Source: Dickeya fangzhongdai
GTDB taxonomy: Bacteria > Pseudomonadota > Gammaproteobacteria > Enterobacterales > Enterobacteriaceae
DNA length: 64,000 nucleotides
Assembly: GCF_002812485.1 (NCBI RefSeq)
Contig: NZ_CP025003.1
Coordinates: 4,836,001 to 4,900,000 of the forward strand
Reading direction: 5' to 3'
The notes under the pieces were generated by a model. The model saw only the letters and a program-made list of their open reading frames with translations. It was not told the origin of the DNA and did no database searches. This document shows positions 1-64,000 of the stretch, piece after piece. Position numbers and translations under genes: made by a program. Every line of letters begins with the position of its first letter. The stretch's first letter is position 1.

Positions 1-1
1 G

Positions 2-352
2 CTGGACGGCACCACGCTGCTGGTGGCGCCGGCGAACCTGACGGCACGCGATAGCGTCGACCTGCAACCGCTGCGTCAGGCGATCCGCGACGGACGCAAA
101 GTCACGCTGCATTATCAGGACGGGCAGGGCAATACCTCAACCCGCCTGATCTGGCCGTTCGTGCTGGGTTATTTCGAACAGGTCCGGGTTCTTGGCGCCT
201 GGTGCGAAACGCGTCAGGCGTTCCGCCACTTCCGCACCGACCGCATCCTCGCCTTTGCGGTCGAAGCCGAAACCTACCCGGTGTCGCGACGCCGTCTGTT
301 CAAACAATGGCGAGAGCAGCAAGGTATCCGATTGCCCAAAGAAGGCTACTGA
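2..352 (+). CDS. WYL-domain transcriptional regulator, YafY type (3' part only)
   Basis: The reading frame is open to the left edge, so only the last 116 or so residues are present. The visible part reads as a WYL domain and its C-terminal extension: a stretch around VTLHYQDGQGN followed by RLIWPFVLGYFEQVRVLGAWC, then FRHFRTDRIL. That is the typical end of YafY-like regulators, which carry a DeoR-type winged helix at the N-terminus (outside the window) and a ligand-sensing WYL domain behind it. GTG at 23 is inside the domain and is not a believable start. A glyoxalase-fold gene follows 121 bp downstream on the same strand, a pairing commonly seen for YafY-like regulators. The ligand is unknown. 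Confidence 0.8.
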   Translation: MDGTTLLVAPANLTARDSVDLQPLRQAIRDGRKVTLHYQDGQGNTSTRLIWPFVLGYFEQVRVLGAWCETRQAFRHFRTDRILAFAVEAETYPVSRRRLFKQWREQQGIRLPKEGY

Positions 353-473
353 CAAAAACTGTCAGCGAAGCGAGATAAGGTACGAATACGGCACACAGCC
401 GGACTTTCGAACCCAGGCGACATCCCGCGCTTATACGGGACACCGCCTGCTTATCTCTTTATCGGAGTGCATC

Positions 474-845
474 ATGACAGACGCCCATTACGTACTTTTC
501 TACGTTGATAACCCGGCCCGCAGCGCCCGTTTCTACGGTCAACTGCTGGATCTGACCCCGGTAGAACAATCTCCCACTTTTGCGATGTTTGCGCTGAAAG
601 CCGACCTGGTGCTGGGGCTGTGGTCAAAACACACCGTAGAGCCCGCCGTTGCCCAGCCGGGCTTTTCCAGCGAGCTGGCTTTCCGTCTGCCGGACCCGGC
701 GGCGGTCGATGCCTGCTACGCCCGCTGGACCGCACAGGACGTGACCGTCGTTCAGATACCGACCACCGTGGACTTTGGCTACACCTTTACGGTGCTGGAT
801 CCGGACGGCCATCGTCTGCGCGTTTTTGCCTATCCCAACGCCTGA
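474..845 (+). CDS. VOC (glyoxalase/bleomycin-resistance fold) protein
   Basis: A 123-residue single-domain VOC protein. It begins MTDAHYVLFYVDNPARSARF, the usual first beta-alpha unit in which the enzyme recognises a bound substrate, and ends with a VLDPDGHRLRVF strand that matches the second metal-binding half of the fold. ATG at 474 is chosen because GGAG at 463-466 precedes it; the frame is open further upstream but has no ribosome site and no family similarity. Members are dioxygenases, isomerases or antibiotic-binding proteins, and the substrate cannot be read from sequence. It is probably controlled by the YafY-type regulator just upstream. Confidence 0.8.
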   Translation: MTDAHYVLFYVDNPARSARFYGQLLDLTPVEQSPTFAMFALKADLVLGLWSKHTVEPAVAQPGFSSELAFRLPDPAAVDACYARWTAQDVTVVQIPTTVDFGYTFTVLDPDGHRLRVFAYPNA

Positions 846-963
846 GGATAGCCGGCCAGCCCGTTGGCCTGCGGGCTGGCTGGTTTAGCGATACGGCAGG
901 ATTGCCTGTCGCCTACGCTTCAACGTAACCTGTCGGCATCACTGCTGAATTCAGGGCCTCCCG

Positions 964-2397
964 ATGTCAGACACCCCCCGTTACCGCCAGATTGCCGATC
1001 ACTTCATTCGGGCCATCCAGAGCGGCACGTTGCCTGCCCATCACCGGCTCCCGTCGGTGCGGGCGCTGGCGCAGCAACATGGCACCAGCGCCACCACGGC
1101 GATGAAGGTGCTGCGCACGCTGGAAGATGAGCATTTCGCCCTCGCCCGACCCAAATCCGGCTTTTTCGTCGCCGACACGCGCCGCAGCAATGCCATGACG
1201 GCGGTCCCGCAGCCGGTCGCGCTGCCGGTGCTCGACGAACAAACCGAATTGCACCTGTCGCTGGTCGGCACCGAATGCCGGGTGCGGCTCGACTTGGCTA
1301 ACGGCGATAACGCGCTCTATCCGCTGAAAAAGATGGGGCGGCTCATCCGTCAGGCCAGTTACACCAATCCGATGATGCTGGGCAACGACGTCAAGGGCAG
1401 CGGCTATTTGCCGCTAAAAGAAGAGATCGCCCGTCGGGCGTTGGATTACGGCTGCCATCTGCATCCCGACGATATTCTGATCACCAACGGCTGCATCGAA
1501 GCGCTGTCGCTGTCGTTGCGGGCGGTGACCCGTAGCGGCGACGCGGTGGCGGTGCAGTCGCCCTGCTATTTCGTGCTGTTGCAGATGTTGCGCAATCTGG
1601 GATTGCGGGTGGTGGAAGTCGGGCAGGACGCCAGCGGGCATATGGATGTAGACCAACTGGAGTCGCTGTTCAGCCAGCGTCAGGTGAGCGCGTTCATCTC
1701 GCTGACCAACATCAACAATCCGCTCGGCACCAGCTTGCCGGATACCTACAAGCGCCGTATCGCCGACGCGGCGGATCGGTACGGCATCGCGCTGATTGAA
1801 GACGATACCTTCGCCGATACCGCTTTCGGCGAACAGCGGCCGTTTCCGTTACGCGCGTTCAGCCCCAATGTGCTGCTCTGCAACGGCTTTTCCAAGACGG
1901 TCGGCCCCGGCATCCGCATCGGCTGGGTCAGCAGCGCTCACTGGCAGCGCAAACTCGCCGCCCTCAAATTCACCTCCACCATGGGCACGTCGCTGACGCC
2001 GCAGGTGGCGCTGGCCGATCTGTTGCGCAATGGCGGTTACGACGCCCATCTGCGCAAACTACGCCGCGAACTGGCGCGCCAGGTTGCCCGGCTGCGTCAG
2101 GCGGTGCTGCATTACTTCCCGGCCGGCACCCAGATCTCGCAACCGGAAGGCGGCTACGCCATCTGGGTCACGCTGCCGCCGGGCTGTTGCTCGTCGCGCG
2201 ATCTGTTTTCCCGCGCCCGGCAGCAGGGCATCGGCATCGCGCCGGGGCACATTTTCGCCACCGACCGGCGCTACGACCACTGCCTACGGCTCAACGCCGG
2301 TTTCGGCTGGAACGAAGAGGTACACGACGCTATTCGGCTGCTGGCGCACTGGGTGCGGGAGAACGGAACCGATCGCCCAGTGGAATTGATGCAGTAG
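964..2397 (+). CDS. MocR-type regulator (GntR DNA-binding domain fused to PLP aminotransferase fold)
   Basis: A 477-residue fusion. Residues 1-70 form a GntR winged helix (RYRQIADHFIRAIQSGTLPA, then LPSVRALAQQHGTSATTAMK). Residues 110-465 form a class I/II aminotransferase fold with the PLP-binding segment NGFSKTVGPGIRIGWV, whose lysine would form the Schiff base, and the IEDDTFADTAFG aspartate region. The size and layout match E. coli YdcR-like proteins. MocR regulators usually sense PLP or an amino-compound and control an adjacent gene. Here the upstream neighbour is the VOC gene and the downstream neighbour is a toxin-antitoxin pair, so the target is unclear. ATG at 964 fits the start of the GntR domain. 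Confidence 0.88.
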   Translation: MSDTPRYRQIADHFIRAIQSGTLPAHHRLPSVRALAQQHGTSATTAMKVLRTLEDEHFALARPKSGFFVADTRRSNAMTAVPQPVALPVLDEQTELHLSLVGTECRVRLDLANGDNALYPLKKMGRLIRQASYTNPMMLGNDVKGSGYLPLKEEIARRALDYGCHLHPDDILITNGCIEALSLSLRAVTRSGDAVAVQSPCYFVLLQMLRNLGLRVVEVGQDASGHMDVDQLESLFSQRQVSAFISLTNINNPLGTSLPDTYKRRIADAADRYGIALIEDDTFADTAFGEQRPFPLRAFSPNVLLCNGFSKTVGPGIRIGWVSSAHWQRKLAALKFTSTMGTSLTPQVALADLLRNGGYDAHLRKLRRELARQVARLRQAVLHYFPAGTQISQPEGGYAIWVTLPPGCCSSRDLFSRARQQGIGIAPGHIFATDRRYDHCLRLNAGFGWNEEVHDAIRLLAHWVRENGTDRPVELMQ

Positions 2398-2410
2398 CCA
2401 ATAACATTGG

Positions 2411-2469
2411 TTGCCACCATAGTAGCAATCAATGCCACTTTTTCACAAAATTTGCTAATATAGTAGCAA
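2411..2469 (+). promoter_or_regulatory. Two matched palindromic operators ahead of hipB/hipA
   Basis: Two copies of the same inverted repeat occur 41 bp apart. The first, 2411-2428, is TTGCCA-N6-TAGCAA. The second, 2452-2469, is TTGCTA-N6-TAGCAA and extends to 20 bp as TTTGCTA-N6-TAGCAAA. A 41-bp spacing is about four helical turns, so both sites face the same side of the DNA. HipB-type antitoxins bind several spaced palindromes in their own promoter, so this is the likely autoregulatory region. A TAATAT-like -10 falls inside the second palindrome. Confidence 0.65.
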
Positions 2470-2494
2470 ATTTGGCATAATCAGGAGCCTTGAT

Positions 2495-2767
2495 ATGCTA
2501 TCGCTACACACGGCTTACGATATTCAACAAAACCTCAAACAGCACCTGAAAGCGATGCGCAAACATCGCAAACTCTCTGTCGACGCCCTGTCCCGACAGT
2601 CCGGTGTTCCCAACAGCACTATCCGAAAGTTTGAAGCGACCGGTAATATCTCGCTAAGACAGTTTCTGATGCTGTACGAAGTACTGGGCAACCTGAACGA
2701 TCTCAACATGCTCACCCATCAGTCACATACGCCGACCAGCATCGAAGAGGTGCTCAAAAATGCTTAG
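2495..2767 (+). CDS. HipB-like antitoxin (XRE-family DNA-binding protein)
   Basis: A 90-residue protein with a helix-turn-helix of the Xre/HipB type: LKAMRKHRKLSVDALSRQSG followed by VPNSTIRKFEATGNISL. It overlaps the start of the downstream HipA-like gene by 8 bp, the arrangement of toxin-antitoxin operons, where the antitoxin binds both the promoter and the toxin. AGGAG sits about 9 bases before ATG 2495. Two matched palindromes upstream (2411-2469) are the expected targets. It could be a lone regulator, but overlap with a HipA kinase makes the antitoxin role most likely. Confidence 0.82.
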   Translation: MLSLHTAYDIQQNLKQHLKAMRKHRKLSVDALSRQSGVPNSTIRKFEATGNISLRQFLMLYEVLGNLNDLNMLTHQSHTPTSIEEVLKNA

Positions 2768-4007
2768 TGTGCCGCTGGATGTCATACGCCGCTTAAGTGA
2801 TGGCCGGGACGAACGGGTTGGGCAACTGGCGGAAAACCGCCAGGGCGTCTATTTCCAGTATGACGCAGACTATCTCGCTGGCCATACATCCTCGCTCGGC
2901 CCTTTCAATCTGGTCTTCAATAATCAGCTTCAGGCAGCGCCGCACCAGCCTCATTACGGCTTACACGGCATATTTGGCGACAGTCTGCCTGATGGCTGGG
3001 GTTTGTATCTGATGGACCGATTTTTCCGCCAGCAGGGTTATAACCCCGCTCGGATTACTGCTCTGGAAAGACTGGCTTTTATCGGTCACCGTGGCCCGGG
3101 CGCATTGCGCTATGAACCAGCAATGTCCCGCCCTGATGGGGTTGGTGAAGAGCTGATTGAGCTGATTCAACTGGGTTATGCCGCTGTCGAAGAGTTCGAA
3201 GGCACGGAATCCAGCCTGATTGCGCACCTGATGAATGCCGGGGGTTCTGGCGGCGCCAGACCGAAGCTCAGCGTAACAAAAAAACCTGACGGTTCTTTTA
3301 CCACTCGTCAGGATACAGCGGGCGACAAGCTGCTGGTCAAGCTCACGTCAGAAAAATTCGCTCTCCAGCACGCTGAAAGCCAGATCGAGTATCTCTATAT
3401 GAAAATAGCCAGGCAGGCCGGTATTGATGTGGCTGACTTTGAGTTACTGCCTGTCGGTGAAGGGCGCTATTGGTTACAACAATCCCGATTTGACTGCGTG
3501 GGCGAAACAGGCCGGTTGCATATGGTATCCGCCAGCGGCTTGCTGGATGCGAGCTTCCGCGCCCCCTCTCTGGATTATGTCGATTTGGTCAAGGCAACGC
3601 GACTGCTGTGCGGCGTGGCGGAAGCCAGAAAGTTACTGCGCCGGGCACTGTTCAATTATCTGTTGGTCAATCAGGACGACCATGCCAAAAACTTCTCGTT
3701 TCTGGCGGACGATCAGGACAACTGGCGGCTTTCCCCGTTTTATGATGTGGTCTACAGCCCATCGCCACAGGGAGAACATATGACGGCGTTTAATGGTCAT
3801 GGCTCACGAATTACCCTAAGCGCAATGGAGCAACTGGCGGGGCAGGCTGGTTTATCGGGAGCTAACGCTGTGCTCAAAATCGTGGATGAACTCTACGAAG
3901 TTGCCAAAGATTTTCATCGTGAAGCCAGCCATTTCAACCTACCAGCTCCATTGATCACCACCATTCAGCGGGAGATCGATAGCAAGTGGCGGCAATTGAG
4001 AGAATAA
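2760..4007 (+). CDS. HipA-like serine/threonine kinase toxin
   Basis: A 415-residue HipA-family protein. The N-terminal subdomain carries the family motif GDSLPDGWGLYLMDRFF. A glycine-rich loop GGSGGARPKLSV follows in the position of the autophosphorylated P-loop of E. coli HipA. The catalytic core reads NYLLVNQDDHAKNFSFL, matching the HipA loop with catalytic aspartate, and is followed by LSPFYDVVY, the metal-binding DFG-like position. The protein is therefore full length and looks active. HipA kinases phosphorylate aminoacyl-tRNA synthetases (GltX in E. coli) and cause dormancy; the target here is not deducible. It is translationally coupled to the antitoxin by an 8-bp overlap. Confidence 0.85.
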   Translation: MLSVPLDVIRRLSDGRDERVGQLAENRQGVYFQYDADYLAGHTSSLGPFNLVFNNQLQAAPHQPHYGLHGIFGDSLPDGWGLYLMDRFFRQQGYNPARITALERLAFIGHRGPGALRYEPAMSRPDGVGEELIELIQLGYAAVEEFEGTESSLIAHLMNAGGSGGARPKLSVTKKPDGSFTTRQDTAGDKLLVKLTSEKFALQHAESQIEYLYMKIARQAGIDVADFELLPVGEGRYWLQQSRFDCVGETGRLHMVSASGLLDASFRAPSLDYVDLVKATRLLCGVAEARKLLRRALFNYLLVNQDDHAKNFSFLADDQDNWRLSPFYDVVYSPSPQGEHMTAFNGHGSRITLSAMEQLAGQAGLSGANAVLKIVDELYEVAKDFHREASHFNLPAPLITTIQREIDSKWRQLRE

Positions 4008-4065
4008 AGCGCCCTATCCCGTCGAACGTCTAACACAATTACTGAACTGTTATAAGGATATAAAA

Positions 4066-4599
4066 ATGAACAAGTTACTCCCTCTGGTACTGCTGTTATC
4101 CGCCGCATCCTATGCAGCCGACGCCCCGGCGCCAAAGCATGCCGATGCGGATACGCTCAAAGCCGAGCTGACGGCTCCCAGCGCCGCCCCCGCCGCTGAA
4201 GAGGAAGAAGAGGAATACGTGGATACCGATGGCGCGGCAAAACAGGCGATTGCCTTTTATCAGTGGTATCTCGGGCAAATTATCCAGGACAAGCACCCTA
4301 TTCAGGATAATGACCCGGCACTGGAGAAGTATGTCGCCCGCGACACCGTCAAGGCGCTGCGTACCTCAAAGGTTTCCATGGATGTGGATTTCTTTCTCCG
4401 GGTACAGGATTTTGACGATGACGACTGGCGGCAGAATATCAGTATCGAAAGTACCGATGCCGACCCTGTCTGCGCCAACCTGTATATGGTGTTGGGCAAA
4501 AAAAGCCCGAAACGCCTCGTCAGTTGTTATGTGCAGGAAGACGGTGCCTGGAAGCTGCGCTCGGTGACGGATCTGAACGAGATGTTTACCAAAAAATAA
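4066..4599 (+). CDS. Small exported protein, DUF3828-like
   Basis: A 177-residue protein with a clear signal peptide (MNKLLPLVLLLSAASYAADA, cleavage near residue 18). An acidic low-complexity linker with six consecutive glutamates around residue 45 comes next, then a globular domain with AIAFYQWYLGQI and a conserved-looking PVCANLYMVLG/GAWKLRSV ending. The FYxWYL segment and the WKLRSV end resemble DUF3828 periplasmic proteins. Function unknown. It follows hipA by 58 bp on the same strand but has its own ribosome site (AAGGA), and a strong terminator follows, so it is probably a separate transcript. The domain name is a guess from motif memory. Confidence 0.7.
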   Translation: MNKLLPLVLLLSAASYAADAPAPKHADADTLKAELTAPSAAPAAEEEEEEYVDTDGAAKQAIAFYQWYLGQIIQDKHPIQDNDPALEKYVARDTVKALRTSKVSMDVDFFLRVQDFDDDDWRQNISIESTDADPVCANLYMVLGKKSPKRLVSCYVQEDGAWKLRSVTDLNEMFTKK

Positions 4600-4636
4600 G
4601 TTATGCGTGTAAGGCCGCTCAGCCGATTCTGCGTAT

Positions 4637-4673
4637 AAAAAACGGCCCCGGTTTTAATCGGGGCCGTTTTTGT
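4637..4673. terminator. Bidirectional rho-independent terminator
   Basis: A ten-base stem AACGGCCCCG (4641-4650) pairs with CGGGGCCGTT (4659-4668). It is flanked by an A-run on the left and a T-run on the right. It can end the small exported-protein gene on the plus strand and the dpp operon on the minus strand. Confidence 0.9.
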
Positions 4674-4702
4674 TTCACTACCGATGTTACTTACCACAGA
4701 CG

Positions 4703-5710
4703 TCAGCTTACCTGACTGTCCTCTTGCTCCACCGCAAAGCAGGCGACCAGTTGCTCGCCGTGCGGTTTCAGCTGTGGCTGCAACTGGGTACAGGTGCCGA
4801 AACGGTGCTGGCAGCGGGCGTTGAAGGCACAGCCCGGCGGCGGACTGAGCGGGCTTGGCAGCTCGCCGGTCAGCTTGATGCGTTCGCGGCGGGCGTCCGG
4901 GTTCAGGCGCGGCGTGGCGGACAACAGCGCCTGGGTATACGGATGGCGCGGGTTGCTGAAAATGGCGTCTTTGCTGCCTTTCTCCACACAGCGGCCCAGA
5001 TACATCACCATCACTTCATCGGCGATGTGCTCCACCACCGACAGGTCGTGGGAGATGAATACGTAAGACAGCCCCAAATCCTGCTGCAAATCCATCATCA
5101 GGTTCAGCACCTGCGCGCGTACCGACACGTCCAGCGCGGACACCGGTTCGTCGGCGATCACCACGTCCGGGTCAAGCATCAGCCCGCGGGCGATGGCGAT
5201 ACGCTGGCGCTGGCCGCCGGAAAACATGTGCGGATAGCGGTCGTAGTGCTCGGTTTTCAGGCCCACTTTCGCCATCATCGCCAGCGCTTTCTCGCGGCGT
5301 TCCGCCTTGCTGAGATCGGTGTTGATCACCAGCGGCTCTTCCAGGATCTGGCCTACCTTCTTGCGCGGGTTGAGCGACGCGTACGGGTTCTGGAACACGA
5401 TCTGAATTTTCTGCCGGCGCAGCTTCTGCGCCGCCGGGTCCGGCTTGAGCAGATCCTGCCCCTGATAATACAGCTCGCCGTGCGACGGGGTTTCAATCAT
5501 GGTCAGCAGGCGGCCCAGCGTGGACTTGCCGCAACCGGACTCGCCCACCACCGCCAGCGTCTTGCCGCGCTCCAGCGTAAAGGATACGCCATCCAGCGCC
5601 TTTACCAGCCGCTCCGGCGCAAACAACCCTTTTTTCACCGGGTAGTGTTTTTTCAAATCAATCGCCTGCAGCAGGTACGGCTGCCCGGCGGCATTCATGG
5701 TCTGGCTCAT
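4703..5710 (-). CDS. dppF: Dipeptide ABC transporter ATP-binding protein DppF
   Basis: A 335-residue ABC ATPase. Walker A is GESGCGKST near residues 56-64, the signature is [15 protein letters not shown] and Walker B is [12 protein letters not shown]. The C-terminal extension with [16 protein letters not shown] is typical of the oligopeptide/dipeptide importer ATPases, which carry an Fe-S-like cysteine cluster there. It pairs with DppD to power uptake of di- and tripeptides through DppBC. It is the last gene of the operon and overlaps dppD by 4 bp. Confidence 0.95.
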
Positions 5711-6687
5711 ACGGTTGGCCTCCCCGCATCATCCAGCGGTGTATGACATTTCACCTGACGACCGGGGATGTCCCGCATCTCAGGCTCTTCCTGGCGGCAG
5801 CGATCGCTGGCGTACGGGCAGCGCGGATTGAGCAGGCAGCCGTTCGGCCGGTCGTATTTGCCCGGCACCACGCCCGGCAGCGATGCCAGCCGGGACTTGT
5901 CCACCGCGAATTCCGGCAGCGCGCGCAGCAGCGCCTGGGTATAGGGGTGACGCGGAGCGCGGAAAATGTCCGCCGCCTTGCCAGATTCCACCACCTGCCC
6001 GGCGTACATCACGATGATGTGGTGCGCCGCTTCCGCCACCAGCGCCAGATCGTGGGTAATCAGGATCAGCGCCATGTTCTCTTTCTGCTGCAACTCCAGC
6101 AGCAGTTCGATGATCTGCGCCTGAATGGTCACGTCCAGCGCCGTCGTCGGTTCGTCGGCGATCAGCAGCTTCGGCCGACAGGCAATCGCCATGGCGATCA
6201 TCACGCGCTGGCTCATCCCGCCCGACAGCTGGTGCGGATACACATCCAGCCGCGATTCCGGGTCGGGAATACCCACCTGATTCAACAGGTCGATCGCCCG
6301 CTGACGGCGAGTTTTACGGTTACCGCCCTGATGCACCTTGATGGCCTCCATAATCTGGAAACCCACGGTGTAGCAAGGGTTGAGGCTGGTCATCGGGTCC
6401 TGGAAGATCATCGCCACTTCCGCCCCCACCAGTTGACGCCGTTCCTTGTCGGACAGCGTCTGCAGGTCGCGCTGGTTGAACTCCAGCCGGTCGGCCATCA
6501 CCTTGCCGGGGAAATCAATCAACCCCATGATCGCCAGCGAACTGACCGATTTACCCGAGCCGGACTCGCCGACGATGCCGACCACCTGCCCTTGCTCCAC
6601 CTGATAGCTGATGCGGTCTACCGCGCGAAACGGCAGCCCCTCGTCGCCAAAGTGCACCGACAGTTTCTCTACGTTGAGTAACGCCAT
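5707..6687 (-). CDS. dppD: Dipeptide ABC transporter ATP-binding protein DppD
   Basis: A 326-residue ABC ATPase beginning [20 protein letters not shown], as in E. coli DppD. Walker A is GESGSGKS near residue 40, the signature is [16 protein letters not shown] and Walker B is [14 protein letters not shown]-terminal cysteine-containing segment [16 protein letters not shown] is present. The frame extends 15 codons further upstream, but ATG at 6687 has an AGAGG site and matches the family start. It lies 13 bp after dppC and overlaps dppF. Confidence 0.95.
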
Positions 6688-6700
6688 CTCTCTACCTCTA

Positions 6701-7603
6701 TTACTGCTTGAGTTTGGGGTCGAGAGCATCACGCAGGCCGTCCCCCATCAGGTTAAATGCCAATACCGTCAGCAGAATCGCCAGACCGGGGAACGTCACC
6801 ACCCACCAGGCGCTCTGCGCAAACTGCAGCACGTCGGAGAGCATGGTGCCCCATTCCGGTGTGGGCGGCTGTGCGCCCATGCCGAGGAACCCAAGCGCGG
6901 CCATGTCGAGAATGGCGTTGGAAAAACCCATCGATGCCTGCACGATCAACGGCGCCAGACAGTTAGGGAAAATGTTGACGAACATCTGGCGCAGCGGACC
7001 GGCGCCCGCCACGCGCGAAGCGGTGACGTAGTCGCGGTTGACTTCCACCAGCACCGCGGCGCGGGTCAGGCGCACGTAATGCGGCAGCGACACGAAGGTC
7101 AGCGCCAGCGACGCATTGACGATGGATGGCCCGAAAATCGCCACCAGCACCAGCGCCAGCAGCAGGCTCGGCAGCGCCAGCATGATATCCACCAGACGCA
7201 TGATGGCGGCATCGACCGCGCCGCCGAAGTAACCGGCGACCAGACCGAAGACGACGCCGAGGATCAGCGACATCACCACCACCAGACAGCCCACCAGCAG
7301 CGACAGGCGCGCGCCGTACATCAGGCGCGACAGCACATCGCGGCCGACATCGTCAGTACCGAAGAGGTACTGCCAGCTGCCGCCCTCCTGCCATACCGGC
7401 GGTTTAAGCAGCGCGTCGCGGAACTGCTCGGCCGGCGAATGCGGCGCCAGCACGCTGGCCCCAATCGCCACCACCAGCATCAGAATGATGTAGACCAGGC
7501 CGACCACGGCCCCTTTGTTACGTTTGAAATAGTGCCAGAACTCCTGCAGCGGGGTCATCGGCTTCGGCGCAGTCGTCGCTGCGGATTCGGTAACGTGAGT
7601 CAT
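6701..7603 (-). CDS. dppC: Dipeptide ABC transporter permease DppC
   Basis: A 300-residue inner-membrane permease with six predicted helices, the same length as E. coli DppC. The cytoplasmic N-terminus leads to a long first helix ([20 protein letters not shown]). The ABC-binding EAA loop reads [20 protein letters not shown] in shifted form. It forms the transmembrane channel with DppB. It lies 12 bp after dppB and 13 bp before dppD. Confidence 0.95.
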
Positions 7604-7615
7604 CTCCGCTTCCCC

Positions 7616-8635
7616 TTATTTCTTATGCCGGATACGCGGGTTCACCACGCCGTAGAGCACATCCACCAGCAGGTTCACCAGAATAATCATGGTGGCGACC
7701 AGCAATACCCCGCTCTGCACCACCGGATAGTCGCGGCGCTGCAGCGCATCGATCAGCCAGCGGCCCAGCCCCGGCCAGGAGAAAATGGTTTCGGTCAGGA
7801 TCGCCCCGGCCAGCATGGTGCCCACCTGCAAGCCGATCACCGTCACCACCGGCAGCATGGCGTTGCGCAACGCATGCACCACAATCACCCGCAGCCGGCC
7901 CAGCCCCTTGGCGCGAGCGGTACGGATATAGTCCTCGCCCAGCACTTCCAGCATCGCCGAGCGCGTCATACGTACAATCACCGCCAGCGGAATGGTGCCG
8001 AGCACAATAGCCGGCAGCACCATGTGCATCACGGCATCTTTGAAGTCGCCTTCCGCGCCCCAGATTAAGGTGTCGATCAGCATAAAGCCGGTCAGCGGCA
8101 GGGAATCATCCAGAAACACGGTGTCGCCCACCCGGCCGGATACCGGCGTCAGGTTCAACTGCACCGATACCAGCATGATCAGCATCATGCCCCACCAGAA
8201 AATCGGCATGGAGTAGCCGGTCAGCGCGATGCTGACCGCGGTATGATCGAACACGGAACCGCGCTTGACCGCCGCCAGCACCCCGACCGGAATACCGACG
8301 ATCACCGCGAAAATCATCGCGCAGACGCCCAGTTCCAGCGTGGCTTTGAACCGCGGCACGAATTCGTCCCAGACCGGTATGCGGCTCTTCAGGGACATGC
8401 CCAGATCGCCGTGCAACACACCGTTGATGTAGTGGAGGTATTGCTCCCAAAGAGGCTTGTCCAGCCCCAGTTCCGCCATCAGCTGCGCGTGGCGCTCCGG
8501 AGAAATACCGCGCTCACCTGCCATGATCATCACCGGGTCGCCGGGGATCAGGTGCACGAAAGCGAAAGTCAGTAGGGTAATACCGATAAACGTTGGGATA
8601 ACCAGCCCCAAACGACGGAGTATGAACTGCAACAT
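7616..8635 (-). CDS. dppB: Dipeptide ABC transporter permease DppB
   Basis: A 339-residue permease starting MLQFILRRLGLVIPTFIGIT, a hallmark of the DppB/OppB family. The EAA coupling loop is visible as EDYIRTARAKGLGRLRVIVV. It has six membrane helices and a large first periplasmic loop. It partners DppC. It is separated from dppA by 192 bp containing a GC-rich hairpin, an arrangement that usually makes the binding protein more abundant than the membrane components. Confidence 0.95.
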   Translation of the reverse strand: MLQFILRRLGLVIPTFIGITLLTFAFVHLIPGDPVMIMAGERGISPERHAQLMAELGLDKPLWEQYLHYINGVLHGDLGMSLKSRIPVWDEFVPRFKATLELGVCAMIFAVIVGIPVGVLAAVKRGSVFDHTAVSIALTGYSMPIFWWGMMLIMLVSVQLNLTPVSGRVGDTVFLDDSLPLTGFMLIDTLIWGAEGDFKDAVMHMVLPAIVLGTIPLAVIVRMTRSAMLEVLGEDYIRTARAKGLGRLRVIVVHALRNAMLPVVTVIGLQVGTMLAGAILTETIFSWPGLGRWLIDALQRRDYPVVQSGVLLVATMIILVNLLVDVLYGVVNPRIRHKK

Positions 8636-8782
8636 ATCCCGAACTCTCTGTGCTTCTCTTATTAGAGATAAAGGGCCCGATGGCGCTCACCATCGAGCCT
8701 GACATTGCTCACTGCGTTAAAACGGGCGTTGAAGCGCCCCCTGCCGTTCCCCTACAGAAACACTCGTCTCTAGAAACAACAG

Positions 8783-8805
8783 GGGCGACAGCGCTGCCAT
8801 CGCCC
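8783..8805 (-). repeat. Stem-loop in the dppA-dppB intergenic region
   Basis: GGGCGA (8783-8788) pairs with TCGCCC (8800-8805), with an inner CAGC/GCTG stem and a small bulge. There is no T-run on the transcript strand, so it is better read as an mRNA-stabilising or partial-attenuation hairpin between dppA and dppB than as a full terminator. I infer that it lowers dppBCDF output relative to dppA. Confidence 0.5.
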
Positions 8806-8827
8806 ATAAAGGTGACGTGATAGATAA

Positions 8828-10435
8828 TTAATCTACTGATACGTGATTGAAGCTGTGCACGCCGCGCGGCTCGATGACGTAGCCTTTCACGTTTTTACGG
8901 ATCGGTTCATACACGGTGGAGTGCGCCACAATCAGCGCCGGAGCCTGATCGTGCATCACAACCTGAGCCTGCTTGTACAGTTCGATACGTTTAGCCTGAT
9001 CGGACACCGCGCGAGCCGGCTGGATCAGGTCTTCAAACGGCTTGTAGCACCATTTGGAGTAGTTGGAGCCTTTTTTCGCCGCGTCGCAGCTGAACAGGGT
9101 AGCCAGGAAGTTATCCGGATCCCCGTTATCGCCGGTCCAGCCCATCAGCACGGTCTGGTGTTCGCCGGCTTTGGCGCGTTTGAGGTACTCGCCCCACTCG
9201 TAGGTAACGATCTTGGCTTTCACGCCTACTTTCGCCCAGTCAGCCTGAATCATCTCCGCCATGCGGCGGGCATTCGGGTTGTACGGACGCTGTACCGGCA
9301 TCGCCCACAGGTCGATTTCAAAACCGTTTTCCAGACCCGCTTCTTTCAGCAGCGCTTTGGCTTTAGCCGGATCGTAAGCGTAATCTTTAATGTCGTCGTT
9401 ATAGCCCCACATGGTCGGCGGAATCAGGTTTTTCGCGGCCTGACCGGCGCCCTGATAAACCGCTTCGATGATCGCCTGCTTGTTCACCGCGTAAGTCAGC
9501 GCCTGACGCACTTTCACGTTATCCAGCGGTTTCTTCTCGACGTTGAACGACAGGTAACCCACGTTCAGGCCCGGCTTCTGCAGCAGTTCAATGTTCTTGT
9601 CCTGCTTCATGCTGGCCAGATCCGCCGGGTTCGGGTACGGCATCACCTGACATTCGTCTTTCTGCAGCTTGGCGTAACGCACGGATGCATCCGGCGTAAT
9701 GGAGAAGACCAGACGGTCGATGCCCGGCTTGGTGCCCCAGAAGCTGTCAAAACGTTTGTAGAGGATGCGGGAATCTTTCTGGTACTGCTGCAACTGGAAC
9801 GGACCGGTACCGATCGGATCCAGGTCGATTTTCTCCGGCGAACCGGCTTTCAGCATTTTGTCGCCGTACTCGGCGGACATGATGGAGGCAAAGTCCATCG
9901 CCAGGTCGGCCAGGAACGGCGCTTCGGCGCGGGTCAGTTGGAAACGGACGGTATAGTCGTCCACTTTCTCGATTTTGCTGATCAGCTCCGGCATACCCAT
10001 GCCTTCAAAGTATTCGTAGCTGCCGCCGGAAACTTTGTGGAACGGGTGGTTGGCGTCGATCTGACGCTGGAAGGAGAACAGTACGTCGTCAGCGTTGAAG
10101 GTACGGCTCGGTTTGAACTCTTTGTTATCCTGCCACTTCACGTCTTTGCGCAGGTGGAAAGTATAGGTTTTGCCGTCGGCGCTGATATCCCATTTTTCGG
10201 CCAGACCCGGTTCAATTTCCGTGGTGCCGTTTTTGAACTCAACCAGACGGTTGTAGATAGGAATGGAGCTGGCGTCAAAAGTGGTGCCGGACGTGAACAG
10301 CTGCGGGTTAAAACCTTCCGGAGAACCTTCTGAGCAATACACCAGGGTTTTTGCCTGTACACCGGCGGCAACGGACAGCGCCAGCAAACCAAGGCTGAAT
10401 TTCAGCACCCTTGATTTCATCAGGGATTTAGCCAT
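8828..10435 (-). CDS. dppA: Periplasmic dipeptide-binding protein DppA
   Basis: A 535-residue SBP family 5 protein, the same length as E. coli DppA. The signal peptide ends GVQA just before KTLVYCSEGSPEGFNP. Family marks include FKNGTTEIEPGLAEKWDIS and the VKVRQALTYAVNKQAI segment. It captures dipeptides (and haem or signal peptides in some species) and delivers them to DppBC, and it takes part in chemotaxis towards peptides in E. coli. It is the first gene of the operon. The leader holds a CA-rich stretch just before the ribosome site that could pair with the GcvB small RNA. Confidence 0.96.
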   Translation of the reverse strand: MAKSLMKSRVLKFSLGLLALSVAAGVQAKTLVYCSEGSPEGFNPQLFTSGTTFDASSIPIYNRLVEFKNGTTEIEPGLAEKWDISADGKTYTFHLRKDVKWQDNKEFKPSRTFNADDVLFSFQRQIDANHPFHKVSGGSYEYFEGMGMPELISKIEKVDDYTVRFQLTRAEAPFLADLAMDFASIMSAEYGDKMLKAGSPEKIDLDPIGTGPFQLQQYQKDSRILYKRFDSFWGTKPGIDRLVFSITPDASVRYAKLQKDECQVMPYPNPADLASMKQDKNIELLQKPGLNVGYLSFNVEKKPLDNVKVRQALTYAVNKQAIIEAVYQGAGQAAKNLIPPTMWGYNDDIKDYAYDPAKAKALLKEAGLENGFEIDLWAMPVQRPYNPNARRMAEMIQADWAKVGVKAKIVTYEWGEYLKRAKAGEHQTVLMGWTGDNGDPDNFLATLFSCDAAKKGSNYSKWCYKPFEDLIQPARAVSDQAKRIELYKQAQVVMHDQAPALIVAHSTVYEPIRKNVKGYVIEPRGVHSFNHVSVD

Positions 10436-10455
10436 TACATGAACTCCATTGTGGA

Positions 10456-10465
10456 TGTTGTGTGT
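10456..10465 (-). promoter_or_regulatory. CA-rich candidate GcvB pairing site in the dppA leader
   Basis: On the transcript strand this reads ACACACAACA, about 20-30 bases before the dppA start and just upstream of the GGAG ribosome site. In E. coli and Salmonella, GcvB represses dppA through a G/U-rich seed pairing with CA-rich leader sequence. The match is by composition only; no gcvB gene lies in the window. Confidence 0.4.
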
Positions 10466-10529
10466 CAGTCAGACCTGTTGTTGTCATCGCGATCGTTGTC
10501 GTCGTGACTGTTGTCATTGCAACATGGCT

Positions 10530-10574
10530 ATCGCGATTGGGGTTATCGCGACGGTTTTTATCGCGGTGGTCTGT
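10530..10574. repeat. Three 15-bp degenerate repeats in the dppA upstream region
   Basis: ATCGCG starts at 10530, 10545 and 10560, giving three units of exactly 15 bp, each beginning with the ATCGCG core. A fourth core lies at 10486. TCGCGA is itself palindromic. The repeats lie in the probable dppA leader or promoter and have no known counterpart that I recall. Confidence 0.5.
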
Positions 10575-11646
10575 ACTTTTCTCTGTTTCAGCCCGAGGAA
10601 CGCGTCCGGAGACTGATGTAATAGTAAACAGGGAGAGACAACAGTGCGGGACAAGCAGGAAAACCCCCGCCAGCCCTGTCGGATCAACCATAATGATTCC
10701 AGGTACTCTGCCGCCCTCCTCCTTGTGACGCCCACAATGTGTCAACAGATCACAATCGCGTCAATATAACCTGTTAGGATTTACAAACAGAAACCACAGA
10801 ATCATCATGGTATAAAGTTAGCTTAAACCACCACTTTATTGGTGATAAGGTCCGCAAAATAACAAAAAAACAACAGGTAGCACCATAAAAACAGCGTCAT
10901 ACAATAATTATCACCATGTAAGAACTCATAGGAAAATCCTCTCGAATGATGAATTACTGCACAATAAAGCGTGTTAAAAAGGTTAAAATCAGGTGAAAAT
11001 ACTGACAAAACCCTGACATGGATGATGTATTCCTATCATCCCTGCTGCCCTTTCTGTAACTATTTGCGCACTATAAAAAAACTTTATACCACGCGGCAAA
11101 AGCACCAGGCGTACAGCATGGCGGTCAATCCAACCGTCACATTACGTCCACTGGTTTCTTCCCTGCTTATCACAGACAGTATGGCAGAAAATGGCGATTC
11201 CGCCGGATAGCAAAGACCTCGCCGGCATAATCCCGGCCTCAATCACATCGCTCTGGAATTTTATTTATATAACTTTTTAAATTTTAATTTTTTATTTATC
11301 CCTGCCGTGGTAATTTTACACAGCTAAAACTAACCCGCCTATCTAAATAATCCCACCACAATATTCACAAATTAATTTTAATTACAAAACCACGAATTAA
11401 GTTATTTAAAGTCGAATTGCTGTGAGGTTCACAATTCCCTCATGTTTGTAGTGAATGGCTATTATTTTTAACATTTACCCATGCTAGATTACCTAAAGAA
11501 CATGCTGCAATAAAAATAACATCGCTTTTTTTCTTTTGATGGTGTGTCGCATGGCTATTGCGCTTTGCGCTCATAACACAATTTTCCACGTCTTGCAGAG
11601 CAAGTTGCTTATCTCTGTCCTATGCCGCTACAACAGGGTGAATATA
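10575..11646. other. Long intergenic region between dppA and the 2-hydroxycarboxylate transporter
   Basis: About 1.1 kb with no convincing gene. The first part should contain the dppA promoter; I could not settle its exact position. From about 11220 the DNA becomes very AT-rich, as expected of a control region for the divergent transporter gene. Short open frames exist here (60-80 codons), but none has a ribosome site plus coding character. One inverted repeat at 11414-11437 is listed separately. Confidence 0.6.
11414..11437. promoter_or_regulatory. Candidate operator upstream of the 2-hydroxycarboxylate transporter
   Basis: GAATTG (11414-11419) and CAATTC (11432-11437) are perfect inverted repeats 12 bp apart, with TGTGA and TTCACA nested inside. 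The site is about 210 bp upstream of the transporter start. It could bind the CitB-type regulator encoded nearby. The nested TGTGA/TCACA spacing is 3, not 6, so it is not a standard CRP site. Confidence 0.3.
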
Positions 11647-12990
11647 ATGAAAAACATTGAAACTGAAATCATGAGCGATAACACGCTCGCCACCGCCGCA
11701 CCATCAAGCTTACTGGAAAGCTTAAATAAAATTCGCATTGGCTCTGTGCCTTTTATTCTTTTCCTGGTCATTGCCGCCATTGTATTTATTGCGGCCTATG
11801 CCAGTTATTTACCTAAAAACATGATCGGCGGATTCGCCGTTATTATGACCATGGGATTCCTGCTGGCTTATATCGGCCAGCGTATTCCGGTGCTGAAAGA
11901 AATCGGCGGCCCGGCGATTCTCTGCCTGATGGTGCCGTCCATTCTGGTGTATTTCCATCTGTTCAACGCCAACACGCTGGATACCGTCAAGCTGTTGATG
12001 AAAGACGCCAACTTCCTCTACTTCGTCATCGCCAGTCTGGTGGTGGGCAGTATTCTCGGCATGAACCGCGTCATCCTGATTCAGGGCATGATCCGCATGT
12101 TCATTCCGCTGGTGGTAGGCACCGCCACCGCGTTGGTGACCGGCCTGCTGGTAGGTAAACTGTTTGGCTACAGCTTCTACCACACCTTCTTCTTCATCAT
12201 CGTGCCGATCATCGGCGGCGGCATCGGCGAAGGCATCCTGCCGCTGTCGCTGGCCTATTCCGCCATCCTCGGTCAGGCGCCGGACGTGTACGTCGCCCAA
12301 TTGGCGCCTGCCGCCGTTGTCGGCAACATTTTCGCCATCATCTGCGCCGGCGTGCTGGCCCGCATCGGCGTATGGCGCAGCGACCTGAACGGTAACGGCA
12401 ACCTGGTGCGCAACGAAGCCGATAACGCGCTGTTTGCAGTGAAAGACGCGCCGAAAACGGTGGATTTCCATCTGATGGGCGGCGGTCTGCTGTTGATCTG
12501 CACCTTCTTCATCGTCGGCGGGTTGTTTGAAAAAGTGCTGCATATCCCCGGCCCGGTGCTGATGATTCTGATCGCGGTGCTGTGCAAGTACGGTCGTGTT
12601 ATCCCGTCCAGCATGGAAACCGGCGCCAACAGTTTCTACAAGTTCGTATCCAGTTCGCTGGTGTGGCCGTTGATGATCGGTCTGGGCATGCTGTACGTGC
12701 CGCTGGAAAGCGTGGTGGCGGTGTTCTCCGTCGGCTACGTGGTGGTGTGCGGTTCCGTGGTGCTCTCAATGGCGTTGATCAGCTTCTTCATCGCGCCGTA
12801 CCTGAAGATGTACCCGGTTGAAGCCTCCATCGTGACCAGTTGCCACAGCGGCCTGGGCGGCACCGGCGACGTGGCGATTCTGTCCGCGTCCAACCGCATG
12901 TCGCTGATGCCGTTCGCGCAAATCGCCACCCGTATCGGCGGCGCCTCCACCGTGATCGCCGCCACCCTGCTGCTCGGCTGGCTGGTGTAG
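11647..12990 (+). CDS. 2-hydroxycarboxylate transporter family symporter (malate/citrate:Na+ type)
   Basis: A 447-residue membrane protein with about 11 hydrophobic segments. It has the two re-entrant-loop signatures of the 2HCT family: PIIGGGIGEGILPLS in the middle and SCHSGLGGTGDVAILSASNR near the C-terminus, where the conserved arginine binds the substrate carboxylate. The first loop is closer to CimH/MaeN/CitP malate-citrate carriers than to Klebsiella CitS, so malate or citrate are both possible. ATG 11647 is preceded by AGGGTG; the frame runs 37 codons further up without support. It converges with the CitB/CitA-type genes and was probably their regulatory target. Confidence 0.88.
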   Translation: MKNIETEIMSDNTLATAAPSSLLESLNKIRIGSVPFILFLVIAAIVFIAAYASYLPKNMIGGFAVIMTMGFLLAYIGQRIPVLKEIGGPAILCLMVPSILVYFHLFNANTLDTVKLLMKDANFLYFVIASLVVGSILGMNRVILIQGMIRMFIPLVVGTATALVTGLLVGKLFGYSFYHTFFFIIVPIIGGGIGEGILPLSLAYSAILGQAPDVYVAQLAPAAVVGNIFAIICAGVLARIGVWRSDLNGNGNLVRNEADNALFAVKDAPKTVDFHLMGGGLLLICTFFIVGGLFEKVLHIPGPVLMILIAVLCKYGRVIPSSMETGANSFYKFVSSSLVWPLMIGLGMLYVPLESVVAVFSVGYVVVCGSVVLSMALISFFIAPYLKMYPVEASIVTSCHSGLGGTGDVAILSASNRMSLMPFAQIATRIGGASTVIAATLLLGWLV

Positions 12991-13011
12991 TCCGTCGACC
13001 GGTTCATACAC

Positions 13012-13082
13012 AAAAAGGCCACGGATACCGTGGCCTTTTTCGTTTTATACGCCAGATAAAAAGCCACGTCGATCGTGGCTTT
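13012..13082. terminator. Tandem terminators between converging genes
   Basis: Two hairpins lie back to back. AAAAAGGCCACGG (13012-13024) pairs perfectly with CCGTGGCCTTTTT (13028-13040). AAAGCCACG (13060-13068) pairs with CGTGGCTTT (13074-13082). Both have A-runs and T-runs, so they can work in either direction, stopping the plus-strand transporter transcript and the minus-strand regulator transcript. The two stems share the GCCACG core. Confidence 0.9.
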
Positions 13083-13094
13083 GTCGTTTCGGCG

Positions 13095-13817
13095 TTATTC
13101 GCAGTACTGTCGCAGCGCGTCCTGCTTTTCCGGCAGCAACCGGTAAAGGTAGACCGGGCGGCCGGTGGAACCGTAGAGAATATTGGTGTCGAGAATGCCG
13201 GTATCCGCCAGATAGATCAGGTATTTACGGCAGGACACGCGGGAAATACCGATGGCGTTGGCCAGCATCTCGGTGGAGAACTCCGCGCCCTGATTGCCCT
13301 CGACCCATTCGCAGACGGTGCGCAGCGTCAGGCTGGTCAGCCCTTTCGGCAGTTTCTTACGCTCCACCGTCGGGGTGCCGCTGGTGCGGCGAATCAGGTT
13401 ATCGATGTCCGACTGCGCCACAAACTCGCGGTGTTTGAGCAGGTTGGCCTCTTCCCGGTAGGCGGTCAGCGCCTGTTCGAAGCGGGCGAACTGGAACGGC
13501 TTGATCAGATAATCCACCACGCCGTAATGCAGCGCTTTCTTGATGGTATACACGTCGCTGGCCGACGAAATGATAATCACGTCCGTGTGTTCGCTGAACT
13601 CACGGATCGTGGGCAGCAAATCCAGACCGTTATCCTGCTGCATGTAGATATCCAGCAGCACCAGATCGATCTCGCAGTCCGGTTGCATCAGCAGATTTCG
13701 CGCCTGCTGCAGCGTCGGTACCGTCGCGTAGCAGCTAAACCCGGAAATCTGATTCAGATAACACTTATTCAACTCCGCCACCATGGCGTCGTCATCGACG
13801 ATCAGTACATTTATCAT
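13095..13817 (-). CDS. CitB/DcuR-family response regulator
   Basis: A 240-residue response regulator. The receiver domain (residues 1-120) has the acidic pocket VDDD at 8-10, the phospho-acceptor aspartate at 56 (LVLLDIYMQ) and the YLIKPFQF lysine. The C-terminal part has the helix-turn-helix typical of the CitB/DcuR/DpiA group (MLANAIGISRVSCRKYLIYL). ATG 13817 is used; a TTG two codons earlier is open. Its partner kinase is directly upstream. It should control the adjacent carboxylate transporters. A 20-bp tandem duplication lies at the kinase-regulator junction. Confidence 0.9.
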   Translation of the reverse strand: MINVLIVDDDAMVAELNKCYLNQISGFSCYATVPTLQQARNLLMQPDCEIDLVLLDIYMQQDNGLDLLPTIREFSEHTDVIIISSASDVYTIKKALHYGVVDYLIKPFQFARFEQALTAYREEANLLKHREFVAQSDIDNLIRRTSGTPTVERKKLPKGLTSLTLRTVCEWVEGNQGAEFSTEMLANAIGISRVSCRKYLIYLADTGILDTNILYGSTGRPVYLYRLLPEKQDALRQYCE

Positions 13818-13852
13818 GGTCAAACTGCCTTAATCATGGTCAAACTGCCTTG
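13813..13852. repeat. 20-bp tandem duplication at the kinase/regulator junction
   Basis: ATCATGGTCAAACTGCCTTA (13813-13832) is followed at once by an identical unit except for the last base (13833-13852). On the coding strand, one unit ends the kinase (QFDHD then stop) and the other contains the regulator start codon. Confidence 0.9.
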
Positions 13853-15443
13853 CTTGATACGGGATATTCACAAAAAACTGGGTGTAAACGTCCGGTTCGG
13901 ATTCAAAATCGATGGTACCGCCGATTTTTTCCAGACTCTGCCGGGTGAGATACAAGCCGATGCCGCGTCCGGAGCCTTTGGTGGAAAATCCTTCCTGGTA
14001 AATGCGCTGCTGAATATCCGGCGCAATGCCCGGTCCGTCGTCGCTCACCGTACAGTGTAACTGCCCATCCTGATGATGGAAGGTCACGGTGATCTCGCGG
14101 TTTTCCAGACCGGACAAGGCATCCATCGCGTTTTCGATCAGGTTGCCCAGCACGGTGATCAGCTCATTGGTGGCCTGGGAGTCGTCGGTATCCGGCAACA
14201 GACTGTCTTCGCTGATGGACAGCGTAACGCCCAAATCCCGTGCCCGATTGATTTTACCCAACAGGAACCCGGCAATCACCGGAGATTTTACTTTTCGGAT
14301 AATCGAGCCGATTTCCGCCTGATAATTATTGGCGGTTTTTAAAATATATTCTTCCAGTTGCGGGTAATATTTCAAATGCAGCATGCCGAGAATCACATGC
14401 AGCTTGTTCATGAATTCATGTGACTGGGCGCGCAGCGCGTCGGCGTAATACGACATCCCGGTCAGGCGCTGCAGCAGTTGGCTGACTTCCGTTTTATCGC
14501 GGAAGGTGGCGATGGCGCCGATAATATCGCCCTTCACCACCACCGGTACGGTGTTGATCAGCAACAGATTGCCGTTGAAATTGATTTCCTCATCCTGCCG
14601 CGGCGCACCGGTTTCCAGCACCTTTTCCAGATTCATCAGCGCCGGCCAGCGGCTGATGGTGCTGCCGATCGCCAGCGTTTCGCCAGACCCATGCTGACTG
14701 AACAACCGCTTGGCTTCGTCGTTGATGATGGTGACGCGCAGGTCGGTATCCACCGCGATCACCCCTTCTTTGATTTGCTTGAGCATCGCGTTGCGTTGCT
14801 CGAACAGATTGGAAATTTCGAACGGTTCAAAACCCAGCATGATGCGTTTGAGGGTTTTCACCAGAAAATAGGTGCCGAGCAGGCCGACCAGCGCGCCGAA
14901 CAGGATGGTCCAGGGAATAATCCAGCGGTTTTCGTTAATCACCGACTGCACGCTGGACAGCGAAATCCCCACCGCCACCACCCCGAGCTGCTGGTTATTC
15001 TCGTCAAACACCGGCGTGAATACACGCAGCGCCGGGTCCAGCACCCCGCGGTTCACCGCCGTATTCTCCAGCCCCAGCAGCGCCGGATAGAGGTCATCGC
15101 CGATAAAATGGCGGCCAATCTGCCCCGGCTCAGGATGGGAATGACGGATACCGTCCATGCCGGTAACGATGACGAACAGCAGGTGATTGCGGCTTTTCAC
15201 GTCCTCGGAAAAACGCTGTACCAGCATCGGATTGCCGATGCCTTTCAGATCGTCCACCACGATCGGCGAATTAGCGACGGTGCGGGCAATGGCGAAGGCT
15301 TTGTCCTTGAGGTGAGTTTCGGTCAGCTCGGTGATGCGAAAAAACAGCAGTGCGTAAACCACCAGCAGCACCGAGCCAATCACCGCCGACACCATCAGAA
15401 TGATCGACGTGCCTAGTTTTAGCGGTGTCTTTTTCTTACTCAT
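13830..15443 (-). CDS. CitA/DcuS-family sensor histidine kinase
   Basis: A 537-residue kinase. TM1 is about residues 13-35, then a periplasmic PAS (PDC) domain of about 36-172 with the carboxylate-binding style segment FVIVTGMDGIRHSHP (residues 90-104), TM2 at about 176-196, a cytoplasmic PAS at about 215-325, H-box SHEFMNKLHVILGML with phospho-acceptor His342, N-box around 434-438, DDGPG at 468-472 and GRGIGL at 492-497. This is the architecture of citrate and C4-dicarboxylate sensors. ATG 15443 is chosen because GGAG lies six bases before it; the ORF extends eight codons further. It is followed by the response regulator and preceded by a DASS transporter. Confidence 0.92.
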   Translation of the reverse strand: MSKKKTPLKLGTSIILMVSAVIGSVLLVVYALLFFRITELTETHLKDKAFAIARTVANSPIVVDDLKGIGNPMLVQRFSEDVKSRNHLLFVIVTGMDGIRHSHPEPGQIGRHFIGDDLYPALLGLENTAVNRGVLDPALRVFTPVFDENNQQLGVVAVGISLSSVQSVINENRWIIPWTILFGALVGLLGTYFLVKTLKRIMLGFEPFEISNLFEQRNAMLKQIKEGVIAVDTDLRVTIINDEAKRLFSQHGSGETLAIGSTISRWPALMNLEKVLETGAPRQDEEINFNGNLLLINTVPVVVKGDIIGAIATFRDKTEVSQLLQRLTGMSYYADALRAQSHEFMNKLHVILGMLHLKYYPQLEEYILKTANNYQAEIGSIIRKVKSPVIAGFLLGKINRARDLGVTLSISEDSLLPDTDDSQATNELITVLGNLIENAMDALSGLENREITVTFHHQDGQLHCTVSDDGPGIAPDIQQRIYQEGFSTKGSGRGIGLYLTRQSLEKIGGTIDFESEPDVYTQFFVNIPYQARQFDHD

Positions 15444-15601
15444 CTCTCGCTCCGGAATTCGCATCATCGATCCCGCTATCTTAACCTGTTCACGCTATTT
15501 CTGCGCCATTTCCGCACGCAGAGAACAAAACCGCCGCCCATATCCGGCGGCGGCGAATCAAACAGATAGGCAAAAGACGATCACCACATCCCCAGCACTT
15601 A

Positions 15602-17014
15602 TTACCACATCCCCAAAACCTTCCACCACAGGCTGCCGATGCCCAGCCAGATGGGAATGACCACCAGCCCGACCAGGAAACCGATCTTCCACCAGGTTCC
15701 CAGCGACAGGTAGCCGCAGCCGAACATGATCGGCGCCGGGCCGCCGGAGTAGTGCGTGGTCGCCATAAACAGGTTACTGAAAGCGGCAAACGCCAGCACC
15801 GTCAGCACCGGCGGCGCGCCCGCCGCAATGGCGATCGACACGAAAATGGCGTACATGGCGCTGATGTGCGCCACCGCGCTGGCCATGAAATAGTGGCTGT
15901 AGTAGTACACCAGCAGCAACAGTCCTATCATCGGCAACCAGTGCATCCCGGCGACGGCGTGGCCGGCGATGCCGCCCAGCCAGGCGATCAGCCCCATCTT
16001 GTTCAGTTGGGTCGCCAGCATCATCAGCACGGCGAACCACACCACAGTGTGCCAGGCCTCTTTCTCGCCGGTTACGTCTTCCCAGCTCAATGCGCGGGTC
16101 AACAGCAACACGCTCAGGCCGCCCAGCGCGGTCAGGGTAGCGTCGATATTCAGCGTCGACCCCAACACCCAGAACACCACCAGCCCCAGGAACACGCACA
16201 GCACAATCCATTCGTTGCGGCTCATCGGCCCCATTTCGTGCAGGCGAGCCTTGGCCAGCTCGCGCATTTCCGGGGTTTTCTTCAGTTCCGGCGGGTAGAA
16301 ACGGTAGAGCACCAGCGGGATCACGATCAGCGACAGCAGCCCCGGCACCAGCGTCGCCGCCGCCCATTCGGTCCAGGTCAGGTGAACGCCGAACTGGGTC
16401 GCCAGCTTGCTGATCAACGGGTTACCAGCCATCGACGTCATGAACATCGCCGAGGTAATGGCGTTGCACTGGAAAATAGTCTGCACCAGAAACGCGCCGA
16501 TACGCCGCTGGGTGCCCTGCTCCGGCGTCGAACCGTAAGCTTCGGCGATAGAGCGGAACAGCGGGGTGATAATGCCGCCGCAGCGTGCGGAGGTTGACGG
16601 CATCGCCGGGGAAAACAGCAGGTCGGTGAATACCAGACCATACGCCAGCCCCAGGCTGCTGTTACCGAGCTTGCTGATGAACAGAAACCCGATACGGCGG
16701 CCGAAACCGGTTTTGATAAAGCTGCGCGAAATGAAAAAGGCACAGGCAATCATCCAGATGGTGGGGTCGCCAAACCCGACCAGCACATCCTTGACCGACA
16801 GCAAGCCGAGCGCCGAGACGGCGGTGATACTAAAAATGGCAATGGCGCCAAGGGGGTAAGGGGAGAGAATCAGACCGATGACCGTAGCAATAAATATTGC
16901 CAGCAGGTGCCATGCGGTAGGATTAACGCCTTCAGGAACAGGAACAAACCAAAATATAACGGCTATGCCGAGGATAATAAGAAGCTTAACTAACCTGCTG
17001 TTATTTGCAGACAT
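15602..17014 (-). CDS. DASS-family anion permease (CitT/TtdT-like antiporter)
   Basis: A 470-residue protein with 12 or so membrane segments. It has the DASS marks SARCGGIITPLF and FQCNAITSAMFMTSMAGNP in the first half and the repeat-like FSNLFMATTHYSGGPAPIMFG in the second. The family exchanges citrate, tartrate, 2-oxoglutarate or malate for succinate, or co-transports them with sodium. ATG 17014 is preceded by GAGTGG. It lies 134-158 bp upstream of the sensor kinase on the same strand, so transporter-kinase-regulator may form one operon. With the 2HCT carrier it makes a two-transporter carboxylate locus. The substrate is not deducible. Confidence 0.88.
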   Translation of the reverse strand: MSANNSRLVKLLIILGIAVIFWFVPVPEGVNPTAWHLLAIFIATVIGLILSPYPLGAIAIFSITAVSALGLLSVKDVLVGFGDPTIWMIACAFFISRSFIKTGFGRRIGFLFISKLGNSSLGLAYGLVFTDLLFSPAMPSTSARCGGIITPLFRSIAEAYGSTPEQGTQRRIGAFLVQTIFQCNAITSAMFMTSMAGNPLISKLATQFGVHLTWTEWAAATLVPGLLSLIVIPLVLYRFYPPELKKTPEMRELAKARLHEMGPMSRNEWIVLCVFLGLVVFWVLGSTLNIDATLTALGGLSVLLLTRALSWEDVTGEKEAWHTVVWFAVLMMLATQLNKMGLIAWLGGIAGHAVAGMHWLPMIGLLLLVYYYSHYFMASAVAHISAMYAIFVSIAIAAGAPPVLTVLAFAAFSNLFMATTHYSGGPAPIMFGCGYLSLGTWWKIGFLVGLVVIPIWLGIGSLWWKVLGMW

Positions 17015-17686
17015 ACCAACACCACTCAAGATTAAAACGAAATCAGCCGCTTTTACCGGAAGTCCCGTGTTACGAGTGGAGGAGTTGTTTTATTTCTTCA
17101 TCACCCTTATTTCCGCCGTCCGACTATGCGGATAGCGAGTTTTCCGGCGCGCCATCGCCATCTTTCATGGCGGGATACAGCCTGACAAACACAACGGGTA
17201 CAGCATCAGCAAAAAAAAGACGAGAAAACGAAAAGAACAGGGTGCTTTTCTCGTCCCATCAAAATCAAGTGAAGTGATCAACGGGAAAAATAGTATTATA
17301 AAAGTGGAATCCACTACTGTTATTTTAATTACTAAATAGGTTTAATAATTTACTTTTGAAAATAAAAACGCCATTTCAAAAATAAATAAAACCCAAAACT
17401 CGCCACAAAATAACAATTATGGAACATGGAATTAACGATGATGTTAATAATAATCCATTAATGAATACCGCTTTCATCACCGCTATTTATTGGTTTATTT
17501 CATTCTATTCAGGCAGGAAATAAAATAATTCTGAAGTATTTTTCGATATTTTCCCTTTAAATGCGGAAAATAACCATTGAGAACTAATGTAAACCATCGC
17601 CAGCGCCAGATGACCGGCTGGGAAAAGCGGGAAAAAATGTTAAAAAAATGCCCGCGAGTACCTCGCGGGCGGTCGATTATGGCCGG
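17015..17686. other. AT-rich intergenic region between the DASS permease and ibpB
   Basis: About 670 bp without a supported gene. The part next to the permease should contain its promoter. 17280-17640 is strongly AT-rich with runs of A and T. I saw no clear palindrome, RNA gene or conserved reading frame. Confidence 0.55.
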
Positions 17687-18136
17687 TTAAGCCTGTTCAT
17701 CCGGCGCCTTCTCGTGAAGCGCGGGCGCACGGCGGCCGATGGCGATACGCTGCGGTTGCAACGCCTGCGGCACGTCACGAATCAGGTCAATGTGCAACAG
17801 CCCGTGCTGGAACTGCGCGTCGGACACATGCAGGTGATCGGCCAGCGTGAAACTCAGCGAGAACGGCTTGAACACCAGCCCCTGATGCAGGTACTGCGCC
17901 TTTTTCTCCGGCAGCGTCGGCGCGCCCTTCACGGTCAGACGCTGCCCCTCCACTTCAATATCCAGCTCCGACTGACGAAATCCAGCCAGCGCCAGCGTAA
18001 TACGGTAATGGTTGTCATCGATTTTTTCGATGTTGTACGGCGGGAATTCCACCGCTTCCTGGTTGCCCATGGCGCTGGCGAGTTTGTCAAAGCCAATCCA
18101 CTGACGCAGCAGGGGGGATAAATCGTAGTTGCGCAT
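17687..18136 (-). CDS. ibpB: Small heat-shock protein IbpB
   Basis: A 149-residue alpha-crystallin-domain chaperone starting [20 protein letters not shown], nearly the E. coli IbpB start. The crystallin core reads [19 protein letters not shown] and ends [13 protein letters not shown] ([16 protein letters not shown]). The C-terminal tail keeps the IxI-type motif QRIAIGRR. It binds unfolding proteins on aggregates and hands them to DnaK/ClpB. ATG 18136 has AAGGAG eight bases upstream; another ATG two codons earlier sits too close to it. It follows ibpA by 150 bp and has its own candidate thermometer leader. Confidence 0.96.
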
Positions 18137-18142
18137 ACTCAT

Positions 18143-18165
18143 AACTCCTTCTGTGAAGCGAGATA
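18143..18165 (-). promoter_or_regulatory. Candidate ROSE-type RNA thermometer before ibpB
   Basis: On the transcript strand a TCGCT motif (plus-strand AGCGA, 18157-18161) lies a few bases before the ribosome site AAGGAG (18145-18150). A UYGCU motif pairing imperfectly with the Shine-Dalgarno is the core of ROSE thermometers. The ibpA leader has the same arrangement. Confidence 0.5.
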
Positions 18166-18286
18166 ACGGTTTCCGGCGACAGCCGGGTCGTCCCCATTCG
18201 GCGGACGAACAGATGCAATCACTCAGAGAGATCGCTGAGATCGGTTCACTCATCGCCGCGGCGTCGCGCGCCGGCGGCCATCACGA

Positions 18287-18700
18287 TTATTTGATTTCGA
18301 TACGCCGCGGTTTCAGCGTTTCCGGAATCACCCGTTGCAGATCGATGAACAGCAAACCGTTTTCCAGGTTGGCGCCGTTGATCTGAATGTGTTCCGCCAG
18401 CTGGAATTTGCGTTCGAAATTGCGCTCGGCAATGCCCTGATAAAGGTAGTTGCGCGGGGTGGCGTCGCCGCTGTGCGATCCTTTGACAATCAGCATGTTG
18501 TCGTGCGCGGTGATCTCCAGTTCGCTTTCAGCGAAACCGGCCACGGCAATCGCAATGCGGTACTGGTTTTCGTCAACCAGCTCAACGTTATACGGGGGAT
18601 ATCCGCCATTGCCCTGGCTCTGGCCGGCTTCCAGCAGATTAAACAGACGATCAAAACCAATAGCGGAGCGATACAGCGGGGAAAAATCGGGGTTACGCAT
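18287..18700 (-). CDS. ibpA: Small heat-shock protein IbpA
   Basis: A 137-residue protein, the E. coli IbpA length, starting [20 protein letters not shown]. The crystallin domain includes [20 protein letters not shown] and [15 protein letters not shown], and the tail ends PRRIEIK (IxI motif). IbpA and IbpB co-assemble on aggregated proteins; IbpA also represses its own translation in E. coli. The frame runs 37 codons further upstream, but ATG 18700 with AGGAGG six bases away is decisive. A sigma-32 promoter lies upstream. Confidence 0.97.
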
Positions 18701-18704
18701 AAAC

Positions 18705-18726
18705 TGCCTCCTAACATGCAGCGAGG
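18705..18726 (-). promoter_or_regulatory. ROSE-type RNA thermometer before ibpA
   Basis: On the transcript strand, TCGCT (plus-strand AGCGA 18720-18724) stands just before AGGAGG (18707-18712), the ROSE core arrangement UYGCU plus Shine-Dalgarno. The leader from the sigma-32 promoter is about 105 bases, long enough for the extra stems found in enterobacterial ibpA thermometers. Confidence 0.65.
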
Positions 18727-18812
18727 TCGAAAGATAACCGCCCTCCATTCGGACAGGCGTCTGGCGTGGGGAAATACCCTGTCGGCGTATTTCCGTCTTG
18801 CCTGATATCAAT

Positions 18813-18838
18813 ATGGTGACCCACCTCCGCTTTTCAAC
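18813..18838 (-). promoter_or_regulatory. Sigma-32 heat-shock promoter of ibpA-ibpB
   Basis: On the minus strand the -35 is GTTGAAA (plus 18832-18838) and the -10 is CACCAT (plus 18813-18818), separated by 13 bp. This is close to the sigma-32 consensus CTTGAAA-N13-CCCCAT. Transcription would start near 18806. Confidence 0.8.
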
Positions 18839-18999
18839 ACCGTGAAGGAAAATTCTCTTATTCTTTCCCCGGTTCAGGTGTAATCACATACACTGGACAG
18901 CAAGCACATTTTGCTAAAACATGTGAAGGTCGTAATCCATATGCAGGGTGATGCACGCGCAGTCAACCACGTAACCGGGAAAACTCTCCTCAGGGTAGC

Positions 19000-19371
19000 A
19001 TGATGACCATACTGAAAAATGCCTCATTGTCGTTCGTACTGTCAGGCGGGATACTGGCGACATGCGGTGGCTGCTCCAGTGTAATGACTCACTCTGGCGG
19101 CGAGCAGGGGTACTATTCCGGCACCAAATCCAGCATGGCTACCATGAAAGACGAGGACACCAGTTGGGCGATGATGCCGATGGTGGCGCTGGACGTTCCC
19201 TTCTCCGCCATGCTGGATACGCTACTGCTGCCCTATGACTATTATCGCGTCCACAGCGACCACCACAACACCTCGGCCCGCGACCGGCTGGAAGAATACG
19301 AACGCCGCAAGCAGGCAGACGAACCGCCGCCGATGATGATACCAGTTTCGGCAAATAACGCCGGTCAGTGA
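19000..19371 (+). CDS. yidQ: YidQ-like lipoprotein (YceK/DUF1375 family)
   Basis: A 123-residue protein with a hydrophobic N-terminus ending in cysteines (LATCGGCSS), read as a lipoprotein signal. The family motif VALDVPFSAMLDTLLLPYDY matches the YceK/YidQ group, in which this segment precedes a short tail. yidQ is divergent from ibpA in E. coli too, which supports the name. Function unknown. Its last 7 bp overlap the converging LacI-type gene. The second ATG (19003) is an equally good start. Confidence 0.82.
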   Translation: MMTILKNASLSFVLSGGILATCGGCSSVMTHSGGEQGYYSGTKSSMATMKDEDTSWAMMPMVALDVPFSAMLDTLLLPYDYYRVHSDHHNTSARDRLEEYERRKQADEPPPMMIPVSANNAGQ

Positions 19372-20369
19372 CTTTCCGCCTGGCGGCGGTGGATCAGGGT
19401 CATGGGGATCACCGCTTTATGCGGCGGCGCATCGCCGTTCAGCGCCTGCTGCATCGCCGCAAACGCCTGTTCAGTCCAGGCGTCTTCGTTCTGACGCATT
19501 GACCAGAGCGTATTCGGTAAAAATCCCAGCATGGCGTGTTCATCGAAGGTGCCGATATTAATGTGCGCCGGAATATAGCCATAGCGCTCGCGCACCACGC
19601 TCAGCATCCCTTCCAGCACCGGCAGTGACGACGCGATGAACGCCGGCGGCGGTGCGTCGTGCTGGCGCAAAAACTGCTCCATCATTAGCATGCCGTCTTC
19701 ACGGCGGTTATGGCTGGCTTCCAGCACCGCCGGGGTCAGCCCGGCCTGCTGCACCGACTGGCGATACCCGCGCAGACGGTCGCGAATCGCCGGCTGCTGC
19801 ACATCGCCGGCCATGAAAAACAGCGGCGCGGCAGGTTGGTCGGCCAGCATCGCTTCGGTCAGCGCCGCCCCGCCCTGCAGGTTGTCACTCATCACCAGCG
19901 GCAGTTGATCGATGCCGAAATCACGATCCAGCAGCACCAATGGCTTTTTCACGACCTTAGCGTGGTGCTGAGCCGACTGTAGCGACGACGGCACCACGAA
20001 TAACCCGTCGACATTGCGCTGCAACAGCGCCTCCACCAGCCGGTTTTCATACTGCGGATCGCTGTAAGAACAGCTGATCATCAGTTGATAGCCCACCTCG
20101 CGGCAGCGGGTTTCGAGCTTTTCAGCCAGCGTCGAGAAAAACAGGTTGGATAGTCGGGGCACGATCAGCCCCAGCGTTTCGGTTTTGTTCAGCTTCAGGC
20201 TGCGGGCGACGTGATTGACGGTGTAACCGTACTCGGTCACGTACTGATGGATGCGTTGCTGGGTTTTGGCGCTGATCCGATACTGTTCCGCTTTTCCATT
20301 CAGCACCAGACGCACCGTGGTCACGGACAACTTCAAGGCACTGGCAATCTGTTCAACTGTTTTCGCCAT
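19365..20369 (-). CDS. LacI-family transcriptional repressor
   Basis: A 334-residue LacI protein. Residues 1-60 are the DNA-binding headpiece (TVEQIASALKLSVTTVRLVL, then the hinge helix in VNHVARSLKLNKT). Residues 61-330 form the periplasmic-binding-like sensor. It is closest in style to the FruR/Cra branch (LGLIVPRLSNLFFSTLAEKL). It is the last gene of a minus-strand catabolic cluster (kinase, isomerase, lyase, sialidase-like protein, transporter), so it is the likely local regulator. Near-palindromic sites with central CG occur before the kinase (27322-27341) and, weaker, before this gene (20417-20436). The inducer is unknown. Confidence 0.88.
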   Translation of the reverse strand: MAKTVEQIASALKLSVTTVRLVLNGKAEQYRISAKTQQRIHQYVTEYGYTVNHVARSLKLNKTETLGLIVPRLSNLFFSTLAEKLETRCREVGYQLMISCSYSDPQYENRLVEALLQRNVDGLFVVPSSLQSAQHHAKVVKKPLVLLDRDFGIDQLPLVMSDNLQGGAALTEAMLADQPAAPLFFMAGDVQQPAIRDRLRGYRQSVQQAGLTPAVLEASHNRREDGMLMMEQFLRQHDAPPPAFIASSLPVLEGMLSVVRERYGYIPAHINIGTFDEHAMLGFLPNTLWSMRQNEDAWTEQAFAAMQQALNGDAPPHKAVIPMTLIHRRQAESH

Positions 20370-20416
20370 GAAACAGAATATCCCTGTGAGAACTGAAAGA
20401 GGCCAGTGTAGCGGAA

Positions 20417-20436
20417 TAACTAACTCGACGCAGCTA
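20417..20436. promoter_or_regulatory. Weak second copy of the LacI-type operator
   Basis: TAACTAACTCGACGCAGCTA matches the strong palindrome at 27322-27341 at 12 of 20 positions, including the CTAA-x-TCGA core and the AGC of the right half. It sits between the transporter gene and the lacI-type gene, where it could autoregulate the repressor. Confidence 0.35.
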
Positions 20437-20468
20437 AAGCGCGGCCGACCCTGGCCGCGATCAATAAA

Positions 20469-21818
20469 TCACACCTCTTTGGTCATATCCCGGCGCGACG
20501 TTTCCGGCGCTTTCCAGGCTGCGAACGCCGCCACCAGCGCCGCTACCGTGACGTAGGTCGCCACCAGCGTCCAGGACTCGTTATCCAGCGAGGTCAGCCC
20601 CTTGGCGATAAACGGAGTGAAACCGCCTGCGACAATCGCCCCCAGTTGTGCGCCGATGGACGCGCCGCTATAACGCACTTTCGGGCCGAACAGTTCGGTA
20701 AAGAACGCCGGTTGTACCGAGTTGATGGAGTTATGGGCGATGTTGATCAGCAGGATGTACCCCAGCACCATCAACCCAAAGGAGCCGCTTTCCAGCAGAT
20801 AGAAGAACGGAAACGCCATCGCCGCGGCGCACAGCGCGCCGAAGATATAGATCGGACGGCGGCCCACCCGGTCGGACAGCGCGCCAAACAGCGCATGCAT
20901 CGGAAACGCCAGCACGCAGGTCGCCATAATCACGTTGAGCATGGTCTGTTTGGGCACGCCCAACTGTACGGTGGCGTAGGACACGGCGAACACGGTCGCC
21001 AGGAAGAACGGCACGCTTTCCGCGAAACGCAGCACCATAATCAGGCAGACGCTGCGCCACTGTTTACGCAGTACTTCCACCACCGGGCTTTGACGACGCG
21101 CCGGCTCGCTCTCACGCGCCTGCTGTTGCTGCTGTTGCTGGACCTGCTGGAACACCGGCGTTTCGTCCACCTTGCGGCGCATATACAGCCCCACCAGCAC
21201 CAGCGCCACGCTCAGCATGAACGGCACGCGCCAGCCCCACGACATCAGTTGGTCTTCCGGCAGCGTCGACACCATGGCGAATATGGCCGTCGCCAGCAGT
21301 TGTCCGGAAAAACCGCCGGTCTGCGGGATGGAACCGAGCAGGCCGCGACGGTTGGCGGGCGCGGTTTCCACCACCATCAGCATCGCGCCGCCCCACTCGC
21401 CGCCCACCAAAAAGCCCTGCACGAAACGCAGTACCACCAGCAGCACCGGCGCCCAGACGCCGATCTGGTGATAAGTAGGCAGGCAGCCGATCAGAAAGGT
21501 CGCCATCCCCATGCCGCCGAGGGTAATCAACAGCGTCAGCTTACGCCCCAGGGTGTCGCCCATGTGGCCGAAGAAGATACCGCCCAGCGGGCGGGCAATG
21601 AACCCCACGCCGAAGGTAGCGAATGACGCCAGCATCGCCGTGACCGGGCTGACGGTGGGAAAGAACAGTTTGCCAAACACCAGCGCGCTCGCCAGTCCGT
21701 AGAGCAGGAAATCGTAAAACTCGATGGTGTTGCCAATCCAACTGGAGATCACCACGCGGCGGATATTGGATTTATTGTGCATCGCCTGGTGTTGGGATAA
21801 TTCCACGGAAATCGACAT
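20469..21818 (-). CDS. MFS transporter, metabolite:H+ symporter (MHS) family
   Basis: A 449-residue carrier with 12 predicted helices. It has the MHS entry motif SSWIGNTIEFYDFLLYG, the MFS loop GHMGDTLGRKLTLL after TM2 and the repeated loop FGALSDRVGRRPIYIFG in the second half. ShiA, ProP and KgtP belong to this family and import shikimate, betaine or 2-oxoglutarate with protons, so an acidic or zwitterionic substrate is plausible. The central cytoplasmic loop contains a glutamine run (QQVQQQQQQQ). It lies in the sugar-catabolic cluster, 113 bp after the sialidase-like gene. Confidence 0.87.
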   Translation of the reverse strand: MSISVELSQHQAMHNKSNIRRVVISSWIGNTIEFYDFLLYGLASALVFGKLFFPTVSPVTAMLASFATFGVGFIARPLGGIFFGHMGDTLGRKLTLLITLGGMGMATFLIGCLPTYHQIGVWAPVLLVVLRFVQGFLVGGEWGGAMLMVVETAPANRRGLLGSIPQTGGFSGQLLATAIFAMVSTLPEDQLMSWGWRVPFMLSVALVLVGLYMRRKVDETPVFQQVQQQQQQQARESEPARRQSPVVEVLRKQWRSVCLIMVLRFAESVPFFLATVFAVSYATVQLGVPKQTMLNVIMATCVLAFPMHALFGALSDRVGRRPIYIFGALCAAAMAFPFFYLLESGSFGLMVLGYILLINIAHNSINSVQPAFFTELFGPKVRYSGASIGAQLGAIVAGGFTPFIAKGLTSLDNESWTLVATYVTVAALVAAFAAWKAPETSRRDMTKEV

Positions 21819-21931
21819 GATGTTCCTCGCTTTATGATTTTATCGCCCTTCAGGCAAAGCCATCCGGACGCCGCCGTACCCGGAGGTCGGCGGGGGGTGT
21901 AGGGTACAGGTTTTTTTGAGTGCTACAACGA

Positions 21932-23041
21932 CTACCCGCTGAATATCAGCGCGCAGTAAACGATATTTTTTCGATTCCAGGTGTAGGTCACATGCAATGT
22001 GGTGCCACCGGCATGAGATGTGGTGCCACCGGCATGAGATGCGGCGCCACCGGCATTAACCGTGTCGCCATCGGCAATAATGGCGGGATAAGAAAACTCG
22101 CCGGGCTCCTGCTCAAGGTCGATGCGGTTTTCCCAGTGTTCGCCGTTATCGACGGAGCAGGCCACCGTCAGCGGATAACGATGACGCCAGTTGCCGGTTA
22201 CCGGGTTGTAGACCAGCACCAGACGACCCGCCCCCAGATGCGCCAGATCGACGCCGCTGTTGTTGTTCGGCAGGTCGATGGCATAAGCCTCGCGCCAGTG
22301 GCGACCGTAGTCGTCCGAATCGCTGCGGTACAGCGCGCCGCGCGTGCTGCGCATCAGTACATGCACCCGCCCCGGCGCCGACTCCCACGCCGACGGCTGA
22401 ATAACGCCGTCCCACTGGAACACCCGCGTCAGGTCGTTTTCCCACAGCGCCGCCTGCTCCAGCCCCTGCCATAACGCCCCGCCGCCTTCATCGCCGGGTA
22501 TGCGGTGGGTCAGCGGGATGGGCACGGCCTGCCAGTTCCGGCCCTGATCGCCGCTGAGATCCACGAAGGCATCCCAGTGGCGGTCGTCCTCGACAGACGC
22601 GGGCGCCAGCCACTCGCCGTTGGACATCACCAGCAGCTTGTTCTTCACCGGCCCGCGCGGCGCGCTGTCGCCGGGCACCAGCGGACACGGCGCAGACCAG
22701 CTCGCGCCGTCATCCGTCGATACCATCACCCGGGTCTGCCAGTGGTGCACATCCGCGCCCACTTTATAGAACAGCCACAGCTTGCCCGCCTGCTGGTGCA
22801 ACACCGGATTCCAGTGCGCCAGCCCGTCTTCCCACGCTATCCGCACCGGCGGCAACCAGTGCCCCTGCTCGGCGCAGGCCAGCCAGATTGCGGTATCGCC
22901 GCTGCCTTCCTTTTCGCCGGCAAACCAGGCCACCCGCAGCCGCCCGCCCGGCAATGCCGCCACGGTCGAGGCGTGGCAGTTGCCGAAGTAGTCATGCCCT
23001 TCGGGCAGGACGAATTGCTGTGTTGTCATTGTCAGCTTCAT
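21932..23041 (-). CDS. Sialidase-like beta-propeller protein (BNR/Asp-box)
   Basis: A 369-residue protein without a signal peptide. Four Asp-box motifs are visible (STDDGASW, SGDQGRNW, SDDYGRHW, SVDNGEHW), spaced as in a six-bladed sialidase propeller, so this is the exo-alpha-sialidase superfamily. The role may be hydrolysis or lyase-like processing of a sugar acid in the cytoplasm. ATG 23041 has AAGGA upstream; the frame extends 64 codons further but without family similarity. Near the C-terminus a 21-bp tandem repeat adds three AGGxxSH-type units. It is 16 bp after the DHDPS-family lyase gene. Confidence 0.82.
   Translation of the reverse strand: MKLTMTTQQFVLPEGHDYFGNCHASTVAALPGGRLRVAWFAGEKEGSGDTAIWLACAEQGHWLPPVRIAWEDGLAHWNPVLHQQAGKLWLFYKVGADVHHWQTRVMVSTDDGASWSAPCPLVPGDSAPRGPVKNKLLVMSNGEWLAPASVEDDRHWDAFVDLSGDQGRNWQAVPIPLTHRIPGDEGGGALWQGLEQAALWENDLTRVFQWDGVIQPSAWESAPGRVHVLMRSTRGALYRSDSDDYGRHWREAYAIDLPNNNSGVDLAHLGAGRLVLVYNPVTGNWRHRYPLTVACSVDNGEHWENRIDLEQEPGEFSYPAIIADGDTVNAGGAASHAGGTTSHAGGTTLHVTYTWNRKNIVYCALIFSG
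22001..22056. repeat. In-frame 21-bp tandem repeat inside the sialidase-like gene
   Basis: The unit GGTGCCACCGGCATGAGATGT begins at 22001, 22022 and 22043, giving about 2.7 copies that differ at a few bases. Being 21 bp it keeps the frame and encodes repeats of about seven residues rich in Gly, Thr, Ser and His (SHAGGTT). Confidence 0.9.
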
Positions 23042-23057
23042 CAGGGTGTCCTTCAGG

Positions 23058-24017
23058 TTACCGGCGCGGTACCGGGAGCTGCGTCGCCAGCGTCTGGCCC
23101 AGCCGGAGCATGCTCTCAATCGCCTGTGGGAAAAAGCTCTCGCCGTAGGCGGCGCTGTTGCGCACCCGGCAAACATGGGTCGAGAAATTACCACATTGCT
23201 GCTGATAGAACTTGGCGCAGGCCGGATAATCAAGAAACTCCGCCAGCGCCGCCGTACCGAGATAATCCGCCAGCTGCTGCGCCGCCTGCGGGTGCTCGCG
23301 CCAGTGCTCGAACAGCCACACGTACAGCTGCGGGTGGAAGTTGGCCATCACGCCGCTGTAGGCCTGACAGCCGGCCTGCAACGACGCCAGCAACGTCTGG
23401 CTGTTGGCGTTGGCCAGATGCAGACGCGTACCCTGCGCCAGTTGCAGACGACGGCGAATGGTCGGCAGATCGCAGCAGGTGTCTTTGATGAAGGTGTAGC
23501 GCCCGCTGCGCGCGCACCAGGCGACCGTCTCGTCAGACAGCAGCCGCTTGTAGGGATAAGGGCACTCATAAATCCCCAAATCCACCTGCGCGGGCAGTTG
23601 CGCCGTCAATGCCTGCAACCGTGCCAGCGCCTGTTCGTCAGGCTCGCCCGCCAGCGCCAATCGGTTACTGATCAGGATCACGCCGTCCACACCGGTTTCC
23701 GCCACGCCGTTTAGCTGATCCACCTGCTGGCTGAACGCGTTGGCGGTATGACCCGAGGCCACCACCGGCACCCGGCCGTCTACCTGCGCCACGATAAAGC
23801 GCACCAGTTCGCGGGTTTCCGCATCGCTTAAGAAAAACATCTCGCTGGACTGGCAGGCGGCGAACAGCCCGTGCACCCCGGCATCCAGATACCACTCCAC
23901 CAGCCGCGCCAGCGAGGCGTAGTCGATTTCGCCGCGCGCGTCGAACGGGGTGAGCATCACCGGCCAGATGCCGGTGTATTTGTTTTCATCGCTGAAGGAT
24001 GAGTTGTCGTAATTCAT
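23058..24017 (-). CDS. Dihydrodipicolinate-synthase-family aldolase/lyase
   Basis: A 319-residue TIM-barrel protein of the DHDPS/NanA/KDG-aldolase superfamily. It starts with the usual TGIWPVMLTPFDARGEIDY strand. The catalytic tyrosine lies in IYECPYPYK and the Schiff-base lysine in TFIKDTCC. Members cleave or condense 2-keto acids with aldehydes (pyruvate plus aldehyde). It is between the sialidase-like gene and the isomerase gene (3 bp away), so it probably acts in the same catabolic route, perhaps on a 2-keto-3-deoxy acid. The exact substrate is unknown. Confidence 0.87.
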   Translation of the reverse strand: MNYDNSSFSDENKYTGIWPVMLTPFDARGEIDYASLARLVEWYLDAGVHGLFAACQSSEMFFLSDAETRELVRFIVAQVDGRVPVVASGHTANAFSQQVDQLNGVAETGVDGVILISNRLALAGEPDEQALARLQALTAQLPAQVDLGIYECPYPYKRLLSDETVAWCARSGRYTFIKDTCCDLPTIRRRLQLAQGTRLHLANANSQTLLASLQAGCQAYSGVMANFHPQLYVWLFEHWREHPQAAQQLADYLGTAALAEFLDYPACAKFYQQQCGNFSTHVCRVRNSAAYGESFFPQAIESMLRLGQTLATQLPVPRR

Positions 24018-24020
24018 GAT

Positions 24021-25673
24021 TTACTCCGCCAGCAACCGGTGAGCATCGCCCGCCGTCCATACCTGGATATGCTGCGTCAGCGCCTGAGCGACAAAGGCTT
24101 TCAGCACCTCGGCAAGCTTATCCTCGTCCACATACGCCACCGTCAGGTGGTTGCTCTGGTGGCCCGCCATCAGGTCGTCGCGGGTGACGCCGTCCAGCAC
24201 CGCGTTGAGCAGCGGCCACTCGTAGTTGGTGGCGCGGCGGCGGCGTTCAAACTCATCAGTTGGCAATTCTACCGCCGTGCCGGTGCCGATATGCATGATC
24301 ACCTGCGTGCCTTCGTAATGCGCCCGCGCCCAGACAAAACGCCCCGCCTTGCCCTGCCCGGCGATGGTGGAACCGCCGTACGGGAAGAACATCGGCGGCT
24401 GACGATAGCCGGTGGCGCCGGCGATACCGCCTTTGAGGTGAGCAAACGGCACCGCGCCGGAAATTTCCAAATCCCAGTAGAAGACGCCCTGATACTCGCT
24501 GCCCCAGCGAATATCGTGCAGCGTGGTTTCCGCCGGTAGCCCCAGCCCATGCAGCAGATGCCACAACATCACCTGCGGAATGGCGCTGCCCATGTCCACT
24601 TCATTGATGCAGGGGATAGCGACATCGGGGCGAATCGGCTCGCCCTGCTCATCCGGCAGCGGGAAGCGCTCTGCGTTGCCGATCGCCCCTTCGGCGAAAT
24701 CGGACGCGGCGCAGCTGTCTTTCAGCCCCTGCTGGTACTGCACCCCGACCGCCGTCAGCCCGAAGCGCTGCACGACGCGCGCCATCGCAATCATCATCGC
24801 GCACTGCTCCAGCACCTGATCCCGCGTCAGCTGGCGGCTGCCGTCGTCGCCAAACTCAAACTGCATACCACGCTGCTCATACCACGCCAGACAGTTTTCA
24901 CGCAGGGCGTGCGGCACCTTCGCCATCTCCACCAGCAACGCCGACTGGGACAACGACTCAATCGGCATACCAATATTCACCATCGCCTGCTGCGGGAACA
25001 CGCCGTTGATCATCCCCATGCAGAAGGTGTCGAACAGCCCGATAATCGCTTTATGCCGCAGAATGTATTCCCCCACCTGACGGCCGATCTGACCGGCAGG
25101 CGCCGCCAGCAGCGGGTGAGACGCCGCCACCGGGCGCAGATAGCCGGTCTTGTGGCTGACCGCGCCGTCGCGCAGCCAGGTCGCCAGCCCCTGACGAAAC
25201 GCGTCGTCCTCAAAGGTTTCCGACCACAGCCGGGAATACGTGCGCCCCAGACTGGTCAGGCAACCCGCCATGCACAACATGCCCACCAGCCCCGGCCAGG
25301 TGCCGTCGAAATTAGCCAGCAGCAATACCGGGCCGCGGTGGTGCACCAGCGACGGCGCGACATGGTGAGAATATTGCCAGGCGGTCAGCAGCACGATCAC
25401 CGGCGCGTCGGGGTCGAGCGCGGCGAACACATCGCTGCCTTCCCGCTGGCTGCTGATGAAACCGTGCCCGCGGGCGTTGTCTACCGCATGAGCGCGCGTC
25501 ATGCGGTATCCCAGTTGTTCCAGTGCGCTCTGTAGACGGCTTTCAAACTGCTGCTGGGTCGGCCAACAGGTCAGGTTGGCGGACTCCCGCAGATCCGCAT
25601 TGGTAACCAGCAAAACCTCGCGTTCGCCGACGGAAAGCTGGCGGGGTGAAGCGGGAAGATTCAGTGTCAACAT
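24021..25673 (-). CDS. L-fucose/L-arabinose isomerase-like protein
   Basis: A 550-residue protein resembling the FucI/AraA fold. It starts with a Rossmann-like segment (REVLLVTNADLRESANLTCW) and has a middle domain with IGLFDTFCMGMINGVFP. The C-terminal half reads CINEVDMGSAIPQVMLWHLL and contains a DIRWGSEYQGVFYWDLEISG segment typical of fucose-isomerase C-terminal domains. Such enzymes interconvert aldose and ketose with a bound divalent metal. It precedes a FGGY kinase gene in transcription order by 49 bp, suggesting isomerase then kinase steps. Substrate identity is not readable. Confidence 0.75.
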   Translation of the reverse strand: MLTLNLPASPRQLSVGEREVLLVTNADLRESANLTCWPTQQQFESRLQSALEQLGYRMTRAHAVDNARGHGFISSQREGSDVFAALDPDAPVIVLLTAWQYSHHVAPSLVHHRGPVLLLANFDGTWPGLVGMLCMAGCLTSLGRTYSRLWSETFEDDAFRQGLATWLRDGAVSHKTGYLRPVAASHPLLAAPAGQIGRQVGEYILRHKAIIGLFDTFCMGMINGVFPQQAMVNIGMPIESLSQSALLVEMAKVPHALRENCLAWYEQRGMQFEFGDDGSRQLTRDQVLEQCAMMIAMARVVQRFGLTAVGVQYQQGLKDSCAASDFAEGAIGNAERFPLPDEQGEPIRPDVAIPCINEVDMGSAIPQVMLWHLLHGLGLPAETTLHDIRWGSEYQGVFYWDLEISGAVPFAHLKGGIAGATGYRQPPMFFPYGGSTIAGQGKAGRFVWARAHYEGTQVIMHIGTGTAVELPTDEFERRRRATNYEWPLLNAVLDGVTRDDLMAGHQSNHLTVAYVDEDKLAEVLKAFVAQALTQHIQVWTAGDAHRLLAE

Positions 25674-25722
25674 ATGTACTCCTGGTGTCCGTTCCGGACG
25701 ATGCCGGAAGAAAATTCGGCTA

Positions 25723-27309
25723 TCAGTGACGGCTCATCTGTTGCTGGGCGGCCTGCTGGTAGTCATACATCTGTAAATAAATCTGGTATTTGGCGTCGTG
25801 AAACGCCTGATTGCACCGGTCGGCGCGAATAAGCGGGCCGGGCTGCACCAGCGCCTGCGCCGCTTGCGGCAGCGAGGGATACGCGCCGCAGGCCACCGCC
25901 CCCAGCAACGCCGCGCCGAGCGTCACTGCGTCTTCTTCGCTCGCCAGTTGAATATCGCAACCGGTGATGGCGGCGTATTCCCGCAGCCACAGCGGATTTT
26001 TGGTGGCGCCGCCGCACATCGTCAGCCGGGTAATCTGATGACCGGCCTGATTCAACGCATCAATAATGTGGCGGGTGCCATAAGCAATCGCCTGTAGCGT
26101 CGCCAGATACAGCCGCGCCAGCGCATCCGGCCCTTGTTCCAGCGTCAGCCCCATCACCATGCCGCGCGCATTCGGGTTGGCGCGCGGCGAGCGGTTGCCG
26201 TGGTGATCCGCCAGCACATGCAGATGACGGGTCGGCAGCGGTTCGCGCTGTTCCAACGACGCCACCCACTCGTTCAGCAGCGCATACGGGCTACGGCGCT
26301 GTTGCTCCGCCTGCGCCGTCAACGCCGGCCACTGCGCATGCTGGCGCAATGTCCATTCCACCAGCGCGCCCGCTGCGCTTTGCCCGCCTTCGTTAAGCCA
26401 CCACTGCGGCAGCATCGCGCCCCAGTACGGCCCCCACACGCCGGGCACCTCGACCGGCTGACGACTGACCAGCATATGGCAATTAGACGTACCGCTAATG
26501 ACGGCCAGGCTGCCCTGTGGTTCGCCGCCCACCAGCGCCAGCCCGCCGGCGTGCGCGTCGATAATGCCGCCGGCCACCACCACGTTTTCCGGCAACCCCC
26601 AGTCGCGCGCCACGTCGGCGGCCAGCGTCCCAGCGGCGTCGCCCAGTTGCAGGATGCGCGGCGGGATTTTCTGCGGCAAATCAGCCAGCCCAACCGCCTG
26701 CAACAGGCTGTCGCTAAAGCGGTTTTCATGCGCCAGATAGTTCCACTTGCAGGTCAGCGTGCAAACGCTGGCGGCGTCCGTACCGGTGGCGCGCCACACC
26801 AGATAGTCCGCCAGATCGAAAAAGCGCCATACCTGCTGATAACGTGCCGGGAAATGGCGTTTTAACCACAGGATCTTGGGCAATTCCATCTCGATGCTGA
26901 CCTCGCCGCCTACATAGCGCAGCGCGTCGTCGCCGGTGGCGTTGATGTCGGCGGTTTCGGCGGCGGCGCGGTGATCCATCCACATGATGATGTCCCGCTG
27001 CGGGTCGTTCTGCTCAGCTACCGATACCGGCTGACCCTGCGGACCGACCGCCACCAGCGAGCAGGTGGCGTCAAAGCCGATGGCGCGTACCTGCGAAGGC
27101 GCTATCGCCGCCATGCCCAGCGCTTCACGTACGCAAGCGCCGACCGACTGCCAGATATCCGTCGACGATTGCTCTACCACGTGCGTGCGAGGATGAAACT
27201 GTTCGATGGGCCGCACCGCAAACGCCAGACGCTGGCCATTGCCGTCAAACACCCCGGCCCTGACGCTGGCCGACCCGACATCCACACCGATGAAGCAACC
27301 GTTTTTCAT
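25723..27309 (-). CDS. FGGY-family carbohydrate kinase (ribulokinase-like)
   Basis: A 528-residue sugar kinase. The first phosphate loop reads FIGVDVGSASVRAGVFDGNG. The catalytic aspartate lies in VVAGGIIDAHAGGLALVGG and the second ATP motif in CGGATKNPLWLREYAAITG. It looks closest to the D-ribulokinase/AraB branch of FGGY. It is the first gene of the cluster, behind a promoter and a 20-bp near-palindrome with central CG that suits the LacI repressor. It would phosphorylate the ketose made by the isomerase. Confidence 0.85.
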   Translation of the reverse strand: MKNGCFIGVDVGSASVRAGVFDGNGQRLAFAVRPIEQFHPRTHVVEQSSTDIWQSVGACVREALGMAAIAPSQVRAIGFDATCSLVAVGPQGQPVSVAEQNDPQRDIIMWMDHRAAAETADINATGDDALRYVGGEVSIEMELPKILWLKRHFPARYQQVWRFFDLADYLVWRATGTDAASVCTLTCKWNYLAHENRFSDSLLQAVGLADLPQKIPPRILQLGDAAGTLAADVARDWGLPENVVVAGGIIDAHAGGLALVGGEPQGSLAVISGTSNCHMLVSRQPVEVPGVWGPYWGAMLPQWWLNEGGQSAAGALVEWTLRQHAQWPALTAQAEQQRRSPYALLNEWVASLEQREPLPTRHLHVLADHHGNRSPRANPNARGMVMGLTLEQGPDALARLYLATLQAIAYGTRHIIDALNQAGHQITRLTMCGGATKNPLWLREYAAITGCDIQLASEEDAVTLGAALLGAVACGAYPSLPQAAQALVQPGPLIRADRCNQAFHDAKYQIYLQMYDYQQAAQQQMSRH

Positions 27310-27321
27310 GCTGAAATCTCT

Positions 27322-27369
27322 TTGCTAAGTCGAGTTAGCAATGTATTTGAAGCACAGAGTCGGTGACAA
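27322..27369 (-). promoter_or_regulatory. Promoter and LacI-type operator of the sugar-catabolic cluster
   Basis: 27322-27341 reads TTGCTAAGTCGAGTTAGCAA, a 20-bp palindrome with one mismatched pair and the central CG typical of LacI-family operators. On the minus strand a -35-like TTGTCA (plus 27364-27369) and a -10-like TACATT (plus 27340-27345) with an 18-bp spacer lie directly upstream. The operator therefore covers the start site and would block transcription. It is 13 bp from the kinase start codon. Confidence 0.65.
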
Positions 27370-27551
27370 TGTTTTTTGCTGCGAACTGTGAGGCGGATCG
27401 GTGAATAAAAAGCAATCGTTTGAAAGGAAACAGTTTTATTGGGTAATCAAAACAGCGGAGCGCTGGAAACCACCAGAGAAGGGCGGAAGCGGGGTAAACA
27501 ACAGGCGGCGGGCCAGTCTGGGCGCGCCGCCCGTCAGGAAAAACGCCGGCG

Positions 27552-28889
27552 TTAACGCATGACCGTCACCACAAAAATCTGGTTGTAGCCATCAATATCC
27601 CGTAGGTAGGCGATGCGATCGCCATCCGGCGAAAACACCACCGCATCCCCCACCGGCGGCGTTTCGCTGCGCACGGTCTGGCGAATCAACCGACCGGTCG
27701 CTACCTCGCACAGCATCACGCTGTTGTCGCCAATGAACGCCAGGTATTTACCGTCCGGATGCCAGCTGAACGCCGACTGTACCGGCCAGTCGCCCTGCGT
27801 CACCTGACGGGGTTCGCCGCCGTTCGGCGATACCGTCCACAACTGCACCACGCCGCGATCGTCTTTCATCAGAAACGCGATTTGGCTGCCGTCCGGCGAA
27901 CTGCGCAGCCAGTGACGCGGTTGATTGACTACGCCGGGATGTAGCCTGTCGGCGGTAAAGGTGAGACGCCGCTGGCGCACGCCGGCAGGCGGAGCAGGCA
28001 AACGATCGTCGGTGCCGCCCAACGGCCGCTCGCCGGGGCGGGCGTAATCGTTAAGTTGCTCCGGCAAATCGACGATAAACACTTCCGGCACCTTCTCGCC
28101 GCCAGCGGACAGCGTATCGCCGATAAACGCCAGCGCCCAACGCTGACGGCATCCATCCGGACGCAGATAGCCTGCCGTCCCCACCCAACCTTCTTCGTAG
28201 GCGCGGTTGATGTCATCGCTGCCGGGGCGCGGCTGCGGCGTGGTGTCGCTCACCAGCACGCAAAAATGGCTGCCGTCATGCTCGCGCGGATGACGGTGCG
28301 GCGCGACCACCGGATGCAGCGGCACCGCCACTGCGACATTGCGCAGATCCAGAGCCGGGTCGCGCTCGTGCAGCACATGGTCGTTGTAGGTGAAACTCAG
28401 CCGGCTGCCGTCCGGGCTGAACACATGCACATGGGAACCGCCGCGCAGCGCGCCGGCCAGATACGGCGCCGTCAACACGCAGGCATCCAGCGTCGTGGCC
28501 TGCTGGCGGTCATCATCCGATATCACCACGCCGCGGCGGTGATGAAAATCGTACTGCCAGCGCTCATCGGGGTGTTCCGGGCCGTGGATAAACACATAAC
28601 GTTGCGGCGCCACCGGGCTGCCGGTCGCTACGCCGACATGCGCGCCCTGCCCGGCGCGGTAAATCACCTCGCGCTGACGGGTTTCCACGTTGACGCGTTC
28701 GATGGTCAATCCCGTGAATGAAGATCCGTGCGGCCGAACGTCATAAATCAACCAGTTGCCATCGCATGACCAGATATTTATATTGGTTAACTGATGTGAA
28801 AAAGCATTAAATGTTATCTGCCTGTCTTCATTCTTCACAGATTTTTCGCCTTCTTGACATAACTTGGCATATCCTAAAAAATCGCTCAA
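27552..28889 (-). CDS. yidR: YidR-like beta-propeller protein (DUF3748)
   Basis: A 445-residue protein with strong similarity to E. coli YidR: RQITFNAFSHQLTNINIW near the start, YDFHHRRGVV, SHVHVFSPDGSRLSFTYNDH and DINRAYEEGWVG. TolB-like propeller blades are visible (SPDGSQIAFLMKDDRGVVQ, HPDGKYLAFIGD, FSPDGDRIAYLRD). Function unknown. E. coli YidR begins right at the KQITF segment, so an internal GTG at 28838 with AAGG upstream could be the true start. yidR sits beside yidQ and ibpA in E. coli; here the six-gene sugar cluster separates them. Confidence 0.85.
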   Translation of the reverse strand: MSDFLGYAKLCQEGEKSVKNEDRQITFNAFSHQLTNINIWSCDGNWLIYDVRPHGSSFTGLTIERVNVETRQREVIYRAGQGAHVGVATGSPVAPQRYVFIHGPEHPDERWQYDFHHRRGVVISDDDRQQATTLDACVLTAPYLAGALRGGSHVHVFSPDGSRLSFTYNDHVLHERDPALDLRNVAVAVPLHPVVAPHRHPREHDGSHFCVLVSDTTPQPRPGSDDINRAYEEGWVGTAGYLRPDGCRQRWALAFIGDTLSAGGEKVPEVFIVDLPEQLNDYARPGERPLGGTDDRLPAPPAGVRQRRLTFTADRLHPGVVNQPRHWLRSSPDGSQIAFLMKDDRGVVQLWTVSPNGGEPRQVTQGDWPVQSAFSWHPDGKYLAFIGDNSVMLCEVATGRLIRQTVRSETPPVGDAVVFSPDGDRIAYLRDIDGYNQIFVVTVMR

Positions 28890-29073
28890 AAAACAACAAA
28901 GACAATAGAAATCATTGAGTTATTTTCCATTCCTGACTGTATTTCCCATCAAAAAAATAGAAAGATATCTTCAACAACCTCCGTTTTCCACGAAGGCCAA
29001 CAGGGCGTAACCTTTCCGTTATCGAAAGGACAAACGCCTTTCAACGTCATTTACCCGAGGAAGGAAAAAGATC

Positions 29074-29331
29074 ATGAAAAACATCAAAACCATCGCTATC
29101 GCCGCTGCCCTTGCCACCGTATCTTTTGGTTCTTTCGCCGCCCAGAGCGTCAACTATGAGCAGGCCCAGCAACTGGAAAAAATCGGTTCCGTTTCCGCCA
29201 CCGCCAACGATCTGAGCTCGCTTCAGGCCAAACTGGCCCATCAGGCTGAGGCCGCCGGCGCTTCCGCTTACACCATCACCTATGCTGGCGGCGACAACAC
29301 CCTGCGCGGCAACGCGGTGATCTACAAATAA
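29074..29331 (+). CDS. Small exported DUF1471 (YdgH/BhsA-type) protein, diverged paralogue
   Basis: An 85-residue protein with a signal peptide (MKNIKTIAIAAALATVSFGS, cleavage after SFA-A) and one DUF1471 domain ending TLRGNAVIYK. It has no cysteines in the mature part. The family (BhsA, McbA, YhcN) affects biofilm, stress tolerance and envelope properties. Three closer paralogues lie at 39.7, 46.8 and 60.4 kb. This copy has AGGAA upstream and its own terminator. Confidence 0.88.
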   Translation: MKNIKTIAIAAALATVSFGSFAAQSVNYEQAQQLEKIGSVSATANDLSSLQAKLAHQAEAAGASAYTITYAGGDNTLRGNAVIYK

Positions 29332-29357
29332 TCGCCCACGCTCATCATTACCCTCGA

Positions 29358-29388
29358 CCCCGGTGCCTGTGTCCCCCCGGGGTTTTTT
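29358..29388 (+). terminator. Terminator of the DUF1471 gene
   Basis: CCCCGG (29358-29363) pairs with CCGGGG (29377-29382) and is followed by six T. Confidence 0.8.
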
Positions 29389-29409
29389 CATTTCTGGCGG
29401 AACTCACGC

Positions 29410-30102
29410 CTACTTATCACCGCTGAACAGATGATCGTACACATGCTGGAGATGGCGTTCCATGCTGGCGCGTGCCCGGGCCGGGTCGCGCGCGACGATG
29501 GCGTCGGCAATATCGGCATGGTCCTGATTCATGGTGCGGGGAAAATCGGGGTCGGCGTAGAGCGTTTCCAGCCGCACAAACCGGCTGCTCTGACGCTTGT
29601 TCCACAGGTAATCCATCATGTCCTGCAGCACTTCATTGCCGGACATTTCACTGATCAACAGATGGAAGCGCTTGTCTTCGTGCAGAAATTGCGCGTCGTT
29701 GACGTGCAGGCGTGACAGATCGCGGGTGATATCCTGCAACGCGGCGCGTTGCTCGTCGGTGGCATGCACCGCCGCCAGCTCCGCCATCATTGCCTCATAT
29801 ACCTGACGGGCCTGAATGAACGCCCGCAGGCTGAATTCGTCTTCCGGCGGCGCGGCGGGCGGCGCGTCCGGCAGCGGGTCGTTGACGTACACGCCATTCC
29901 CGGTGCGAATCTCCACCCAACCGGTAATTTCCAGCGCAATCAGCGCCTCGCGGATGGACGAGCGGCTCACCCCCAGCTGTTTCGCCAGTTCACGCTCCGA
30001 GGGCAGCAGTTGCCCGGCCGTAAACTGACCGTTTCTGATACAGTTAATCAGCAGGTTGGATATCTGCCGGTACAGCCGCTCAACTTTCAGTGTGGGTAAC
30101 AC
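29410..30102 (-). CDS. GntR-family regulator, FadR subfamily (UxuR/ExuR-like position)
   Basis: A 230-residue regulator. The winged helix is at residues 8-75 (LLPSERELAKQLGVSRSSIR, then GNGVYVNDPL). The FCD sensor domain follows (residues 90-225), with the histidines and aspartate of a metal-type ligand site in AVHATDEQR, FHLLISEMSGN and MERHLQHVYDHLF. It is divergent from uxuA, and a perfect 14-bp inverted repeat lies between the two, so it probably controls mannonate/hexuronate use. It is shorter than E. coli UxuR, so I leave the symbol empty. Confidence 0.88.
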   Translation of the reverse strand: MLPTLKVERLYRQISNLLINCIRNGQFTAGQLLPSERELAKQLGVSRSSIREALIALEITGWVEIRTGNGVYVNDPLPDAPPAAPPEDEFSLRAFIQARQVYEAMMAELAAVHATDEQRAALQDITRDLSRLHVNDAQFLHEDKRFHLLISEMSGNEVLQDMMDYLWNKRQSSRFVRLETLYADPDFPRTMNQDHADIADAIVARDPARARASMERHLQHVYDHLFSGDK

Positions 30103-30297
30103 TATATCCCCTCCGGCCGCGCCAGCCGTGTCCTGTCAGCATATGCCCTATAAGCATATGTCCTGTAAACAATAGCCCGCAGCTTACCATAGCCGCCAAA
30201 ACGCCAGAAAATTAAATGCCGCAGCGCCATACGCAGATGACAAGGCTGCTATCCATCTCACACCCGGGCGCCACAGCGGCCTCTTGCCTGATGTTTG
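30103..30297. other. Promoter region of the FadR-type regulator
   Basis: The gene-free gap between the regulator and uxuA is 322 bp; this is the regulator side. It holds a repeated GCATATG-C/T-CCT motif near 30138-30170. The uxuA-side CRP site and operator are listed separately. No reading frame of note. Confidence 0.5.
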
Positions 30298-30313
30298 CGT
30301 GATCTAAATCACA
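30298..30313. promoter_or_regulatory. CRP-cAMP site upstream of uxuA
   Basis: CGTGATCTAAATCACA matches TGTGA-N6-TCACA with one mismatch. It is about 120 bp upstream of uxuA and 29 bp before the long operator, suiting catabolite control of hexuronate use. Confidence 0.7.
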
Positions 30314-30341
30314 GAAATATCACCGCAGGTGGTGAATAGTG

Positions 30342-30374
30342 AACCGGTCTGGTGGCCTGACCACCAGACCGGTT
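30342..30374. promoter_or_regulatory. Long perfect operator between the FadR-type regulator and uxuA
   Basis: AACCGGTCTGGTGG (30342-30355) and CCACCAGACCGGTT (30361-30374) are perfect inverted repeats around a 5-bp centre. The inner TGGT...ACCA part agrees with the general FadR-subfamily operator style. Fourteen paired bases is longer than most GntR sites, so it may bind two dimers or also fold as an RNA hairpin. Confidence 0.7.
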
Positions 30375-30424
30375 ATTATCCGATCCCGATGATTACTCAA
30401 GTCTATAGCTTAAGGAGCTACTTT

Positions 30425-31609
30425 ATGGAACACACCTGGCGCTGGTACGGCCCCAACGATCCGGTGTCGCTGGATGATGCCCGCCAGGCGGGCGCGACCG
30501 GTATCGTCACCGCACTGCATCACATCCCGAATGGCGAAGTGTGGAGCGTTGAAGAGATTAAGAAACGCCAGGCGCAACTGGCTGAAAAAGGGTTGATCTG
30601 GTCGGTGGTGGAAAGCGTGCCGGTGCACGAAGCCATCAAAACCCAGACCGGCGACTACCGCCGCTACATCGCCAACTATCAGCAGTCGCTGCGTAATCTC
30701 GGCGCCTGCGGCATCGATACCGTGTGCTACAACTTTATGCCGGTGCTGGACTGGACCCGTACCGACCTGGAATACCCGCTGCCGGACGGCTCCCGGGCGC
30801 TGCGTTTTGACCACACCGCCTTCGCCGCCTTCGAACTGCACCTGCTCCAGCGCGCAGGCGCCGCCGCCGACTACACCGACGACGAACAACGCCAGGCCGC
30901 CGCCTATTTCGCCGCCATGACCGACGCGGACAAAGACAAGCTGACCCGCAATATTATCGCCGGTCTGCCGGGCGCCGAAGAAGGGTACACGCTGGAACAG
31001 TTCCGCGCCCAGCTGGCGCAGTACGACGGCATCGACAAGGCGAAATTGCGTGAGCACATGGCTGAATTCCTGCGGGCGATTGTGCCGGTGGCGGAAGAAG
31101 CCGGCATCGTACTGGCGGTGCATCCGGACGATCCGCCGCGCCCGATTCTCGGCCTGCCGCGCATCGTGTCCACCATTGAAGATATGCAGTGGCTGAAAGA
31201 CGCCGTGGACAGCATCCATAACGGTTTCACCATGTGCACCGGGTCTTACGGCGTGCGGGCGGACAACGATCTGGTGAAGATGATCGAAACCTTCGCCGAC
31301 CGCATCCACTTTACCCATTTGCGCGCTACCTGCCGCGAAGACAACCCGAAAAGCTTCCACGAAGCCGCGCACCTGCATGGCGATGTGGACATGGTGAAAG
31401 TGGTGAAAGCGATTCTGGCGGAAGAACACCGCCGCCGTCAGCAGGGCAACACCCGTGCCATTCCGATGCGCCCCGACCACGGCCACCAGATGCTGGATGA
31501 CCTGAAGAAGAAAACCAACCCCGGTTATTCCGCCATCGGGCGGCTAAAAGGGCTGGCGGAAGTGCGCGGCGTCGAACTGGCGATCAAACAGACGTTCTTT
31601 AACGACTGA
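30425..31609 (+). CDS. uxuA: D-mannonate dehydratase
   Basis: A 394-residue protein starting [20 protein letters not shown], nearly identical to E. coli UxuA in start, length and blocks such as [49 protein letters not shown] and GVRADNDL. It converts D-mannonate to 2-keto-3-deoxygluconate in glucuronate breakdown, using Fe2+/Mn2+ bound by the conserved His and Asp of the TIM barrel ([18 protein letters not shown]). ATG 30425 has TAAGGAG upstream. No uxuB lies next to it. Regulation is probably by the divergent FadR-type protein and CRP. Confidence 0.97.
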
Positions 31610-31623
31610 TCCGCACACTCCCC

Positions 31624-31894
31624 TATACCCTAAATAATTCAAGTTGCAGGACAACACGCTCGCGTGTTGAACAACGCCACGCGTTGGCCCTTTAGGGCAA
31701 GGCTCAGAATGAGCCTTGTAACGCGGCGACGCAGCGAATCCCCAGGAGCTTACTCAAGTAAGTGACTGGGGTGAGCGACAACGCTGCCGGGAGCAGCGTT
31801 GAACGCGGTTTACCGCGGCCCCGAAGGGGCGAGGCCCAGGGATGGGCCGAGTAATAAAGCCAACGCATCTGCAGCTTGAAGTATGACGGGTATA
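31624..31894. mobile_element. 271-bp MITE-like element made of nine consecutive hairpins
   Basis: The ends are inverted: TATACCC...TTCAAGTTGCAG on the left and CTGCAGCTTGAA...GGGTATA on the right. Inside, nine short perfect stems follow each other: 31652-31669, 31672-31686, 31687-31698, 31699-31717, 31740-31771 (with an inner CTTACT/AGTAAG stem), 31779-31801, 31804-31817, 31818-31830 and 31833-31848. There is no open frame of note. The ends and the CCCCAGGAGCTTACTCAAGT core look like an intergenic palindromic repeat I associate with Yersinia, Serratia and Dickeya genomes, but I cannot name it with certainty. It lies between the converging uxuA and yidA. Confidence 0.75.
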
Positions 31895-31913
31895 TATGTC
31901 TGGCCCGCGCGGG

Positions 31914-32729
31914 TCAGACATTCAACACAAACTTCTCGATAGCGTAAGCCACGCCGTCTTCACTGTTAGATTTGGTGACAAACTGGCTCGCCGCCTTGAC
32001 CGCGTCGATAGCATTGCCCATCGCCACACCCAGCCCGGCGAACTCAATCATCGCCAGATCGTTTTCCTGATCGCCCAGCGCCATCACTTCATCACGTTCA
32101 AGGCCAAGGTGCTGCGCCAGCATTTTCACCCCTTCGCCTTTATTCACGCGCTGGTCCAGAATCTCCAGATAGAAAGCGGCGCTTTTCATGATGGTGTAAC
32201 GCGTGAAATCTTCGAGCGGAATGCGAGCGATAGCGGCATCCAGTAACTCGGGTTCGTCAATCATCATCACTTTCGGGAAACGCAGACCAGGGTCCATTTC
32301 CTCCACCGCCCGGTATTTCAGCGGCATGCTGGTCAGATGGGACTCATGCACCGTGTAGGCGCTGATGTCTTTGTTGGCGGTGTAAACATAATTGAAATCA
32401 AGCGCATGGAAGTGCACGCCCAGCTCACGCGACAGCGCCTCGAAATGGAGGTAATCCTCAAAGCTCAGCGTGGTTTGCGCCACACATTCGCCCGTCGCCG
32501 TGCGTTGCACCAGCGCGCCGTTATTGGTGATGCAGTAATGTCCGTCCTGCTGCAGGCCCAGCTGTTGCAGATAGCGCTCGACGCCGATGAACGGACGCCC
32601 GGTAGCCAGCGCCACATAGACGCCTTTTTCGCGTGCGGCGACAATCGCCTGTTTCACCACTGGCGAGATTTGATTTTCCGGCGTCAGCAGCGTGCCGTCC
32701 ATATCAATCGCAATCAGTTTTATCGCCAT
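31914..32729 (-). CDS. yidA: HAD-family sugar phosphatase YidA
   Basis: A 271-residue Cof-type HAD phosphatase starting MAIKLIAIDMDGTLLTPENQ. The catalytic aspartates are in IDMDGT, the threonine loop is ATGRPF, the lysine is in the RVNKGEGVKML region and the acidic motif is MALGDQENDLAMIE. Sequence and length match E. coli YidA, which dephosphorylates sugar phosphates such as erythrose-4-phosphate and alpha-glucose-1-phosphate. ATG 32729 is the family start, four codons inside the longest frame. Confidence 0.95.
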   Translation of the reverse strand: MAIKLIAIDMDGTLLTPENQISPVVKQAIVAAREKGVYVALATGRPFIGVERYLQQLGLQQDGHYCITNNGALVQRTATGECVAQTTLSFEDYLHFEALSRELGVHFHALDFNYVYTANKDISAYTVHESHLTSMPLKYRAVEEMDPGLRFPKVMMIDEPELLDAAIARIPLEDFTRYTIMKSAAFYLEILDQRVNKGEGVKMLAQHLGLERDEVMALGDQENDLAMIEFAGLGVAMGNAIDAVKAASQFVTKSNSEDGVAYAIEKFVLNV

Positions 32730-32856
32730 GAATTTCCCCAATAATCAGTTCAACTCCCTGCATGCTAGCGCGATTTCGCCGGGCGAAGCCAGAAAAACAG
32801 CGTCAGTTTCATGGCTCCTACATTAAAGCCCCCTCTACGCTGGCCGATATTATAAA

Positions 32857-32872
32857 TGTGATGCAGTTCACA
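32857..32872. promoter_or_regulatory. Perfect CRP-cAMP site upstream of the chemoreceptor gene
   Basis: TGTGATGCAGTTCACA has both TGTGA and TCACA halves with the correct 6-bp spacing. It is about 90 bp before the chemoreceptor start and 130 bp before yidA on the other strand, so it could serve either. Confidence 0.75.
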
Positions 32873-32960
32873 ATAGGGACATGGTTCAGGCTGCACACGT
32901 TCACCTGCTGTTGATTTTTCTTTCATCCATTGAATGGCTTCACACAGGGGAGTTCTTATC

Positions 32961-34967
32961 ATGTCCATTGAGCTGGTTTCCCATACTTCCTCTACCCAGA
33001 CGCCTCTGGTTTCTCCCTCCACCGCCGGGAAGAAAAAACTGTCTACCCGCGCGCTGGTGCTGATTACCACGGTTTTCATCATTACCTGCGGCTTTATCCT
33101 TACTATTGGTTTTCTGCTGTGGCAATCCGGCCAGCAACAAAAAAACACCGCCCAACAACTACTGGAACAAACCGCCTACACCAGCGCCTATTCGGTGCAG
33201 AACCGGCTCGATATCGCGCTGTTTGCCGCCCGCGACCTGGCGCAGAGCGTGACCAGCCTGCGGGAAACCGGCGCGCCGGACCGCGCCACCGCCGAGCTGT
33301 TGCTGAAAAACGCGCTCAAAAGCCACCCGGATTTGCTGTCGATGTCGCTGGCATGGGAGCCGAACGCCTTTGACGGCAAAGACCAACAGTACGCCAGCCA
33401 GCCGGAGCAGGACCCGAAGGGCCGGTTTGTGCGCTACGTTGACCGCGACAACGCCGGTAAAGTGGCGCTGCACAACCTGACCGATTACGAAACGCCCGGC
33501 AGCGGCGATTACTATCTGCTGCCGCGCAAACTGCAAAAAGAAGTGATTCTCGAACCCTATAGCTACCCCTATAACGGCGTCGACGTACTGCTGACCTCGA
33601 TTGCGGTGCCGATCATGATTGACGGCAAATTCTACGGTTCGGTAACCGCCGACTTCTCGCTGGATACGCTGCAGCAGATGGTCAACGGCATCAAACCTTA
33701 TCAGGGCGCCGGTTACGCCACGATGTACTCCGCCTCCGGCACCTACATCGCCCATCCGGACAAGGCGCGCATCGCCAAAAAACTGGAGGGCGACCCGCCG
33801 CTGATGGATAGCATCGCCGCGGGCAAGCCCTATAACCGGCAGCGTTTCAACAGCTTCACCAACGCCGACATGATGAATGCCTACGTGCCGATCGCCATCG
33901 GCAATACCGGCACGCCGTGGATGCTGGGGGTGAGCGTGCCGGAACAGGTGGTGATGGCCGAATCGGTGCGGCTGCGTTACATCGGCGCACTCATGACCCT
34001 GCTTAGCATTCTGGTGGTGTCCGGGGTGATTGGCCTGATCTTCACCCGCAAGGTACTGCGCCCGGTGGGCGGCGAACCGGTGGAAGCGGCGGCGATCGCG
34101 CTGGCGGTGGCGCAAGGCGACCTGACGCTCCACATCCCGGTCCAACCCAAAGACACCAGCAGCATCTTCTATGCGATGTCGGAAATGCAGCAGCAGCTAC
34201 GCAGCATCGTGGAACAACTGATGAGCACCAGCGAGTCGGTCAGTCACGGTGCGGTGGAAATCTCAGCCGGCAACGTCGATTTGGCGTCCCGTACCGAACA
34301 GCAGGCGGCGGCGCTGGAAGAAACCGCCGCCAGCATGGAACAGATCACCGCTACCGTGAAACAAAACGCCGATAACGCGCACAGCGCCACCCGACTGACG
34401 CAGAACGCGGCGCACATCGCCCAGCGCGGCGACGAAATTGTGGGTCAGGTGGTCAGCGTTATGGGCAGCATTGATGAAAGCTCGAAGAAAATCAGCGAGA
34501 TCACCGGCATCATCAGCAGCATTGCTTTTCAGACCAACATTCTGGCGCTCAATGCGGCGGTGGAAGCGGCCCGCGCCGGCGAACAGGGTCGCGGTTTCGC
34601 GGTGGTGGCCGGCGAGGTGCGCAGTCTGGCCCAGCGCAGCGCCGATGCGGTAAAAGACATCACCGCGCTGATCGGCGAATCCGCCGAACGGGTCGGTCAT
34701 GGGGTCGGCATGGTGGAAAGCGCCGGGAAAACCATGCGGGACATGCTGACCGCCGTGACGTCGGTCAACGACATCATGAGCGAGATTGTCGCCGCGTCCG
34801 ACGAGCAGTCCCGCGGTATCAGTCAGGTGACGCAGGCGGTGCATGAAATGGACGGCGTCACCCAGCAAAACGCCGCGCTGGTACAGCAAGCCACTGCCGC
34901 CGCCGCTTCACTGGAAGATCAGGCCCGGCAACTGGCGCAACTGGTGCAGGTGTTCCGTATTCATTGA
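32961..34967 (+). CDS. Methyl-accepting chemotaxis protein with a Cache sensor domain
   Basis: A 668-residue chemoreceptor. TM1 is about residues 32-58 ([20 protein letters not shown]). A periplasmic dCache-type domain runs to about residue 335 ([47 protein letters not shown]). TM2 is near 340-360 and is followed by HAMP. The C-terminal signalling hairpin has its tip at [19 protein letters not shown]. The C-terminus lacks the NWETF tail that tethers CheR. ATG 32961 has GGGGAG upstream. Ligand unknown; Cache receptors often bind amino acids or organic acids. Confidence 0.93.
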
Positions 34968-34993
34968 TCACCTGGCGGAACCCCATCACGCAA

Positions 34994-35019
34994 AAGGCAT
35001 AGCCGAATGGCTATGCCTT
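34994..35019. terminator. Terminator after the chemoreceptor gene
   Basis: AAGGCATAGCC (34994-35004) pairs with GGCTATGCCTT (35009-35019) over a GAAT loop, flanked by A and T. A smaller GCCGC/GCGGC hairpin at about 35055-35070 touches the end of uspA. Confidence 0.8.
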
Positions 35020-35069
35020 ATTCGTATCCGCCTGCTCACCCGACCCTTATCAGAGCCGCTTCGGGCGGC

Positions 35070-35504
35070 TTATTCCTCTTCGTCACGCAGCGGCACAATC
35101 AGCATGTCGATGTGCACCGTATTGATCAGCTGGCGCGCGGACGACATCAGTTTGCTCCAGAAATCCTGATGATGACCGCACAGCACCAGGTCGACATCAT
35201 ACTTGCGGATGGCGTCAACCAGCACCTGGCCCAGATCGCCGCTGCCGCTCAGGGTTTCCGAGATCGGATAGCCGGCGTTTTCCGCCAGTTCCCTCAGGGC
35301 ATTCTGGGTTTCTTCGGAAATACGTTGCTGCATGTCGCCCAGGTTGACATCGATCAGCCCGGTGTAGAGATCGGAGTAATTCACGTCAACATGGATCAAA
35401 GAGACTTTGGCATCATACGGTCGCGCCATGGAAACCGCTTTTTCCACTAACACCTTACTTTCCGGTGACAGGTCGACCGCGATAAGGATGTGTTTGTAAG
35501 CCAT
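35070..35504 (-). CDS. uspA: Universal stress protein A
   Basis: A 144-residue protein nearly identical to E. coli Usp[21 protein letters not shown] at the start, [40 protein letters not shown] and [10 protein letters not shown] at the end. It is a cytoplasmic dimer induced at growth arrest. Like E. coli UspA it lacks the full G-2x-G-9x-G ATP-binding loop. It is divergent from uspB as in E. coli. Confidence 0.97.
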
Positions 35505-36089
35505 GATAAGCTCCTTCCGTAATGACTAACTGATGGGTCAGCAGATATTTCTCCTGCCAGTCTGATAACCGATGGCTGTAATGAGCATAGCACCCCGCTG
35601 ATTCCGGGTTATGTTCAACAGATCACAACGCCACATATTTTGTAACGGTTCTGCGGATACTGGTAACTACTTGCCCTGAAGCGGCCGTCCATCTGCGCCG
35701 ATACTGTTTATAGCTGATGACGGTTTATCGCTTATAACGGTGAAACCTCCCGCCCGTATGCAAAGTGTAGTTGAAAAGGGCGCGACCTACGGAGGAGAAA
35801 GCCGGTGTCAGATCAAAAGAAGTCGTGATGTTTTTTGCTTTCAGGAACCTTACGTCAGATATGGAAAAAAAACGCAAGGCTCTTCTACAATGAAATTGAG
35901 GGGGACCCTGCAGGCCCTTCTCCAGGCAAGGATACAGCGGTGAAGAAGAACACCCGGGCAACTCGCCATGGTCTGGCAGCCCCATAACATCGCGTGAATA
36001 ACGTGTGGCATAAATACCCACAGATGTGATGTCGGCAGGACTCGACACGTGAAAGCATCTGATGGGTCATAATCCGGGAGGGAAGCATG
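35505..36089. other. uspA-uspB intergenic region
   Basis: About 585 bp with no supported gene. It must contain both promoters, uspA leftwards and uspB rightwards. The 35730-35960 stretch has a different look (GGAGAAAGCCGG, then A-runs) from what lies beside the genes. I saw no clear repeat or RNA gene, and the open frames here lack ribosome sites. Confidence 0.5.
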
Positions 36090-36425
36090 ATGATTAGTAC
36101 ATTTGCGCTTTTCTGGGCTTTATGTGTCGTCTGTGTCATCAATATGGCGCGATATTATTCTTCGTTACGAGTGCTGCTGCTGATACTGAGAGACTGCGAT
36201 CCGCTACTGTACCAGTATGTGGACGGGGGCGGTTTTTTTACCTCCCACGGTCAGCCCAGTAAACAGTTGCGGTTGGTTCGCTACATCTACGCACAACGTT
36301 ATCTTGATCATCACGACCCCGAGTTCATCCGTCGCTGCGCGCGGGTGCGCGGTCAGTTTCTGCTGACCTCCGCCTTGTGCGGGCTGATTGTGGTCAGTCT
36401 CATTGCCTTGATCATCTGGCACTGA
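36090..36425 (+). CDS. uspB: Universal stress protein B
   Basis: A 111-residue membrane protein, the same length and sequence as E. coli UspB ([60 protein letters not shown]). It has one helix at each end, in the inner membrane. It is sigma-S dependent and needed for ethanol resistance in E. coli. GGGAGG precedes two adjacent ATGs; the second (36090) gives the family start. Confidence 0.95.
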
Positions 36426-36486
36426 GGCGGCCCGGCAGCGTAAACCGGTCGTGTTTCTATCAACCCCAACCCTATGCCCTGACAGC

Positions 36487-36514
36487 AGAAAGGCGGCCTG
36501 ATGGCCGCCTTTCT
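36487..36514. terminator. Bidirectional terminator between uspB and pitA
   Basis: AGAAAGGCGGCC (36487-36498) and GGCCGCCTTTCT (36503-36514) are perfect arms around TGAT. It serves both converging genes. Confidence 0.9.
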
Positions 36515-36552
36515 TATACTTATACCCGCTACGGCTTTATCACCGTGCCGAG

Positions 36553-38061
36553 TCAGATCAGCTTCAGCGCCAGCCAGTACAGCACGCCGGAGAGCAACAT
36601 TGATACCGGCAGGGTAAACACCCAGGCCAGCAGAATGCTTTTCACGGTTTTCCCCTGTACACCGCCGCCATCTACAATCATGGTTCCGGCCACCGCGGAC
36701 GAGAGTACGTGAGTCGTGGAGACCGGCATGCCGGTATAGCTGGCGATACCGATGGACATCGCCGCCGTCACCTGCGCCGAAACGCCCTGCGCATAGGTCA
36801 TGCCTTTTCTGCCAATCTTCTCGCCGATGGTCACCGCCACGCGCTTCCAGCCCACCATCGTGCCGAGCGACAGCGCCAGCGCCACCGCAACGATAATCCA
36901 CAGCGGCGCATATTCCACCGTGTACAGCAAATCGCTGCGCAGATTGTTAAGCAGGCGTTTGTCGTCAGACGGGGTTTCCGGCAGCTTGACGACGCGATCC
37001 AGCGTATCGGCGATGCACATCAGCAAGCGGCGAGCGCGGGCGCGGTCATCCGCCGCCAGTTCATCGTAGCTTTTGACGTTATTCAGCAGCACCTGCACGC
37101 GGTCGATGGCGATCATCGCGCGGGAGGTATCACAGTGAAAATCCGGTTTATTGCCGGTGGACGGAATCACGTTTTCCGGCGCCGGAATCACCGGATGCGA
37201 CAGGTCGATCACATGCGTCAGCGCCGCGCTGTGAGACTGGTAGTACGTCTGCAGGTTCACCACCGCGTCGCGGGTGCGGCTGATATCGTAACCGGACGCA
37301 TTCATGTTCAGCATAAATCCGGCCGGCGCCACGCCAATCAGCACCAGCATGATCAGACCGATGCCTTTCTGGCCGTCGTTCGCGCCATGCGAGAAGCTCA
37401 CGCCCACCGCAGACAGGATCAGCGCGGTACGGGTCCAGAACGGCGGTTTGCGCTTACCGTCCTGTTTTTCGCGCTCGGCCGGCGTCAGGTGAACGCGTTG
37501 GCGCTTCTTATTACTGCTCCAGTAACGACGCAGCAGATACACCATCAACCCGGCGATGATCATGCCGACCACAGGCGACACCAGCAGCGACAGGAAGATA
37601 CTGACCATTTTAGGAATATTGAGCGCATCCACCACCGACGTATGGGTCACCAACGCATTGGTCAGACCGATACCGATAATGGAACCGATCAGCGTATGCG
37701 AACTGGAAGCAGGCAGCCCGAAATACCAGGTTCCCAGGTTCCAGATGATCGCCGCCAGCAGCATGGAAAACACCATCGCCAGCCCGTGGGTGGAGCTAAC
37801 GTTCAGCAGCAGATCGGTCGGCAGCAGGTGAACAATGGCGTACGCGACGCTCAGCCCGCCCAGCAATACCCCGAGAAAGTTGAAAACCCCGGCCATGACA
37901 ACCGCCAGTTGGGCACGCATCGCACGGGTATAGATAACAGTGGCTACCGCGTTGGCGGTATCGTGAAAGCCGTTAATGGCTTCGTAGAACAGAACGAATA
38001 GCAGAGCGAGAACCAGCATCAGACCGGTGTGGAAATCAAGCCCGGCAAATAAATGTAGCAT
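36553..38061 (-). CDS. pitA: Low-affinity inorganic phosphate transporter PitA
   Basis: A 502-residue PiT-family symporter. It has the two inverted family signatures: [20 protein letters not shown] in the first half and [20 protein letters not shown] in the second. The large cytoplasmic loop (about residues 255-400) separates the halves, as in E. coli PitA (499 residues). It imports neutral metal-phosphate complexes with protons. The gene sits between uspB and yhiN as in E. coli. Confidence 0.96.
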
Positions 38062-38365
38062 AAGTGTTAGGCCATGTAGTGGTCATGAACGCGGCGCATT
38101 ATCGGCGACAAGCGGAAACGGGAAAAGCAAAATATGACATTATTTTGACTTAATTTACGCCATTCTTGCCGGTGACAATGTTTTAGTTAATTAAAATCAA
38201 GGCATTATTGTTTTTACCCCTCCACACACTTTGTTACCGGCAAACGGCGGCAGCGCAGCATGGCGCAAGGAACAAGGCGCACCTGGGCGATGACCGGCGT
38301 CGGGACATCGCCTATAATCGGCCGCCCTGTGGGGCAATGGCATGGCGGAACAACGGGAGAGTAAT
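38062..38365. other. Divergent promoter region of pitA and yhiN
   Basis: 304 bp without a gene. The pitA side (38100-38210) is AT-rich and the yhiN side GC-rich. No operator-like palindrome stood out. Confidence 0.5.
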
Positions 38366-39550
38366 GTGGAACAGTTTGACGTAATCATCATTGGCGCGGG
38401 CGCGGCCGGGCTGTTCTGTGCGGCGCAGGCAGGCCAGAAAGGACTGCGGGCGCTGCTGGTGGACAACGGCAAAAAACCGGGCCGCAAGATTCTGATGTCC
38501 GGCGGCGGACGCTGCAACTTCACCAATATGTACGCCGAGCCGGCAGCCTACCTGTCGAGCAACCCACACTTTTGCAAATCCGCCCTCGCCCGCTACACCC
38601 AATGGGATTTCATCAGCCTGGTAAACCGCCACGGCATCGCGTATCACGAAAAAACCCTCGGCCAACTGTTCTGCGACGATTCCGCGCAGCAGATTGTCGA
38701 TATGCTGATGAAAGAGTGCGAAACCGGTAAGGTGACGCTGCGTCTGCGCAGCGAGGTGCTGTCGGTGGAAAAAACCGATCGGTTCCTGGTGAAGCTCAAC
38801 ACCGGGGTGGTACAGGCGCCGGCGCTGGTGATCGCCAGCGGCGGGCTGTCGATGCCGGGGCTGGGCGCTACGCCGTTCGGTTATCAACTGGCGACGCAGT
38901 TTGGCCTCAACGTATTACCGACCCGCGCCGCGCTGGTGCCGTTTACCCTACATAAGCCGCTGCTGGAACAGTTGCAGACGCTCTCCGGCGTGTCGGTGCC
39001 GGCGGTGGTCACGGCCGAAAACGGCACCACCTTCCGCGAAAATATTCTGTTTACTCACCGCGGCCTGTCCGGCCCGGCGATCCTGCAGCTGTCCAGCTAC
39101 TGGCAGCCGGGAGAATTCGTCACCATCAACCTGTTGCCGAACCTTGATCTGACCGAATGCCTTAACAACGAACGTCTGGCGCATCCGAACCAGAGCCTGA
39201 AAAACACATTGGCTCAGTGGCTGCCGAAGCGGCTGGTGGAATGCCTGCAGGCGCTGGGGCAGTTACCGGACGTCACGCTAAAACAGCTCAACAAGCCACA
39301 GCAGGCCGAGGTGGAAATCACGCTGCAACAATGGCGGGTACAGCCTAACGGCACCGAAGGCTACCGTACGGCGGAAGTGACGCTCGGCGGCGTCGATACC
39401 CGCGAACTGTCGTCAAAAACGATGGAAGCCGGCAAAGTGCCGGGGCTGTACTTCATCGGTGAAGTGGTGGACGTCACCGGCTGGCTCGGCGGTTACAACT
39501 TCCAGTGGGCCTGGAGCTCCGCCTGGGCGTGTGCGCAGGCGCTGGGGTAA
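38366..39550 (+). CDS. yhiN: YhiN-like flavoprotein (HI0933 family)
   Basis: A 394-residue FAD-binding protein. The dinucleotide fold starts at DVIIIGAGAAGLFCAAQAGQ, and PGRKILMSGGGRCNFTN is the family hallmark. The C-terminus carries GLYFIGEVVDVTGWLGGYN, the second FAD contact. It is very similar to E. coli YhiN, a predicted oxidoreductase of unknown substrate. I choose GTG at 38366 because E. coli YhiN starts at the same residue and GGGAGAG precedes it; an ATG eight codons earlier has no ribosome site. Confidence 0.93.
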   Translation: MEQFDVIIIGAGAAGLFCAAQAGQKGLRALLVDNGKKPGRKILMSGGGRCNFTNMYAEPAAYLSSNPHFCKSALARYTQWDFISLVNRHGIAYHEKTLGQLFCDDSAQQIVDMLMKECETGKVTLRLRSEVLSVEKTDRFLVKLNTGVVQAPALVIASGGLSMPGLGATPFGYQLATQFGLNVLPTRAALVPFTLHKPLLEQLQTLSGVSVPAVVTAENGTTFRENILFTHRGLSGPAILQLSSYWQPGEFVTINLLPNLDLTECLNNERLAHPNQSLKNTLAQWLPKRLVECLQALGQLPDVTLKQLNKPQQAEVEITLQQWRVQPNGTEGYRTAEVTLGGVDTRELSSKTMEAGKVPGLYFIGEVVDVTGWLGGYNFQWAWSSAWACAQALG

Positions 39551-39620
39551 CGATGGACTCCAGCATAGCAACCGGTTCCTTTCATCCGTTAATCCTCCCA
39601 TTGTTACTTTTCTCAAAAAC

Positions 39621-39652
39621 AACAAAGCCGCCCGAAGGCGGCCATTGTTGCG
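39621..39652 (-). terminator. Terminator of DUF1471 copy 1
   Basis: On the minus strand, AACAATGGCCGCC-TTCG-GGCGGCTTTGTTGTTTT: a strong stem closed by TTCG and followed by T-rich sequence. The same hairpin follows copies 2 and 3. Confidence 0.85.
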
Positions 39653-39674
39653 CATGATAACGGTAAACCGGTTA

Positions 39675-39926
39675 TCAGTTGTACAGTTCAGCCACGCCGC
39701 GCATCTGGTTTTCACCGGAGGTGGCGGAGATGATGCGGAACGATTTGGCACCGGCTGCGTTCGCTTTTTCAGACAGGCTGGCTTGCAGACCGTCCAGCGT
39801 AGCAGCAGTGGCGCTGACAGAGCCAACAGACAGGCTGGCGGACTGCTGTACTTCAGTTGCTGCAAAAGTGCCGAAAGAAACGGTAGCCAGGGCGATAACT
39901 GCAACAATATTTTTGATAGCTTTCAT
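39675..39926 (-). CDS. Small exported DUF1471 protein, copy 1
   Basis: An 83-residue protein starting MKAIKNIVAVIALATVSFGT with a signal peptide cleaved after FA-A. The single DUF1471 domain ends QMRGVAELYN. It differs from copies 2 and 3 by lacking an insertion rich in Thr and Ser just after the signal peptide. ATG 39926 has AAGGA upstream. Role unknown; family members affect surface properties and stress. It is separated from yhiN by the terminator. Confidence 0.88.
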   Translation of the reverse strand: MKAIKNIVAVIALATVSFGTFAATEVQQSASLSVGSVSATAATLDGLQASLSEKANAAGAKSFRIISATSGENQMRGVAELYN

Positions 39927-40123
39927 GGTCAATATCCTTCACGTTGAATTTGGTTGGTTTCTTTAGTGAAAGCGTCTTCGCTTTCGATGGAAGTGATAAT
40001 AGACCTGTTGCTGCGACGTTAAAATCGGGTTTATTTGCAGATATCTTTCAAAAAAAATGAATAAAAAATAACCATGAATTGCCTGTCACCCGCAGACCCC
40101 GCCGCGGGTGACAGACGCGCCGG

Positions 40124-40987
40124 TTATTGCAACTCGACCCACAACGGGTGGTGATCGGAGCCCTGATTCTCGGTATCCGCCCAGCAACGGCGTACCGTCA
40201 GCCCCAGCGATGGCGTCAACAGGCAGTGATCGATACGGCCGCCGACATTCGGATGGGTAGAACCGCTATTCTCCGGCAGACCGGCGGCGACCCAGGCATC
40301 CATCAACCCGCGGTGCCGAACCAACCGGCCGTGATGCGGCGACACCGGCCCAATCAGACGGCTGTACTCCTCGCTGTCCGGCAGGCAGTTCAAGTCCCCC
40401 ATTAGGATCATCTCCAGCGGCATCACCGGCATCCGACCTTCGGTCCAGCCCGCGGCCGGATCAGGATGACCGCCGCACCAGGCGCCGCCTTCATCCGGGG
40501 CGCGGGCGAAAAGCGCCAGCATCGCCTCCACCTGCGGCAACCGGGTATCGGCGCACAGGTGACTAAGGTGGGTGTTATAGACGCGGATCGCCCCGGCGCC
40601 GGTGTCGATCACCGTTTCCAGCACGCCTTGCTGAATTGAGTGCTGGGTCAGGGTACCGAACTTCGGCAGCGGAAAGTTACGGCTGGAGAGAATCGGCCAG
40701 CGGGACAGCGTCAGGGTGCCGAACTGACGACGACGATTGACGACCCGGCCGTCCGCCGCCACGGTGCTGGCATCCATGTCCAGATTGGCGCCGTAGACCC
40801 AGTGGTATTCACCCAGCAGCGCCGCCAGCTCCGCCGGTTGATCCATCATGCCGGAGCGCTGCCAGAAGCGTTCCACTTCCTGCATACAGATGATATCCGC
40901 ACCGCGTACTTCATCGGCGATGCGAGCCAAATCGTAGCGGCCATCGCGGCCAAGACCGTATTGAATGTTGTAGCTGACAATGTGCAT
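40124..40987 (-). CDS. Endonuclease/exonuclease/phosphatase-family protein
   Basis: A 287-residue EEP-fold enzyme. Motifs in order: HIVSYNIQYG (Asn), MQEVERF (Glu), VYNTHLSHL, MGDLNCLPD (Asp/Asn), RIDHCLL (Asp-His) and SDHHPLWVELQ (catalytic His). All metal and nucleophile positions of the family are kept, so it should hydrolyse a phosphodiester or phosphomonoester. No signal peptide is visible, so it acts in the cytoplasm. The frame extends 86 codons further, but that is a shadow of the ATPase gene; ATG 40987 starts the domain. It lies 25 bp after the ABC ATPase gene in the same operon, suggesting the imported solute carries a phosphate. Confidence 0.88.
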   Translation of the reverse strand: MHIVSYNIQYGLGRDGRYDLARIADEVRGADIICMQEVERFWQRSGMMDQPAELAALLGEYHWVYGANLDMDASTVAADGRVVNRRRQFGTLTLSRWPILSSRNFPLPKFGTLTQHSIQQGVLETVIDTGAGAIRVYNTHLSHLCADTRLPQVEAMLALFARAPDEGGAWCGGHPDPAAGWTEGRMPVMPLEMILMGDLNCLPDSEEYSRLIGPVSPHHGRLVRHRGLMDAWVAAGLPENSGSTHPNVGGRIDHCLLTPSLGLTVRRCWADTENQGSDHHPLWVELQ

Positions 40988-41012
40988 AAGGCAACCTGTT
41001 GGTAAGTGGACG

Positions 41013-42116
41013 TTAACCTGCCGTCCGGCAGGCGAAAACCGTATTGGCAGGCAGCACGACGCCGGCATCGGGCAGGCGGTTGCCGTCGGCGTCAAACAAC
41101 AACAAGGCATCAACCGACAGCGACACCCCGACTGACATCCCCGCGTCGTACTGCGCCATCGAACCGGCCGCCAGCGCCTGCAACGGGCCGAGCGGCGTGT
41201 GCAGGCGGTACAGAATCTCCCGCCCCATCGGCTCGACGTGTTCAATGCGCCCGGACAGCGGGCCGGCGCTCGGCGGCGTCAGGGCGACGTCTTCCGGCCG
41301 GATGCCGAGCGTCAGCGCGCCGTGATACGTCGATGACAACCCCCAGCGTGTTTCACCCACCGTCAATTGATAGCCGCTGGCCTGTCCCGGCAGCAGGCAG
41401 ATAGGCGGCGAGCCGATAAAGCCGGCGACAAAGGTATTGGCGGGCTGACGATAGAGCTGTTGCGGGGTGCCTATCTGCTCCACCCGCCCCTGATTCATAC
41501 AGATAATGCGGCTGGCAAGCGTCATGGCTTCCAGCTGATCGTGCGTCACCATCAGCGTGGTGGCGCGCGAGCGGGCGTGAATCGCTTTTAGCTCGGTGCG
41601 CATCGTCATGCGCAAGGTGGCGTCGAGGTTGGACAGCGGCTCGTCCAGCAGCAACAGCGACGGCCGCTTAACCAACGCCCGCGCCAGCGCCACCCGCTGC
41701 TGCTGGCCGCCGGACAGCGCCGCCGGTTTGCGATCCAGCAATTCCGTCACCTGCACCAGCGCCGCCGCGTCCCGTATCCGCTGGTCGCGCTCGTCGCGTT
41801 CAGCAGGCTTGAAACGCAGCGGAAACGCGATGTTGTCGTACACATTCAGGTGCGGGTACAGCGCGTAAGACTGGAACACCACGCCAACGTTGCGATCGCG
41901 CGCATCCACGCCGTTCACCCGCTGGCCGTCGAACAAAATATGCCCTTGCGTCGGCGCATACAGCCCGGCCAGCAAAAACAGCGTGGTGGATTTGCCGCAG
42001 CCGGACGGCCCGAGGATCGCCACAAATTCGCCGTCAGCCAGCGTCAGGTTAACCGGGTGCAGCACCGGTGTATCGCCCCAGGCTTTGGTGACGCCATCAA
42101 GCACAATTTCCGCCAT
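41013..42116 (-). CDS. Carbohydrate-type ABC transporter ATPase (MalK/UgpC-like)
   Basis: A 367-residue ATPase starting [15 protein letters not shown]. Walker A is [10 protein letters not shown], the signature is [15 protein letters not shown] and Walker B is [14 protein letters not shown]-terminal OB-fold (TOBE) domain follows from about residue 240 ([10 protein letters not shown]), as in MalK/UgpC. It energises import by the two permeases encoded just upstream. It is four bases after the MalG-type gene. Confidence 0.93.
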
Positions 42117-42120
42117 AATC

Positions 42121-43167
42121 TTAGCCTTTGATTCCACCGACGCTCATTTGCGTCAGGTATTTTTGGGTTAACAGGTACAGCGCCAGCACCGGAAGGATGT
42201 AGATGACGCCCACGGCGGCAATCAGCCCGGAATCCGCGCCCATGCTGTCTTGCGATGCCCAGAACAGGTACAGGCTCATGGTCATCCTGCCGCTGTCGAT
42301 CAGCAGGGTGCGCACAAAAATGTACTCCTCCCAGCCGCGCAGAAAGGCGAAGGTAGCGATGGCGATCATGCCGCCGGTCACCTGCGGCAGCACCACCAGT
42401 CGGAATGCCTGAAAGCGGCTGGCGCCGTCGGTAATGGCGCTCATTTCGATATCCCACGACACGCCGTCGAAAAAATTCTTCATCACGAAGATGGCGAACG
42501 GCAGCTCAAGCGCGCACATCACCAGCATCACGCCCCACAGGCTGTTGAGCAGCCCCATCCAGTAGAGCTGGATAAAGATCGCCACCGTCAGCGCCATCAC
42601 CGGAAAGGCGTGCAACAGCAGCAGGACCTTTAGCACCCCTTCACGCCGTCGGAAACCGAGCCGGGACAGGGCATAGGCGGCAGGCACCGCCAGCAGCGTC
42701 ACCAGCAGCGTGTGGCCGGCGGCGAACAGCAGCGAGTTGCCAAGCGCGGTCCAGACAGACGGCAACGTACCGCTCTGCATACCGGTAGCCTGCACGTCCG
42801 GGTTCCACAGAAAACGGTAGTTGTGCCATGTGAGTTGCGGAGCGACCCACAGGCCGAACACCAGCAGCGCCGCCAGCCCGACCAACCACCGCAAACGTCG
42901 GACGCGCTGTTCGGTGCGCGCCCGCCAGGCGACGGCGAGCAGCAATCCGTACGCCAGCGCCGCGATCGTCAGCAACCGCCACAGCACCTGATACTCGCTG
43001 CCGCCATCCCGATGGGTAAACGAGATCGCCAGCAGCCACAGATAGGGCGTCACAATCGGTATCGATACCAGCGTCAGAAACAGCACCACGCTCGCCAGAA
43101 AACCCACCCGATTCCAGCGCGAGCGCGCCGCCTGACGCGCCCAGTCGACAGCGGTCATCGTCGTCAT
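42121..43167 (-). CDS. ABC sugar-type permease, MalG class
   Basis: A 348-residue permease. The EAA loop MSAITDGASRFQAFRLVVLP is close to the C-terminus, as in MalG/UgpE. It is longer than most MalG-type proteins because of an extra hydrophobic stretch near residues 55-105 (LLTIAALAYGLLLAVAWRAR, then LVGLAALLVFGLWVAPQL), giving about eight helices. The start codon overlaps the stop of the upstream permease (ATGA), so the two are translationally coupled. The frame runs far upstream only as a shadow. Confidence 0.9.
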   Translation of the reverse strand: MTTMTAVDWARQAARSRWNRVGFLASVVLFLTLVSIPIVTPYLWLLAISFTHRDGGSEYQVLWRLLTIAALAYGLLLAVAWRARTEQRVRRLRWLVGLAALLVFGLWVAPQLTWHNYRFLWNPDVQATGMQSGTLPSVWTALGNSLLFAAGHTLLVTLLAVPAAYALSRLGFRRREGVLKVLLLLHAFPVMALTVAIFIQLYWMGLLNSLWGVMLVMCALELPFAIFVMKNFFDGVSWDIEMSAITDGASRFQAFRLVVLPQVTGGMIAIATFAFLRGWEEYIFVRTLLIDSGRMTMSLYLFWASQDSMGADSGLIAAVGVIYILPVLALYLLTQKYLTQMSVGGIKG

Positions 43168-44081
43168 CGCATCACCTCGATACGCGGCGGGGTAAACTGC
43201 GCGCGCATATTCATCATCCGCCACTGCAACAGCGTCAGCAGCACGCCGAACACCATCAACCCCAGCGCCAGCATAGCGCCGTAGCCATAAGCGCCGGACT
43301 CGAAGGCGCGCCGGTAAATGTAGAGCGCGTAGGTGGTGGTGTCGTACACCGGGCCGCCGCCGGTAATCAGCAGGATGTACTCGTAGGTCACCAGCAGCGA
43401 CAGCGCCTGATACAACGCGATGAAACACACCGGGCTTTTCAGCGCCGGCAGCACCACATGACGAATCACCGACCACTCCCCGGCGCCGTCTACCCGCGCG
43501 GCATGCCACAGATGAGCCGGAATGGCGCGAATCGTGGAGGCGAGAATCACCATCGCAAAAGAAGCGCCCACCAGGCCGTTCGCCACCACAATCAGTATCA
43601 TTGGATGGTCGTTGCGCAGATTGAGCGGCGGCAGCCCGAATACGCCGACCACCACCTGATTGCTCAGGCTGTGGGGCGATGGGTCTGCCGCCCAGATCCA
43701 CAACAGCGCGTACAGCACCGACGGCGAAATCCGCGGCAAAAACCAGATGCCGCGAAACAGCGCGCCCAGTGCCGGCGGCACGGCGGTGGTGGCAATCGCC
43801 AGCACGATGCCCAACCCCAGGTTGAACAGCAGCAGCGTACTGGCGACATACACCAGCGTGGTCAGCAGGATGGCGGGCAGACGTTTGTCCGCCACCAGCA
43901 ACCGCATCAGGTTGTCGGCGCCAAAGGCGCTTATCTGCAAATTGCTGCCCATGTCGCTAAAGGCAATCACCAGATTGAGCAGCATCGGCGCGACAAAAAA
44001 CACCGCCAGCACCGAGATGGCGGGAGCCAGCCAGCGCGCGGGATGCACGCCGGTCGGGCGATTCGGGAACGTTACAGGCAT
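43164..44081 (-). CDS. ABC sugar-type permease, MalF/UgpA class
   Basis: A 305-residue permease with six helices. It starts with the basic N-terminus PNRPTGVHPARWLAP, and the EAA loop HAARVDGAGEWSVIRHVVLP is followed by the last two helices. It forms the channel with the MalG-type partner downstream. It lies 49 bp after the binding protein gene. Confidence 0.9.
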   Translation of the reverse strand: MPVTFPNRPTGVHPARWLAPAISVLAVFFVAPMLLNLVIAFSDMGSNLQISAFGADNLMRLLVADKRLPAILLTTLVYVASTLLLFNLGLGIVLAIATTAVPPALGALFRGIWFLPRISPSVLYALLWIWAADPSPHSLSNQVVVGVFGLPPLNLRNDHPMILIVVANGLVGASFAMVILASTIRAIPAHLWHAARVDGAGEWSVIRHVVLPALKSPVCFIALYQALSLLVTYEYILLITGGGPVYDTTTYALYIYRRAFESGAYGYGAMLALGLMVFGVLLTLLQWRMMNMRAQFTPPRIEVMR

Positions 44082-44130
44082 ACGCCACCTCGCTCGTCAG
44101 AGCCGGAGACACGCGCGCTCCGGCCGTGTC

Positions 44131-45510
44131 TCAATGCAGGCTATCCACGATTTCCACGTCCTTGCCCAACTGGGTTTCCAGCTCGTCGGCGATAAAGTCC
44201 ACCGCCTGCGCCGGAGTCATGCGTTTGGTTTCTACCGCCTGCAAGCCTTTGAACAGCACCCGGTTATAGTCGCCAAAGCGGGCGTGATTCGGCACAAAAG
44301 TAATGTTTTTCATCATTTTGCCGGCGTCGCTCAACGCCCAGTTGTCGGTGTACTGCGGCATCGCAGTCTGGGCATGGCTGATGGCGGTGTGATAGGAACT
44401 GACGGCGTGGCGGTTGTTGTAGTACGGCAGGCTGGCGATAGCCACCAGTTGCGCCGCCAGATCCTTGTACTGACTCTTGTTGCTGACCACGTAGGCGATG
44501 GGATGCGACAGGTTGGCGGGCTTGCCGCCCTTCACCGCCGCCGGCGCCGCTATCCAGCCGATTTTATGGGTGTAACCCGCTTTATCGGCGGGCCACGCCG
44601 GGCCAAAGTTATCGTTCACCTGCCAGGCCATCGCCCAAATGCCCTGATGGAACAGGAAGGCTTTTTCCTGCTTGAACGCGGTCTGGATGGTGTCCCAGCT
44701 CATGGCGGTGTTATCGGTCGGCGTCACGCCGGCCGCCACATTGCGGGCGTACCAGCTCAGCGCGGTTTCAACCTCTTTCTTCGCAAACAGCAGCTTGCCG
44801 GTTTTCTCATCCATGAATTTCGCGCCGCAGGCGGCGAACACCATCAGATAATCGATGCCGACATTCGGGCGATGCAGCATGCCGATCGGCGCGGCGCCAC
44901 GGTCTACCACCTCTTTCGCCAGCGCCGTCAGGTCATCCATCGTGAACTCGCCGCTGTCCACGCGGGCGGGCAAGCTATCGATAAAGGCGTCGTCCTTGCC
45001 AATCTTGCGCAGCATGTCCTTGTTATAGAAAAACATGCGGATCTCGGCATCCTGCGGCACGCCGTACACCTTGCCCTGATACTTCATCGCTTCCCACAGC
45101 ACCGGCAGCATATCGGCGTACACCCACGGATTCGCCTTGATCTGCCCGTCCATCGGCATGGCGTAACCGTTGCGGGCAAATTCGCCGATCCACTCGTGCG
45201 GCAGCAGCACAATGTCCGGCCCCTGATTAACGCCGAAGGCTTTCAGCGTATCCAGCGCCAGATCGTCCCAGCCCTGCACCGCGCTGGCATGGGTATCGAT
45301 AACGATTTTGCGATCCACCCCCGCCGCGGCGAATTGCTGGTTGAGCACCCCGGCCGCCTCCTCGATGTTGACGGTGCGCATCGGCGCATTGCGGTCATTC
45401 AGAGTCCAGAGCTTGAGTTTGATGACATCCGCCACCGCCGCGTGGGCTATCAGCCCGCTCGCCAGTAACGCCGACAGGGATAACGAAGCAAGTTTACGCA
45501 CGGGCACCAT
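44131..45510 (-). CDS. Extracellular solute-binding protein, family 1
   Basis: A 459-residue periplasmic binding protein. The signal peptide MVPVRKLASLSLSALLASGL ends near VAD. A family 1 body follows: KLKLWTLNDRNAPM, GPDIVLLPHEWIGEFARNG, GKVYGVPQDAEIRMFFYNKD and KAFLFHQGIWAMAWQV. It would deliver its ligand to the MalF/MalG-type permeases. It is the first gene of the operon SBP-MalF-MalG-ATPase-EEP, facing a ROK regulator across a short AT-rich promoter with a clear palindrome. Substrate unknown; a phosphorylated glycerol or sugar would fit the EEP enzyme. Confidence 0.9.
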   Translation of the reverse strand: MVPVRKLASLSLSALLASGLIAHAAVADVIKLKLWTLNDRNAPMRTVNIEEAAGVLNQQFAAAGVDRKIVIDTHASAVQGWDDLALDTLKAFGVNQGPDIVLLPHEWIGEFARNGYAMPMDGQIKANPWVYADMLPVLWEAMKYQGKVYGVPQDAEIRMFFYNKDMLRKIGKDDAFIDSLPARVDSGEFTMDDLTALAKEVVDRGAAPIGMLHRPNVGIDYLMVFAACGAKFMDEKTGKLLFAKKEVETALSWYARNVAAGVTPTDNTAMSWDTIQTAFKQEKAFLFHQGIWAMAWQVNDNFGPAWPADKAGYTHKIGWIAAPAAVKGGKPANLSHPIAYVVSNKSQYKDLAAQLVAIASLPYYNNRHAVSSYHTAISHAQTAMPQYTDNWALSDAGKMMKNITFVPNHARFGDYNRVLFKGLQAVETKRMTPAQAVDFIADELETQLGKDVEIVDSLH

Positions 45511-45532
45511 CCTGTTATTGAGGTTGACGAAT

Positions 45533-45551
45533 TAATTAAGTAACTTAATTA
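45533..45551. promoter_or_regulatory. AT-rich palindromic operator between the SBP gene and the ROK regulator
   Basis: TAATTAAGT and ACTTAATTA (45533-45541, 45543-45551) are perfect arms around a central A. AT-rich palindromes of this kind are typical of ROK/NagC/Mlc-type sites. The site is in the 91-bp gap between the divergent genes and could control both. Confidence 0.7.
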
Positions 45552-45601
45552 TATTGCAGACGTGTGAAGGAAACCGGACAGAACCGGGACAACGGATACC
45601 C

Positions 45602-46705
45602 ATGGAAAAGCGAGAACTCACGGCCACCCACCGCAAACTGCTGGGATTGCTGCGCCGTTCGGGCAGCCTGTCGCGCAGCGCGCTGGCCGCCGCCAGCGGC
45701 CTGACCACCGCCGCCGTCAGCATGATGACGCGGGACATGCTCAACTTAGGTCTGCTGGAAGAGAGCGACCGGGCGCAGGGGCGGCGCGGCCCGCCGCAAA
45801 TCAACCTGCGACCGGCGGCGCACGCGGGCTATGTGCTGGGGGTGTACGCGGAATACGACCTGATTTGCCTGATCCTGATGGACTACGCCGGGCAGTGCGT
45901 GGCGGAAACCACGCTGCGCGGCGATTTCCGGGTTGTCGATTCGGTGGCGGATACGCTGGCCGACGCCATCCGCACCCTGCTCGACGCTCAGCCGCAGGCA
46001 CGCGAGCGGCTGCTGGCCGTCAGCCTGGCGCTGCCCGCCCGGTTTGACGGCGGCGCCATGCCGGTGTGGATCGCCCCCGGTCTGGCGGCCTGGCGTGGGG
46101 TGGATATCGCCCGGCAGTTGAGCGACCGGCTCGGCTGCCCGGTGCTGGTGGAAAACGACGCCAACTGCGCCGCCATCGGCGAGCTGCATTTTGGGTCCGC
46201 CGCTCCGGACAACAGTTTTTTCTACCTGTATATCGGCAAAGGCATCGGCGGCGCGTTGATCCTGAATGGCGAACTGCATCGGGGCAAGCAAGGCAACGCG
46301 GGGGAGATTGGCGCGCTGCGTACCCGCGCGCAGTCACGCCCATCGTTTGACGATCTGCACGACGCTCTGCTGGCGGCAGGCGAGACGCTGCCTTCCACCG
46401 CCGCCGACGCGAACTGGCAGGCGCTGGCGACCTCGCCCGCCGGAGAGCGCTGGATCCAACGCGCAGCGGGCGAGCTGTATCGGTTGCTCTATACCGTCAC
46501 CGCGCTGCTCGACCCGCCCAGCCTCTACCTCGGCGGCACGCTGCCCGCGCCTTTCATGGCCGGATTGCAGGCCGCCGTCATGGCTCAGACGCCGGCGCCG
46601 GACGACGATGCGCCGCTAACGCTACCGCCGGTGCGCCTCTCGACGCTACCGACACAAAACAGCGCCTCCTTCGGCGCAGCCGCGCTGGCGCTTAATCAGT
46701 ACTGA
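45602..46705 (+). CDS. ROK-family transcriptional regulator
   Basis: A 367-residue ROK repressor. The N-terminal winged helix (residues 8-65) contains LLRRSGSLSRSALAAASGLT and TTAAVSMMTRDMLNLGLL. The sugar-kinase-like domain has VLVENDANCAAIGELHFGS and YIGKGIGGALILNGELHRGK. The zinc-binding CxCGxxGC motif of true ROK kinases and NagC is absent: the region after GNAGEIGAL goes straight to RTRAQSRP. It faces the ABC operon and most likely represses it until the substrate binds. The stop codon touches the start of direct repeat copy 2. Confidence 0.88.
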   Translation: MEKRELTATHRKLLGLLRRSGSLSRSALAAASGLTTAAVSMMTRDMLNLGLLEESDRAQGRRGPPQINLRPAAHAGYVLGVYAEYDLICLILMDYAGQCVAETTLRGDFRVVDSVADTLADAIRTLLDAQPQARERLLAVSLALPARFDGGAMPVWIAPGLAAWRGVDIARQLSDRLGCPVLVENDANCAAIGELHFGSAAPDNSFFYLYIGKGIGGALILNGELHRGKQGNAGEIGALRTRAQSRPSFDDLHDALLAAGETLPSTAADANWQALATSPAGERWIQRAAGELYRLLYTVTALLDPPSLYLGGTLPAPFMAGLQAAVMAQTPAPDDDAPLTLPPVRLSTLPTQNSASFGAAALALNQY

Positions 46706-46740
46706 AAACAACAAAGCCGCCCGAAGGCGGCCATTGTTGC
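46706..46740 (-). terminator. Terminator of DUF1471 copy 2
   Basis: The same hairpin as after copy 1 (GGCCGCC-TTCG-GGCGGC on the minus strand, with the T-rich tail). It can also stop the converging ROK transcript. Confidence 0.85.
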
Positions 46741-46763
46741 TGATGATAACGATAAACCGGTTA

Positions 46764-47030
46764 TCAGTTGTACAGTTCAGCCACGCCGCGCATCTGGTTT
46801 TCACCGGAGGTGGCGGAGATGATGCGGAACGATTTGGCGCCGGCCGCATTGGCTTTTTCAGACAGGCTGGCCTGCAGACTGTCCAGCGTAGCGGCTGTCG
46901 CGCTGACAGAGCCGACGGACAGGCTGGCGGACTGCTGTACTTCAGTCGCAGTGGACGTGGTCGCAGCGAAGGTGCCGAAAGAAACGGTAGCCAGGGCGAT
47001 AACTGCAACAATATTTTTGATAGCTTTCAT
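46764..47030 (-). CDS. Small exported DUF1471 protein, copy 2
   Basis: An 88-residue protein, signal peptide as in copy 1, then ATTSTATEVQQSASLSVGSV and one DUF1471 domain. Compared with copy 3 only two residues differ (VGSV against VGTV; LDSLQ against LDGLQ). ATG 47030 has AAGGA eight bases upstream. It is convergent with the ROK gene. Confidence 0.9.
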   Translation of the reverse strand: MKAIKNIVAVIALATVSFGTFAATTSTATEVQQSASLSVGSVSATAATLDSLQASLSEKANAAGAKSFRIISATSGENQMRGVAELYN

Positions 47031-47302
47031 GGTCAATATCCTTCACGTTGAATGGGGTGAGTATTCTTTTCAGGAGGCGCTCTCACCTTCGATGGAAGTG
47101 ATAATAGACCTGTTAACGCGACGTTAAAACCGGGTTTATTTGCAGATATCTTTCAAAAAATATGAAATAAAAATAACAATGGGACGGGAGTGATAACGAG
47201 CAACGACCGAACACTGTTTTACCCTCCTGATGCGAGTATCATGAAGTTTTCCGCCATCCCGCATGAACACATTCATGCCCTGAATTATGTGAGGAGTCTG
47301 TT

Positions 47303-47677
47303 TTGGTTACACGCATGACCTACGCGTTTCTGCCTCAGATCAAAGGCCCTTATGTCCACGCGACAAAGCACCGTGACGCCTTGTATATCTCCGGCCTGAC
47401 CGCCTTTGGCACCGATGCTCAATCGGCCGGGCTGGAATCCCAAACCCGCACGGTGCTCCAGCAAATTGCCGCCATTCTCGCCGCTGAAAAAAGAAGTACC
47501 GCTGATTTAATCAAACTCACTATCTTCGTCAGAGATATCTCTCAATTAGCCCTGATAAGAACACTGCTGTTTGATTTTTACGGCGAGCATTTGCCCGCTT
47601 GTTCGCTGATTGAAGTTTCAAGCCTGATTCACCCGGACCTGCTGATCGAAGTCGAATCGATTGTCGCACTGGCATAA
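47303..47677 (+). CDS. Rid-family (YjgF-like) protein lacking the catalytic arginine
   Basis: A 120-124 residue protein of the RidA/YjgF fold: YISGLTAFGTDAQ, KLTIFVRDISQLA, then PACSLIEVSSL and LLIEVESIVAL at the end. In RidA the fifth block reads PARSCVEV, with Arg105 needed to hydrolyse 2-aminoacrylate; here that position is Cys, so it is probably a Rid4-7 type without imine deaminase activity. AGGAG lies six bases before a TTG at 47303; an ATG at 47315 is the alternative. It is the outer gene of the NRPS cluster, on the opposite strand. Confidence 0.8.
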   Translation: MVTRMTYAFLPQIKGPYVHATKHRDALYISGLTAFGTDAQSAGLESQTRTVLQQIAAILAAEKRSTADLIKLTIFVRDISQLALIRTLLFDFYGEHLPACSLIEVSSLIHPDLLIEVESIVALA

Positions 47678-47700
47678 CTCCGGCGCGATATAAATACCAC

Positions 47701-47722
47701 GCCTTATCACACACGATAAGGC
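47701..47722. terminator. Hairpin between the Rid and phosphopantetheinyl transferase genes
   Basis: GCCTTATC (47701-47708) pairs with GATAAGGC (47715-47722) between the converging stop codons. No long T-run, so it is a probable but not certain terminator. Confidence 0.5.
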
Positions 47723-47739
47723 GCTACCGCTGAGCCCGT

Positions 47740-48483
47740 TTATACGACCAATAACGTTACCACCGCATCATGATTAATATAAAACCTGCCAGTAAATGAG
47801 ATATTGGCACGATATTGTTCGCCCCAGTCACAGGTTAGCTGAATTGTAAATCGCCGCTGTTTTATCCGTACCTGTGTTAACGCCGCCGCGGTGAAGTCGA
47901 AGAACTTATTTACTATCGGATTTAGCGCCTTAAAAAGGCTCTCTTTAGCAGAAAAGATCAGCGTACCAAGCTGTTCTACTGATAACCCACTTCCTGAACA
48001 TTCAACCCTGCGCCATTCATCCCCTACGGTAATCGCCGGGAGAACCTGCATTAACGTAGCGCTATCCATGATTCTTTCTACATCAATACCGACGGCAGTA
48101 TGATGCTGGCTGCTTGCAACAACCGCAACCGCACGGTCATTCGTATGAGAAATTGATCCGATATAACCGGCAGGCCATCGAGGCGCCCTGTCAGGTTGTA
48201 TCTCAATCGCCGGATAGGCTACGCCGCAAGACTTCAACGCCGTGGCCGCGACAACACGCCCGGCCAAAAATTCCGCTTGCCGCTTTCTCACCGACGAGGC
48301 AATGACCGGCGGTATGGTGATATTATAAAGATGAAAAAGTCGCTCGTTAAAATGAGCAATCTGAAACGTTCCCCACCCTACGGTAAATATTTCCGTTCGC
48401 GTGCGGTTAATAACGCCTATCCGCTCAATAAACCCGGCACCGGCGTCTACCATCCTCTTTTTCTCTCGACTCGGCGATATCAT
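47740..48483 (-). CDS. 4'-phosphopantetheinyl transferase (EntD/Sfp type)
   Basis: A 247-residue PPTase. The three family motifs are in order: YIGSISHTNDRAVAVV, AVGIDVERIMD (magnesium-binding Asp/Glu) and LIFSAKESLFKAL (Glu/Lys). It transfers phosphopantetheine from CoA to the carrier-domain serines, so it would activate the four carrier domains of the neighbouring NRPS. It is 20 bp downstream of the thioesterase gene in the same operon. A second ATG at 48453, with an AAGAGG immediately upstream, could also serve as the start. Confidence 0.9.
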   Translation of the reverse strand: MISPSREKKRMVDAGAGFIERIGVINRTRTEIFTVGWGTFQIAHFNERLFHLYNITIPPVIASSVRKRQAEFLAGRVVAATALKSCGVAYPAIEIQPDRAPRWPAGYIGSISHTNDRAVAVVASSQHHTAVGIDVERIMDSATLMQVLPAITVGDEWRRVECSGSGLSVEQLGTLIFSAKESLFKALNPIVNKFFDFTAAALTQVRIKQRRFTIQLTCDWGEQYRANISFTGRFYINHDAVVTLLVV

Positions 48484-48503
48484 GATCGCGTATTCCGTCC
48501 CTA

Positions 48504-49274
48504 TTATTTCCCATCCGTTTTATTCAAAATATCAGCCGCAATACCTTTAATGATTTGAGTAATATCATTGATGTGGTCATGAATAAAAAAATGCCCTCCC
48601 GGAAAGGAGGCAAAAGTAACGCGGGAACTAAACAGTTCCTGCCACAGCGCAATTCGCTCAGCAGGCAAATAGCGATCCCCATCGCCGGAAAAGAACATCG
48701 CGGGAACAGCGTACTTTAAGGTATCGGTATACTGGTACGTCTCCGAAATTCTGAAATCTGCTCTCAGCATCGGCAATAGCATGGCCATAATATCATTGGA
48801 ATTCAGTATCTCTTCCGACGTCCCTTTCATCTCTCTCAGCATATCGATAAATTTTTCATCCGAAACATGGTGCGTTTTTCTGGCAAGCTGCAATTGATGA
48901 GGGGGACGGCTGGCAGAGCCAATAAAAAACGCCGGCAATGGCAACCCGCGGCGCTGCAACTCCACCATCAGAGCAAACCCGATACACCCTCCCAGGCTAT
49001 GCCCAAAAATGATCAACGGCCGATCCAGCACTTGATGTATATACGTCATCAGTTCGCTTACCACCGCCGACATACTTTCATGCGGCGGCTCCGATAACCG
49101 GTATGACCGCCCAGGCAACTGGGCCACCACTACTTCCATGTCTTCCGGCAAATACTCATGCCAGTGTTGATACAGATTCGCGCTGCCGCCGGCATAGGGA
49201 ATGCACAACAACCGGATTCTGGCTGCGGGGTTGGGCCTGAAAACCGTGAATATTCCGGCGGACAGCATATCCAT
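48504..49274 (-). CDS. Type II thioesterase of the NRPS cluster
   Basis: A 256-residue alpha/beta hydrolase of the GrsT/EntH-like type II thioesterase group. It opens with RLLCIPYAGGSANLYQHW; the nucleophile lies in IIFGHSLGGCIGFAL (Ser93); the acid is in GDGDRYLPAE and the catalytic His in FPGGHFFIHDH. It removes misloaded or stalled acyl groups from carrier domains. Because the NRPS has no terminal thioesterase, it may also release the product. ATG 49274 is chosen for AGGAG 11 bases upstream; longer starts (ATG 49295, TTG 49310) have no good ribosome site. Confidence 0.88.
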   Translation of the reverse strand: MDMLSAGIFTVFRPNPAARIRLLCIPYAGGSANLYQHWHEYLPEDMEVVVAQLPGRSYRLSEPPHESMSAVVSELMTYIHQVLDRPLIIFGHSLGGCIGFALMVELQRRGLPLPAFFIGSASRPPHQLQLARKTHHVSDEKFIDMLREMKGTSEEILNSNDIMAMLLPMLRADFRISETYQYTDTLKYAVPAMFFSGDGDRYLPAERIALWQELFSSRVTFASFPGGHFFIHDHINDITQIIKGIAADILNKTDGK

Positions 49275-49319
49275 ATAAATCTTCTCTCCTTGCATCAGAC
49301 GAATAGCCAAATCACCTGT

Positions 49320-50252
49320 TCAGGCGCCTTCTTTCCGGGCCAGTTTCTTTCCCAGCGGAAAAAAACGGATATTCCTGAGGTAACCGGTGCCCAGCAATAC
49401 CCCGATGATGATCACCGCCATGCCGATTATCTGGATAGGCTCGACGGTTTTTCCCATAATAAAACTGATAGCCAGCGTAAAGACCGGCGTCAGGTTAGTC
49501 GTAATTGAGGTTTTTTCCGGCCCCAGCACCTGGCACCCTTTGACCCAGAAGTAATAGGCCAGTACTGTCCCGGCAATAGCCATATAAGCCAATAACGTAT
49601 AGGAGAGTTGGGATATCGACAGGTAGTCATAGCTGATGTCGTGCGTCAGCGCTGCAAACACCAACATAAATGCAGTACCAAACAGAATGGTCCATCGGGT
49701 TGCCTGCACGGGAGGAACATGGGTGATCAGCTTTTTGGTCAAAACAGCATATAAACCGCCACAGGCACAGGACACGATGATCCAGAGGTCCCCGCTGTTA
49801 TACCGCAGGGAAGAGAAATTCCCCTTGGCGATAACCAAAAACACGCCAAAGACACCCAATATCAACCCAATATATTGAGCCAGCGTGACTTTGGCCTTTA
49901 GCAATAACCGGGAAAACAGAATGCTCACCAATGGCATATTGGCCATGATTAGCGCCCCGTTAATAGGCGATGTCGATTTCATCCCTGCGAAGATCGCATA
50001 GTTAAAACAGAAAATCCCCAGAAAGCCTAATAAAGCGAGCGAAAGCACGTCCTTTATGGAAAGAGAAATATCCCGACCTTTGAAGATAAAAAGGGTAAAA
50101 GAAAAAATAACCGACGCGATAACAAATCGAACAATGGACGAAATGATGGGCGGCAGGTTGGCATCCAGTTCCGCAATGGCATTAAAATTACTGCCCCAGA
50201 AAAACACGGCCATAATGACCATGATCCATATATGATTATGTCTTGTATGCAT
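49320..50252 (-). CDS. EamA/DMT-superfamily transporter
   Basis: A 310-residue membrane protein with ten predicted helices in two five-helix repeats. It starts MHTRHNHIWIMVIMAVFFWG, and the second repeat begins around SGDLWIIVSCACGGLYAVLT. It is closest to the drug/metabolite (EamA, RhaT-like) group. ATG 50252 has CAGGAG five bases upstream. It lies between the NRPS (56 bp) and thioesterase genes in the same operon, so it is the candidate exporter of the peptide or of a precursor. Confidence 0.85.
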   Translation of the reverse strand: MHTRHNHIWIMVIMAVFFWGSNFNAIAELDANLPPIISSIVRFVIASVIFSFTLFIFKGRDISLSIKDVLSLALLGFLGIFCFNYAIFAGMKSTSPINGALIMANMPLVSILFSRLLLKAKVTLAQYIGLILGVFGVFLVIAKGNFSSLRYNSGDLWIIVSCACGGLYAVLTKKLITHVPPVQATRWTILFGTAFMLVFAALTHDISYDYLSISQLSYTLLAYMAIAGTVLAYYFWVKGCQVLGPEKTSITTNLTPVFTLAISFIMGKTVEPIQIIGMAVIIIGVLLGTGYLRNIRFFPLGKKLARKEGA

Positions 50253-50308
50253 ATTCACTCCTGTAAAAAAGAGAGGCCCACGCCAGTGAACCTCTTTCCT
50301 TATTTGCT

Positions 50309-53300
50309 TTAATCAGAAACAGACATCGCTGAATGCAGATATTCCGTTACCTGTTCGAACGCGTTGGATTGGAACAGAATATGGAATGGAACTTTGACGC
50401 CCAATTCATTCTCAATCCTGACCGATAGCCGCAGCACCGTCAGCGAATCCAATGCGGCATGAACCGACGCTTGCCGTGTCTCCCTCAGCCAGAGGGTACC
50501 GAGCACGGACGCAACATCCCGCTCACCGGACAGCGGGATCGAAAACCGGCGATCATAAGCATCATAGCGACTGCAACCACCGGAACCCAGACCTTTCGCC
50601 ATCCGATGCAAATCCGGATAAGCCGGCTCGCGGGTCGCCAGCACATCGTTGATAACCCGGTCATACACTGCATGAATAACCTGTAATTGCTCGTCGCTGA
50701 CCACCTTCCCGTTGGCGTTAAAGATAATATTGATACCACCGGTCTTGATATCGATACCGACATTCACCAGTAACGCAAAGTCGGCATGCTCAAACCAGCG
50801 AATCCGGCCGATGAAACGCTGGTCGTCAAGCGCGCTGCCATACACATGGAAATTCGTAAAATTGAACGCCGTTTCGGTCAGTCGTTGCGCGCCGACATCG
50901 CGCTGAATCATCGCGTATGGGTAATTACGGTGTGCCAGTACCTCGGTATAATTCTCAGCCACAGCGCCGACGAGCTGCGCCATCGGTATGCGTTCATCCA
51001 TCTGAAGGCGGAACGGCAGGATATTCAGATGCAGGCCGATCGTGTTATCCCCGCCTTCCTGTTCCAATCGAATATTGCCAAATACCCCGGTCGTGATATC
51101 ACGCTCTCCCGTTATCACTTGCAATGACACACAGTGACACGCCAACAGCAACTGATTAAGCGACACACCATACACATTGGCCCGATCTTTCAGACGGGTC
51201 GTAATATCAGGCGCATACCGTAACGTGCGCTCACTCCATCGCGTAGCAACCGCGGCCTGAGTTCTGGGCAACGCGTTATACCGATAATCAGCCAGATACG
51301 ATCGCCAGAAGGCTGAACTTTCTGCACTGCTGCGGGATGCAATCTCGTGCGCCACAACGTCACGGTAGTTCAGTCGAGTCTCACGCGGCGGCAGCACTGC
51401 AGGCTTGCCCGCCAGCAGACCGGTGTAGACGTTGAGCAACTGCGTCATCAGGTTTGCCAGGCTCCATCCGTCCAGAATGCAGTGATTGAAACTGAAGGCG
51501 AAATGGAAGGTTTCTTCTGTACAGCGAATCGCAAAGAAACGGCCGACCGGCGCAGTTGTCCAGTTGAAACCGGTCTGTTTCTCCTGCTCAAACCAGCGAT
51601 CGATAAAGCGCTCCTGCTCCGCAGCAGACAGATGTGAAATATCCATTTCCGTCAGTGGCAATGAAACATGACCATGCACAATCTGCATGATTTGACCGTA
51701 GCGGCTAAAGTCAAACGAGGTACGCAGTACATCATGTTCGGCAATCAACGATTGCAACGCCGTTCGGAAGTGCTCGCTGTCGTAAGGCAATGCAAGTTCA
51801 TAACACAACAGGTCATGGAAGACGCCCTGGCGAACATCCAGTTCGGAGTGATAAATCATCCCTTGTTGCAACAGCGTTGCCGGATACGCATCCACCACAC
51901 CCGCAGGTATCTGTCGCCGCTCTTCCGACGTCAGCAAAGCAAAAGGAGTCAGAGATGCGGCTTCCCGCTGACTGTCTCGAGAAAGGCACTCAGCCATCTT
52001 TCTGACCGTCTGCAACCTGAACATATCACTGACCTTGAGAGTCATCCCGGCTTGCTTGAGTTTCGCCACAATCCGGATCGCGTGAATGGAATCGCCGCCC
52101 AGAGTGAAATAACTATCATCAATGCCGATTCGCTCCAGCCCCAGCTCTTGCGCAATCAACGCGGCCAGCATCGCCTGCGGCGCGGTTTCCGGTGGAATAT
52201 ACGCTTGGGTATTCAGCACGTTATCAAACGGGTTGGGGAGCGATTTACGGTCCAGCTTACCATTTACCGTTATAGCGAACTTCTCGACCTCAACCAGATA
52301 AGCCGGGATCATGTGCGAAGGGAGTAACGCCTGAAGCTGCTGACGCAGAGTTCCGACATCCATCGAAGTCCCGACAGCCAGTTGGTAATAACCGGCCAGC
52401 GCCTTACTGCCGTTGTCCCGTTTCAACACCACCACCGTTGACTGAATGACGCCGTCCACTTTCGACAACGCGGCATCTACCTCCTGAACCTCAATCCGGT
52501 AGCCATTGATTTTCACCTGGGCGTCTTCACGTCCCAGATACTCCAGGTCGCCATTCGGCATCCTGCGGGCGATATCGCCGGACCGGTAAGCACGGAAGGT
52601 CTGTGTTCCGCTTTTCAACGTAACAAAACGCTCGCGATTCAACTGATCCCGCTCATGGTAACCCAGCGTAACCCCGCTGCCGCCGACAAAGATTTCCCCC
52701 GGCGTTCCTACGGGGACCGGCTGTAGCGCCTTGTTCAGCAAGGAAACCGTCAAATCCGGTATCGGTTCGCCAATCAGACTGCGGGTGCCATCACAGTCAC
52801 GTTGGGTAATTTCGCGATAGGTCACGTGTACGGTGGTTTCCGTAATGCCATACATATTGATTAACCGCGGACGGCGATCGCCATAGTGTTCGAACCAGGG
52901 TCTCAACCCTGCAATATTCAACGCCTCGCCGCCAAAGATGATGGACCGTAGGCTAAACGTAGGCCGGATATCGCGAGATAACGCCTCATTCTTAAACAGC
53001 TCAAAGGCCGACGGCGTCATGTTCAGGCGCGTGACCTGATGCAGCGCAGTCAGATCGACCATGCGAGTAATATCATGGGCTTCGCCGGGAGAAACCACGA
53101 CCAGCTTGCCGCCATAAAGCAATGCGCCCCACATTTCCCACACCGAAAAGTCGAACGAAAGCGAATGGAACAGCGTCCAGACATCATCCGATGAAAAATC
53201 AAACCAATGCTGAGTACTGCCGAATAGCCGCAGAACGTTGTGATTGGCAACCAGAACCCCTTTCGGATTCCCGGTCGAACCTGACGTGTAGATGATGTAC

Positions 53301-56300
53301 AACGGATCATCCGGTGCGACCTCAACGCTGGGATTCGAAGACCCGGCACTGTCCACTCTGGAAATATTCAGGAAAGTGCGATTCCCGAACGAACCGGCTT
53401 CATCCGTCGTTAATACCACCTCCAGACCGGCATCTTGAATGATGTAATCGATGCGCTCCTGCGGATAGGCGGGGTCAATAGGAACATAGGTGGCTCCCGT
53501 TTTCACGATCGCCAGCAGGCAGACGATTGCATCCAGATTTCGGGAGCAAAATGCGCCGACTCGCTGCGTCGGTCTGACGCCACGTTGGTTGATGAGATAG
53601 CTGGCGATACGGTTCGCGCGTTCGTTCAAAGCCCGATACGTGATATAGCGGTTTTCGAAAACCACGGCTTTCTTTTCCGGGTAGGTCGCCGCAATATGCT
53701 CGAATCTCGCCTTGATACTCTTTTCCCGGAAAACGCGGTCGGTCGCTTTCGGCACCTTCAGTTCAAAACAATCCCGTTCGGACAATAGATCCGTCGTTTG
53801 CATCGCGGCATCCGGTGCAGCGGACATCGCACTCAGCACGGCGAGGTAATAGCCAAGATAGCGATCAATCTGCTCGGCGGTAAACCGGCTGGCGTTGTAA
53901 TTGACCGTGATTTCCATCTGACGGGTGAACTTGTTATTGATGAAGTTAACCAGGTAATCAAAGTTTGTCTGTTCAAAATAGCTGGCGTGCTTCAGCACAA
54001 GATCATCGAGCGAGGAAAGGCGATCGTAGACATGGAAATCCACATAGTTGAAGTTACTGTCGAACAGAGAACTCTGCTCCGCCAGCTTCTGAATGTCGGC
54101 CAACGGCATAACGTGGTAGCCAATCAACTGATGTTCCGCCTCATGGACCGCCAGACACAGCTCACGCCAGCTCGTACGTTCGATATTCACGCGCACCGGC
54201 ACCGTATTCAGGAACAGCCCGGCAGCGGCATCCACCTGCTCCATTGCCGGACGCGCATTCATGGTGCAACCCGTGGATACATCCTGCGTGTTGGTGATCA
54301 TGCCCAGCACCTGCAGGTGCGCGGCAAGCATCACCGTTTTGACGGATACCCCTACATCGCTGGCCAGCGCATCGACTGCGGTTACCAGCGAAGCAGGCCA
54401 TACCCGCCCCCGGCTCTGCCAGACGTAATCCGCACCGTCGCCGTCCGCCAGACTGGGAAGCTCAGCTACCTGTAGCGCCTGCAAATACTGCTGCCAGAAT
54501 GATCGTATTTCCTGATTCTGTCGGGCTTCTTCTTCCTGCTGAGCAACGATGGGCTGAATCAGCAGTTCCGTTTCCTGTACCGAGCCGGCAGCTATCGTTT
54601 CCTGACGATAAAACAGCACCAGGTCCGTCACCAGCAACGCCACACTCCATCCATCCAGAATGGCATGATGGAAGCTGAAACCAACCACCAACGAGGTGGG
54701 GTTCTGCAATGCATTGATCCTGAAAAGCTGACCTGCGGCAAAATCAAAAGGACGCTGTTTTTCAATCGCTACCCAATCATCAAACGCCGCCTTCAGTTGC
54801 GCGTCAGCGGCCCCGTCATCGTACACATACCTGCAAGGGATCTCTGCGTTCTCAAACAGCAATTGCATGGGTACATTGCAGGATGCCAGATCAAAGGCGC
54901 TGCGCAGCACCGGATGCTTACAAGCCAGTTGCCGCACCGCACGCTGGAAAGCGGCGCTGTCGTGTTTATCGAACGCGAACACAAAATAAAACACGTCGTG
55001 ATAGGTATGCGCATGCAGATCAGAGTGATACAGCATTCCGGTCTGCAGCAAAGACGCCGGCCAGGCATCGCTACAGCCGACAGGCAGTTTGCCCGCCTCG
55101 TCATCAGAAACAAACCGGCGACGAACGTAGTCTTGCGACGGCAGATGCGCTTGCGTCGTCACCAGTCTCGCTGCCATATCTGATAACTTACGATGCTGGA
55201 AAACGTCCCGAAGCGTTATCTCATAGCCCAGTTCTTTCAGCCGGGACACCAGCTTCAATGAAATAATGGAATCCCCGCCCAGACGGAAAAAGTCGCCGTC
55301 ACGCGAAATCGCCTCGATTTTCAGCAGTGACGACCATACCGCCGCCAGCGCCTTTTCTTGCTGCGTTACCGGCGCAACAATCCGTGATTCCTGTTGATAG
55401 GCATCGGGATGAGGCAACGCCTTCCTGTTTTTCTTGCCATTGGGGGAGAGTGGGAAATCATCCAGCCGAATATACAGGCTGGGCACCATGAATTCCGGCA
55501 GCACTTTCGCAAGAGCATGCTCAAACGCCTCGTGCTCGCCCTCGCCGGTGTAGTACGCCACCAGTTGTTCCTGCCCGGAGCGCGACTTATGCACACTGAC
55601 AATCGCTTCTTTCACGCCGGAGATATTTTCCAACTGGCTTTCAATCTCACCCAGTTCAATTCTCAAACCACGGAGCTTGACCTGGTTATCTACCCGGCCG
55701 AGGTATTCGATATCGCCATCGCGGTCAAACCGCGCCACATCGCCGGTTTTATACATAACGGGCGATAGCGCCGGGTTGATCAGATTGCGGATGAACGCTT
55801 TGGCGGTCAGCTCCGGCTTATTGTGATACCCCCTGGCCAAGCCGACGCCGGCGATATACAACTCCCCTTTCACGCCAACCGGCACCGGGCTCATAAACTC
55901 ATCCAGAATGTACAGCTGAATGTTGTCGATGGGCCGGCCGATCGGCACCTTACCCCCCTTCAACCCCTGGTTGCAGGACCAGAAAGACACATCAATCGCC
56001 GCTTCCGTCGGGCCGTACAGATTATGCAGCTCAACGCCCGGCAAGCTTTCCCGGAACGCAACCACCGTATTGTTGGGTAATGCCTCACCGCTGCAAAAGA
56101 CGCGTTTGAGCGGGGTATGGCGCATCACGCCGTTCTGCTCCAGGAACAGGGATAGCATGGAAGGAACAAAATGCAGGGTGGTGACGCCTTTACGGCCAAT
56201 AACCTCCAGCAATGCTTGCGGATCTTTATGAACTTCAGGTTTTGCCACCGCCAGCGTTGCCCCGTACATCAGCGGCCAGAAGAATTCCCAGACCGAAACA

Positions 56301-59300
56301 TCAAAACTGAACGGCGTTTTCTGCAAAATGACGTCATGCGTAGTGAGTTGATACGCTTTCTGCATCCAGGCCAGGCGGTTGAACACGCCTTGATGGGTGT
56401 TCACCACCCCTTTGGGATTGCCCGTCGAGCCGGAGGTATAAATCATGTAGGCGGCGTCGTCTGCCGTCAGTTGCGGCAGCGCCAATGCCGTATGCCCAAC
56501 GCCGGTCAGTCGGCGAATATCCACAGTGAAAAAGGCATTATCGCCATGACCAGGCATACGCAGCCCCGCTTGCGTCAGCACCAGTCGCGGTTGTGAATCG
56601 GACAGCATGTATTCGATACGGTCCGCAGGGTAATTCGGATCCATCGGAACATAAACCGCTTCGGCAAACAGCACGGCCAACAGGCTCACTACCATCTCGG
56701 GCGACCGATTCATGTAAACGCCGACAAAGTCCCCTTTAGCGACCCCCTGTCGCTTGAGTTCCGCCGCCAAAGCCGCAACATGCCCCCCCAACTCCGCATA
56801 ACTAAGCCGAATATCTTCATATTCCAGCGCGGTTTTCTCCGGGCGACGCATTATCGAGTCATAAATGAACGAGACGATATTGCCATCACCATAGTCATAA
56901 GCGGTGCGGTTCCAGTCACAGGTAACGTGCTTTATCTCGTCAGGGCTCATCATTGGGCATGGCAGAACGGCACTGTCGGGCTGGCTTGCCATATTCACCA
57001 GCAGATTCCGCCAGTGCTGCGCAAAGCGCGCTATCGTTGACTCGCCAAATAAATCCGTGGCGTACTCGATTTCCAGGGTCAGATCGTCGGTATGGTGGTC
57101 CCGAAACAGAGAGAACTGAACATCAACCTTCGCCCCCTGAGAGGAGCGCCGATGCCTGTCGACTTGCAATCCGGAGAGTGTCAGCGGCGTTTCGTCCTGC
57201 TGTAGCACGAACAGGGTCTGATAGAGCGGGTTATACCCCAGGTTGCTGCCGATATTCAGCCGGTCAATGACGCTGGCGATATCGTAGGACTGATGCAACA
57301 TGCCTTCATCAAGCGTTGTCTGAATCTGGCGCAGCAACGCCCGCAGCGTCATGCCATCCTGAAAACAAATGCGTATCGGCAGGGTATTGGCAAAATAGCC
57401 CAGGGTGCTTTCAACCTCATGTCGGACCCGGTTTGTCACCGGAGTCGCGATCACCATATCGCGCTGTCCGGTATATTTCGCCAGCAAAACGGCATAGGCG
57501 GAGAGCAGGCCGACATATGGCGTACACCCTTCTTCTCTGGCCAGCGCCACAAGCGGTTGATACTCCGCCGCGCGGATAGTCAACCAACGGTGCGCCCCGT
57601 GGAAGGAAAACACCCCCGGTCGGGAGTAATCGGTCGGCAATTCCAGAAGTTCCGGCGCGCCTTTCAGTTTTTCAGCCCAGTATTCAACATGCTGGCTGTC
57701 GTTCTGACGGCGCTCCCATTCGGCGTAGCTAAAATAATCGATGTGCGACTCATCCCGCACGCTCTGGATATCGTTCACGCTCTGGATATCGTTATAGTTA
57801 TCCGATAATTGCTGAATGAATAAATTATGTGACCAGCCATCACTGATGACATGGTGCATAACAACGGATAATTGCCATGTCTGCGCGTTCTCCCGATACA
57901 GTGCAACGCGTAGCGGCAACGCATTAAACAGATCAAACGGACGAATACGCTGCGCCGTCAGCTCCTGCTCTGACTGGCAGCGTACGATTTCAAGGCGCGC
58001 TTCAGATCTGGCGGCCTGGAAAAATTGCCCGCCGATATCGTCAAATCGGGTAACCAATACCCGATTGTCAGCAATCAATTTTTGCAGTGCAGCATTGAGT
58101 CTGTCGCTGTCCAACTCACCCGAGATCACAAAATCCATCGGGAGATTATAGGCCGTCGATTGTGGTGACAATTTCTGTAAAAACAAAAGATTACTTTGTA
58201 CGCGGCTCGTCTTGTAAGCGGACTGCTGCAGATTAACCACCCGATCCGCCTCAATATCGTTATCGTTCCCGCTTTTCAATATCGATGCCTGCCCGGCGAT
58301 AGTTTTTGCCGCATAAAGCGCATCAAATGTGATCCGGTATCCCTGTTTTTTTAGCTCGTTATAAACCATGAAATTTTTTATTGAATCACCGCCGACCGAA
58401 ACAAAGGAGCGATCCGCCGCAATGGCATCAAGGTTTAAAATCGAGCACCATATCCGGTGTACATCGCGCTCTTCCTGTGTGCGCAAATGGTGTTCATTAA
58501 TCGTCTGGCGCGGCGCGCTCAGTTGTTCATTCGCGATTGCCAGCAGCCGTTGCCTGTCAATTTTATCATTCGGCAACTTAGGCAGCTTATCCATAGCGCG
58601 GATAACCGAAGGGACGACCTCTTGAGGCAGCACCCGCTCCAGCGCCGCGCGTACCTGCTGCTCACTGACCGGCATGGCGCCTCGGATGTCATAGAACAGG
58701 CAGATCCGCTTGTCTGACAGACGGGTATAGGCCAATACGGCAGCAGCACCGTGAATACCCGGAATAGTCAGCGCCGCAGATTCGATTTCACCCAGTTCAA
58801 TACGCACTCCACGAATTTTTACCTGACTATCAATACGGCTGACAAAGACCAATTCGCCACGCTCGTTCTGACGCACCAGATCGCCCGTCCGGTAATAACG
58901 CTTATTGCCAAATGATTTTAATGTAAGGAATTTTTCATCTGTTGCCGCCGCGTTATTGAGATACCCCTGCGCCAGACAATCGCCGCCGATATAAAGCTCG
59001 CCTTCCTCTCCTGTCGCCACTTCATGGCCTGCATTATCCAGCAAGCGCAAATCCACCTGGCGGATCGCTTTGCCAATCGGCGCATCACCATTCAGCGGGG
59101 ACGTGACCAGGTAATCCGTTACGTTAATCGCACACTCGGTCGGACCATAAATATTCAGTAATGGGATATCAAAACAGGCAAAATGGCTATCAATAAGCTG
59201 CTTATCCAGCACCTCGCCCCCGGTCGCCACCATCCTTAACTGCTTACAACGGGGGAAAAGCTCACAAGCCTGAAGGGCCCGCAGCATTGACGGCACCACC

Positions 59301-60019
59301 TGAATCAGGGTCACGTTCTGCCTGATCATCAGTTCACACAAATATTCCGGATTACGTTGCCCCCCTTGTTTGGGGACGACCAGCCGCCCGCCGCTCATCA
59401 GAGCACAGAATATCTCCCTGACGGCGGCATCAAAGGAAAGCGCGGATTGCTGTAAAAATGCATCCTGGTGATTGATATTATAGGTTTCAATTTGGTGGGA
59501 TATATTATTCAGAACACCAAGATGGGTATTAACAACGCCTTTAGGATTACCGGTTGAGCCTGATGTATAAGTGATAAAAAAAGGATCGTTTTTATTAATT
59601 TCAATATCAGATAAGGCTCGCGCATCAGATGTTGATTTTTCGTTATCAAGTATGTCAATAATCTGAATGCTATCTGTAACCCAATTTACTTCCTCACCCC
59701 GCCTGGATATAAGAAATCGACTATTCGAATTATCCAGCAGATATTTCTTTCTGGCTTCAGGAAGGTCCACCTCGATAGGCATATAACAGCAACCCGCCTT
59801 CAACACGCCCAACAGCGCGATAATAGTCTCAACGCTTCTCCCGAAAGAGATACAAACTATCTGATTTTTCTGCACTCCGGCATTTAACAAACGCATTCCT
59901 GCTGCATCGGAAAGCTTATCAAGTTGCGAATATGTAACAGAGCGACTTTCATCGACGACCGCGATGTTCTCTCCATTCTCAACAACCTGAGCTTTAATAT
60001 AATCAAGCGCGAGTTTCAA
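50309..60019 (-). CDS. Three-module-plus non-ribosomal peptide synthetase, A-T-C-A-T-C-A-T-C-T
   Basis: 3236 residues. Order: A1 1-500 (core ITYTSGSTGNPKG, 149-161); T1 about 512-585, Ser546 in GGDSI; C1 600-1045, HHVISDG at 722-728; A2 1046-1540; T2, Ser1584; C2 1645-2085, HHAILDG at 1784-1790; A3 2095-2600; T3, Ser2644; C3 2705-3130, NHCILDG at 2845-2851; T4 3160-3236, Ser3192 in ALDSLTVLRL. By alignment in my head to GrsA, the A2 code is DVWHFSLID (serine, as EntF) and the A3 code DFWNIGMVH (threonine). The A1 code DARQAGIIN I do not recognise; Asp235 implies an alpha-amino acid. No loading C domain, no E domain, no terminal TE. The start is TTG with AAGGAG six bases before it. PPTase, TE and EamA genes follow in one operon. 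Confidence 0.92.
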   Translation of the reverse strand: MKLALDYIKAQVVENGENIAVVDESRSVTYSQLDKLSDAAGMRLLNAGVQKNQIVCISFGRSVETIIALLGVLKAGCCYMPIEVDLPEARKKYLLDNSNSRFLISRRGEEVNWVTDSIQIIDILDNEKSTSDARALSDIEINKNDPFFITYTSGSTGNPKGVVNTHLGVLNNISHQIETYNINHQDAFLQQSALSFDAAVREIFCALMSGGRLVVPKQGGQRNPEYLCELMIRQNVTLIQVVPSMLRALQACELFPRCKQLRMVATGGEVLDKQLIDSHFACFDIPLLNIYGPTECAINVTDYLVTSPLNGDAPIGKAIRQVDLRLLDNAGHEVATGEEGELYIGGDCLAQGYLNNAAATDEKFLTLKSFGNKRYYRTGDLVRQNERGELVFVSRIDSQVKIRGVRIELGEIESAALTIPGIHGAAAVLAYTRLSDKRICLFYDIRGAMPVSEQQVRAALERVLPQEVVPSVIRAMDKLPKLPNDKIDRQRLLAIANEQLSAPRQTINEHHLRTQEERDVHRIWCSILNLDAIAADRSFVSVGGDSIKNFMVYNELKKQGYRITFDALYAAKTIAGQASILKSGNDNDIEADRVVNLQQSAYKTSRVQSNLLFLQKLSPQSTAYNLPMDFVISGELDSDRLNAALQKLIADNRVLVTRFDDIGGQFFQAARSEARLEIVRCQSEQELTAQRIRPFDLFNALPLRVALYRENAQTWQLSVVMHHVISDGWSHNLFIQQLSDNYNDIQSVNDIQSVRDESHIDYFSYAEWERRQNDSQHVEYWAEKLKGAPELLELPTDYSRPGVFSFHGAHRWLTIRAAEYQPLVALAREEGCTPYVGLLSAYAVLLAKYTGQRDMVIATPVTNRVRHEVESTLGYFANTLPIRICFQDGMTLRALLRQIQTTLDEGMLHQSYDIASVIDRLNIGSNLGYNPLYQTLFVLQQDETPLTLSGLQVDRHRRSSQGAKVDVQFSLFRDHHTDDLTLEIEYATDLFGESTIARFAQHWRNLLVNMASQPDSAVLPCPMMSPDEIKHVTCDWNRTAYDYGDGNIVSFIYDSIMRRPEKTALEYEDIRLSYAELGGHVAALAAELKRQGVAKGDFVGVYMNRSPEMVVSLLAVLFAEAVYVPMDPNYPADRIEYMLSDSQPRLVLTQAGLRMPGHGDNAFFTVDIRRLTGVGHTALALPQLTADDAAYMIYTSGSTGNPKGVVNTHQGVFNRLAWMQKAYQLTTHDVILQKTPFSFDVSVWEFFWPLMYGATLAVAKPEVHKDPQALLEVIGRKGVTTLHFVPSMLSLFLEQNGVMRHTPLKRVFCSGEALPNNTVVAFRESLPGVELHNLYGPTEAAIDVSFWSCNQGLKGGKVPIGRPIDNIQLYILDEFMSPVPVGVKGELYIAGVGLARGYHNKPELTAKAFIRNLINPALSPVMYKTGDVARFDRDGDIEYLGRVDNQVKLRGLRIELGEIESQLENISGVKEAIVSVHKSRSGQEQLVAYYTGEGEHEAFEHALAKVLPEFMVPSLYIRLDDFPLSPNGKKNRKALPHPDAYQQESRIVAPVTQQEKALAAVWSSLLKIEAISRDGDFFRLGGDSIISLKLVSRLKELGYEITLRDVFQHRKLSDMAARLVTTQAHLPSQDYVRRRFVSDDEAGKLPVGCSDAWPASLLQTGMLYHSDLHAHTYHDVFYFVFAFDKHDSAAFQRAVRQLACKHPVLRSAFDLASCNVPMQLLFENAEIPCRYVYDDGAADAQLKAAFDDWVAIEKQRPFDFAAGQLFRINALQNPTSLVVGFSFHHAILDGWSVALLVTDLVLFYRQETIAAGSVQETELLIQPIVAQQEEEARQNQEIRSFWQQYLQALQVAELPSLADGDGADYVWQSRGRVWPASLVTAVDALASDVGVSVKTVMLAAHLQVLGMITNTQDVSTGCTMNARPAMEQVDAAAGLFLNTVPVRVNIERTSWRELCLAVHEAEHQLIGYHVMPLADIQKLAEQSSLFDSNFNYVDFHVYDRLSSLDDLVLKHASYFEQTNFDYLVNFINNKFTRQMEITVNYNASRFTAEQIDRYLGYYLAVLSAMSAAPDAAMQTTDLLSERDCFELKVPKATDRVFREKSIKARFEHIAATYPEKKAVVFENRYITYRALNERANRIASYLINQRGVRPTQRVGAFCSRNLDAIVCLLAIVKTGATYVPIDPAYPQERIDYIIQDAGLEVVLTTDEAGSFGNRTFLNISRVDSAGSSNPSVEVAPDDPLYIIYTSGSTGNPKGVLVANHNVLRLFGSTQHWFDFSSDDVWTLFHSLSFDFSVWEMWGALLYGGKLVVVSPGEAHDITRMVDLTALHQVTRLNMTPSAFELFKNEALSRDIRPTFSLRSIIFGGEALNIAGLRPWFEHYGDRRPRLINMYGITETTVHVTYREITQRDCDGTRSLIGEPIPDLTVSLLNKALQPVPVGTPGEIFVGGSGVTLGYHERDQLNRERFVTLKSGTQTFRAYRSGDIARRMPNGDLEYLGREDAQVKINGYRIEVQEVDAALSKVDGVIQSTVVVLKRDNGSKALAGYYQLAVGTSMDVGTLRQQLQALLPSHMIPAYLVEVEKFAITVNGKLDRKSLPNPFDNVLNTQAYIPPETAPQAMLAALIAQELGLERIGIDDSYFTLGGDSIHAIRIVAKLKQAGMTLKVSDMFRLQTVRKMAECLSRDSQREAASLTPFALLTSEERRQIPAGVVDAYPATLLQQGMIYHSELDVRQGVFHDLLCYELALPYDSEHFRTALQSLIAEHDVLRTSFDFSRYGQIMQIVHGHVSLPLTEMDISHLSAAEQERFIDRWFEQEKQTGFNWTTAPVGRFFAIRCTEETFHFAFSFNHCILDGWSLANLMTQLLNVYTGLLAGKPAVLPPRETRLNYRDVVAHEIASRSSAESSAFWRSYLADYRYNALPRTQAAVATRWSERTLRYAPDITTRLKDRANVYGVSLNQLLLACHCVSLQVITGERDITTGVFGNIRLEQEGGDNTIGLHLNILPFRLQMDERIPMAQLVGAVAENYTEVLAHRNYPYAMIQRDVGAQRLTETAFNFTNFHVYGSALDDQRFIGRIRWFEHADFALLVNVGIDIKTGGINIIFNANGKVVSDEQLQVIHAVYDRVINDVLATREPAYPDLHRMAKGLGSGGCSRYDAYDRRFSIPLSGERDVASVLGTLWLRETRQASVHAALDSLTVLRLSVRIENELGVKVPFHILFQSNAFEQVTEYLHSAMSVSD
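57758..57793. repeat. 18-bp tandem duplication inside the first condensation domain
   Basis: CACGCTCTGGATATCGTT occurs twice without gap (57758-57775, 57776-57793). It encodes NDIQSV twice, at residues 743-754 or so, in the loop about 20 residues after the catalytic HHVISDG motif. It keeps the frame. Confidence 0.95.
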
Positions 60020-60320
60020 TGTGTTCTCCTTAACGCTGGCTGAAATACTTTATTTTCACTGAGGAATGGAACAGACAAAAAATAAAGAAAACAACCTATG
60101 AGATTCACATTGACAATACAAATAGCATCATAATATATAATTACTACAATAATTTTATATCAATAAATAATTATGATACCAAATTATTAAAAATGAAAAT
60201 TTTATGAAAATAATTTAATAAGAATGTCACAAGAGGAGTTTAATAATATCGACACCTTAATATTTTAGATGTTCTTAATATTATTAATGCGCTTTATTCA
60301 TATATATAGCCAAATATCAG
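60020..60320. other. AT-rich upstream region of the NRPS gene
   Basis: About 300 bp, largely A and T, between the NRPS start and direct repeat copy 3. It should contain the NRPS promoter. I could not choose one promoter with confidence because several AT-rich hexamers fit. No gene, operator or repeat seen. Confidence 0.5.
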
Positions 60321-60354
60321 AAACAACAAAGCCGCCCGAAGGCGGCCATTGTTG
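60321..60354 (-). terminator. Terminator of DUF1471 copy 3
   Basis: The hairpin is identical to the one after copy 2 (GGCCGCC-TTCG-GGCGGC on the minus strand). Confidence 0.85.
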
Positions 60355-60378
60355 CTGATGATAACGATAAACCGGTTA

Positions 60379-60645
60379 TCAGTTGTACAGTTCAGCCACG
60401 CCGCGCATCTGGTTTTCACCGGAGGTGGCGGAGATGATGCGGAACGATTTGGCGCCGGCCGCATTGGCTTTTTCAGACAGGCTGGCCTGCAGACCGTCCA
60501 GCGTAGCGGCTGTCGCGCTGACGGTGCCGACGGACAGGCTGGCGGACTGCTGTACTTCAGTCGCAGTGGACGTGGTCGCAGCGAAGGTGCCGAAAGAAAC
60601 GGTAGCCAGGGCGATAACTGCAACAATATTTTTGATAGCTTTCAT
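60379..60645 (-). CDS. Small exported DUF1471 protein, copy 3
   Basis: An 88-residue protein, signal peptide MKAIKNIVAVIALATVSFGT and one DUF1471 domain. Nearly identical to copy 2. ATG 60645 has the same AAGGA site. Such proteins are often induced by envelope or acid stress; no specific role can be assigned here. Confidence 0.9.
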   Translation of the reverse strand: MKAIKNIVAVIALATVSFGTFAATTSTATEVQQSASLSVGTVSATAATLDGLQASLSEKANAAGAKSFRIISATSGENQMRGVAELYN

Positions 60646-60821
60646 GGTCAATATCCTTCACGTTGAATGGGGTGAGTATTCTTTTCAGGAGGCGTCCTCG
60701 CCTTCGATGGAAGTGATAATAGACCTGTTAACGCGACGTTAAAACCGGGTTTATTTGCAGATATCCTTCAAAATATGTGAACAATATTTATTCATGTCTT
60801 CCCGCCTTTTCCCCGCCGGAT

Positions 60822-61103
60822 TTACTGCGGCGGGCACACCCACAGCGTGTTGACGCACGAACCGGGCTTACTGTTGCCGGCCGCCGGATGCACCGGCATG
60901 CATCCGTCGATCGCCGGTGTCTGGCCTATCGCCTGAACCCTGTCCGGGTGCGCCAGCAAATATTCCGTCACAATCCGGCGGATCTCCGCCCGCTGCGCCT
61001 CGGTAAATTCACGATTGCCATCCGCCGGATAAGGCGCAATAGCCAGCCCGCATAACGGCAGCATCAGCAACACCCCGCCTGCCACCAGCCTGTTTACTTT
61101 CAT
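60822..61103 (-). CDS. Small exported protein resembling the N-terminal helix of ScsC/DsbA-like proteins
   Basis: A 93-residue protein with a signal peptide (MKVNRLVAGGVLLMLPLCGL). An amphipathic stretch FTEAQRAEIRRIVTEYLLAHPD is similar in style to the N-terminal oligomerisation segment of ScsC/Com1-type disulfide proteins. After it comes a short tail with three cysteines (GCMPVHP, SCVNTLWVCPP) and no thioredoxin domain. It could be a remnant of a longer gene or a small protein in its own right. TGAGGAGGCAATC places AGGAGG well for ATG 61103. Confidence 0.6.
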   Translation of the reverse strand: MKVNRLVAGGVLLMLPLCGLAIAPYPADGNREFTEAQRAEIRRIVTEYLLAHPDRVQAIGQTPAIDGCMPVHPAAGNSKPGSCVNTLWVCPPQ

Positions 61104-61492
61104 GATTGCCTCCTCACCTCGGGAGATCCGCTATGGCAGGCTCACTCCCCCCATGAAATGGGCCTGCCGCACAGCGTATCTAAGCCGTGTCGCCATCGGT
61201 TGTCCGATCCCCTCAACGATGCCCCGCCCGCATTCGGTTAGCGCCGCCATCCGGGAACACGCAGTCAGGCTACCGGTCAGGCGGTAAATTTGTCGTAAAA
61301 GCCGGTTATGCGGGTATAAAAATTCTGTATAGGGTAGGGAATCCGACATATCTCTATGATTAGAAAAAACAAATCCTTATTAACAAACACCCGTCCGGCG
61401 ATGACGGTAGGCAAATCCCCGCTAACGCAGGCATGATAAACGTCGATGATTCGCAGCGGGCACGCGCCCGCCGTTTACTGGAGACAACGATC
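61104..61492. other. Intergenic region before dsdA
   Basis: About 390 bp without a supported gene. It has an inverted repeat GGCAGGC / GCCTGCC around 61135-61165 and an AT-rich stretch at 61300-61390 that probably contains the dsdA promoter. No dsdC-type regulator gene is next to dsdA. Confidence 0.5.
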
Positions 61493-62860
61493 ATGGCTGA
61501 CGCCGTATACGGTAAATCCTTGCCACAATGGTTCCACGACTTTCCACTGCTGGAACCGCTGGTTAACCGCCAACCGGTGTGCTGGTTTAATCCGGCCGTG
61601 GTCCCCGTACGCGACGCGCTGGGCGACGTGCCGCTGACTGATGCCGACGTAGCCGACGCCAGCCAGCGCCTGCAACGGTTCGCGCCTTTTCTGCGCCAGG
61701 CTTTTCCGGAACTGGCAGCCAGCCACGGCATCATCGAGTCCGAACTGGTGCCGGTGCCGGCGTTTGCCGCCGCAATCGCCCGGCAGGCGGGGCTGGATGC
61801 GCCATCCTCCGTGTTACTGAAGCTGGACAGCCACTTGCCGGTGGCGGGGTCGGTCAAAGCGCGCGGCGGCATTTACGAGGTGCTGTACCACGCCGAACAA
61901 TTGGCGTTGCGTCACGGCTTACTGCAGGAAAGCGATGACTATCGCCGCCTGCTGGACGACGACTGTCAGCAGTTGTTCCATCGCCACAAAGTGGCGGTTG
62001 GCTCTACCGGCAATCTGGGGATGTCGATCGGCATCGCCAGCGCCCGGCTGGGGTTTGACACCACGGTGCACATGTCCGCCGATGCCCGCCAGTGGAAGAA
62101 AGACCGGTTGCGCGCGCACGGCGTGCGGGTGGTGGAATACGACGGCGATTACGGTCAGGCGGTGGCGCAAGGCCGCCGGGAAGCGCAATCCGACCCGAGC
62201 TGCCACTTTATCGACGACGAAAACTCGACTTCGCTGTTTCTGGGCTACGCGGTGGCGGGCGAACGGCTGAAAGCGCAGTTTGCCGCGCAGGGCCGGGTGG
62301 TGGACGCCGATCATCCGCTGTTCGTGTATCTGCCTTGCGGCGTCGGCGGCGCGCCCGGCGGCATCAGTTTCGGGCTGAAACTGGCGTTTGGCGATCACGT
62401 GCACTGCATTTTCGCTGAACCGACCGAATCCCCCTGCATGCTGATGGGCGTCTACACCGGCCTGCACGATCGGCTGGCGGTGCAGGATTTCGGCATCAGC
62501 AACCGCACTACCGCGGACGGGCTGGCGGTCGGTCGGCCGTCCGGCTTTGTCGGCAACGCCATGCAGCGGCTGATCGACGGTTACTACACGCTGACGGATG
62601 AAGAAATGCTGGCGCTACTGCATGTGATGCACGAAACCCAGCAAATTCTGCTGGAGCCGTCCGCGCTGGCGGGCGCGCCGGGTTTTCTGCGTTTGTTGCA
62701 GGAAAATCAGGGCTACCGCCGGCGCGCGCCGCTGACGCCGCAGCGTTGCCGGCAAGGCACCCATGTTATCTGGGCCACCGGCGGCGGCATGGTGCCGGAA
62801 GACGAGATGGCGCGTTATCTGCAGGCGGGCGCCGCCTGCCGCCAGTCACGGATGCTGTAA
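61493..62860 (+). CDS. dsdA: D-serine dehydratase
   Basis: A 455-residue fold-type II PLP enzyme. The Schiff-base lysine is Lys122 in [16 protein letters not shown]. The phosphate loop is [20 protein letters not shown], and the C-terminal [12 protein letters not shown] is typical of DsdA. It converts D-serine to pyruvate and ammonia. ATG 61493 is chosen because GGAG lies nine bases before it; the frame starts 20 codons earlier. The E. coli enzyme is 442 residues. No dsdX or dsdC gene is adjacent; a GNAT gene follows after 13 bp. Confidence 0.94.
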
Positions 62861-62873
62861 GGAAACCTGCCTG

Positions 62874-63338
62874 ATGTCGCTTATCGATTTTACGCCGGTG
62901 GATTACCCGCGCCTGATTCGCTGGGTAGACAGCGCCGAACTGAATCTGCTGTGGGGCGGCCCCACGTATTCGTTCCCACTCACCGCCACGCAGATTACCG
63001 ATCATCTGGCTAACCCGCAGTTTGCCCCGTATCTGTTTGAGCATCAGGGCGCTATCGTGGGATTTGTCGAACTGTATCAGGTGGAACCGCGCCACAGCCG
63101 GCTGTGCCGGGTGTTCATCGACCCGGCGTACCGCGGGCGCGGGCTGGCGCGCGCGATGTTGCAGGCCGCCATCCGACAGGCGGCGGAGCGGTTTGAGGCG
63201 CAAGCCGTATCGCTGTCGGTGTTTACCCATAACCACAGCGCGCTGCGCTGCTATCAGTCGCTCGGTTTTCACATCACCGCCGCCGCCCCGTTCGGCGATC
63301 AGGGGCTGGAACTGACGACGATGCGCCTGACCCTGTAA
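62874..63338 (+). CDS. GNAT-family N-acetyltransferase
   Basis: A 154-residue GNAT protein. Motif A reads RVFIDPAYRGRGLARAMLQA, with the acetyl-CoA loop YRGRGLA, followed by the HNHSALRCYQSLGFHI motif B. It lies 13 bp after dsdA on the same strand, so it is probably co-transcribed. ATG 62874 has AGGAA upstream. Acceptor unknown; an amino acid or small amine is plausible from the neighbour. Confidence 0.88.
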   Translation: MSLIDFTPVDYPRLIRWVDSAELNLLWGGPTYSFPLTATQITDHLANPQFAPYLFEHQGAIVGFVELYQVEPRHSRLCRVFIDPAYRGRGLARAMLQAAIRQAAERFEAQAVSLSVFTHNHSALRCYQSLGFHITAAAPFGDQGLELTTMRLTL

Positions 63339-63359
63339 TGCGCCTGAGGCTGTGATTAT

Positions 63360-64000
63360 TTAGCTTTTCGACGTTTCGGCCGGCGCACCGCAATCCGGGC
63401 AGTAGTGATAGAAGGCGTTTTTACGCAACCCGCAGGATGGGCACTGCGACAACAGTTGCAGCCCGCAATGCATGCAGAATGCCGGGGCGCCGCCGCCCTG
63501 CAGGATCAGCGGGCGGTCGCAGCCGGGGCATTGGTTGCGCGCCAGCGACGTCAACGCCGCTTCGTAGTGAATCGATTCCTTGCGTTCTTCCTGCGACGCC
63601 GCCTGCTCCTGTTTCTTGCCTTCCAGATACGTCTGCAGCCAGCGCAGCAGCGCCCGCCCGCCGAAATAGGTCAACACCACCCCGACGCCGTAACGAATGT
63701 AGCCGCCGAAACTCGGCAGATACGGCACCAGTTCGACAAAGAAGCCGAACAGGGCGAACAGAATGAACCCCCACACGAACGGCCATTGGTTACCGCTGCG
63801 ATAACGACGAAACAGCCACAGCGCCGCCAGCAGCAGCGGGCCGACAAACGCCAGCCGGATGAAAAACGCCTGCAGTTCCGCCTTGTGCAGCGCCTCGCCA
63901 TAGCGTGCGTCCGCATCGCCGTACAACTGGCTGACCGCCAGCGTTATCGGCGTCAGTTGAAGCTGCAACTGCGCTTTCTGTTTTTGCAGATCGGCGATTT
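63360..64000 (-). CDS. Membrane protein with C-terminal zinc ribbons (5' end outside the window)
   Basis: The frame is open to the right edge, so the N-terminus is missing. The visible part begins with a charged coiled-coil-like stretch (IADLQKQKAQLQLQLTP), then two or three hydrophobic helices (FIRLAFVGPLLLAALWLF, FVWGFILFALFGFFVELV, YIRYGVGVVLTYFGGRALL). Three Cys pairs follow in the last 65 residues (QCPGC, FCMHCG, QCPSCG and YCPDCG), making a double zinc ribbon on the cytosolic side. Function unknown. It converges with the GNAT gene. Confidence 0.8.
   Translation of the reverse strand, partial: IADLQKQKAQLQLQLTPITLAVSQLYGDADARYGEALHKAELQAFFIRLAFVGPLLLAALWLFRRYRSGNQWPFVWGFILFALFGFFVELVPYLPSFGGYIRYGVGVVLTYFGGRALLRWLQTYLEGKKQEQAASQEERKESIHYEAALTSLARNQCPGCDRPLILQGGGAPAFCMHCGLQLLSQCPSCGLRKNAFYHYCPDCGAPAETSKS

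What the first reader, a model, noticed from the sequence alone, without database searches (positions are those of the whole stretch)
50309..60019. NRPS with no loading condensation domain, no terminal thioesterase and a C-T end: unrecognised peptide system
The 3236-residue protein reads A-T-C-A-T-C-A-T-C-T. Seen: three adenylation domains, three condensation domains, four carrier domains. It starts directly with an adenylation domain (free N-terminal amino acid) and ends without thioesterase, reductase or epimerase. A2 and A3 codes predict Ser and Thr, so the backbone begins X-Ser-Thr and is then passed to a carrier with no adenylation domain. I do not recognise this order among the Dickeya metabolites I know (chrysobactin, indigoidine, zeamine, oocydin).
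Basis: partly seen in the sequence, partly recalled or inferred. Interest (0 to 1): 0.85.

Follow-up and report, generated by a model that had tools for sequence, protein, structure and literature searches.

The report
Albopeptide-like dehydropeptide synthetase in Dickeya
A plant-rotting bacterium carries a gene set that most likely makes and exports a tiny reactive tripeptide of a kind described from Streptomyces, and the enzyme's puzzling 'unfinished' end turns out to be shared by its relatives.

Summary
The order A-T-C-A-T-C-A-T-C-T is real, but the 3236-residue ORF is on the minus strand. It matches the order and Ser/Thr codes of albopeptide-type synthetases of Streptomyces (Val-Dha-E-Dhb; review PMC10880069), fused into one protein with another first residue. 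C2 and C3 fall in the dehydrating (CmodAA) condensation clade. The C-T end is a family trait: the last carrier's serine is kept in 24 of 24 proteins aligned. Full-length orthologues in D. oryzae (89%) and Vibrio parahaemolyticus (60%) rule out an assembly error. A thioesterase, exporter and phosphopantetheinyl transferase follow. The block is a 13.2-kb low-GC island between 461-bp direct repeats, missing from related genomes; gain or loss is not settled. The contig length equals that of D. fangzhongdai JS5T, whose 'GR3' NRPS was reported in 2019 without a product. Predicted product: X-Dha-Dhb. X is unassigned; C3 lacks the usual Lys/Arg, so Thr dehydration is less certain than Ser dehydration.

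The parts
50309..60019 (-). NRPS, 3236 aa, A1-T1-C1-A2-T2-C2-A3-T3-C3-T4
   Evidence: orthologues P0001 (89%) and P0002 (60%)
58766..60004 (-). A1, code DARQAGIIN, substrate X unassigned; same code in both orthologues
58274..58477 (-). T1 (GGDSI)
56945..58234 (-). C1, outside the CmodAA clade, HHVISDG, no K/R...H motif
55625..56872 (-). A2, Ser code DVWHFSLID
55160..55363 (-). T2 (GGDSI)
53780..55084 (-). C2, CmodAA: HHAILDG and KTVMLAAH; in a 29-tip clade of which 28 follow a Ser A domain
52460..53710 (-). A3, Thr code DFWNIGMVH
51980..52180 (-). T3 (GGDSI)
50600..51907 (-). C3, in the CmodAA clade but NHCILDG and NQLLLACH (Asn at the K/R site); 18 of 18 in its clade follow a Thr A domain
50333..50458 (-). 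T4, degenerate terminal carrier with conserved DSL serine
49320..50258 (-). EamA/DMT-family exporter
   Evidence: orphan copy in G003; copy next to an NRPS relic in a Xenorhabdus plasmid
48504..49310 (-). stand-alone thioesterase (PF00975), closest solved relative RifR; GHSLG motif
47740..48483 (-). 4'-phosphopantetheinyl transferase, EntD-like (91.7 bits, below the EntD model's cut-off of 169)
47303..47677 (+). Rid/YjgF-family protein inside the island; Cys where the three aligned relatives shown have Arg
46706..47166 (.). direct repeat, left copy (461 bp, 98.0%), carries an 88-aa gene on the minus strand
60321..60781 (.). direct repeat, right copy, carries an 88-aa YdgH/BhsA-like gene on the minus strand

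Best explanation
This is an albopeptide-type dehydrotripeptide assembly line on one polypeptide, carried on an island. A1 loads an unassigned amino acid X on T1. C1 joins X to Ser (A2-T2). C2, a dehydrating condensation domain, turns Ser into Dha and joins X-Dha to Thr (A3-T3). C3, of the same clade, acts on T3-bound X-Dha-Thr: most likely it dehydrates Thr to Dhb and moves the chain to the empty carrier T4 or to water. T4 carries no amino acid of its own. The adjacent thioesterase releases X-Dha-Dhb or clears stalled chains; the EamA protein exports it and may protect the producer; the PPTase activates the carriers. Shown: domain order, codes, clade membership, motifs, conserved T4 serine, gene order, direct repeats and an island-free site. 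Inferred: every chemical step and the roles of the accessory genes, by homology to AlbB and AmbE as described in reviews.
For: Same order and Ser/Thr codes as four Streptomyces loci (Val-type code DAFWVGGTF in 4 of 4); AlbB-C2 and -C3 biochemistry as told in PMC10880069. C3's best solved relatives are McyA (266 bits) and AmbE (174), next PvdL (126). C2 and C3 lie in a 224-tip clade with support 1.0, C1 outside it; the [K/R]......H motif is in 209 of 224 tips inside and 0 of 571 outside. T4 serine 24 of 24. Full-length orthologues keep 3228 aa and all domains. AmbE is a precedent for passing a dehydrated chain to a last carrier.
Against: C3 has Asn at the site that is Lys/Arg in all 50 CmodAA domains of PMC11342130 and in 220 of 224 tips here. 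A1's code has no close match outside its orthologues (best 5 of 9 positions among 1582 A domains). tblastn at 1e-3 found no homologue of the thioesterase, PPTase, EamA or Rid genes in the four Streptomyces loci (20-42 kb held). The terminal carrier is called only weakly there (6-12 bits), and in 6 of the 24 family proteins the HMM did not call it above 8 bits. S. albofaciens AlbA/AlbB were not fetched. The tree sample was drawn from hits to this protein and is biased.
Confidence: 0.75

Rival explanations
1. C3 has lost dehydration: it only moves or hydrolyses the chain, and the product is X-Dha-Thr.
For: Asn at the Lys/Arg site in the window protein, P0001 and P0002, and NHxxxDG instead of HHxxxDG. 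Mutation of the matching Arg in AmbE reduced activity (PMC11342130 section 8).
Against: The motif His and the second His of HHxxxDG are kept; the Thr code and C3-T4 are kept at 60% identity; the Scytonema relative also has NH but keeps Lys. PMC10880069 states that the AmbE residues tested by mutation are not conserved in other dehydrating domains.
Confidence: 0.25
2. T4 is loaded in trans with a fourth amino acid and the product is a tetrapeptide X-Dha-Dhb-Y; the thioesterase could shuttle the aminoacyl group, as LgnA does.
For: T4 keeps its serine in the relatives aligned; LgnA, a type II thioesterase, moves Thr between carriers before a dehydrating C domain acts (PMC8748450, passages).
Against: No free A domain among the neighbouring ORFs scanned; AlbB makes a tripeptide with three C domains.
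Confidence: 0.12
3. The terminal C-T is a leftover of a lost module or a sequencing error (the finding's own refuter).
For: T4 is short and matches about half of the Pfam profile.
Against: Same end in D. oryzae and Vibrio; same kind of end in 25 of 231 proteins examined; serine kept.
Confidence: 0.03

Closest known systems
Albopeptide synthetases AlbA/AlbB (Streptomyces)
   Same: Order A-T-C then A(Ser)-T-C(mod)-A(Thr)-T-C(mod)-T in four Streptomyces loci taken to be of this type; a transporter-like gene directly downstream.
   Different: One protein here instead of two; A1 code is not the Val-type one; Asn at the C3 motif site; EamA, thioesterase, PPTase and Rid genes here, an MFS-like gene (below Pfam's cut-off) there.
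[quoted passage not shown]
   Same: Dehydrating C followed by a carrier without an A domain of its own; chain passed on by transthioesterification (PMC10880069).
   Different: AmbE has MT and TE in cis and the pathway has oxygenases; substrate is Glu.
Solanimycin SolG (Dickeya)
   Same: Dickeya NRPS product rich in Dha (PMC10204066, passages).
   Different: Hybrid PKS/NRPS; its authors place the SolG C domain in the 'dual' clade; the window protein scores 1398 bits against a cut-off of 2200 for the SolG model.
D. fangzhongdai 'GR3' NRPS region (PMC6329079)
   Same: Very probably this locus: contig length 5,027,163 equals JS5T; four genes, 12,717 nt, genes 4354-4357 of 4478, relative position 0.972 in both.
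   Different: The paper reports no homologous cluster, no product and no horizontal-transfer signature; its Table 2 gives other gene numbers (4516-4553) for the strain-specific NRPS.

Membership tests
albopeptide-type X-Dha-Dhb synthetase | A(X)-T-C-A(Ser)-T-C-A(Thr)-T-C order | tested here: met
albopeptide-type X-Dha-Dhb synthetase | first residue Val (albopeptide proper) | tested here: not met
   A1 code DARQAGIIN against DAFWVGGTF; hence filed as a variant, not as albopeptide
albopeptide-type X-Dha-Dhb synthetase | product contains Dha and E-Dhb | not testable with these tools
   needs mass spectrometry and NMR
CmodAA dehydrating C domain (C2) | clade plus [K/R]SVLLAAH-like motif and HHxxxDG | tested here: met
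   KTVMLAAH, HHAILDG; clade
CmodAA dehydrating C domain (C3) | clade membership and motif His | tested here: met
CmodAA dehydrating C domain (C3) | Lys/Arg at the start of the motif | tested here: not met
   Asn in the window protein, P0001 and P0002
CmodAA dehydrating C domain | donor carrier of the GGDSx type | tested here: met
   T2 and T3 GGDSI; T1, before C1, is also GGDSI, so this does not discriminate
type II thioesterase | stand-alone PF00975 with GxSxG | tested here: met
Rid imine deaminase | conserved active-site Arg (recalled) | tested here: not met
   Cys at that column in the three alignments shown

The most novel reading that the evidence does not exclude
Albopeptide is one member of a wider set of X-Dha-Dhb warhead tripeptides with an exchangeable first residue, all released through a conserved dehydrating-C/mini-carrier end unit. 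In the gammaproteobacterial branch C3 works without the Lys/Arg found in the other members, a thioesterase acts on the mini-carrier, and the exporter is kept as a stand-alone resistance gene by kin that lost the synthetase.
Probability: 0.3. Interest if true: 0.7.

Novelty: new variant of a known kind. Interest (0 to 1): 0.5.

Why it matters
It gives a testable structure class to an NRPS cluster reported in 2019 without a product, extends the albopeptide-type gene architecture from Streptomyces to Gammaproteobacteria (Dickeya, Vibrio, a Xenorhabdus relic), and offers a natural C3 variant for asking what the Lys/Arg of dehydrating C domains does and what the terminal carrier is for. Dehydroamino acids are reactive, so the product is a plausible weapon against competitors or plants (inference only).

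Tried and rejected
Rejected: siderophore (no receptor or catechol gene among the neighbouring ORFs scanned; not every ORF was scanned); lost terminal module (see rivals); canonical Rid deaminase that deals with released enamines (Arg replaced by Cys).

Led nowhere: a single-sequence AlphaFold model of T4 (mean pLDDT 59.8, mixed helix and strand, not a carrier fold) is too poor to use for or against and was not searched. The genome-contig scan with the whole protein kept 79 loci; the 80 loci were not examined one by one beyond the A-domain codes, and L070 and L075 gave hits of 437-442 residues to C3 without T4. Order, class and phylum searches found only the own genome in 394, 369 and 378 genomes at E 1e-90, 1e-80 and 1e-80 (the sets overlap), and 0 of 148 in the Vibrio group at 1e-90, without a positive control. 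One search did not assign A1.

Literature: searches were term searches; of the 67 papers that one search found, 20 were listed, and I saw passages of three of these (PMC6329079, PMC6206727, PMC9765074) and one whole section of the first.

Full report
What is there. The 3236-aa ORF at 50309-60019 is on the minus strand. Pfam finds three AMP-binding, three Condensation and four PP-binding stretches, in the order A-T-C-A-T-C-A-T-C-T. Codes read by alignment are A1 DARQAGIIN, A2 DVWHFSLID, A3 DFWNIGMVH; A2 and A3 are the usual Ser and Thr codes (recalled). Directly downstream on the same strand are an EamA/DMT exporter, a stand-alone PF00975 thioesterase and an EntD-like PPTase; a Rid-family gene follows on the other strand.

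Not an assembly accident. A search of 5.8 billion proteins (2557 candidates scored, best 120 listed) gives two full-length relatives: P0001 (Dickeya oryzae, 89%) and P0002 (Vibrio parahaemolyticus, 60%), both 3228 aa over 100% of the query; the other 118 listed are NRPSs at 28-35% identity. The three align end to end with the same architecture. All nine code positions of A1 and A2 are identical in the three; A3 differs at one position in P0001.

The family. A search with C3-T4 alone listed 120 hits. I took all 21 that cover at least 95% of that query, besides P0001 and P0002. Nineteen of the 21 carry a Ser-code and a Thr-code A domain; the other two (P0159, P0170) are incomplete upstream and carry the Thr code. 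All 42 of their C2 and C3 domains have the [K/R]......H motif. Named sources are Streptomyces, Amycolatopsis, Lentzea, Actinocrispum, Paraburkholderia and Scytonema. My carrier HMM calls the last T above 8 bits in 18 of the 24 proteins (these 21, the window protein, P0001, P0002) and misses it in six; in the alignment the serine is kept in 24 of 24. Of 231 proteins examined, 44 end in a C domain with [K/R/N]......H and no later A domain, and 25 of the 44 have DSL or DSI in the tail. Some of the other ends may be contig edges.

Link to albopeptide. PMC10880069 (section 18 read whole; other passages) describes albopeptide, a Val-Dha-E-Dhb tripeptide made by AlbA and AlbB from Val, Ser and Thr with three C domains: C1 canonical, C2 making Dha and condensing, C3 making E-Dhb and hydrolysing. 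L109-L111 come from the three best of 199 Streptomyces-group genomes (E below 1e-100); weaker hits there (from 37% identity down) were not examined. The window protein looks like this pair fused, with another A1. I did not fetch S. albofaciens, so that these loci make albopeptide is itself an inference.

Dehydrating C domains. PMC11342130 (section 8 read whole; passages) gives the CmodAA hallmarks: a [K/R]SVLLAAH motif, with His in 48 of 50 and Lys or Arg in all, and the first His of HHxxxDG missing in seven. C1 reads YVGLLSAY, C2 KTVMLAAH, C3 NQLLLACH. In a tree of 795 C domains, taken from the proteins and thinned at 85% identity, C2 and C3 lie in a 224-tip clade with support 1.0 and C1 does not; some branches inside the clade are weak (0.1-0.4). 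C3's 18-tip clade (0.984) follows Thr A domains in 18 of 18; C2's 29-tip clade (0.995) follows Ser in 28 of 29, with no assigned A domain for one. In the whole 224-tip clade 85 follow Thr, 41 Ser, 70 another code and 28 none assigned, so the clade is not confined to Ser/Thr. The full motif is in 209 of 224 tips inside and 0 of 571 outside. The sample was drawn by similarity to the query and is biased. C3's best solved relatives are the C domains of McyA and AmbE.

The weak point. C3 has Asn where Lys or Arg stands in the 50 published domains; in its 28-tip clade only it and the Vibrio protein do, and P0001 shares it. It also has NHxxxDG. Dehydration of Ser by C2 is therefore better supported than dehydration of Thr by C3.

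The last carrier. T4 matches only the second half of the Pfam profile but keeps the serine. AmbE is a precedent in which the dehydrated chain is passed to a last carrier and then hydrolysed. LgnA shows that a type II thioesterase can work with a dehydrating C domain, by moving Thr between carriers (PMC8748450, passages). I favour transfer to T4 and release, with the thioesterase 48504-49310 as the likely hydrolase; this is inference.

The island. The block sits between two copies of a 461-bp repeat with 98.0% identity, 46706-47166 and 60321-60781, each with an 88-aa gene; the right copy's is YdgH/BhsA-like. Four related genomes were compared at the site. G008 has one repeat copy with both flanks collinear (window 37198-47166 on 12-9990 and 60321-63225 on 9536-12437 of L125). 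G005 lacks the block and has two tandem copies; G007 lacks it too, with a truncated copy; G003 keeps only the exporter. The sites of G001, G002, G004 and G006 were not read. The segment 47167-60320 has 46-56% GC per kilobase against 59-66% in the flanks, which speaks for foreign origin, but direct repeats also allow clean excision, so gain in this line and loss in others cannot be told apart here, and PMC6329079 lists no horizontal-transfer signature for GR3. A query of T3-C3-T4 found no orthologue in the eight other genus genomes (best 32% identity).

Orphan exporters. Of nine genus genomes, four have an EamA match at 1e-30: the own one, G003 (79% identity) and two at 32-33%. The G003 gene is intact and at the same site, without NRPS, thioesterase, PPTase or Rid matches in the 16 kb held; dN/dS against the window gene is 0.115 with dS 1.13. 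A Xenorhabdus plasmid (L092) keeps a C3 in two frames, T4 and an intact EamA gene (67%). Among 394 genomes of the order, two others have an EamA relative at 1e-60, at 40% identity, not followed up. Two orphan cases fit a resistance or export role kept after loss of the synthetase but prove nothing.

Already in print. The window's contig is 5,027,163 bases long, the size given for D. fangzhongdai JS5T, CP025003, in PMC6329079. That paper (section 18 read whole; passages) lists region GR3, 12,717 nt, genes 4354-4357, NRPS, and an NRPS cluster shared by JS5, B16, S1 and MK7 for which no homologous cluster and no product were known. 4354 of 4478 genes is 0.972 of the genome, as is this locus. Its Table 2 gives gene numbers 4516-4553 for the NRPS row, which does not agree with Table 4, so the identity is very probable, not proven. 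My term searches showed no paper that links an albopeptide-type cluster to Dickeya; most subscription journals are not held.

Verdict. A real, intact and, in the genomes searched, rare cluster, a new variant of the albopeptide kind. The unusual end is shared by its relatives. Open points: X, the C3 Asn, and the role of T4.

Noticed in passing
39675-39926 (-): A third, diverged copy (83 aa; the repeat is 89% identical in DNA) of the small YdgH/BhsA-like gene, about 7 kb from the left repeat copy; G005 has two tandem copies at the site.
   Followed up: partly
L127 4944-5975: Orphan, intact EamA exporter at the same chromosomal site in a related genome that lacks the rest of the cluster.
   Followed up: yes
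L092 20001-22617: Xenorhabdus plasmid relic: C3 in two frames, terminal carrier and an intact exporter.
   Followed up: partly
61433-62860 (+): D-serine ammonia-lyase gene next to the island; it is collinear in the island-free genome G008, so it is probably not part of the cluster.
   Followed up: partly
proteins P0133, P0137-P0140, P0150, P0185-P0187, P0192: Ten proteins of order C-A(Ser)-T-C-T-C (one with an extra C call) that end in a CmodAA domain and have a carrier without an A domain.
   Followed up: no
G000:C1:1700944-1702098: The genome's nearest other C domain (35%) lies in a 2197-aa NRPS frame near 1.70 Mb; its cluster was not identified.
   Followed up: no
L093 14283-21707, L109-L111: AlbB-type Streptomyces proteins start with about half a C domain although the preceding protein already ends in a full one.
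   Followed up: no
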